DNA of 25,468 nt from a virus. Below are positions 1-25,468 of this stretch, one piece after another. Position 1 is the first letter of the stretch, and every line of letters starts with the position of its first letter. The position numbers and the translations under genes were made by a program. The notes under the pieces were generated by a model. The model did no database searches. It worked only from the letters and a program-made list of their open reading frames with translations, and was not told the origin of the DNA. The stretch lies in IMG/VR virus record IMGVR_UViG_3300022074_000341, positions 1 to 25,468 of that record; one strand, 5' to 3'.

Positions 1-231
1 AACATTTTGAAATGATGTATCAGCTTTTAATATTTTAAAAGCCCTGTCATAATTAGATGTGGATTGTGCTGTACCACTAGCAGTAACTCTAGTTACAGGG
101 CTTACTCCATCTGATACAGGTACAAAATTATTAACTGTAACCATATAAACTGAATCATCATCAATTCCTGTTAAAACTACAGCACTAACTGCACTTGTTA
201 CTGTGTTTGTTGCTACTTGTACTAAACTCAT
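1..231 (-). CDS. Partial virion/tail fibre-like protein (3' end outside window)
   Basis: Reading down from an ATG at 231-229, 77 codons stay open to the window edge, so the C-terminus is missing. The start shares one base with the stop of the upstream gene (TAATG), which suggests coupled translation. The protein begins MSLVQVATN and contains a SNYDRAF motif that matches SSYDYA and SSYDFA in the next two genes upstream, so it is probably a third diverged member of the same family. Composition is rich in Ser, Thr, Val and Asn, as in beta-rich tail fibre or receptor-binding proteins. Its place at the end of the tail module supports this. No specific function can be assigned. Confidence 0.7.
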   Translation of the reverse strand, partial: MSLVQVATNTVTSAVSAVVLTGIDDDSVYMVTVNNFVPVSDGVSPVTRVTASGTAQSTSNYDRAFKILKADTSFQNV

Positions 232-746
232 TAGTTTACAGCCAATCCATATACTCTTAAATTTATATTGTCATAGGTGCCTGATGAGGGAAAAAAATTA
301 ATTCCTGTACAAGAAGTAGCAGATTTTAAAACTGATAAAGATTTATAGCTTTGATTCCCACCTGCAGGATATCTAAAAACACTTTGTACTTGTGCAAAAC
401 TATATGATGAACTATTAAATGGATTATATATATACATACTTAACCCAAAACCCTCAGTGCCATTATTACCAAAAGACACACCTAAAGCAGAACTTCCATT
501 TGTTGCCCTACCCTCTGTAGAACCTGAATACATAGGCATAAATAAACTTGCATAATCATAACTACTTGCACTTATAATACTGCCACTTGAATTAATAAAT
601 CTATAATTATTATCTGTTGCAGTTGATAAATCATTTGTTGTCATTGATAAATAATATATGTCAAAATCAGAACTAAATACATCTGTTATAGATACACTTG
701 CAACAGAACTAGCAGTAGTTTCATTAATTAATCTTAAGTTACTCAT
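231..746 (-). CDS. Tail fibre / receptor-binding-like protein (paralogue B)
   Basis: This 171-aa protein is Ser/Asn/Tyr-rich with no obvious charge clusters, typical of beta-sandwich phage adhesin domains. It shares the order of motifs with the upstream 207-aa protein: a YYLSM-type strand, SSYDYA, YIYNPFNSSSYSF, an FRYP segment and a C-terminal SGTYDNINLRVYGLAVN. The tail-end YGL motif is common in marine phage structural proteins. It starts at the last base of the upstream stop (TAATG) with no separate ribosome site, so it relies on coupling. Family membership is inferred from the paralogy and the position after the tail-tip gene. Confidence 0.75.
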   Translation of the reverse strand: MSNLRLINETTASSVASVSITDVFSSDFDIYYLSMTTNDLSTATDNNYRFINSSGSIISASSYDYASLFMPMYSGSTEGRATNGSSALGVSFGNNGTEGFGLSMYIYNPFNSSSYSFAQVQSVFRYPAGGNQSYKSLSVLKSATSCTGINFFPSSGTYDNINLRVYGLAVN

Positions 747-1369
747 TAAGAAATATCCTTTATACCAAATAAGGAGTAAGTGCCACTTGTTTGTAATTTA
801 GAACTTTCACCAAATATTCTTATAGCATTATGAGTTTCAGCAATTGCTAAAGCAGAGCCACCAAAACCAGCTTTTGTTGCAGGTGTATATTGCCTAAAAA
901 AGTGATTTGTAGTAAAACTATACTTACTGCTATCTAGCAAGTTATAAAAATATATATAAAAATTTACAGAATCATTACTTGTATTTCCTGTATTTAATTC
1001 CATACCTATAAAAGATGAAGATGTATCTCTATAATTATTATCATTACCAGATGTATCTACACTCATATTTGCAAAATCATAGCTAGAGCTACTAATAAAA
1101 CTAGAGCCATTATCATTTGATAGTCTTAAATATATTTGACCATTTGAATCTAACTTTACATTTCTAGCAGTTAAAAAATAAACATCATAAGGATTATTAG
1201 CTAAATTAATAAAATCAACATTATTTGGATTACCACTAACAGTTTGTTCCTCAATAAGTTCTAAGCTACCACCCCAACTACCATCTTTAGTTAGTTGTAA
1301 TATTTTACTAGGTGTGTATAAACCTGTATTCTTTTTTACATCATTTGGTTGCGTACCTAAGTAAGCCAT
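746..1369 (-). CDS. Tail fibre / receptor-binding-like protein (paralogue C)
   Basis: This 207-aa protein begins MAYLGTQPNDVKK, an N-terminus typical of marine phage tail fibre proteins that dock on the tail tip. A beta-rich C-terminal part follows, ending SGTYSLFGIKDIS. Residues from about 60 on align by eye with the 171-aa downstream gene (SSYDFA versus SSYDYA; YFYNLLDSSKYSF versus YIYNPFNSSSYSF). A good AGGAG site lies about six bases before the ATG at 1369. Compared with its paralogue it has about 40 extra N-terminal residues, perhaps the attachment part. Host recognition is the likely role, but this is inferred. Confidence 0.75.
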   Translation of the reverse strand: MAYLGTQPNDVKKNTGLYTPSKILQLTKDGSWGGSLELIEEQTVSGNPNNVDFINLANNPYDVYFLTARNVKLDSNGQIYLRLSNDNGSSFISSSSYDFANMSVDTSGNDNNYRDTSSSFIGMELNTGNTSNDSVNFYIYFYNLLDSSKYSFTTNHFFRQYTPATKAGFGGSALAIAETHNAIRIFGESSKLQTSGTYSLFGIKDIS

Positions 1370-1380
1370 AAGTTACTCCT

Positions 1381-1707
1381 TTAGGTTTGTCGCAAAAATG
1401 ATACATTGTATTCTGCACTAGATGCTGAAGAGCATAATCCCTGTAACTTATCTCCAGTCTCTAATGTTATCTTTGTAGTAATTTCAATAGTTGTGCCGAA
1501 TGGTAAAGATACATTATTTAAAATGTGTCTTAAAGTTCCACCAGATTTTGTAACACTTAAATCAACTGTTACATCAGCACTTGAACCACTTACATTAGAT
1601 AACAATATACCTATAACAGTTTCAGTAGTTGAAGAAGGAACTGCATCAACAATATCGCCTGCTGATGTACCTAAAACTCCTTGAACTGAATGTAAAGTAT
1701 CTGCCAT
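1381..1707 (-). CDS. Small beta-rich virion protein
   Basis: This 108-aa protein is almost free of long helices and alternates hydrophobic and Thr/Ser residues (ETVIGILLSNVSGSSADVTV), as in an immunoglobulin-like or small beta-sandwich fold. It starts MADTLHSVQG. It lies between two tail fibre-like genes with short gaps of 14 and 11 bases. Small proteins of this kind in phage tail modules are often decoration or fibre-adaptor subunits. I do not recognise a named family, so the structural role is inferred from context. Confidence 0.7.
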   Translation of the reverse strand: MADTLHSVQGVLGTSAGDIVDAVPSSTTETVIGILLSNVSGSSADVTVDLSVTKSGGTLRHILNNVSLPFGTTIEITTKITLETGDKLQGLCSSASSAEYNVSFLRQT

Positions 1708-1721
1708 TTTTTATTCCTTCC

Positions 1722-2201
1722 TTAGCTCAAAGCTAATACTAATCCTAAACTTACACCACTTGGTGCAAGTGCAACAATATCTGATACTGTTGTTTTCTTT
1801 AATGCGTTACTGTCATCAGCATCGCCTATTAAGACTATATCAGCTGAAGCTACTGTTGCAGAAGTAGCTAAGTTTGGAGCTATCACTAATGTAGAGCTAA
1901 ATGCTCCAGAAGTTGCTGTTGCTCCACCAGATAAACCAGAAGTAGCAGAAGTTGTTATTGTAACTCCAGTAATATCTCCATCTCCAATGTATGAGACCCA
2001 AGATGAACCATCATAAAATTGTAATGTATTTGAATCTTTTAAGAAGCAGAACATACCTTCTGCATCTGAAGTACCTAAAGCGGTATCTCTAGCTGATGAA
2101 TCAGCATAAACTTGTATTACTTGGTCTTGTACGAATGTCTGGAACTCGGTAGCACTTATTAAATCTCCAGTGCTATAACTTTTCCAACCTGCTCCTGCCA
2201 T
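1722..2201 (-). CDS. Tail fibre-type protein with GLSGG repeat-like shaft motif
   Basis: This 159-aa protein starts MAGAGWKSYSTGDLISATEF, an N-terminal motif of phage tail fibre/appendage proteins, followed by a YADSSARDTALG segment and a FYDGSSWVSY strand. The C-terminal half carries GVTITTSATSGLSGGATAT and a later SADIVLIGDADDSNALKKTTV stretch, a pattern common in trimeric shaft domains of tail fibres. It lies just after the tail-tip gene, so it may be the first fibre subunit. Length is short for a complete fibre, and neighbouring genes may supply the receptor-binding tips. Confidence 0.75.
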   Translation of the reverse strand: MAGAGWKSYSTGDLISATEFQTFVQDQVIQVYADSSARDTALGTSDAEGMFCFLKDSNTLQFYDGSSWVSYIGDGDITGVTITTSATSGLSGGATATSGAFSSTLVIAPNLATSATVASADIVLIGDADDSNALKKTTVSDIVALAPSGVSLGLVLALS

Positions 2202-2236
2202 ATTTAAATCTCCTTAATATCTCTTTTATCTTAGCA

Positions 2237-3499
2237 TTAACTATATGCAAATCTAGTTCCAACTCCAAGAAGTGCTTGACCAAGAACCCAAGAAGATGAA
2301 CTTGCTGGGCTAAGTGTCAAAGTCCAATTCCATGTTTGTGATGAAGCATTTACAGAATGTCTAATTGATTCTATAAATAATTCATCTGAGAAGGTACTTC
2401 CATCTGTATTAACTATATTAACAGTAATTCTATCTCCAATCTCTCTTCCTAGAGCTTGAGTCCAGATACTTGTATTTTGTCTTGGATTAATTTGCAAAGA
2501 GTCAATCCTAATAATTGGAATAGCAGTTTCAGATAACTTCTGTTGAATAATACTTAAGACATCTGCATCACTTGTATTGATAGTTGTCTCACTAGAGTTA
2601 AGAGCAGTAAATCTTTGAATAGAATCAGCATCAGCTATAAACTGAGTAGAACCATTGCTTCTAGTCCATGAATAGTTATTGATAACTTCATTGTCATCAA
2701 AAGATACTTGAACATCTGTAAATGGTAAATTAGACCCACTGTTACTAAATGTTGCTTGAGAAGTTGTTGCTAGAGCATTAGTAAATTTATAAGCTCTATT
2801 CCTAAAGGTTGCTTTACCATCTGCACTTATAAAGAACTGTCCATTCTCAGCTGTCTCACATGCTTTAAGTCCAGCAAGAACATTAGTTGTAAGTGCTTGT
2901 TGTTGAACATTCTTTGTGCCAGTACCAATAGTTCTAAGAGCTGAAGGGAATCCTATTGCATTTAATATTCTTGAAACTCTTACAGAACTTAATTCTGCTG
3001 AATCTCCATAACCAAGTCTCGTTGTTTGACCAAGTTCGGTAAATCCAGTTCTTCCAACTCTCCAACCAACTGATTGCAATGTCTGACTTTGAAATAATCT
3101 AAATGCATCAATTGCAGTAAATGTAACAATAGAGTCAGCACCTTCTGCTAAGAACTTAACTGGTACTACATCTAAGAATCCACGAAAAATAACATGAGTA
3201 GTTGAATCATAAGTTGCTGATACTTTAACTTGCTTTAATGGTGTTATCTTTGTTCGATTATTAGTTGAGTCATAAAAGTGAGTTGTTTGGCTTGGATTAA
3301 ATCTATTATCTTGATTTGATACAGAGAAGGATAATGTACCAGCTCTAAAGTCTCCCAGTTCATGAGACCTACCACGACTTATATCAAAGTATCTTACATA
3401 GGAACTTATATCTGTAAATGATTGACTTGAGTCAAAAGGTTCTGAATCGAATGCAACTTCTACTTTAATATCAACATTAGAGTCGAAACTTGCTGGCAT
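2237..3499 (-). CDS. Minor tail / tail-tip (baseplate hub-like) protein
   Basis: This 420-aa protein follows the tape measure gene directly, sharing the base of a TAATG junction, which is the usual position of distal tail or tail-associated proteins. Residues about 35-70 (SYVRYFDISRGRSHELGDF followed by RAGTLSFSVSNQDNRFNP) form a signature I know from minor tail proteins of actinobacteriophages and related siphoviruses. The rest is beta-rich, with a late QALGREIGDRITVNI segment. It probably caps the tail tube and anchors the fibres encoded next. There is no visible protease or lysozyme motif. Family assignment is fairly secure; the precise name is not. Confidence 0.85.
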   Translation of the reverse strand: MPASFDSNVDIKVEVAFDSEPFDSSQSFTDISSYVRYFDISRGRSHELGDFRAGTLSFSVSNQDNRFNPSQTTHFYDSTNNRTKITPLKQVKVSATYDSTTHVIFRGFLDVVPVKFLAEGADSIVTFTAIDAFRLFQSQTLQSVGWRVGRTGFTELGQTTRLGYGDSAELSSVRVSRILNAIGFPSALRTIGTGTKNVQQQALTTNVLAGLKACETAENGQFFISADGKATFRNRAYKFTNALATTSQATFSNSGSNLPFTDVQVSFDDNEVINNYSWTRSNGSTQFIADADSIQRFTALNSSETTINTSDADVLSIIQQKLSETAIPIIRIDSLQINPRQNTSIWTQALGREIGDRITVNIVNTDGSTFSDELFIESIRHSVNASSQTWNWTLTLSPASSSSWVLGQALLGVGTRFAYS

Positions 3500-5889
3500 T
3501 AGAAGACTACCCTCTGTCCATTCCTTTTAGCCCTATTTAATGCATCAATAATATCTAATGCTTGAGCATTAGCATCTTTGCCTTCAACATTTATATTTTG
3601 ATGAATTACTACTGCATTATTTCTAGTAAGTGCTTGCATTCCAGAGCCAGCTTGTGCTGTAGGGCTTACTACATCAGCTGGTATTTCTTCTCCATCTACA
3701 CCAGTCTTTATTGGTTGAAGTCCACCACCAGTAGAAGTTATAGCAATATCTTCTCCACTCTTAATAGCATTAGCCATATTTATTAAGTCTTGAAGTTTCA
3801 TTCCAGTAGATTCAACTAGAAATCCCATAGCATCTTCAAAAGAACCTAAAGCATTAAGATTTGTCAATGCATCATCTAATTCTTTTTTAGCCATTGCTAT
3901 TTCTAATAAATTCTCTGGTGTTTTAGCAGTAACTTCGTTTAATTCTTTTTGAGCTTCTATTAACTTATCTTCCGCTTTAGTTAGCTTTTCAAAAGCTCTT
4001 TCTTCTTCTTCCAAAGCTCTTGTTAATTCTCTTTGTGCAGTTTCCTGTTCTGATGTAGCTCCAGTAGATGCTTCAATAAGTTCAGTGTGTTTTTGTTTTG
4101 CAAGAGCAAGTTTAAGTTCCATCTCTCTTGAGCCATCTTGTGCATCACTAAGTTTATCAACAGCTTGTTTAGCATTTAAGATAGCAAGTTCTTCTTGAAG
4201 AGTAACTTTAATAGCTTCATCTTTTGCTGATGCGAGTGCTTGTTCAGCATGAATTACTTTTTGAGATGCTTTTTCTAATAACTTTTGTGATTTTGTAACT
4301 TCTTTAGATGCATCATCTCTATCTTCTTCTGCATCTTTAACTCTCTCTTGAATATCTTTTAATTTATTTTGTGCTTGAATAACCGCATCAAGTGTAGGAA
4401 GCATATTCTTTTTCATATTTTCTGCATATTCAGCACTAGCTTCAGTTGCTTCCTTAGCTGATTCAGCATCTTCTCTTAAAGATTGAGCTTTAGCAATAGC
4501 TTGGTCAGTTACTTCCATATAGCTAGGAAGTGAATTTCTATTTGCTCTTTCCATTCCTCTTTGTGCATCTATTGCTTTTTCTGTTGCTGTTCTACTATCT
4601 ACAGTTTGTGTTCTGGCTTCAAACATTGCCTGCGAATATGCATTGTAAGTATGGGTATTTTCTTTTATAGCTACACCAGAAATAACTATTGCTTTAGTAG
4701 ATTCTTCAACTGCATCAGTTTGTTCTTTTTGTTCTTTTATAAAGTCAGAAGTACTTTGAATAATCTTTGTTACAAATCCAACAATAGAAGACAATGCTGG
4801 AGCAATGGTTGAACCAATTAAGATACCAAGCTCTGAAAAAGCATTAGTCATTAATTCAATCTGAGCTTTTAGAGAGCCCATCTGTTTATCTGCAACATCA
4901 GCAGTAGTTCCACCAGAATCATGTAGTGCTTGTTCGTAAGCTCGTATCTCATCTCCAGCTCCAGATAATATCTTGACTGCATCTGCAACACCACGATTAA
5001 GTCCTAACTGGTCTAATGTAGATGCTTTTAACTCATCTGACATTGGAGCAAGAACTCCATCTAATTCTTCTATTAAGTCTGCAACATTCTTTAAGTTTCC
5101 ATCTGCATCAAACATCTGGAGATTCAACTTAGCGAACTCTTCTGCATTCTTAGCTGTTGCTCTTGGTATATCTCTTAAGAGCTGGTTAAGTTTTTCTCCA
5201 GCTTCAGCTCCTTTAACACCTCTATCTGCAAAAGCTGATAAGACTGCAACACCTTCTTCAATACCTTTATTAGCAACTTTCAAAGCAGAACCAGCTTTGT
5301 TTGTAAGTGCTTCAGAGAATTGTTGTACAGATGCGTTAGCTAATGTGTTTGCTTTTACAAGTACATCAGTAACTCTTGTTAAGTTGTCTAAGTTTTGTTG
5401 AGCATCATCAACAGTCATACCTAATGCAGACTGAGCATCAGTTGCTAAGTCAGTAGCAGTAGCCATATCAAACATACCAGCTTGAGCAAACTTAGCTACT
5501 TGTGGTAGAGCTGATATAGACTGCTCTGCATTCAAACCAGCAGATGCTAAGAAGAAGAATGCTTCTGCGGATTGTTCTGCACCGATTCTTGTGGTTCTTG
5601 ATACAGCAAGTGCTTGCTCTTCCATTGCTTTTTGTTGGTCAATGGTTGTATCCATAATTGCAAGAGACTGAGTCATCTTGTCGTTGAATGCTATAAATTC
5701 TTGAGTTGCCTTAGTCATTCCTTTAACTAAAGCTACACCTATTGCAATGCCAGCTACTTTACCAGCAGTTGCAAGTTTGCCCATTAACTTGCCAGACTTG
5801 TCAGCAGAGCCACCAAGTTTATTTAATTGATTCTTAGCTAAGTCTGCACCCTTAGTTACTATCTGAATTGCTATGTCTGCTATTGCCAT
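3499..5889 (-). CDS. Tail tape measure protein (TP901 family)
   Basis: At 796 aa this is the longest gene of the window. The N-terminal region to about residue 330 has the TP901-type tape measure pattern (FNDKMTQSLAIMDTT, EEQALAVSRTTRIGAEQSAEAF, FAQAGMFDMATATDLATDAQSALG). Two hydrophobic stretches are near residues 42-57 and 347-370, consistent with a membrane-active role at DNA entry. Residues about 500-680 are a long charged coiled coil rich in Lys, Glu and Ala. At about 0.15 nm per residue (a known rule) the ruler predicts a tail near 120 nm. It follows the chaperone pair at a TAATG junction, as expected. Confidence 0.95.
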   Translation of the reverse strand: MAIADIAIQIVTKGADLAKNQLNKLGGSADKSGKLMGKLATAGKVAGIAIGVALVKGMTKATQEFIAFNDKMTQSLAIMDTTIDQQKAMEEQALAVSRTTRIGAEQSAEAFFFLASAGLNAEQSISALPQVAKFAQAGMFDMATATDLATDAQSALGMTVDDAQQNLDNLTRVTDVLVKANTLANASVQQFSEALTNKAGSALKVANKGIEEGVAVLSAFADRGVKGAEAGEKLNQLLRDIPRATAKNAEEFAKLNLQMFDADGNLKNVADLIEELDGVLAPMSDELKASTLDQLGLNRGVADAVKILSGAGDEIRAYEQALHDSGGTTADVADKQMGSLKAQIELMTNAFSELGILIGSTIAPALSSIVGFVTKIIQSTSDFIKEQKEQTDAVEESTKAIVISGVAIKENTHTYNAYSQAMFEARTQTVDSRTATEKAIDAQRGMERANRNSLPSYMEVTDQAIAKAQSLREDAESAKEATEASAEYAENMKKNMLPTLDAVIQAQNKLKDIQERVKDAEEDRDDASKEVTKSQKLLEKASQKVIHAEQALASAKDEAIKVTLQEELAILNAKQAVDKLSDAQDGSREMELKLALAKQKHTELIEASTGATSEQETAQRELTRALEEEERAFEKLTKAEDKLIEAQKELNEVTAKTPENLLEIAMAKKELDDALTNLNALGSFEDAMGFLVESTGMKLQDLINMANAIKSGEDIAITSTGGGLQPIKTGVDGEEIPADVVSPTAQAGSGMQALTRNNAVVIHQNINVEGKDANAQALDIIDALNRAKRNGQRVVF

Positions 5890-6116
5890 TATCTTTGTCT
5901 ATTCTTTTTGGCTTCAGCTTCTGCTAAAGCTCTTGCTTTATTAATCTCTCCTGTTTCCCATTTATAAAATGCAATCCATTGATTGTATTCCATTGAGCTC
6001 ATTGTAGTCATAAGCTCGCCAACAGTCATGCCAAGTTCTCTAGCTAGTTTAAATCTAAATGTTAAGTCTAAATCAGTTTCAAAATTGCTCTGCTTCCGCA
6101 GAACCCCCAACACCAT
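5889..6116 (-). CDS. Tail assembly chaperone, T-part (expressed by frameshift)
   Basis: The reading frame encodes a helical domain with FRFKLARELGMTVGELMTTM and YNQWIAFYKWETGE, a pattern of gpT-like tail assembly proteins that sit before the tape measure gene. An ATG exists at 6116-6114, but no Shine-Dalgarno precedes it and an in-frame TAA lies immediately upstream (6119-6117). The frame overlaps the previous gene by 38 bases, where a GGGGGT run lies. I therefore read it as the 3' part of a gpG-gpGT fusion made by ribosomal frameshifting, about 70 residues long from the slip site. The C-terminus is Lys/Ala/Glu-rich. Confidence 0.85.
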   Translation of the reverse strand: MVLGVLRKQSNFETDLDLTFRFKLARELGMTVGELMTTMSSMEYNQWIAFYKWETGEINKARALAEAEAKKNRQR

Positions 6117-6405
6117 TTAATTCATTTATTTTTAAGAATATCCTATCAATAACTTTTGAGTCCTTCTCATAAAGTTGGTCAATAAGTTCATCATCTAATT
6201 CTGGTTCTATTACACATACCTTAAGCAGTTCTCTTTGATAATCAAAAGCATCAGCATCATCTTGATTAAGTAATTTACCAAGCTGTACTTGCATAGCTTT
6301 GTTTATCCCACGAATCTTGATAGAGAATCCCCATTCTTCGAGTTCAATATCTTCTTCTGGAACTGAAGGTAGGTTTTTAATATCATCAGCAGATAATCGT
6401 TTCAT
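6079..6405 (-). CDS. Tail assembly chaperone, G-part
   Basis: This 108-aa acidic protein starts MKRLSADDIKNLPSVPEED, contains a short beta segment (WGFSIKIRGINKAMQVQLGKL) and ends SAEAEQF. Size, acidity and place between the tail tube and tape measure genes match gpG-type chaperones, which coat the tape measure protein before tube polymerisation. The ribosome site is AAGGGAG upstream of the ATG at 6405. Its last 38 bases overlap the T-part frame. The short product should be abundant and the frameshifted fusion rare, as in lambda; this is inferred from family knowledge. Confidence 0.85.
   Translation of the reverse strand: MKRLSADDIKNLPSVPEEDIELEEWGFSIKIRGINKAMQVQLGKLLNQDDADAFDYQRELLKVCVIEPELDDELIDQLYEKDSKVIDRIFLKINELNGVGGSAEAEQF
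6103..6108 (-). promoter_or_regulatory. Candidate programmed frameshift site (GGGGGT)
   Basis: In the G-part frame the codons are GTT GGG GGT TCT. The T-part frame lies at +1/-2 relative to it and is open only between its TAA at 6119-6117 and the G-part TGA at 6081-6079. A five-G run is the only slippery stretch there. A glycyl-tRNA can slip from GGT back two bases onto GGG, as described for phage Mu, or forward one base on GGG-G. Both outcomes continue with GTT (Val). Confidence 0.7.
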
Positions 6406-6436
6406 GTATCTCCCTTCTTATCTATTTAATTGTTAC

Positions 6437-6847
6437 TTAGTGAGTTCCTCTTGTGACTGCACCAGATACTTGTAAGTCTGCACTGTAAGCTACGACATCT
6501 CCTACTGGAGAACTGAGTGCATAGTTTGTAAGTATGCCTTCGCCAGTATATTTGATTTTTCCAGAAGAAGTTCCTTCTGGGCTATATTCAAAAGAGAGAG
6601 TAGCACTTTGACCTATAACTGCTCCATATATTGCATCAGCAGTAGCATCAAAGAAGCCAGTGAGACCGATTGTTGCATCTTTAAGACCTACAATGTAAGT
6701 TTTGTTTGATGCACCAAGAACTGAAGTTTCAGCAACATCAGCTGTCTCTGGGAAGTCAACATTATTCACAAAAGCAGATATATCAGTTAAAGAACCAGAT
6801 GCGTTATCTAGTTTAAAAACTGAGTCTTTTCCATGTACAAATGCCAT
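6437..6847 (-). CDS. Tail tube protein, short paralogue
   Basis: This 136-aa protein starts MAFVHGKDSVFKLDNASG and is beta-rich. It shares with the upstream 239-aa protein the blocks MAFVHGK, NNVD, TADVAET, LTGFFDATADA, TNY.(L/V)SS and VGDVVA, so the two are paralogues. The fold and position (after the tail terminator, before the chaperones) are those of siphovirus major tail proteins, which form the hexameric tube. It lacks the extra C-terminal domain of its partner. Which copy forms the bulk of the tube cannot be told from sequence. A ribosome site (AAGGAGAAGGAAT) precedes the ATG. Confidence 0.85.
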   Translation of the reverse strand: MAFVHGKDSVFKLDNASGSLTDISAFVNNVDFPETADVAETSVLGASNKTYIVGLKDATIGLTGFFDATADAIYGAVIGQSATLSFEYSPEGTSSGKIKYTGEGILTNYALSSPVGDVVAYSADLQVSGAVTRGTH

Positions 6848-6860
6848 TTATTCCTTCTCC

Positions 6861-7580
6861 TTAATTATTTCTTCCAAACCCCACAATAGCATTTATTGTA
6901 GGAGTTGAAGACCCACCAATCGTAGCATGTACTCTCACATATCTATTGATTGTCGTACCTTCAGCTATTTTCTTTATTTCACTTGTCGCACCTGTTGCTT
7001 GAGTGAATGTTATCAAGTCTGCGTAAGTTGTATTATCAGCACTGTGCTGAATCTTTATATCTCCAGTTGGAGAAGTTCCACTTACACTTGTAACAATTAA
7101 AAATGCACCACCACCGCCAGTTGAACTCGCTGAGTTGTCATTAGCAGTACCCTGCACTCCTGTTGTTGTATAAGCACCAGCATTTAAAACGAGACCTACT
7201 GTAACTCCATTATCTGCTTGAGCATCTATTGAAGTTGCAACTACATCTCCTACTGCACTTGATACACCATAGTTAGTAATATTAGCTGAACCAAACTGGC
7301 TTCTATCTCCAGTCTCTAGTCCATCAATACCAACAACTAAATTAAAATCTGCCCCGCCAAGTAATGGTTGCAATGTTGCATCTGCGGTAGCATCAAAGAA
7401 TCCTGTAAGAGAAAATGTACCATCATCTTCTCCAGCTATGTATTCTTTGCTTCCAGAAGAACCGAAGTTTGTTGTCTCAGCTACATCAGCTGTTTTTGTT
7501 ACATCTACATTATTAAAATATTGACTAAAATCTACTGCATTAACATGAACTTTAGTTCCTTTACCATGAACGAATGCCAT
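6861..7580 (-). CDS. Major tail tube protein with C-terminal extra domain
   Basis: The first 130 residues of this 239-aa protein align with the downstream 136-aa protein (MAFVHGK, TADVAET, LTGFFDATADA, VGDVVA) and form the tube fold. Residues about 135-239 add a second beta-rich domain, including a GGGGAFLIVTSVSGTSPTGD segment and an INRYVRVHATIGGSSTPTIN stretch. It resembles the immunoglobulin-like or carbohydrate-binding decorations that project from the tube of some siphoviruses. The start shares a TAATG junction with a 25-aa gene upstream. A mixed tube, or decorated and plain tube proteins made from duplicated genes, is a reasonable inference. Confidence 0.85.
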   Translation of the reverse strand: MAFVHGKGTKVHVNAVDFSQYFNNVDVTKTADVAETTNFGSSGSKEYIAGEDDGTFSLTGFFDATADATLQPLLGGADFNLVVGIDGLETGDRSQFGSANITNYGVSSAVGDVVATSIDAQADNGVTVGLVLNAGAYTTTGVQGTANDNSASSTGGGGAFLIVTSVSGTSPTGDIKIQHSADNTTYADLITFTQATGATSEIKKIAEGTTINRYVRVHATIGGSSTPTINAIVGFGRNN

Positions 7581-7657
7581 TATTTTTTACCAGTTCCCCT
7601 TCTTCTTCGCCTTCTTCTCGAACCACTTCCAGAGCCATAACTTCTACCATAACCCAT
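7580..7657 (-). CDS. 25-aa Arg/Gly/Ser-rich basic micro-protein
   Basis: A 26-codon frame fits exactly between the genes on either side: its ATG overlaps the upstream stop (TAATG at 7659-7655) and its stop overlaps the next ATG (TAATG at 7582-7578). The product reads MGYGRSYGSGSGS, then seven consecutive Arg, then GTGKK. Two flush overlaps, and the lack of other use for the 78 bases, support a real gene. The very basic composition could suit binding to DNA or RNA or to the acidic 76-aa protein encoded just upstream. I know of no named family. Confidence 0.6.
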   Translation of the reverse strand: MGYGRSYGSGSGSRRRRRRRGTGKK

Positions 7658-7887
7658 TATTCTTCTTCTTCCTTCTTGACCCATGCTTCGTTTTCTGGAG
7701 TGTCTGGGTCATCAGCTACAAAATGACCTTTATCATTCCTAGCTCTCTCCAAATCTTTTTCATCTATTACTATACCTTGTTCATTTAACCATTTGAATGA
7801 TTTACCTAAATCTTGTTTAGTAACCTTACTTCCAGCTTCATATCGTTTTTTACCAACATCTATTCCGCTCATAATTATGTAACTCAT
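7657..7887 (-). CDS. Small acidic head-tail module protein, unknown function
   Basis: This 76-aa protein has an N-terminal part with GIDVGKKRYEAGSKVTKQDLGK and WLNEQGIVID, the pattern of small phage proteins often found between tail terminator and tail tube genes. The C-terminus is acidic (DDPDTPENEAWVKKEEEE). It overlaps the tail terminator gene by four bases (ATGA) and is followed by the Arg-rich micro-gene at a TAATG junction. A structural or assembly role is inferred only from the neighbourhood. The contrast of an acidic tail next to a poly-Arg peptide is striking. Confidence 0.75.
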   Translation of the reverse strand: MSYIIMSGIDVGKKRYEAGSKVTKQDLGKSFKWLNEQGIVIDEKDLERARNDKGHFVADDPDTPENEAWVKKEEEE

Positions 7888-8291
7888 GCTATTACCTCTA
7901 TCGTAAACTCACAACCTAAGTAGTCTATGTTGTTTATAGTATAGACTCCATAGTTGTCTGCTTCTACCACTCTAACAGATTGTGCTTCTCCACCCAATGT
8001 TATGTCAGATTCTACTTGAGCTTTAACTGAGCTTGACCCACTCGAAGCTAAGAATGCATCTAAGGTATCTTGAGAATCTTGAGCATCAACTCTGCTGACA
8101 TATAGAAAAACTGGAATGCTGTAAGTATCTGCACCACGAGCCATTGTTGAATCGTATTCAATATTATCTACGACTCCTACTACTGCTGTTGGTGGTTCAA
8201 TAGAATCTGGTACAAAACCAAATACTGTTAAGGAAGATATGTTACCTAGATTAGTTGCTATACCAGACCTTATTGAAGATAAACTTGCCAT
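7884..8291 (-). CDS. Tail terminator protein
   Basis: This 135-aa protein begins MASLSSIRSGIATNLGNISSL and continues with FVPDSIEPPTAVVGV, YSIPVFLYVSR, SVKAQVESDITLGG and a late YGVYTINNIDYLGCEFTIEV. Together these match the tail terminator family that I know from actinobacteriophages. Such proteins cap the tail tube when the tape measure length is reached and dock to the head connector. It overlaps the preceding tail completion gene by one base and the following gene by four. Length is usual for the family. Confidence 0.85.
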   Translation of the reverse strand: MASLSSIRSGIATNLGNISSLTVFGFVPDSIEPPTAVVGVVDNIEYDSTMARGADTYSIPVFLYVSRVDAQDSQDTLDAFLASSGSSSVKAQVESDITLGGEAQSVRVVEADNYGVYTINNIDYLGCEFTIEVIA

Positions 8292-8821
8292 TATACTTTT
8301 TTCCTTCCCTTCTTAAATTGTCGTTCTATTTGTTTTCCTGCTACTGATAATAATACTTTGCGTTCTGGAGCGGAATCTCTGAAACCCATTTTTAAGAATG
8401 GAACTATTGGCGTACCTTTTTGTGCAATCGAATTAGCAACTAAATATGGATTCATACCATGTCTCTTTGACCAACCAGTAAGTGCTTTGACTGGTGGGAA
8501 GTGTGGTCTAGTTCTGTTAAATGGTTCAGACATTTTAAATTTTTTATTTGGATTTCCATGTACAAAAGATGCATGTGGAGCTGAAGCAAATATTTTTACT
8601 TTAGTTGGAATCCTTCCAGTATTTTTAACTCTTGTGTATTTAATACTTCTTCTAAGAGCACCAGTATCAACTGGAGCGTGCTCTTTTGACTTCTCTTTGA
8701 TTATCTTGCCAGCACCATTCATATAGTTTCGAAGTGGTGTCATTAATAAGTTATTGGCTTTTAATCTCTTCTTTAGATTTTCAGCTCCAGTGATTTTAAA
8801 TGTAATATCAGTTGAAGCCAT
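8291..8821 (-). CDS. Head-tail joining / tail completion protein (HK97 gp10-like)
   Basis: This 176-aa basic protein has the pattern of the HK97-gp10 family: KEKSKEHAPVDTGALRRSI followed by KYTRVK, then FASAPHASFVHGNPNKKF. The VDTGALRRSI block is the most conserved part of that family. The C-terminus (KQIERQFKKGRKKV) is strongly basic. It lies between the connector and tail terminator genes with one-base overlaps on both sides (TAATG type), which is the usual gene order. It should act at the head-tail interface. Confidence 0.88.
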   Translation of the reverse strand: MASTDITFKITGAENLKKRLKANNLLMTPLRNYMNGAGKIIKEKSKEHAPVDTGALRRSIKYTRVKNTGRIPTKVKIFASAPHASFVHGNPNKKFKMSEPFNRTRPHFPPVKALTGWSKRHGMNPYLVANSIAQKGTPIVPFLKMGFRDSAPERKVLLSVAGKQIERQFKKGRKKV

Positions 8822-9447
8822 TAGAGTTTATTCTTTATATAACCCTTTATGAGTTCTCTTGCATCTGGGTCAAACTTATTAAATAGTTCTATTTGTCCAG
8901 TTTGCTCATTGCCAAGAATATTAAATGGAGCATCTTTCCTTTTAAATAATCTTAGACCCTGTATTAATGTTGCTTGCTTAATTGGTTCTGGAATAAATGA
9001 ATATCCAAACTTAGCGGTTACTTGCACATTATTTACAATCGAAGGGTCAAATCTCTCTGAGCTTCTAGTATCTAATATTCTTAATTGAGTGAATGGAGCT
9101 AAGTAAGTTGTGCCACCAGTAATTTTGATAATGTCTGGATTTACTGGTTCAACAATAAAATCAGTATTGATTGTGAGAGTAGTTTCAAAAGTACCATCAT
9201 CATTATCATCTAATTTAACAATTAGACCAGTAGTAGTAGATATATCATCTACATCTAAAATAAATACATTATTGGGTGTATAAGTTTTTACTTGAACAGA
9301 AGAGTCTTGATAAAATCTTCTACCAGTTATTTTATCTATTTGTCTTGATGCACCATCAAGAGCATTGTCGATATTATCATCTTGTCCAGAGCCACTTAAT
9401 CCAATATATGCTTTTAGTTCGGTCTTATCTGCATACTGGGTAGCCAT
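8821..9447 (-). CDS. Head-tail connector (gp6-like adaptor)
   Basis: This 208-aa protein begins MATQYADKTELKAYIGLSG, followed by a helix with NIDNALDGASRQIDKITGRRFY, the typical N-terminus of gp6-like connectors that attach to the portal ring. A beta-rich middle (VFILDVDDISTTTGLIVKLD) and a C-terminal helical part (EPIKQATLIQGLRLFKRKDAPF) follow. Gene order after the capsid gene supports this. It forms the ring below the portal to which the tail terminator and completion proteins bind. Confidence 0.88.
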   Translation of the reverse strand: MATQYADKTELKAYIGLSGSGQDDNIDNALDGASRQIDKITGRRFYQDSSVQVKTYTPNNVFILDVDDISTTTGLIVKLDDNDDGTFETTLTINTDFIVEPVNPDIIKITGGTTYLAPFTQLRILDTRSSERFDPSIVNNVQVTAKFGYSFIPEPIKQATLIQGLRLFKRKDAPFNILGNEQTGQIELFNKFDPDARELIKGYIKNKL

Positions 9448-9452
9448 TTAAA

Positions 9453-9644
9453 CTACTTACCTTTATTCTCTTTTGGAGCTTGTGCTTTTTTAGCAATAAT
9501 ATTTAATGCTTTGTAGTCTGCATCTGACATCTCTTGACCTTTTTTTCCCATAAGTTTGCCTTTACGCCAACCTTTAGGAAGTCCGCCAGTTGTCTCCATG
9601 CATTCGCCTGCATCATTCATATAAATATCTTTTTTTAATTCCAT
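9453..9644 (-). CDS. Small basic protein after the capsid gene, unknown
   Basis: I start this gene at the ATG at 9644, giving 63 aa beginning MELKKDIYMNDAGECMETTG, because an AGAGAGG site lies about six bases upstream. A longer frame to 9698 would run through the hairpin at 9664-9687 and has no ribosome site. The protein is Lys-rich (GWRKGKLMGKKGQEM; KENKGK at the end). Position between capsid and connector suggests a head decoration or assembly role, but nothing in the sequence identifies it. Confidence 0.7.
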   Translation of the reverse strand: MELKKDIYMNDAGECMETTGGLPKGWRKGKLMGKKGQEMSDADYKALNIIAKKAQAPKENKGK

Positions 9645-9663
9645 TTTTACCTCTCTGACTAAA

Positions 9664-9687
9664 GAGCCACCATACGAATGATGGCTC
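9664..9687 (-). terminator. Hairpin after the capsid gene (attenuator-like)
   Basis: On the transcribed strand GAGCCATCAT and ATGGTGGCTC pair over 10 bp (one G-U) around a TCGT loop, followed by TTT. It may dampen transcription or protect the upstream capsid mRNA from 3' decay, giving more capsid than connector. The T-run is short, so full termination is unlikely. It resembles the early-region hairpins. Confidence 0.65.
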
Positions 9688-9709
9688 ATGATAGTCATAA
9701 TCTAATCTC

Positions 9710-10966
9710 TTAGATGTTTGTAATGGTACAGAATGCAGTTGGTCTATAAACTGGGAATCCCAATCTGACTGTTGCCTTCATAACCATAATATCTTTTACA
9801 AAGTTCTCATCATGTGAATCAGACATAGCAACTTCCATACCTTGTCTTGCGACAATATGACATGCTTGTCCGCCACCAAATACTCCAACTATTGCAGTTC
9901 CAGCTGGTCTTGTTGTATCAAGAACTACTGGCAATCCCCAAAGGGTTGCTCCGACAGTTCCACCGAATTGTCCTGCACCAACGAATAGTGGATTCAATGA
10001 ACCACTGGTTGTTACTGCATTGACTTCGGTTACAACTTGATACCAATCTGAAGGGTGCATAATTATTGCATCTGGGCTTAAGAAGCTATCCTTCTGAATT
10101 TCAGTGATTGCTTCATAAATTTGTCCAATTCTCTTTAGGTTTCCACCGAATGAGCTGAAATCAAAAGTATTGATTCCAGATACATTCAATAGACCTGTTA
10201 AGTTAGCACCAGAACCAGAGCCAGCAAGAAGCTGGTCGGTTACAGCAAGTTGAACCATTGTTTGTAATCTTGAATCAAGATAACCCTGTACTGCTGAAAC
10301 ATCAGCAAGTAGTTCCTCAGTAACTGGTAAGAAAGAACCAATTTTTCTAATGCTCTCTGTTTTTTCAGTAAATGCTAATGCATTTTCTCCAAGAGCTCCA
10401 CCTTCAGCTGTTGCTGAAGAGTTGTTAGTGAATGTGCTTTCTTCTAGGTACTTGTATTGAAACTGGTCAGTATTGATTGTATCAATTAAGTCCAAAACAT
10501 TGTTTGGATTTCTGACTGCAGTTGGTACTACTAAGTCTGACCTAGTTACTGCTGGTGGGTATCCAGATTCTGTAAGAGTTGTTTTAAACTCATACTTTGG
10601 ATTCCACTTTAACTCAGAAGAAATGTTTTTTTGTCCAGATTCCATATAACCTTTATATGCACTTGACTCAATTAATTGTTCTCCAACAGTTTTGTATGCT
10701 TCTTTAGCTTGTACTGCTTCAGTATGTATTGCCTTTGGCTCTACTGCTTTACCAGCTTCAAGCTCTGTCTCCATAGCTTTTCTCTCGGATTCAATTTGTG
10801 TGGCTTCTTTAACTTGTGTAACAAGTTCCGCCATTTTCTCATTTCTTTTAGCCCACTCTTCTTTTTTCTCAGAATCGAAATCTACTGCTTCAAATTCTTT
10901 GTACTCATTAAGAGTGTTCTCTCTGAGTTCGTGGAGTTGTTTCTTAAGCTCATCTAATTTTGGCAT
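9710..10966 (-). CDS. Major capsid protein (HK97 fold, fused scaffold domain)
   Basis: The first 100 or so residues of this 418-aa protein are a charged coiled coil (MPKLDELKKQLHELRENTL, EEWAKRNEKMAELVTQVKEA), the delta-type scaffold domain that the neighbouring protease removes. From about residue 130 the mature HK97-type protein follows: SGYPPAVTRSDLVVPTAVRN, FLPVTEELLADVSAVQGYLD, then a LLAGSGSGANLTGLL loop and PDAIIMHPSDWYQV. The C-terminus has LGFPVYRPTAFCTITNI. An AGGAG ribosome site precedes the ATG. No separate scaffold gene is present, in keeping with the fused domain. Confidence 0.95.
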   Translation of the reverse strand: MPKLDELKKQLHELRENTLNEYKEFEAVDFDSEKKEEWAKRNEKMAELVTQVKEATQIESERKAMETELEAGKAVEPKAIHTEAVQAKEAYKTVGEQLIESSAYKGYMESGQKNISSELKWNPKYEFKTTLTESGYPPAVTRSDLVVPTAVRNPNNVLDLIDTINTDQFQYKYLEESTFTNNSSATAEGGALGENALAFTEKTESIRKIGSFLPVTEELLADVSAVQGYLDSRLQTMVQLAVTDQLLAGSGSGANLTGLLNVSGINTFDFSSFGGNLKRIGQIYEAITEIQKDSFLSPDAIIMHPSDWYQVVTEVNAVTTSGSLNPLFVGAGQFGGTVGATLWGLPVVLDTTRPAGTAIVGVFGGGQACHIVARQGMEVAMSDSHDENFVKDIMVMKATVRLGFPVYRPTAFCTITNI

Positions 10967-10977
10967 AAGTATTTCTC

Positions 10978-11769
10978 CTATATTTCTGGGTCATAGCTAT
11001 CAGCTAAAACCCTATTTGTTTCTAATAACAATGTAGTTGCATCAACTGTATCTACTTCATCTTTGAGTTCTTCTGAAGCACCAACATCTAAATAAGTATT
11101 TAAATCTTGATATGCTTCTTGAAGAGCATCTTGTAGATTCATCAGAATACTTGTTGAATTATCTGACAATGTTTTTTCTTTTTTGAGTCTCAAAGCAGTT
11201 AGCTCTTTGAATCTCATAAGAAGAGCAGACAAATTATTAAGTAACTCATCTGACTCATCTGCTAATGTCAAACCAGAGCTATTCTCTGATTTTTCTTTAA
11301 CACCTATTGTATATGTATTTTGATTTGCTCCTACTAGCACTGGGCTTACTTCCCAGACTTTTAATTCTTTTAAGTAACGAGCATCACTTGATTTACCATC
11401 TTTTTGAAATGAACCATTCTCTGAATCCAATACTTCATATCCAAAAGACCATTGCTGTAAATCTCCCATAGCTTTTACTGTTGCATAAGCATCTCTGCCT
11501 TCTTGGGTATCCATTATGAATTGACCTTTAAATGTAGCTTTGTCTCCATCAGATATTATCTCGCCACGACCTATTGGCTTTTTCCAATCGTGAGCCCAGA
11601 CCATTGCTACACCATTTTCTCCATAACCAGATTTAATTGAGTTAGGAAGAACTACATCTCCATCAGAATCTATTTCATTGAATACAGAAAAAACTGCTTC
11701 AACCTTACCTTCTACTTCATTAACTGTTTTTAAGTCTATGGTCTTAGACTCAAATTTTTCTCTATCCAT
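10978..11769 (-). CDS. Prohead protease (HK97 / S78 family)
   Basis: This 263-aa protein has the serine protease pattern of the HK97 prohead family: VFSVFNEIDSDGDVVLPNSI, then the catalytic His within MVWAHDWKKPIGRG (His60), and the catalytic Ser within LQQWSFGYEV (Ser108). DARYLKELKVWEVSPVLVGAN follows, also typical. After about residue 160 there is a helical, Glu/Leu-rich tail that may bind the scaffold domain. It cleaves the capsid protein N-terminal domain inside the prohead. It is followed 11 bases later by the capsid gene, as usual. Confidence 0.93.
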   Translation of the reverse strand: MDREKFESKTIDLKTVNEVEGKVEAVFSVFNEIDSDGDVVLPNSIKSGYGENGVAMVWAHDWKKPIGRGEIISDGDKATFKGQFIMDTQEGRDAYATVKAMGDLQQWSFGYEVLDSENGSFQKDGKSSDARYLKELKVWEVSPVLVGANQNTYTIGVKEKSENSSGLTLADESDELLNNLSALLMRFKELTALRLKKEKTLSDNSTSILMNLQDALQEAYQDLNTYLDVGASEELKDEVDTVDATTLLLETNRVLADSYDPEI

Positions 11770-11771
11770 TT

Positions 11772-13652
11772 TTATATCCTCTTCTCATGATAAATCAATG
11801 TACACCTACAATTACATACTAAACCAGCTGGAGCACCATTGCTACTATCTGCTGGATAATTCAACTTATATCCAGAAATAACAAATGCTTCGTTCATTCC
11901 AACTTCAAGTCCATCTGCAAATAAATGACTATTTCTTACTTTACCATCTCTTTGGGTAAGCCACTCTTTAGTTAAAGATAATCCTGTACCCTTAGCCGAT
12001 TCATTCATAGCAAAGTTTGATATAGCTGAACCTTCTGTTCTAGCAATATTCATAGCTCTACCTAGATTTTTTTTACCAATTACTTTTGAGATATCTTTCC
12101 TAATAAAGTTTTCTAACTCTCTACCAGTAAGACCAAGCTCAGAAGCATTATCAAAAGATTTTCTCAAAGCTCTGTTTAAGTTTGCTTTAGCAGTCTTAGA
12201 CATGTCGGGTAAGAATGTATCTAATCTGTTTTGCACGAACTTAGCAGACTCTTTGTTAAACGATTGTCTGTTTATTGGTAATCTTGCTCCACCTCTTCTT
12301 CTTGGGAATAAACCTTCTTCAATAATTTCTTTGCGGGGTCTTCTTCTTCTAGCTCTGGTTATTCTCTCTTGCTCTGATGGTGTAAATACTGTATTGTTTT
12401 TTTCATCTGGTAGTAAAAATCCAGTCTGTAAGAATGCAAAGTCCAGAGCCATAGACTCATAGACTGGTATTAAATCTTCTTGCCAGTTCTTTGTTGTTTG
12501 CTCTATTGCATTATTAACAAGAACTTCTATTCCAACTATTGTTGGTGGATTCTCTGCTAATACTTTATTGATTGCTTTACGCTGTCCATCTAGCAGTCCA
12601 TAGTATTGTCTTGCTAATTCAAAATCCCAATCTCCAATAAGTTTGTCATACTGGTCATAAACTGTATTCCTCGATTGTTTTGTTCTAAATCTATCTAATC
12701 TAACTTCCCACTCTGAGTCTCTTAGCATCTGCCTTCTCTTAATAAGTTCTGAAGCTGATTCAAAGTTCTTCTCATCTCTAATACGATTGACTTGTCTCTC
12801 TGCCCACTTTTGTGCTCGCATTCTATTTCTTTTATCTAAGTCTCCACCCCAAAGCAACCATGCAACTTGACCAGCTGTCATTCTCTCAGTCTCTCCTCGA
12901 AGATATTCATTAGCTCGTTCTGATACTAAATCTGATTCATGTCTTAAGAACCATGCGTTCATGCGGATTGCTTTATCTTCTGATATCTGACCATTAGCCA
13001 TTGCTCTGGCTTCTCTCTTGGTTTTATCTCTAAGACCAGAACCAGCAAATTCTAAATTATCCAATCCTCTTCTAGCATTGTCTCTTATGAACTGTGGAAC
13101 TGTGCCAACTTCTTTACCTTCGTATGATTTAGAACTTAGCGGGTGGTTGCTTGGAAGTAAATCTGTATCGAATGCACTTCTTGGAAACTTACCAGAACGA
13201 AGAGCTCTAAGAAAAGCATTTACTCTAGCATAAGCCCATTGGTCAGCTGAACGAACATTACCACGCACTGATGCTGGATTAGTTCTATAAGCTCCAATAC
13301 CTCTTCTGAATACTGCTTCAAGCATTCTAAAGGTAGCTCTGTATTTTGGATTGTCTTCGTTGTGCTCTTCTACTTTGTCTCTAAGTACTCGCTCAACTCT
13401 TGCAGAAACTTGCTTACTCTCTTCATTAACGAAATTAGATATCTTCCGAAGTCTTCCAACTTCAATCTCAACATCTCTGTCAGTTTCCTCATGTTCTCCA
13501 TTCTCTAATATTGCCCATACTCGAATCGTAGCAGTTTCATCTTCTCTGTTCAGTGATTTAATAATTCCATGAGCTATTGAATCTTCTTGTGGTGGTTTTG
13601 GTATTGACCAGCTTACTGCATCTCCAGCAGATAAATCCTCAATCCGAGCCAT
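11772..13652 (-). CDS. MuF-type minor head protein with two N-terminal modules
   Basis: The C-terminal part of this 626-aa protein (about 480-622) is a phage Mu F / SPP1 gp7-type domain: ARTEGSAISNFAMNESAKG, QRDGKVRNSHLFADGLEVG, and a C-terminal CNCRCTLIYH block with Cys residues. The N-terminus (1-75) is a small beta module (GDAVSWSIPKPPQED; AHGIIKSLN) resembling DUF2945-like Tudor/SH3 folds. Residues about 100-175 carry RGIGAYRTNPASVRGNVRS and WAYARVNAFLRALRSGKFP, a module I have seen in other marine phage head proteins without a function. Long charged helices link them. It overlaps the portal gene by 14 bases. MuF proteins bind the portal and can be ejected with DNA. Confidence 0.88.
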   Translation of the reverse strand: MARIEDLSAGDAVSWSIPKPPQEDSIAHGIIKSLNREDETATIRVWAILENGEHEETDRDVEIEVGRLRKISNFVNEESKQVSARVERVLRDKVEEHNEDNPKYRATFRMLEAVFRRGIGAYRTNPASVRGNVRSADQWAYARVNAFLRALRSGKFPRSAFDTDLLPSNHPLSSKSYEGKEVGTVPQFIRDNARRGLDNLEFAGSGLRDKTKREARAMANGQISEDKAIRMNAWFLRHESDLVSERANEYLRGETERMTAGQVAWLLWGGDLDKRNRMRAQKWAERQVNRIRDEKNFESASELIKRRQMLRDSEWEVRLDRFRTKQSRNTVYDQYDKLIGDWDFELARQYYGLLDGQRKAINKVLAENPPTIVGIEVLVNNAIEQTTKNWQEDLIPVYESMALDFAFLQTGFLLPDEKNNTVFTPSEQERITRARRRRPRKEIIEEGLFPRRRGGARLPINRQSFNKESAKFVQNRLDTFLPDMSKTAKANLNRALRKSFDNASELGLTGRELENFIRKDISKVIGKKNLGRAMNIARTEGSAISNFAMNESAKGTGLSLTKEWLTQRDGKVRNSHLFADGLEVGMNEAFVISGYKLNYPADSSNGAPAGLVCNCRCTLIYHEKRI

Positions 13653-15351
13653 TGTAATCAGATAATCTTTGTTCGTACTCTTGATGAGTAGAGCATGGCA
13701 TGTAAATTATATTTCCATCTTTATCATGTTGATGAGTTCCGCTACACCCAATCTCTTCTGCTCTCTCTTGAGCTTCTTCTATTGTTGTAAATTCATCTAC
13801 ACCTACCATTGCTTTAGGATTATTGCTGTAACTTGATATCTGTTCTAATCTAGCTTCAGCTAATTCTCTTGTAGGATAACAACCCATATTCCTACCAGAC
13901 TCTTCAGCAATTACGCAGAATTGATTATCTACCTTCCTAATAACTTTATCTTCAAATCTTTTAAAACCCTTCTCTTGATTCTCTTCCATATCTTCTGTTA
14001 CTACATCTGGAGTCTCTGGAACTTCTGGCTCTTCTAATTGAGCTGGCTCTGGTTGCTCCATGTTAGCTTGAGTTGGTATAACTGAGTTGCTTAATAGATA
14101 CACATCTTGTGAATCATTCGTTGGAAGTCCTACTTGTTTTCTTGCTTCAGCAACTGTTATCCAACCACCCTGCACTCCTACATTTAACTTATCAAATAAA
14201 TCTTTTTCATCTCCCTGCAAAGCTCTAACAGATGAGAAATCATATTCAGCTGATACAGCTTGATTAGAGTTATAGTCTGGAAGTAATACTTGTTGAGTTA
14301 ATTCTTCTGCAACCATTCTCCATAAAGGTATTAGCTTCTGTTCAGTAAAGAACTCTCTAAGCTCAGAAGTATTATTGTAAGTAGCTCTCTCAAGCCCAGC
14401 TCCAAGTCCAGCTAAGATTGCTGGTACTCCAAGAACTGCTGATACTCTCTCTTCTGGAATCCTTCTAAGAGCTCCTATGTCTAAATCTTTTGGGGAGAAT
14501 GCTAATCGTTCTACATTCATAGAACCAGATAGAATCAATGGCTTACCTTTATTTTTGCCACCAACCTTCTGTTGATATGTTCTGGATATCTGTTCTGCTT
14601 CTGTATCAGTAAGTCCATAATCATCTTTAGGTGTAATCAACATTGATGGCACACCAGAGTTAGCTAGTAAAGCTGTTGCCATCTGCCCAGCAGACTCATC
14701 TCCATAAATTTCTCTAAGAACTGTTTTAAGTGGAGAAAATCCTTTTTTATGGTTCTTTGGGTCTAGTCCAAGTCTGAAATGAACCATGTCGGTATTTTTT
14801 ATTTCCATAGTTCCATTATCTAATTGATACTCATAGTGAGTAATTAATTCATTAGCTGTACCTTTAGGTATTACTTGTTCTGGCATTATTGGATAAAGAG
14901 CTACAAGTTCTCCAGCATTATTCTTTTGCTTCATTAAATATGCATCTCCAGATACATGCATTGCATTAATAATATATTGTTGAACTACATCTCCAGACAT
15001 ATAAGGATTCGGTCTTCTTAATAAATTAGCAAAAGGGTGGTTAGGTATTAATTGAGTTTGCCCATCTTCATCAACAAAAGTTACTTGTAGTGTTGCTTCT
15101 GAGAATGATACACCTAGTACTTGGAGACATGCTGTAACAGCTGAGTTAGATTGTCCATTGCCCAATCCAGACATATCAAAGTCTCCAGCAGAAGAGTTGT
15201 ATCCTAAGATATAGGAAGAGTTACCATAAACTAAATCGTTAGGGTCATCTCTAAAAAAATTAAAACCTGTTGTCCTTTTGTATCCAGTTCTATCATCTCT
15301 GAACCTTCTCTGTCCAAAAACTAAATCTCTGAAGCTCCTTCGTTCTGCCAT
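13639..15351 (-). CDS. Portal protein with C-terminal Cys/His extension
   Basis: Residues 1 to about 420 are an HK97-type portal: PNHPFANLLRRPNPYMSGD, MHVSGDAYLMKQKN, MVHFRLGLDPKNHKKGFSPL, VPAILAGLGAGLERATYNN and the helical stem FTEQKLIPLWRMVAEELTQQ. It makes the dodecameric DNA entry ring and docks the terminase. An acidic linker of about 45 residues follows. Then comes a short module with KVDNQFCVIAEESGRNMGCY, known from other phage head proteins, and a terminal segment with CSGTHQH and MPCSTH (Cys536, His540, His542, Cys553, His556) that looks metal-binding. At 570 aa it is longer than simple HK97 portals. Confidence 0.93.
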   Translation of the reverse strand: MAERRSFRDLVFGQRRFRDDRTGYKRTTGFNFFRDDPNDLVYGNSSYILGYNSSAGDFDMSGLGNGQSNSAVTACLQVLGVSFSEATLQVTFVDEDGQTQLIPNHPFANLLRRPNPYMSGDVVQQYIINAMHVSGDAYLMKQKNNAGELVALYPIMPEQVIPKGTANELITHYEYQLDNGTMEIKNTDMVHFRLGLDPKNHKKGFSPLKTVLREIYGDESAGQMATALLANSGVPSMLITPKDDYGLTDTEAEQISRTYQQKVGGKNKGKPLILSGSMNVERLAFSPKDLDIGALRRIPEERVSAVLGVPAILAGLGAGLERATYNNTSELREFFTEQKLIPLWRMVAEELTQQVLLPDYNSNQAVSAEYDFSSVRALQGDEKDLFDKLNVGVQGGWITVAEARKQVGLPTNDSQDVYLLSNSVIPTQANMEQPEPAQLEEPEVPETPDVVTEDMEENQEKGFKRFEDKVIRKVDNQFCVIAEESGRNMGCYPTRELAEARLEQISSYSNNPKAMVGVDEFTTIEEAQERAEEIGCSGTHQHDKDGNIIYMPCSTHQEYEQRLSDYNGSD

Positions 15352-15358
15352 CTTCTCC

Positions 15359-16624
15359 TCAATAAGCTGTTATTGTCTTCTTCTTTGCAACTTGCAATAT
15401 TCCATAAGCAAGACTATCCACTTGGTCATCATGGTCTCCACTTGGGAATACTAACAGTTCTTTTTCCAAATCAGAATACCACAAAGCATCATTAGGGAAG
15501 AATACCATACCAGCTTCCATTTTTGCTGATAAAGGTAAAGCCCTACTTAACTTATCCTTATCTGCCTTTAACTTTACTATTGGAAGTGTAGTTTGTCTGC
15601 GAATGATTTGAATTAATGCTAACTGGAATCCTGCTGATTCTACTCCTATTGATACTGGATTCCACTTTTCATATACTTGCTCTAACAGCTTTACTATATC
15701 TGGAGCTTCTATTCTTTTACGAATCACATCAAGAACATAAACATTGTTTTGTTTATCCAGTCCGATTGTTGTTACAACTGTATAGTCAGCAGACTCCTTA
15801 GTACTTGTAGCTAAATCAACTGTCGTATATATCTTTAAATCTTCTAATCGAACAGCTCCATCTTGTGTTTGGATATAAACAAAATCTTGATAGTTACCTT
15901 CTTCATTGAACTCACTAAGTGTCTCTCTAGTGTAATACTTGAACCATTCTGATTTTATTAAGCCACCAGACTGTTCAACGAACTGAGCTTCATACTCTTG
16001 ACTAAATAAGAACGAACCTATCTCTCTCTTAGCTATTGAAAGTTCTTCTCTATCAATCATTGGATTGTCATAACTTGAGAACTGCCATCTCTCCCAATCT
16101 GGATTGTTCTCTGCTTCATCATAAAGTCTTTTAAACCAGTTCTGTATTCCTTTTGGTGTTGAGATAAATAAGCAACCACCTTTACGCTCAGTAAGAGTTG
16201 GTCTTAGTACTTCCTTCCAAGTCTGCTCTTTAATGAATGCACACTCATCTAATACAATGAAATCTAAACCAGCACCACGAAGTCTATCTGGATTATCTGC
16301 TGTTCTTACTGTTACGAATCCACCAGACTTTGTATATACAGTCTTCTCTGATTCTTTAACTTCCATGCCATACTTACCAGCTAAGTCTCTTACAGTCTTC
16401 CAACCTTCTAATGCCATTGCATAAGTTGGAGCAACCCACCAAGCATTCTTACCTTCCATAGCTTTAGCTAAACAAAGTAATGTACCTAATCTTGTCTTCC
16501 CAAATCTACGACCAGCAACTAAGATTCTAAATCTTGCTTTTGATTTAGCTACTTCAAGTTGAGCTGGGTGTAGCTTAGGTAGTTTGTATTTAGTCTTATA
16601 GACTTTAAAAATCGTATCCATCAC
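15359..16624 (-). CDS. terL: Terminase large subunit
   Basis: This 421-aa ATPase-nuclease drives DNA packaging. The Walker A motif is GRRFGKT at 38-44, Walker B is IVLDE (Asp126-Glu127) and the coupling motif is STPKG near 155. The C-terminal RNase H-like nuclease shows TTVDLATSTKESADYTVV near 266 (first catalytic Asp), IGVESAGFQLAL, and the last acidic cluster DDQVDSLAYG near 402. The start overlaps the upstream 71-aa gene by 20 bases. Length and motifs are complete. Confidence 0.97.
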   Translation of the reverse strand: MMDTIFKVYKTKYKLPKLHPAQLEVAKSKARFRILVAGRRFGKTRLGTLLCLAKAMEGKNAWWVAPTYAMALEGWKTVRDLAGKYGMEVKESEKTVYTKSGGFVTVRTADNPDRLRGAGLDFIVLDECAFIKEQTWKEVLRPTLTERKGGCLFISTPKGIQNWFKRLYDEAENNPDWERWQFSSYDNPMIDREELSIAKREIGSFLFSQEYEAQFVEQSGGLIKSEWFKYYTRETLSEFNEEGNYQDFVYIQTQDGAVRLEDLKIYTTVDLATSTKESADYTVVTTIGLDKQNNVYVLDVIRKRIEAPDIVKLLEQVYEKWNPVSIGVESAGFQLALIQIIRRQTTLPIVKLKADKDKLSRALPLSAKMEAGMVFFPNDALWYSDLEKELLVFPSGDHDDQVDSLAYGILQVAKKKTITAY

Positions 16625-16820
16625 GAAGCCATCTTAGTAAATCATTAAATATTTCTTCTACTTGCTCTGGTTCTAACTTAGATATGAAATAAATATTTGG
16701 AGCTGGCATTGGAATAATGTATTCCACTGTATCTGCAAACAAATCTTCATCTACTTGATAATCAGAGAAGTTATCTATAACAATATCTACAAACTTCTGA
16801 TTGATTTCTTCTTCATTCAT
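16605..16820 (-). CDS. Small acidic protein between terminase subunits
   Basis: This 71-aa acidic protein (MNEEEINQKFVDIVIDNFSD; EPEQVEEIFNDLLRWLRDG) is predicted helical with a central IPMPAPNIYFISKL stretch. The ATG overlaps the stop of a 36-aa gene (ATGA), and its own end overlaps terL by 20 bases. It could assist the terminase or regulate its translation by coupling. I do not recognise the family. Confidence 0.7.
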   Translation of the reverse strand: MNEEEINQKFVDIVIDNFSDYQVDEDLFADTVEYIIPMPAPNIYFISKLEPEQVEEIFNDLLRWLRDGYDF

Positions 16821-16927
16821 AATTTACAAGAATCTCCACAATCATCTTGAAATTCATTGGAGCTATCAACAAACACTGGGTTGTCTGTAAATAAGTTGTC
16901 TGGAATTACAAATTCATCTTCATTCAT
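16817..16927 (-). CDS. 36-aa acidic micro-protein
   Basis: A 37-codon frame (MNEDEFVIPDNLF at the start, two Cys near the end in DDCGDSCKL) runs from an ATG at 16927 that overlaps the end of the small terminase gene by eight bases, to a TGA overlapping the next ATG (ATGA). It fills an otherwise unexplained gap with flush junctions on both sides. Product is very acidic. Function unknown; it may be a short regulator or a translation-coupling leader for the next two genes. Confidence 0.55.
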   Translation of the reverse strand: MNEDEFVIPDNLFTDNPVFVDSSNEFQDDCGDSCKL

Positions 16928-17429
16928 GATTCTCAAGTGTATCATCTTTCATTTTTTCCTGCTCATCTTCGGGCATATCGGGCATATCTGGTTCATCAGT
17001 GAGCTCTGGAGTTTGAAAATCTTTATATAATTCGCCATCTGAGAACTCCATCTCGACTATTTCTACATCTTCTCTTTGTATCTGTAATTTACTTGTCTCT
17101 CCAAACTGCGTAGGGTATTTTCTCTCAAGTATCCACTGTAAAGCTCTAGGATTTCTGTCTTCTTCTCCTATTTCTTTTATCTTGCGAAGGGTCTCTACTT
17201 TAAACTTTGATTCTCTCTCTTGTATCTTTTCAAACAAATCAACAAAGACTTCTTCTCCTGCATCAGCTCGTTCTCTCCATCTTCTATAAGTTCTTGAGTT
17301 GATTCCAGCAAAAGCACAAGCATCTTCTATGTATGAACCTTCACTAACTGCATATAACAATCTATCTATTATCTCTTCATCTAAGAATTTGTTTTTCTTT
17401 TTTATCCCGAAAATATTTCTATCGCTCAT
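16920..17429 (-). CDS. Terminase small subunit (putative)
   Basis: The N-terminal half of this 169-aa protein has a helix-turn-helix: LYAVSEGSYIEDACAFAGIN followed by SRTYRRWRERADAGEE, the usual DNA-binding layout of small terminases. A central helical oligomerisation region (ERESKFKVETLRKIKEIGEE) and RALQWILERKYPTQFG follow, the latter being very typical of TerS proteins. The C-terminus is acidic with a PDMPDMPEDE repeat, perhaps the TerL-binding tail. It overlaps the methyltransferase stop by 11 bases. It recognises the packaging site in phage DNA. Confidence 0.88.
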   Translation of the reverse strand: MSDRNIFGIKKKNKFLDEEIIDRLLYAVSEGSYIEDACAFAGINSRTYRRWRERADAGEEVFVDLFEKIQERESKFKVETLRKIKEIGEEDRNPRALQWILERKYPTQFGETSKLQIQREDVEIVEMEFSDGELYKDFQTPELTDEPDMPDMPEDEQEKMKDDTLENHE

Positions 17430-18135
17430 TCTTACATCTTTCTTCTGCTATTTGGAAATATTCTTTGTCTAGCTCAATTCCTACAAAGTTTCTGTTTGTA
17501 TTTAGACAAGCTACACCTGTGCTACCACTACCCATTGTAAAGTCTAAAACTGTTTCATTTTCTTTTGTGTATGTTTTTATTAAATATTCTAAAAGTGCTA
17601 TTGGTTTTTGTGTATTATGAAATCTATTAAAATATTTTACTGCTGTAAATTCTAAAGTAGATGTAGGATAATTTGTATATTCACTTCTACCAAAATCTTT
17701 TTCTTTTGAATAAAATGATGTAATGTTATTTCTTTTACTAATATTATTTCTTTTAATATTTGCTTTTACTAAATTTTGTGGATTGTACATTGGTTGTTTT
17801 TTATAAAACATACTTATTAATTCTATATCCAACATTGGTCTTTTTTTTGCATTTAAATGACCAATTCCTTTACTTTTTTTCCAATACCAATCAAATTTAT
17901 ATTCATTAAAATTGCTATTTTTTAAGTTAGTAGCAAATGGTTCTGTTCCAAATAAAGCTATTGCAGTATTATCTTTTCTTATTCTTTTTATTTGTTCCCA
18001 CATTGCATTAAAAGAAATAATATTATCCCAATGCAATCCAGTTTTTCCATAAGGTAAATCAGTTAAAATAAAATCTATTGAGTTATCAGGTAATTCTTTC
18101 ATCACTTCTAAGCAATCGCCATTAAATAGATTCAT
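17419..18135 (-). CDS. DNA adenine/cytosine-N methyltransferase (beta class)
   Basis: This 238-aa protein has motif IV TDLPYG at 25-30 (a DLPY variant of the DPPY family) before the SAM-binding motif FTMGSGSTG at 199-207; this order defines the beta class of amino-methyltransferases. HNTQKPIALLEYLIKTY and VGIELDKEYFQIAEERC are also typical. I start at the ATG at 18135, seven bases after a GGAG site; a TTG one codon upstream is possible. The middle of the gene is visibly more AT-rich than its neighbours, with Asn/Lys runs, suggesting recent acquisition. No restriction partner is near, so self-protection or gene control is likely. Confidence 0.92.
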   Translation of the reverse strand: MNLFNGDCLEVMKELPDNSIDFILTDLPYGKTGLHWDNIISFNAMWEQIKRIRKDNTAIALFGTEPFATNLKNSNFNEYKFDWYWKKSKGIGHLNAKKRPMLDIELISMFYKKQPMYNPQNLVKANIKRNNISKRNNITSFYSKEKDFGRSEYTNYPTSTLEFTAVKYFNRFHNTQKPIALLEYLIKTYTKENETVLDFTMGSGSTGVACLNTNRNFVGIELDKEYFQIAEERCKNER

Positions 18136-18493
18136 CAATTAACTCCACTGGATTATAAAGTTTGTACTTTAAAGTTAGTTCTTCCCCAGATTTAATTGCT
18201 TCTGTTGTATATAAGTTCATCTCAGTCTTATTATCTATTAGTTTGCAATTAGGTTCTTCACTATGATTAACGAATCCACCTAGTGCGGTTCTTATATAAC
18301 CATTTAAAAACTTATGATGATGTACATGTGAGACTCCTAAATCCACTCCCCTATCGATATTTTCTTTAGCAAAAAGCCCTAATCCATCAATATTTGATTC
18401 TTTTATAGTCAAAAAGTAGGGTAGGGGAGTATAGTTTTCTGACATATCTATCTCTTCATCAATATCATCAAGTAATATTTCATCAAAAATCAA
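18122..18493 (-). CDS. Small SET-domain protein (putative protein-lysine methyltransferase)
   Basis: Within 123 aa the SET signatures appear in order: IDGLGLFAKENIDRG (35-49), FVNHSEEPNC (74-83, the NHSxxPNC SAM/pseudoknot motif) and SGEELTLKYKLY (102-112, with the candidate catalytic Tyr110). Pre-SET and post-SET cysteine regions are absent, so this is a minimal domain. The frame starts with TTG at 18493, overlapping the stop of the upstream micro-gene, with AGGAAA about ten bases away; an ATG at 18445 gives MSENYTPLPYF and is an equal candidate. It overlaps the DNA methyltransferase gene by 14 bases. The substrate is unknown. Confidence 0.85.
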   Translation of the reverse strand: MIFDEILLDDIDEEIDMSENYTPLPYFLTIKESNIDGLGLFAKENIDRGVDLGVSHVHHHKFLNGYIRTALGGFVNHSEEPNCKLIDNKTEMNLYTTEAIKSGEELTLKYKLYNPVELIDESI

Positions 18494-18570
18494 ATCTTAT
18501 CTTTCCTAATCATGCTCCATGCAAGTGCATTAATTACAATAATTGCTATCAATACTAAAAAAATATCCAT
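18490..18570 (-). CDS. 26-aa single-pass membrane micro-protein (possible holin-like)
   Basis: The frame begins at an ATG that shares a base with the upstream TAA (TAATG at 18572-18568) after a GAAGAAGAA stretch. The product starts MDIFLVLIAIIVINALAW, nearly all hydrophobic, and ends SMIRKDKI, a classic membrane helix with a basic tail. The stop overlaps the TTG start of the SET gene. It lies two genes downstream of the endolysin. A pinholin- or holin-like role is possible, but there is no homology-based support. Confidence 0.55.
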   Translation of the reverse strand: MDIFLVLIAIIVINALAWSMIRKDKI

Positions 18571-18773
18571 TATTCTTCTTCTCCTACTTCTTCAAACTCA
18601 GTATCAAAATCATCATATCGACTGGTATTTGGTTCAATAAACTGCAATCCAGTTATTTCCATATCTAAGTTTTCTAACAAATCTGCTATCTCTTGTGCTT
18701 TTTTAACAGCAGTAGGAATATCTTTTACAACAAATTCTTTACTCCAACGCCCAATGACTTTTATATTTTTCAC
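18570..18773 (-). CDS. Small acidic protein, unknown function
   Basis: The gene begins with GTG at 18773, with AAAGGA about five bases upstream in the end of the endolysin gene; the overlapping ATG in another frame stops at once. The 67-aa product starts MKNIKVIGRWSKEFVVKDIP, has a helix (TAVKKAQEIADLLENLDMEI) and ends with an acidic tail (FDTEFEEVGEEE). It sits between endolysin and membrane micro-protein with tight junctions, so it may belong to the lysis group, though nothing shows this directly. Confidence 0.7.
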   Translation of the reverse strand: MKNIKVIGRWSKEFVVKDIPTAVKKAQEIADLLENLDMEITGLQFIEPNTSRYDDFDTEFEEVGEEE

Positions 18774-18774
18774 A

Positions 18775-19194
18775 TTATCCTTTCCAACAGCTCTTAGAAC
18801 TATTCCAGTGATGGCTTCCAGACTTATAATAAAGCCATGAGCTCATCTTTAAATTAAACTCTGGGTCTTTCCTATCCCCGAACCAACCTAATTTATTAGA
18901 AATCCAGTCATAAGTTTTGTCATTAAGTTGCATCAAACCTATGTCTCTACTTCCATTACTGTTAGTATTTACAACTTTAGACCGCCCAGAAGATTCACAA
19001 AACATAATTCTGCTAACTTCTATCTGGTCTTCTTGTTTAAAATACTTATCTATTAAGGGAAGCCAAGCTGAGACTGCATCAACTTGGAATACAATCTGCT
19101 TACATTCCTTATAATCTTGAATGATATCTGGTGTTATTGGTTGGCTAAATGCTGTTAGACAACTCATCAAAGGGCTCAAAACTAATTTTATCAT
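18775..19194 (-). CDS. Secreted lysozyme-like endolysin (transglycosylase fold)
   Basis: This 139-aa protein has an N-terminal hydrophobic signal-like segment (MIKLVLSPLMSCLTAFSQ) and a lysozyme/SLT-type domain: RIMFCESSGRSKVVNTNSNG with the candidate catalytic Glu67, then SRDIGLMQLNDKTYDWI and a C-terminal SHHWNSSKSCWKG. Such enzymes cut the glycan chain of peptidoglycan. The signal suggests export by the host, so a large-pore holin may not be required. Its ATG at 19194 lies inside the preceding gene (50-base overlap) without a clear ribosome site. LMSC near residue 12 resembles but does not match a lipobox. Confidence 0.85.
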   Translation of the reverse strand: MIKLVLSPLMSCLTAFSQPITPDIIQDYKECKQIVFQVDAVSAWLPLIDKYFKQEDQIEVSRIMFCESSGRSKVVNTNSNGSRDIGLMQLNDKTYDWISNKLGWFGDRKDPEFNLKMSSWLYYKSGSHHWNSSKSCWKG

Positions 19195-19327
19195 GATAAT
19201 TTTCTGTCGGATTAACCTTCATTATACCTATTGGCATTCTATGTGAGCTCATCTTTTCAGAATCAGTATCAAGCACAATTAACTTTGGCTCTAAACCATC
19301 ATTCTCGATAGCAACTATTTTTTTCAT
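19145..19327 (-). CDS. Small protein at a leaderless promoter, unknown function
   Basis: The 60-aa product starts MKKIVAIENDGLEPKLIVLD and contains PIGIMKVNPTENYHDKISF; it looks like a small beta-rich domain. The ATG lies only six bases after a perfect TATAAT, so the transcript would start at or near the A of ATG (leaderless), and no Shine-Dalgarno is present. It overlaps the endolysin gene by 50 bases. It is the first gene after the phosphoesterase and may lead the late transcript. Family not recognised. Confidence 0.7.
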   Translation of the reverse strand: MKKIVAIENDGLEPKLIVLDTDSEKMSSHRMPIGIMKVNPTENYHDKISFEPFDELSNSI

Positions 19328-19333
19328 GTTTTA

Positions 19334-19339
19334 ATTATA
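19334..19339 (-). promoter_or_regulatory. Candidate late/lysis promoter, -10 TATAAT
   Basis: A consensus TATAAT ends six bases before the ATG at 19327. A TTGATA lies 20 bases upstream, a long spacer, so the -35 is weak or activator-dependent. The palindrome at 19370-19387 is just upstream. It is well placed to drive the endolysin and the packaging and structural genes. Confidence 0.55.
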
Positions 19340-19369
19340 AATCAAGAATTATTAATATTTATCAATACT

Positions 19370-19387
19370 TTGTGAATATTTTCACAA
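19370..19387. promoter_or_regulatory. CRP-type palindrome TTGTGAA-N4-TTCACAA
   Basis: A perfect 7-bp inverted repeat with a 4-base spacer; it contains TGTGA-N6-TCACA, the consensus of CRP/FNR-family regulators including actinobacterial Crp/GlxR. Its centre lies about 51 bases upstream of the predicted start of transcription. It overlaps the stop of the phosphoesterase gene. No T-run follows, so an operator is more likely than a terminator. Confidence 0.55.
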
Positions 19388-20593
19388 GATTTTAAGATTA
19401 TCCCAACCATTTTCTGAAACTGTGAAGGTTAGGATTCCATGCGAAGTAGTTAGACCCATTCTTGCTTCTAGTTCTTTAGAAGTATCAAGAGATGGAGCTT
19501 GAAACCAAGTTCTGCTTCGTTCATGCAAAACTCTTAAATGATGATAATGACCAGTAACAAGAATGTCTGAGCTACCAGATGGAATGCGAGCATGACCCTG
19601 ATTCTTCCACCAGTTCATTAATTTATTCTCTATATTTCCACCGCCACCAGTCATGTGTCCATGATAAAAAGTTAATCTAGTTCCCTTTATATCTAAAGTT
19701 AAATAGAAATCATTGGGAATTACAGTCTTGACATGTTTGTATCTCTCTCTTCCTTCTATAATTTCTCCAACTATTTGAAATATTTGAGTGTCTGAATTAT
19801 CTAATCTTGTTGTTGTAATACTATTTTTACCACTTCTTTGCTCGCCATGATTTCCGACTACAGCTCCCAAGAAAATTTTTGGAGCTAATTTAAGTAATCC
19901 ATCAAGAACTTCCATTAGCATTTTTCTTGCAAGATGTTCTTGCTCAGTTCTAGTGAGCTCGATATTAAAGGGTTGATGGTCAAAGAAGCCATAAATGCAC
20001 TCAATTAAATCTCCTAATCCTATGATATAAATTTCATCTATTGTCTGACCAGATTTATTTAAATTTTTTATTTGCTTCTGGGCTTTTTTTATACCATTCC
20101 TTATGTAATCAATAGTCTCATCAGCTCCCCAGTTAGCATTGTATTCTGATTTTCCAAACTGCCAGTCAGCACAAAAGAACATGAAAGCATTATCTCCAGC
20201 TAGTTCAGAGACTTTAACTGGCTTCTTCTTTGAAATCTGTCGTTCTAATTTTCTAACATAGTCATTGTGCTTTGGTTTTTTTCTTCGGATAGTAGCTTTG
20301 AAAGCATACATCTGAATAACTTGACCACCTTTAGCTTGGGCTTCCCAAGTAGAAAATTTTATTCTGTCTTCTTCTATGTAATATTCATCTGAGTTATAAC
20401 CCCAAGAATCTAAGAGTTCATTGAATTTAAAGTTATCTGATTTAGGTTGCACATGAGTAAGCTCTCCAAGATTTGTGTTATGGTCAAATTCGAGCTTCGG
20501 CTTCCACCCAGAAGGGTAGTAATTATTTCCTAAGTCAAGATTGTGTGCGACTTCTTGCTTATTCTTCGTAAGTTTTTTTGATTCTTTTGTCAT
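19382..20593 (-). CDS. Calcineurin-type metallophosphoesterase
   Basis: In this 403-aa protein residues 1-110 form an N-terminal region (YYPSGWKPKLEFDHNTNLGE; KFSTWEAQAKGGQV) that I know from phosphoesterases of actinobacteriophages. The metal-binding motifs then follow in order: ADWQFG with Asp143, GLGD (Asp195), GNHGE (Asn248-His249), YHGHM (His311/His313) and GHYHH (348-352). The first motif has Gln in place of the usual His. A nuclease role in DNA metabolism, as in Mre11/SbcD-like enzymes, is plausible but not shown. The start at 20593 has no Shine-Dalgarno; a LexA-like box lies directly before it. Confidence 0.88.
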   Translation of the reverse strand: MTKESKKLTKNKQEVAHNLDLGNNYYPSGWKPKLEFDHNTNLGELTHVQPKSDNFKFNELLDSWGYNSDEYYIEEDRIKFSTWEAQAKGGQVIQMYAFKATIRRKKPKHNDYVRKLERQISKKKPVKVSELAGDNAFMFFCADWQFGKSEYNANWGADETIDYIRNGIKKAQKQIKNLNKSGQTIDEIYIIGLGDLIECIYGFFDHQPFNIELTRTEQEHLARKMLMEVLDGLLKLAPKIFLGAVVGNHGEQRSGKNSITTTRLDNSDTQIFQIVGEIIEGRERYKHVKTVIPNDFYLTLDIKGTRLTFYHGHMTGGGGNIENKLMNWWKNQGHARIPSGSSDILVTGHYHHLRVLHERSRTWFQAPSLDTSKELEARMGLTTSHGILTFTVSENGWDNLKIL

Positions 20594-20607
20594 AGAACAT
20601 TTGTTCG
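20594..20607. promoter_or_regulatory. LexA-like box GAAC-N4-GTTC at the start codon
   Basis: The transcribed strand reads CGAACAAATGTTCT, matching 13 of 14 positions of the Gram-positive/actinobacterial LexA consensus CGAACRNRYGTTYG. It covers the predicted transcription start and ends one base before the ATG, so a bound repressor would block both initiation and escape. A chance match somewhere in 25 kb is possible; the position makes it notable. Confidence 0.5.
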
Positions 20608-20612
20608 ATTTT

Positions 20613-20621
20613 ATTCTATCA
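20613..20621 (-). promoter_or_regulatory. Extended -10 promoter TGATAGAAT
   Basis: TG-A-TAGAAT forms an extended -10; the expected start of transcription is near 20606, within the LexA-like box, leaving a 5' untranslated region of about 13 bases with no ribosome site. No good -35 is present. It resembles TGATATAAT at 22799-22807 and TGATATACT at 25271-25279. Confidence 0.45.
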
Positions 20622-20658
20622 TCAAAAATTACTAATTATTGTTTTTGAAATATTTGTT

Positions 20659-20770
20659 GGAGATTGAGTTAAGTGTTCAACATGGTAACCAATAATCTGT
20701 CGCCAGACTGAAAGGAGTATTCAACCAGTTCGGAGCTCTCTTCCGACTCTAATCTTAACTCGATATCTCC
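20659..20770 (-). ncRNA. Candidate structured RNA, 112 nt
   Basis: On the transcribed strand an outer helix GGAGAT/ATCTCC (20765-20770 with 20659-20664) and a second helix GAGTTAAG/CTTAACTC (20754-20761 with 20666-20673) enclose three more: hairpin TCGGA/TCCGA (20730-20746), helix AACTGGT/ACCA-T-GTT (20724-20730 with 20679-20686) and hairpin AGTCTG-GCGA-CAGATT (20694-20709), which has a GNRA loop and a G-U pair valid only on this strand. No gene fits here. It may be a small RNA, a 3' element of the replication operon or part of an origin. A weak TTGTTG/TAATAT promoter lies just upstream. Confidence 0.6.
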
Positions 20771-20779
20771 ATATATTAA

Positions 20780-20793
20780 TTTAGATATCTAAA
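20780..20793. repeat. 14-bp perfect palindrome TTTAGATATCTAAA
   Basis: It overlaps the TAG stop of the replication protein gene and lies ten bases before the structured RNA. It could be a protein-binding site, for example part of an origin or the control site of that RNA. AT-rich palindromes arise by chance more easily, so the call is weak. Confidence 0.4.
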
Positions 20794-21538
20794 CCAACAA
20801 ATCATCTGAAGTAATTCTACAAAATTGACATACTTCAAATTCATTGTCTAGTTGAATCATAGCATGCCCTTCTTCTTCACAATCTCGTGGCTTTGGAATC
20901 TTCTCTACTGATTCCCCTAAGAGAGTCCAATGCTTTACTAATGCATAAGGTGTAAGGGTCATGCCCTTAAATAGCGTTTTGTATTGTGATACCCTGTTAG
21001 GAATATCATCAGCTTTAGCACCAGCTTCTCTTAATTGTTTGATACATTTATTCCAACCAGCTCTCTCAACTTGAGTTGATGGTTGATAACCTATTGCATC
21101 AACTAGAGCATTCCATAATCTTTTTCTATCTTCAAGATTATTTTCCAAAGAATGACTCTGGTTAATTGACTCTAGTTTGTGGGTCTCTGATGAACTAGGG
21201 CTAGTGTCATCTATGACATTGGGTAGGTCATATATGAGCTCTTTACTTCTCATTACTGTATATAAGTTCGAAGTCTGCTCTCCAGTGGCTTTGTCAAACC
21301 GCTTCTGCGACTTGATTGCACCAATGGCTTTTAGTTCCTTTAAAGCACGCTTAATCGTGCTCTCAGAGACATGTATGCGTTCCGATAGCGTTCTAATGCT
21401 AGGAAAGCAAGTACCATCATCTTTGTCTGCATATCTGCATAGAACAGCATAGACCCTAACAGCTTGAGCTGATATTGGGGCATCAATTACCCACTCTGGA
21501 ACTATGCTGAAATATACATCAGACTTTATGTAGTCCAT
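20789..21538 (-). CDS. Winged-helix replication-initiator-like protein
   Basis: Residues about 15-95 of this 249-aa protein are a helix-turn-helix of the HTH_36 type (VRVYAVLCRYADKDDGTCFP; RTLSERIHVSESTIKRALKE) followed by a wing. This domain is typical of plasmid and phage replication initiators, including many in actinobacteriophages. The middle is a Ser-rich linker, then a helical region (RKRLWNALVDAIGYQP). The C-terminus holds a Cys/His set (CEEEGH and CQFC) that could bind zinc. It is the last gene of the coupled operon. A transcription factor role is the alternative. Confidence 0.82.
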   Translation of the reverse strand: MDYIKSDVYFSIVPEWVIDAPISAQAVRVYAVLCRYADKDDGTCFPSIRTLSERIHVSESTIKRALKELKAIGAIKSQKRFDKATGEQTSNLYTVMRSKELIYDLPNVIDDTSPSSSETHKLESINQSHSLENNLEDRKRLWNALVDAIGYQPSTQVERAGWNKCIKQLREAGAKADDIPNRVSQYKTLFKGMTLTPYALVKHWTLLGESVEKIPKPRDCEEEGHAMIQLDNEFEVCQFCRITSDDLLV

Positions 21539-21945
21539 TAAAATGGAGCATCTAAGTCATTGATAGGGTCTTTTGCAATTGGTTCGTTCTTCTCCTTCTC
21601 TTCTAAGAGAGACTTAATTAATTGAGAAGCTCCCAATCCACTTAAACCACTATCGACTTTGCTTTTTGCTGGGTCAGCAACAGACTTTGGAACTTCCTTC
21701 AATAACTTATTAATGAAGTTAAGTTGTTTGTCTGATGGTTCTCCGCCACCACCACTTGATTGTGGCTTTGCAGAATAAGATGATTCGAACTTAGTTTCAA
21801 ATCCATATTTATCCCACATGTGTTCAGCATAAGCATCTGTTGCATCAAGAACTTTATTTACTTCTATCTTGCCAGCAACTGCTAAATCGATTGCTCCTTT
21901 AAATGCAACTTGTGCAATTATTGCTTTATCTTTACTGTTACTCAT
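21538..21945 (-). CDS. Replication-module protein with SSB-like C-terminal tail
   Basis: Residues 1-55 of this 135-aa protein are a helical region (DKAIIAQVAFKGAIDLAVAG), then a Ser/Gly linker, then EPSDKQLNFINKLLKEVPKS with a following helix pair (LGASQLIKSLLEEKEK), a module I have seen in actinobacterial phage and plasmid proteins. The final residues DPINDLDAPF resemble the acidic tip of single-stranded DNA-binding proteins, which recruits replication enzymes. No OB fold is visible. It may thus bring partners to DNA. It overlaps the upstream gene by eight bases and the initiator gene by one. Confidence 0.75.
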   Translation of the reverse strand: MSNSKDKAIIAQVAFKGAIDLAVAGKIEVNKVLDATDAYAEHMWDKYGFETKFESSYSAKPQSSGGGGEPSDKQLNFINKLLKEVPKSVADPAKSKVDSGLSGLGASQLIKSLLEEKEKNEPIAKDPINDLDAPF

Positions 21946-22156
21946 TTATTTCTCCTTTATTGTTTAGTTGTTTAAATCTAGCATCATACTTTTTTTTGTA
22001 TTTATTTGGATACATGTTTAGTTTAATAACCTTCATGTATTCATCAGTCCAGATTCTTCTTTTTTCATTGTCTTTAAGTTTTGGATATAACTTAACCTTC
22101 TCTTCGTTGGTAAGCATTACCCAAATTCTCCAGTGGCTTATTCGTGCTCTCTTCAT
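21938..22156 (-). CDS. Small basic protein, unknown function
   Basis: This 72-aa Lys/Arg/Tyr-rich protein (TNEEKVKLYPKLKDNEKRRI; YPNKYKKKYDARFKQLNN) is probably helical and suited to nucleic acid binding. The ATG at 22156 overlaps the previous stop (ATGA); an internal ATG at 22117 with GGAG about ten bases upstream would give 59 aa and is a real alternative. It sits inside the replication operon. I do not recognise a family. Confidence 0.7.
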   Translation of the reverse strand: MKRARISHWRIWVMLTNEEKVKLYPKLKDNEKRRIWTDEYMKVIKLNMYPNKYKKKYDARFKQLNNKGEINE

Positions 22157-22446
22157 GTTGCTACCAGTCTTAACTGATTTCTCTCTTCAGTATCATCTGG
22201 AGCTTTAACAAGATAGTAAAACACCAAGCCCTGCTTTTTAGAAGGTAAGGTTTCAATATCGAATCCTTCTCTCCTTAGATTATGTATTGAAGTTCCAAAT
22301 CTTGAATAGTTTAAATCATAAATAAACTCTCCATTGGATATTGGTTCTTCATCTCTGTACTTCCTAAGTACATATTCAACTAATGCATGCTTTGATTTAA
22401 CAAAGTATGGAATCGGTTGTCCGCGAAAGTGGGTTACAGTAATCAC
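22153..22446 (-). CDS. Winged-helix HTH_39-type DNA-binding protein
   Basis: This 97-aa protein has KHALVEYVLRKYRDEEPISN, then NYSRFGTSIHNLRREGFDIE, the pattern of the HTH_39 family (recognition by a short IHxLRRxGFxIET motif). It ends with a strand (QGLVFYYLVKAPDD). Such small proteins are frequent in phage early regions as regulators or replication accessories. It is coupled by four-base overlaps to both neighbours. The DNA target is unknown, but the palindromes at the nearby promoters are candidates. Confidence 0.75.
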   Translation of the reverse strand: MITVTHFRGQPIPYFVKSKHALVEYVLRKYRDEEPISNGEFIYDLNYSRFGTSIHNLRREGFDIETLPSKKQGLVFYYLVKAPDDTEERNQLRLVAT

Positions 22447-22673
22447 TTCTGCAACCTACTCTTCGCTCTTGTATCTATTTTAGATTGTACAAACTCATCA
22501 GAGCTCGCCCAATCTTTTATTGTCTGCTCAGTCCATATTGGAGTCGTGCCACCAGATACCACCCATTCGGGTTTTGGTAATCTATCTGCATGATTCCAAG
22601 AAGCAATCGTAGCTCGGTCTAAACCTAAAAGCTGACCCACTTCTTTGACTGACATCAATATCGTGTCATTCAT
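22443..22673 (-). CDS. Excisionase-like HTH protein
   Basis: I start at the ATG at 22673 (MNDTILMSVKEVGQLLGLDR), placed six bases after AAAAGGAG; a longer frame to 22706 lacks a ribosome site. The 76-aa product is a MerR/AlpA-type winged helix: SVKEVGQLLGLDRATIASWN (helix-turn-helix), then RLPKPEWVVSGGTTPIWTEQ with the wing, and an IKDWA helix. These proteins act as excisionases or transcription regulators. No integrase is in the window, so a regulatory role at the nearby promoter is more likely. Confidence 0.8.
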   Translation of the reverse strand: MNDTILMSVKEVGQLLGLDRATIASWNHADRLPKPEWVVSGGTTPIWTEQTIKDWASSDEFVQSKIDTRAKSRLQK

Positions 22674-22715
22674 TATTCTCCTTTTATATTTTATGTTGTT
22701 AAGCATGATGCCTAA

Positions 22716-22778
22716 CCAGTAGGAGTCAGTACATGTGGGCTGTGGAACATGTAGTGAAAGACTTCCAACTCCTACTGG
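22716..22778 (-). promoter_or_regulatory. Leader stem-loop of the replication operon
   Basis: CCAGTAGGAGT and ACTCCTACTGG (22768-22778 and 22716-22726) form a perfect 11-bp stem in the leader, with an inner ACATGT/ACATGT helix. It shares three bases with the palindrome at 22776-22795, so the two structures cannot both form fully. It ends about 40 bases before the first gene, and could control translation or transcription. Confidence 0.6.
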
Positions 22779-22795
22779 CTATGCACCCATAGCCA
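22776..22795. promoter_or_regulatory. 20-bp perfect palindrome at the transcription start (operator-like)
   Basis: TGGCTATG-N4-CATAGCCA has perfect 8-bp arms without G-U pairs, and overlaps the expected +1 of the promoter at 22799-22807. This is the usual position of a repressor operator. It could also act as a 5' hairpin in RNA. Confidence 0.55.
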
Positions 22796-22798
22796 TGT

Positions 22799-22807
22799 AT
22801 TATATCA
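22799..22807 (-). promoter_or_regulatory. Extended -10 promoter TGATATAAT of the replication operon
   Basis: TG-A-TATAAT is a perfect extended -10; the expected start is near 22793. No strong -35 is seen. It precedes the five coupled genes ending at 20789 and overlaps nothing coding, just after the stop of the 73-aa membrane protein gene. Confidence 0.6.
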
Positions 22808-22811
22808 AAGA

Positions 22812-23033
22812 TTATTGATTATGTATTCCTATTTGTTCATCAGTTGCTCTGACAAATTTAGGAATGCCATCTTCATCTTGAAATAATTTTATTGATTCTT
22901 GTCGTAATCTCTCTTCTTTAATACCAAGAACAGAAAAAGCAACAGCAAAGAATCCTAAGAAGCCACCTGCAAAAACAATAGCAAACATCTCATGGAGTTC
23001 TTTTGCATAGAACCATTCTGATAACATAGTCAT
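22812..23033 (-). CDS. Single-pass membrane protein, early region
   Basis: This 73-aa protein has a short N-terminus (MTMLSEWFYAKELHE), one membrane segment at about 16-38 (MFAIVFAGGFLGFFAVAFSV) and a charged cytoplasmic-type tail (KEERLRQESIKLFQDEDGIP). The start has AAGGAGAATT just upstream. Small early membrane proteins of phages often affect host entry exclusion or membrane functions. A holin role is less likely since it lies far from the endolysin, in the early block. Family not recognised. Confidence 0.75.
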   Translation of the reverse strand: MTMLSEWFYAKELHEMFAIVFAGGFLGFFAVAFSVLGIKEERLRQESIKLFQDEDGIPKFVRATDEQIGIHNQ

Positions 23034-23067
23034 AATTCTCCTTCCTTTTAGTTTAGATAATGACCAT

Positions 23068-23124
23068 AGAGCCCACCACTTGTATGTATTAGTACATATA
23101 CAAAAGGGTTATGTGATGAGCTCT
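23068..23124 (-). repeat. Intergenic hairpin, copy 1 of a duplicated element
   Basis: AGAGCTCATCAC pairs with GTGGTGGGCTCT (12 bp, two G-U) around a 33-base loop that itself contains a TGTA-type hairpin. It begins seven bases after the stop of the 40-aa gene. The flanks (stop, TTAGCTAGAGC... and ...GTGGGCTCTATGGT) match the element at 24041-24061. Confidence 0.65.
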
Positions 23125-23130
23125 AGCTAA

Positions 23131-23253
23131 TTACCTGTAAGTTGGTCTGCCCTTCATACCGCTGTTCATACGACCATTGTCAGTTGGTCTGCTACGACCA
23201 CGATATTGAGCACCCTTCTTACTTTTAAGTTTCCTTCTCTGAGCACGATTCAT
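23131..23253 (-). CDS. 40-aa basic micro-protein
   Basis: The frame begins at an ATG overlapping the previous stop (ATGA at 23253-23250), and the product starts MNRAQRRKLKSKKGAQYRG and ends MKGRPTYR. Arg, Lys and Gly dominate, so nucleic-acid binding is plausible. The stop is followed at once by the repeated hairpin element. Coupled start and lack of another use of the sequence support it. Function unknown. Confidence 0.6.
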   Translation of the reverse strand: MNRAQRRKLKSKKGAQYRGRSRPTDNGRMNSGMKGRPTYR

Positions 23254-23597
23254 TCTTCTTCTCTCCAGTAAATCCTCAAGCTACATTTAGGTATTTTTGG
23301 TTTTACTTTTCTAAACCAATCGGTACCATTTCTGGTTGCATCAGATAATCCCTGACTATATTTAGTAGTTGCGGGTGGCATAGAATTTGAAATAGATTGA
23401 GCAATCTTACCTTTTGTAATATTGCTAATATCGTTACTATTTTCAGTTCGTTTATTTTTAGCCATTAGTCCTCTACTACCTAGTCCTGAAACCTCAGTGC
23501 GTTCCCTGCCATCATCTCTTGTTAGTCTTACATGATATGGGGCATATACTTGGGGTTTTATCTCCCAAAAAAACTGCACTGGTGGCATCTTACTCAT
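23250..23597 (-). CDS. Early-region protein of unknown function
   Basis: This 115-aa basic protein starts MSKMPPVQFFWEIKPQVYAP and has a Ser/Asn/Thr-rich, probably flexible middle (RTENSNDISNITKGKIAQSI), then WFRKVKPKIPKCSLRIYWRE. It overlaps the upstream gene by four bases and the 40-aa gene by four. No family is recognised. The mix of a beta start and disordered middle suggests a small DNA- or protein-binding factor. Confidence 0.65.
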   Translation of the reverse strand: MSKMPPVQFFWEIKPQVYAPYHVRLTRDDGRERTEVSGLGSRGLMAKNKRTENSNDISNITKGKIAQSISNSMPPATTKYSQGLSDATRNGTDWFRKVKPKIPKCSLRIYWREEE

Positions 23598-23830
23598 TCT
23601 TCTTCTCCAAAGAACTGCTTCTTCATAAGCTCTGGAGTCTCAGTATCTTCTCGATACCAGACATAGAACTTACCAGAAGTAATGTTCTGCTCTTGGATAT
23701 CCTTCCAGTTTGAATAACCTAGTTGAATATTCTTATCAAACATCTTGCTGTAAAGTGCGTGAGCTTTTTCGTATGTCTCAGCTTCTACAACAAAATCAAC
23801 AGTGAATGTCTCATGGAATTTGAACTTCAT
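23594..23830 (-). CDS. Early-region acidic protein of unknown function
   Basis: This 78-aa protein begins MKFKFHETFTVDFVVEAETY followed by a helix (EKAHALYSKMFDKNIQLG) and KFYVWYREDTETPELMKKQF. An alternating beta-alpha-beta pattern is likely. It overlaps its neighbours by four bases on both sides and has GGAGAAG upstream. Function unknown. Confidence 0.7.
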   Translation of the reverse strand: MKFKFHETFTVDFVVEAETYEKAHALYSKMFDKNIQLGYSNWKDIQEQNITSGKFYVWYREDTETPELMKKQFFGEEE

Positions 23831-23997
23831 GATTCTTCTCCTAGTCTTTTGTAATCGTATGAGCTGTAACCATTTATTGCTTTGAAGGATATTTCAAATA
23901 TTCTTCTAGCATATTTCCAACCCATTCTTTTTAAATAAGTATCTCTCTTATCTAACTTCTCACATGCATATAATGCAAGTTTATTGAATCTCTTCAT
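23827..23997 (-). CDS. Small basic early protein
   Basis: I place the start at 23997, where AAAAGGAGAAG precedes ATG by a few bases; the longer frame to 24051 would include this ribosome site and part of the hairpin. The 56-aa product (MKRFNKLALYACEKLDKRDT; KYARRIFEISFKAINGYSSY) is basic and helical. It is followed with a four-base overlap by the 78-aa gene. No family is recognised. Confidence 0.7.
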   Translation of the reverse strand: MKRFNKLALYACEKLDKRDTYLKRMGWKYARRIFEISFKAINGYSSYDYKRLGEES

Positions 23998-24040
23998 TCT
24001 TCTCCTTTTGTTTTTGTAAGTAATCTTATGATTACCATAA

Positions 24041-24061
24041 AGCCCACTCAAAGAATGGGCT
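24041..24061 (-). repeat. Intergenic hairpin, copy 2 of a duplicated element
   Basis: AGCCCATTC and GAGTGGGCT pair over 9 bp (one G-U) with a TTT loop, eight bases after the stop of the 77-aa gene. The flanks (stop, TTAACTAGAGC... and ...GTGGGCTTTATGGT) match the element at 23068-23124 closely. Confidence 0.65.
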
Positions 24062-24069
24062 CTAGTTAA

Positions 24070-24303
24070 TCACTTAATGTAATTATCAGATATCTCTATC
24101 TTGAGATTCTTTACTGTACTTGCAATATCAAATCTATCTCCATAAGTTAATTTAGTATCAATTAAGTATGCAACGATTTGTTTGCAATATTCTGCATCAG
24201 ATTTCATCTCATCAACAGAGCTGTATCTTGCTTCTAATAAACTCTCTGCATCAGAATATTCATCAGCAATGAGTTCTAGTATTTTGTCTTTTAGTTCTTC
24301 CAT
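24070..24303 (-). CDS. Small acidic helical early protein
   Basis: This 77-aa protein (MEELKDKILELIADEYSDAE; EMKSDAEYCKQIVAYLIDTK) is acidic and helical, ending with a beta segment (LKIEISDNYIK). AAAAAAGGAGAATC precedes the ATG. It lies 12 bases after the 132-aa gene and ends at the duplicated hairpin. Small acidic proteins of phages often inhibit host enzymes, but nothing specific is visible here. Confidence 0.72.
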   Translation of the reverse strand: MEELKDKILELIADEYSDAESLLEARYSSVDEMKSDAEYCKQIVAYLIDTKLTYGDRFDIASTVKNLKIEISDNYIK

Positions 24304-24315
24304 GATTCTCCTTTT

Positions 24316-24714
24316 TTAGTCTTTACTATTGAATGCTGAATAATTGTGGATAACACTATCATCAAAATCTCTGTTTGATGGTTTTGTTTTATCTGCATCA
24401 ACATCAACATCATCATCATCAACAAGAGTCAATGTGATTTTATATTTAGCACCATCTAGCATTGGGAAGTCTATAAGACCCATTCCCATAAATCCATCAT
24501 GATAAACACTGTTATCAGTTAGATTTATGTATTTGTACCCAAAGTGATTTGGCTTGATTGCGTGGAAGTCTCCATCATATTTGTAATGTGGAACACCAGA
24601 ATCATTTACATAGACTGGCTTCCTAACTGTTGAGCTAGTTTTATATTTCCAAGCATTGTAGCTTTTCACTAAAAGCTGTTTTGGTATGTATGCATAATAT
24701 TTTGTTTTCTTCAT
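24316..24714 (-). CDS. Early-region protein with acidic C-terminal part, unknown function
   Basis: The N-terminal 90 residues of this 132-aa protein (MKKTKYYAYIPKQLLVKSYN; NHFGYKYINLTDNSVYHDGF) are Tyr- and Lys-rich with beta tendency, followed by a run of Asp (LVDDDDVDVDADKTKPSNRD). ACAAAAGGAGAAAATA precedes the ATG, nearly identical to the site of the upstream gene. No family is recognised. Confidence 0.72.
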   Translation of the reverse strand: MKKTKYYAYIPKQLLVKSYNAWKYKTSSTVRKPVYVNDSGVPHYKYDGDFHAIKPNHFGYKYINLTDNSVYHDGFMGMGLIDFPMLDGAKYKITLTLVDDDDVDVDADKTKPSNRDFDDSVIHNYSAFNSKD

Positions 24715-24743
24715 TTTATTTTCTCCTTTTGTTTTTTGTTAGT

Positions 24744-24791
24744 GATACTTTATAAGTATCTATCAGCTCTCCCGAAGAAGAGCTGTTAGAT
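24744..24791 (-). terminator. Tandem hairpins with a UUCG loop
   Basis: Directly after the 73-aa gene, CAGCTCTTC-TTCG-GGAGAGCTG forms a 9-bp stem with a C(UUCG)G loop, extended by ATCTA/TAGAT past an A-A mismatch (24758-24791). A second hairpin GATACTT-ATA-AAGTATC (24744-24760) shares three bases with it. No T-run follows; mRNA stabilisation or processing is more likely than termination. Confidence 0.6.
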
Positions 24792-24793
24792 AA

Positions 24794-25015
24794 TTACTTG
24801 TCTTGATAAAACTCAACAGCAAGTGGAGCACATGTATTACAGAAGAATCCATAACAAGCTAAAAAGAATGATGAAGCTGGAGCATATCCTTTGCTCTCAT
24901 CTATCTTCTCTCCATAGTTTGTAGAATCTAGTTGCACTTTACATGTTTGATTTCCACATGATGTCTCATGCTTGATTAAGTTATCGTAATTTACTTCTGG
25001 TTTAAAAGTAGCCAT
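24794..25015 (-). CDS. Small Cys-rich early protein (possible zinc binder)
   Basis: I start at the ATG at 25015 (MATFKPEVNYDNLIKHETSC), preceded by AAAGGAG; a frame reaching 25090 has no ribosome site and crosses hairpins. The 73-aa product has Cys in SCGNQTC and again in ACYGFFCNTC, a CxxxxC ... CxxxxCxxC arrangement that could bind zinc or form disulfides. It is the first gene of the early block after the long leader. Function unknown. Confidence 0.75.
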   Translation of the reverse strand: MATFKPEVNYDNLIKHETSCGNQTCKVQLDSTNYGEKIDESKGYAPASSFFLACYGFFCNTCAPLAVEFYQDK

Positions 25016-25263
25016 TGTATTTTCTCCTTTTGTATTTAGTGTGGAAGTAATTCTTCCAATCTGCCCACCTAGTAGATGAGCAGTTTGCAAAAATCTTTCG
25101 TATCCTTTCCTCGAGAGCGGTTCTCATTTTGATTTCGGTAGTCAGCCCCAGTTTTGCGATACTGGCTCGAGCCTATGTCTCAAAGTCTTTTTTCACTTCT
25201 CTTCAATTTGGCTTATTTTCTGTCTGGTTAGCTTTCCAGTTTCCCAAGCTGTCTCTCTTGGTA
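25016..25263 (-). promoter_or_regulatory. Long GC-richer leader with several hairpins
   Basis: About 250 bases without a convincing gene, between the early promoter and the first ribosome site. On the transcribed strand I see CCAAG/CTTGG (25244-25261, near the 5' end), CTGG/CCAG (25224-25239), CCAGT/ACTGG (25148-25165), GAGA/TCTC (25113-25125), a 10-bp stem CTGCTCATCT/AGGTGGGCAG (25061-25083, two G-U) and GGAAG/CTTCC (25043-25057). The G+C content is above that of the surroundings. No known riboswitch consensus was matched. Confidence 0.5.
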
Positions 25264-25270
25264 TGTAATA

Positions 25271-25279
25271 AGTATATCA
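25271..25279 (-). promoter_or_regulatory. Early promoter, extended -10 TGATATACT
   Basis: TG-A-TATACT is an extended -10 with TTGGTA 15 bases upstream as a poor -35. The start of transcription would fall near 25264, three bases before the first leader hairpin. It is likely the promoter of the early block. Confidence 0.5.
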
Positions 25280-25344
25280 TAAATCAAAGATTACCAATTA
25301 TTAATTGTATAAATATAAAAAAAACCATACAAAAAAGCTAGTGT

Positions 25345-25384
25345 TTATAGGGTCTAAATATTTTTTTTATTTTTTTTATATTTT
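25345..25384. repeat. Low-complexity A/T tract
   Basis: The plus strand reads T8-A-T8-ATA-T6, that is long A-runs on the transcribed strand, between the stop of the partial gene and the early promoter. It could be an easily melted or bent stretch, such as an upstream promoter element. No hairpin accompanies it. Confidence 0.45.
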
Positions 25385-25468
25385 TTAGCCAAAAAAAGCC
25401 ATAAGACCTGTCAATGAAACCACTCCAGCAGTTACCCAACCAAAGAGCTCTTGCCTTCCAACTTTGCC
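25385..25468 (-). CDS. Partial membrane protein (5' end outside window)
   Basis: The frame is open from the window edge to a TAA at 25387-25385. The last 27 residues, starting GKVGRQELFGWVTAGVVSL and ending TGLMAFFG, include one hydrophobic membrane segment. Only the C-terminus is present, so family and length cannot be judged. The A/T tract follows immediately. Confidence 0.5.
   Translation of the reverse strand, partial: GKVGRQELFGWVTAGVVSLTGLMAFFG

Follow-up and report, generated by a model that had tools for sequence, protein, structure and literature searches.

A repeated folded intercistronic RNA module at small-gene junctions of mostly uncultured phages

The window, by which we mean the whole stretch of DNA analysed here, is a linear record of an uncultured virus, 25,468 bases long, with nearly all of its genes on the minus strand. 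Capsid, portal, terminase and other genes lie at the left of the window, and small genes, mostly without an assigned family, lie at its right end. A protein search with a 115-aa ORF found no relatives, and no tRNA was found in the window. A SET-domain protein (PF00856, E 5.6e-10) is encoded at 18122–18493 on the minus strand, and an intergenic gap of ~190 nt at 20600–20790 on the same strand folds somewhat better than its shuffles (z −1.6). The hairpins from which this analysis started lie on the minus (coding) strand, in the leaders of small early genes. A typical element consists, in order, of the upstream stop codon, an outer helix (ext-H1), an inner stem (H1), a small hairpin that reuses the 3′ strand of ext-H1 (H2), an A-rich linker, a Shine-Dalgarno sequence and an AUG.

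We refer to the leaders of this kind in the window, all on the minus strand, as L1 to L5 and to loci from other records by three-digit labels. Two copies had been described in the original prediction, and both are present as described, each directly after a stop codon: at 24072–24019, TGA is followed by TTAACTAGAGCCCAT / GTGGGCTTTATGGT, and at 23131–23051, TAA is followed by TTAGCTAGAGCTCAT / GTGGGCTCTATGGT with a loop region of 35 nt. The former belongs to L3 (23997–24072), a type-2 leader of the ORF starting at 23997, which begins with the TGA stop (24072–24070) of the gene at 24303–24070. Its parts are ext-H1 (24071–24067/24034–24030), H1 (24064–24053/24049–24038) and H2 (24036–24030/24025–24019), and its two states have predicted energies of −23.2 and −22.6 kcal/mol. 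The latter belongs to L4 (23034–23131), also type 2, which precedes the ORF starting at 23033 and begins with the TAA stop (23131–23129) of a 40-residue ORF immediately upstream; ext-H1 is TAAT/ATTA, H1 is TAGAGCTCATCAC/GTGGTGGGCTCTA around the 35-nt loop region, and there is no clear H2. Calling the element duplicated was right as to its repetition but understated it, since the copies belong to a multi-copy family. Two similar leaders, at 24796–24712 (L2) and 22814–22674 (L5), had been missed, and only the stem at 25061–25083, which is real, had been noticed in L1. L1 (25013–25094; small ORF starting at 25018), which no upstream gene directly precedes, comprises ext-H1, H1 (CTGCTCATC/GGTGGGCAG), H2 (GGAAG/CTTCC), a linker and AAAGGAG. 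L2 (24712–24796; ORF starting at 24714; 96.2 bits) is a type-1 leader whose first codon, TAA (24796–24794), is the upstream stop. Its H1 lies at 24785–24777/24772–24764, the 5′ arm of H2 (24760–24754) overlaps the 3′ strand of ext-H1, and the 3′ arm of H2 lies at 24750–24744; the two states are predicted at −19.8 and −19.1 kcal/mol. L5 (22674–22814; ORF starting at 22673), with relatives at loci L015 and L020, has a long stem (CCAGTAGGAGT/ACTCCTACTGG) followed by GTTAGGCAtcaTGCTTAAC (H2), a linker and AAAGGAG. A further predicted stem, at 9664–9687 on the minus strand, is also real but lies 3′ of the capsid gene, where a perfect 10-bp stem (GAGCCATCAT/ATGGTGGCTC) sits inside an outer stem (TGACT/AGTCA) and the second hairpin, H2, is absent. 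It recurs in relatives; we set it aside as a candidate that is akin to the element in layout only.

Several observations touch these leaders. The apical loop of H1 tolerates insertions of ~30–75 nt with the outer arms intact (L026 at 1369 and 3067, L084 at 12466–12603, and L4 and L5 in the window). Immediately before L4, a small basic ORF (MNRAQRRKLKSKK...) lies at 23129–23251 on the minus strand; a similar ORF with the motif NRAQRR lies 3′ of the hairpin in Dickeya phage Irene, and an ORF starting MNRKQRRKLKSKK sits in a leader of L106. The product of the basic ORF beside L4 is a possible candidate for an RNA-binding partner. Before L1, the non-coding region at 25090–25270 (minus strand) contains ~70 nt (ACATACCAAGAGAGACAGCTTGGGAAACTGGAAAGCTAACCAGACAG...) that are identical in four aligned sequences, two of which have differing flanks. 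In three of the four, a promoter-like TATACT immediately precedes this block, which folds into two small hairpins with loops that look complementary; a pattern for it matched only four IMG/VR stretches, all from already known loci. A control RNA at the start of the transcript, for example an antitermination site, is one possible role for it.

A covariance model was built from eight sequences, namely L2 and seven copies from related contigs that were located via terminase and nuclease homology. This model recovers L1 (25094–25013, 40.5 bits, E 1.3e-4) and L3 (24072–23990, 33.5 bits, E 0.004), neither of which was used in building it, with E-values that are rough. Pattern scans of IMG/VR found 74 stretches with the type-1 outer letters, with up to five copies each, and 11 stretches with the type-2 pattern. 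A looser type-2 scan gave at least 120 stretches, many of which proved on reading to be chance matches inside genes; 18 of the 116 matches read in new loci pass a filter that requires three additional stem pairs and, downstream, an ORF of ≥30 codons. Because most type-1 loci came from a pattern that fixes the outer letters, the invariance of those letters is partly ascertainment. A model search over 81 sources yielded 193 matches at E ≤0.05, some of which are opposite-strand echoes. Further sequence types with the same layout occur at L102 (1172–1231), L108 (1862–1921), L085 (near 1001), L110 (near 6371), L128 (near 6806) and elsewhere, and some are hybrids, with outer strands typical of one type and an inner stem typical of another. 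The type-1 pattern also occurs in six GTDB stretches, which were discounted because, by rough estimate, about as many would be expected by chance given the size of the collection, and Blast of two type-1 elements against cultured phages returned nothing convincing.

Genomic context was read from 216 matches, consisting of 150 aligned rows from the 81-source search and the first 66 of 102 rows from the eight-sequence model. Removal of overlaps (opposite-strand palindrome copies and places reported twice) left 187 matches, which represent 126 distinct contexts. An upstream ORF of at least 45 codons is present in 102 of these contexts, and its stop codon coincides with nt 1 of the element in 67, falls within −7 to +1 in 89 and lies elsewhere in 13; several elements in which nt 1–3 are TGA instead of TAA likewise begin with the stop. 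A script recognised a start codon preceded by a Shine-Dalgarno sequence in 99 of the 126 contexts, and by eye many of the remaining 27 have a start slightly further on, two are truncated by a contig end and a few are without a clear start in the stretch read. The downstream products belong to unrelated protein families, in up to 55 clusters, a number that is an upper bound because contig ends truncate some products. A makes up 66% of the linker, and the ribosome-binding site is predicted to be open, with a mean unpaired probability in the Shine-Dalgarno region of 0.72 (n = 74) compared to 0.52 (n = 180) at closely spaced starts. Among 500 intergenic gaps in these operons, 180 are ≤15 nt, 40 are 16–55 nt, 153 are 56–160 nt and 127 are 161–400 nt. 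Stop-codon readthrough or fusion was considered and rejected, as stop-to-AUG distances modulo 3 are distributed 22/31/16 (n = 69) with no excess of 0.

Compensatory changes occur in each of H1, ext-H1 and H2, and sequence drifts while structure stays. Read as counts rather than probabilities, because the type-1 alignment comes from a fit to the model and kinship among the sequences is not corrected for in the shuffles, 97.8% of the paired cells in type 1 (109 strong matches, 88 distinct) hold standard pairs compared to 84.5% in column shuffles, and pairing drops to 24–50% when the partner is slid by 1–3 columns. Both-sided changes are found in 10 of 13 type-1 pairs, and for H1 in all 8 modelled pairs across the 88 distinct sequences. 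The corresponding counts for type 2, from an alignment of 16 of the 17 listed sequences with L3 included, are 98.1% paired compared to 78.2% shuffled and 36–55% slid, with both-sided changes in 5 of 7 pairs of ext-H1. On the transcribed strand, the non-Watson-Crick cells comprise 96 G-U, 2 A-C and 23 others in type 1 (88 distinct) and 32 G-U, 1 A-C and 4 others in type 2 (16 sequences). The original argument from G-U pairs thus extends beyond the window, and the great excess of G-U over A-C indicates that selection acts on RNA. Together with the compensatory changes and the fixed stop-to-Shine-Dalgarno placement, it strongly supports the RNA-level reading of the hairpins.

The 5′ flank of H1 pairs with its 3′ flank to form ext-H1, and the same 3′ flank pairs further downstream to form H2. 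Built around a constant and stable hairpin, the element has two helices with one strand in common, and only one of them can form at a time. Flank pairs were parsed from all but 4 of 148 gathered elements, and L4 is not among the pairs listed; dropping near duplicates and four mis-parsed or differently built cases (stem of at least 17 pairs) reduced 76 distinct pairs to 21 representatives. The ext-H1 duplex has an energy of −7.15 kcal/mol with its own partner and −3.43 kcal/mol with swapped partners (0/10000 permutations; 21 representatives). For H2, the values are −5.9 and −2.93 kcal/mol (0/10000 permutations; 20 of 21 representatives) in a test that favours the own partner by construction, and the own-minus-swapped difference of −3.12 compares with −1.15 (sd 0.39) in shuffled controls. 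Ext-H1 and H2 overlap by 2–10 nt in 20 of the 21 representatives. The predicted energy difference between the two states in type 1 has a median of −0.4 kcal/mol, with 87% of cases within 2 kcal/mol (82 of 88 parsed), which amounts to roughly one observation because type 1 is nearly invariant outside H1; for type 2, the predicted median is −1.3 kcal/mol and 8 of 13 cases fall within 2 kcal/mol (13 of 16 sequences have H2). A layout detector was positive in 144 of 252 leaders of 45–220 nt, compared to 37 in each of two shuffled sets, a result to be read as enrichment only, since type 1 was in part the basis on which loci were selected and ~15% of the shuffled leaders are positive too. The positives comprise 48 of 48 type-1 leaders and 96 of 204 others, many of them unrelated in sequence. 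H2 is missing in 3 of 16 type-2 sequences and is absent or weak in L4 (by eye), in its relatives L015b, L040b and L052b and, by eye, in two of three elements of phage PJNS034 and in both elements found in TacPo2.

Related phages without the stems, which the original prediction had regarded as decisive against it, occur at single orthologous junctions; absence of this kind points to gain and loss rather than to absence of function. The gene after L3 is preceded by the element in the window and in L040 and has a closely spaced start without it in L145, L086 and L156. The gene at 24303 follows a gap of 12 nt in the window and lacks the element in L145 but has it in L144, L151 and L053. A phrog_2 terminase 44–99% identical to that of the window is encoded in 16 of 43 longer records. 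Model matches occur in 7 of 10 fetched contigs (loci of the same record: L098, L099, L103, L107, L120, L121 and L133); none of the 10 contains a relative of the terminase, portal or capsid protein of the window (E 1e-4), although 6 of them share its nuclease (41–51%).

Matches to L3 were obtained in the cultured Escherichia phage PJNS034 (E 2e-5) and Dickeya phage Irene (E 2e-4). The PJNS034 match starts at the annotated stop of WWV92020.1, 86 nt before WWV92021.1, and hairpins based on a stop codon occur at two more junctions of this phage. Pantoea phage TacPo2 has DNA 78% identical over 65% of the query in comparison with PJNS034; at the TacPo2 junction that matches PJNS034 52360, the outer arms are kept and the whole inner stem is swapped for another complementary one, a second corresponding junction is without the element and a third gains one (orthology taken from gene order). 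Pectobacterium phage PP16 and its kin, which are podoviruses, have a similar hairpin at the stop of gp04. Vibrio phage matches were dismissed as chance, having been read at one record (L321), where the 23-nt match falls within a long CDS and a second arm is not apparent. We conclude that the element is a repeated folded intercistronic RNA module, present at many small-gene junctions of mostly uncultured phages, for which we infer a role below. It probably acts in cis and is reused in phage early operons that, from their layout alone, appear to be co-transcribed.

Our leading reading of that role, to which we give a probability of about 0.4, is a T7-like RNase III cut in ext-H1, after which H2 would cap the newly made 5′ end. 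An RNase III-type nuclease would cut the ~20-bp helix of ext-H1 and H1 close to its internal loop, in the manner of the T7 processing signals. The cut would separate the cistrons and leave H1 as a protective 3′ end of the upstream mRNA; it would also free the shared strand, allowing H2 to fold and cap the new 5′ end within a few nt, and the A-rich open linker would give the downstream gene a strong ribosome entry of its own. The cut would be delayed while a ribosome terminating at the stop codon occupies the 5′ arm of ext-H1, and copies without H2 would be expected to provide just separation and 3′ protection. Processing is favoured by the size and irregularity of the helix (ext-H1 and H1 span ~19–21 positions in type 1 and lie between ORFs), by the T7 precedent and by a shared strand able to become a new 5′ terminus; we infer that an offset of 13 nt from the base of the type-1 helix lands on the A-A mismatch, 3 nt before H2. 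Copies in which H2 is absent or weak tell against RNase III processing, as does conservation, nearly complete in the outer sequence of type 1 and also present in the internal-loop letters, which could mean a specific protein. Such a protein might be a phage or host RNA-binding regulator that recognises the internal-loop letters (AGC/TGG; A-A mismatch) and jointly controls the genes bearing the element, a reading suggested by the conservation of these letters while the stems on either side vary. We nevertheless regard a regulator as improbable, as no candidate protein has emerged and two competing helices would be superfluous for it. A stronger competitor, although in our view still on the unlikely side, is a translation insulator that senses the terminating ribosome: with the 5′ arm of ext-H1 hidden under a ribosome on the stop codon, H2 would form, H1 would block sliding post-termination ribosomes and the downstream gene would start afresh on the open A-rich site, whereas without upstream translation ext-H1 would close and alter the standby region. 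The stop codon at nt 1 in 67 of 102 contexts fits this, as do its persistence as TGA, the start of H1 ~12 nt past the first base of the stop codon, close to where the footprint of a terminating ribosome would end, the often short or overlapping form of other operon junctions and the open Shine-Dalgarno region. Insulation explains the stop codon better than RNase III processing does but L1 worse: L1-type leaders keep ext-H1 and H2 despite having no upstream gene, which suits 5′-end processing better than ribosome sensing, and because neither state pairs with the Shine-Dalgarno sequence, the two states give no obvious on/off.

The occurrence of one element before up to 55 protein families and its gain and loss at orthologous junctions would also be expected if the leaders were recombination cassette junctions, short homologies that shuffle small early genes with RNA function secondary, as proposed for PeSL. 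Identity over the first 9 nt of the H1 5′ arm is seen in 17% of same-locus pairs with different genes compared to 4.6% of unrelated pairs, but it is commoner still (31%) in same-gene pairs from different loci. Compensatory change and the G-U bias, moreover, require selection on RNA, and a drifting sequence with a kept structure is the opposite of what homologous recombination needs; we think it rather improbable that recombination is the primary role. Least probable by far is a promoter, a terminator or a DNA-level site such as an operator, attC-like site or cruciform. Inverted repeats are compatible with such a site, and ESAS repeats of Cluster K mycobacteriophages overlap putative promoters (in the part of PMC11373665 available to us), but the G-U to A-C ratios of 96:2 and 32:1 are strand-specific, and the stems are without a T-run. 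A consensus scan of window 5469–25468 listed no terminator-like sites on the minus strand of the early leaders, and an intrinsic terminator was rejected; of the RNA-level functions that had been predicted, intrinsic attenuation is therefore unlikely, because no T-run follows the stems. The same region contains 42 sigma-70-like sites compared to 72 in shuffles, by a consensus that may not be that of the host, and none was seen by eye to be common to the leaders; a sigma-70 promoter was rejected on this ground and because the letters of the candidate −10 box covary with the bases they pair with (GATAC/GTATC to GCTAC/GTAGC). Integron attC sites follow a core rule of RYYYAAC/GTTRRRY boxes. Type 1 has ATCTAAC but GATAGAT, in which the fixed GTT is missing, and an attC site was rejected; GTTAGGC is present in some L5-like leaders, and the matching left box is absent in L5.

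With RNase III-type processing as the leading reading, we tentatively propose that the element represents a phage RNA device of a new class. This would be a stop-to-start linker with the upstream stop codon built into its outer strand and with two folds of near-equal energy, between which a nuclease cut or a terminating ribosome would choose, so that each small early gene would become its own stable, independently translated message. Its sequence would drift while its three-strand logic is kept, and it would move between unrelated genes and phages. In marine phage early regions, which are rich in genes without assigned function, the element would be a punctuation mark for the end of one expression unit and the start of the next. 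It offers a naturally varied set of bistable RNAs, and with copies in an E. coli phage, the choice between processing and ribosome sensing is decidable in a standard strain. If the two-state reading is true, the element would also be a ready-made modular part for polycistronic constructs.

Our literature search, with most subscription papers outside its reach, found no published description of the element. Searches with Rfam 15 gave no gathering-level match in the window or in nine relatives, and in seven further loci only RAGATH-22 appeared at E ≤2 (30.6 of 120.3 bits); a known Rfam family was rejected, with no score at threshold. The freshwater-2 RNA (RF02980) resembles the element in having two hairpins followed by AAAGGAGAAAA and AUG, and it has two full-length weak matches, L1 and L2, that end exactly at the start codon (20.8 and 20.4 bits, E about 5); it differs in that its hairpins are separated rather than overlapping in the alignment, and the matches are below the gathering score of 49.9. 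The put antitermination RNAs of HK022 likewise consist of two adjacent RNA hairpins in early phage transcripts but, to our knowledge, are not tied to the start codon of each gene.

A matching hairpin right after a stop codon is found in a Pectobacterium Kotilavirus of the Autographiviridae, the family of T7, and we know of no second overlapping hairpin or stop-codon base at T7 sites. The element shares the T7-type trait of a ~20-bp irregular intergenic hairpin between early genes, with co-transcription taken from layout. The T7 RNase III processing signals (R1.1 and others) are irregular hairpins of ~60 nt between early genes, and a single RNase III cut of R1.1 RNA gives 47 and 13 nt (both from the accessible part of PMC4858673). 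PeSL of T4-type phages, as cited in an excerpt of PMC4503421, resemble the element in being stem-loop cassettes that recur in variable regions, between small early genes; according to a title cited there, they carry an early promoter and a terminator stem-loop, of which neither is evident in the present element, with no T-run in the minus-strand early leaders. The SAS/ESAS of Cluster K mycobacteriophages are repeats just before the starts of many unrelated non-structural genes and, like the element, include inverted repeats upstream of the Shine-Dalgarno sequence (PMC3203893, in part). The 13-nt GGGATAGGAGCCC around the Shine-Dalgarno sequence that marks SAS is absent from the leaders read, which show AAAGGAG or GAAAGGAG. 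As far as the available part of PMC11373665 goes, RNA pairing of the ESAS repeats is generally unsupported and later work placed SigA-like promoters in them, whereas the present element has strongly supported pairing and no evident promoter. Within the accessible portions of PMC3203893, PMC11373665 and PMC12699233, the nearest published analogue is thus SAS/ESAS, with repeats generally without RNA covariation; unlike the 17-nt inverted repeats of ESAS, the repeats described here covary.
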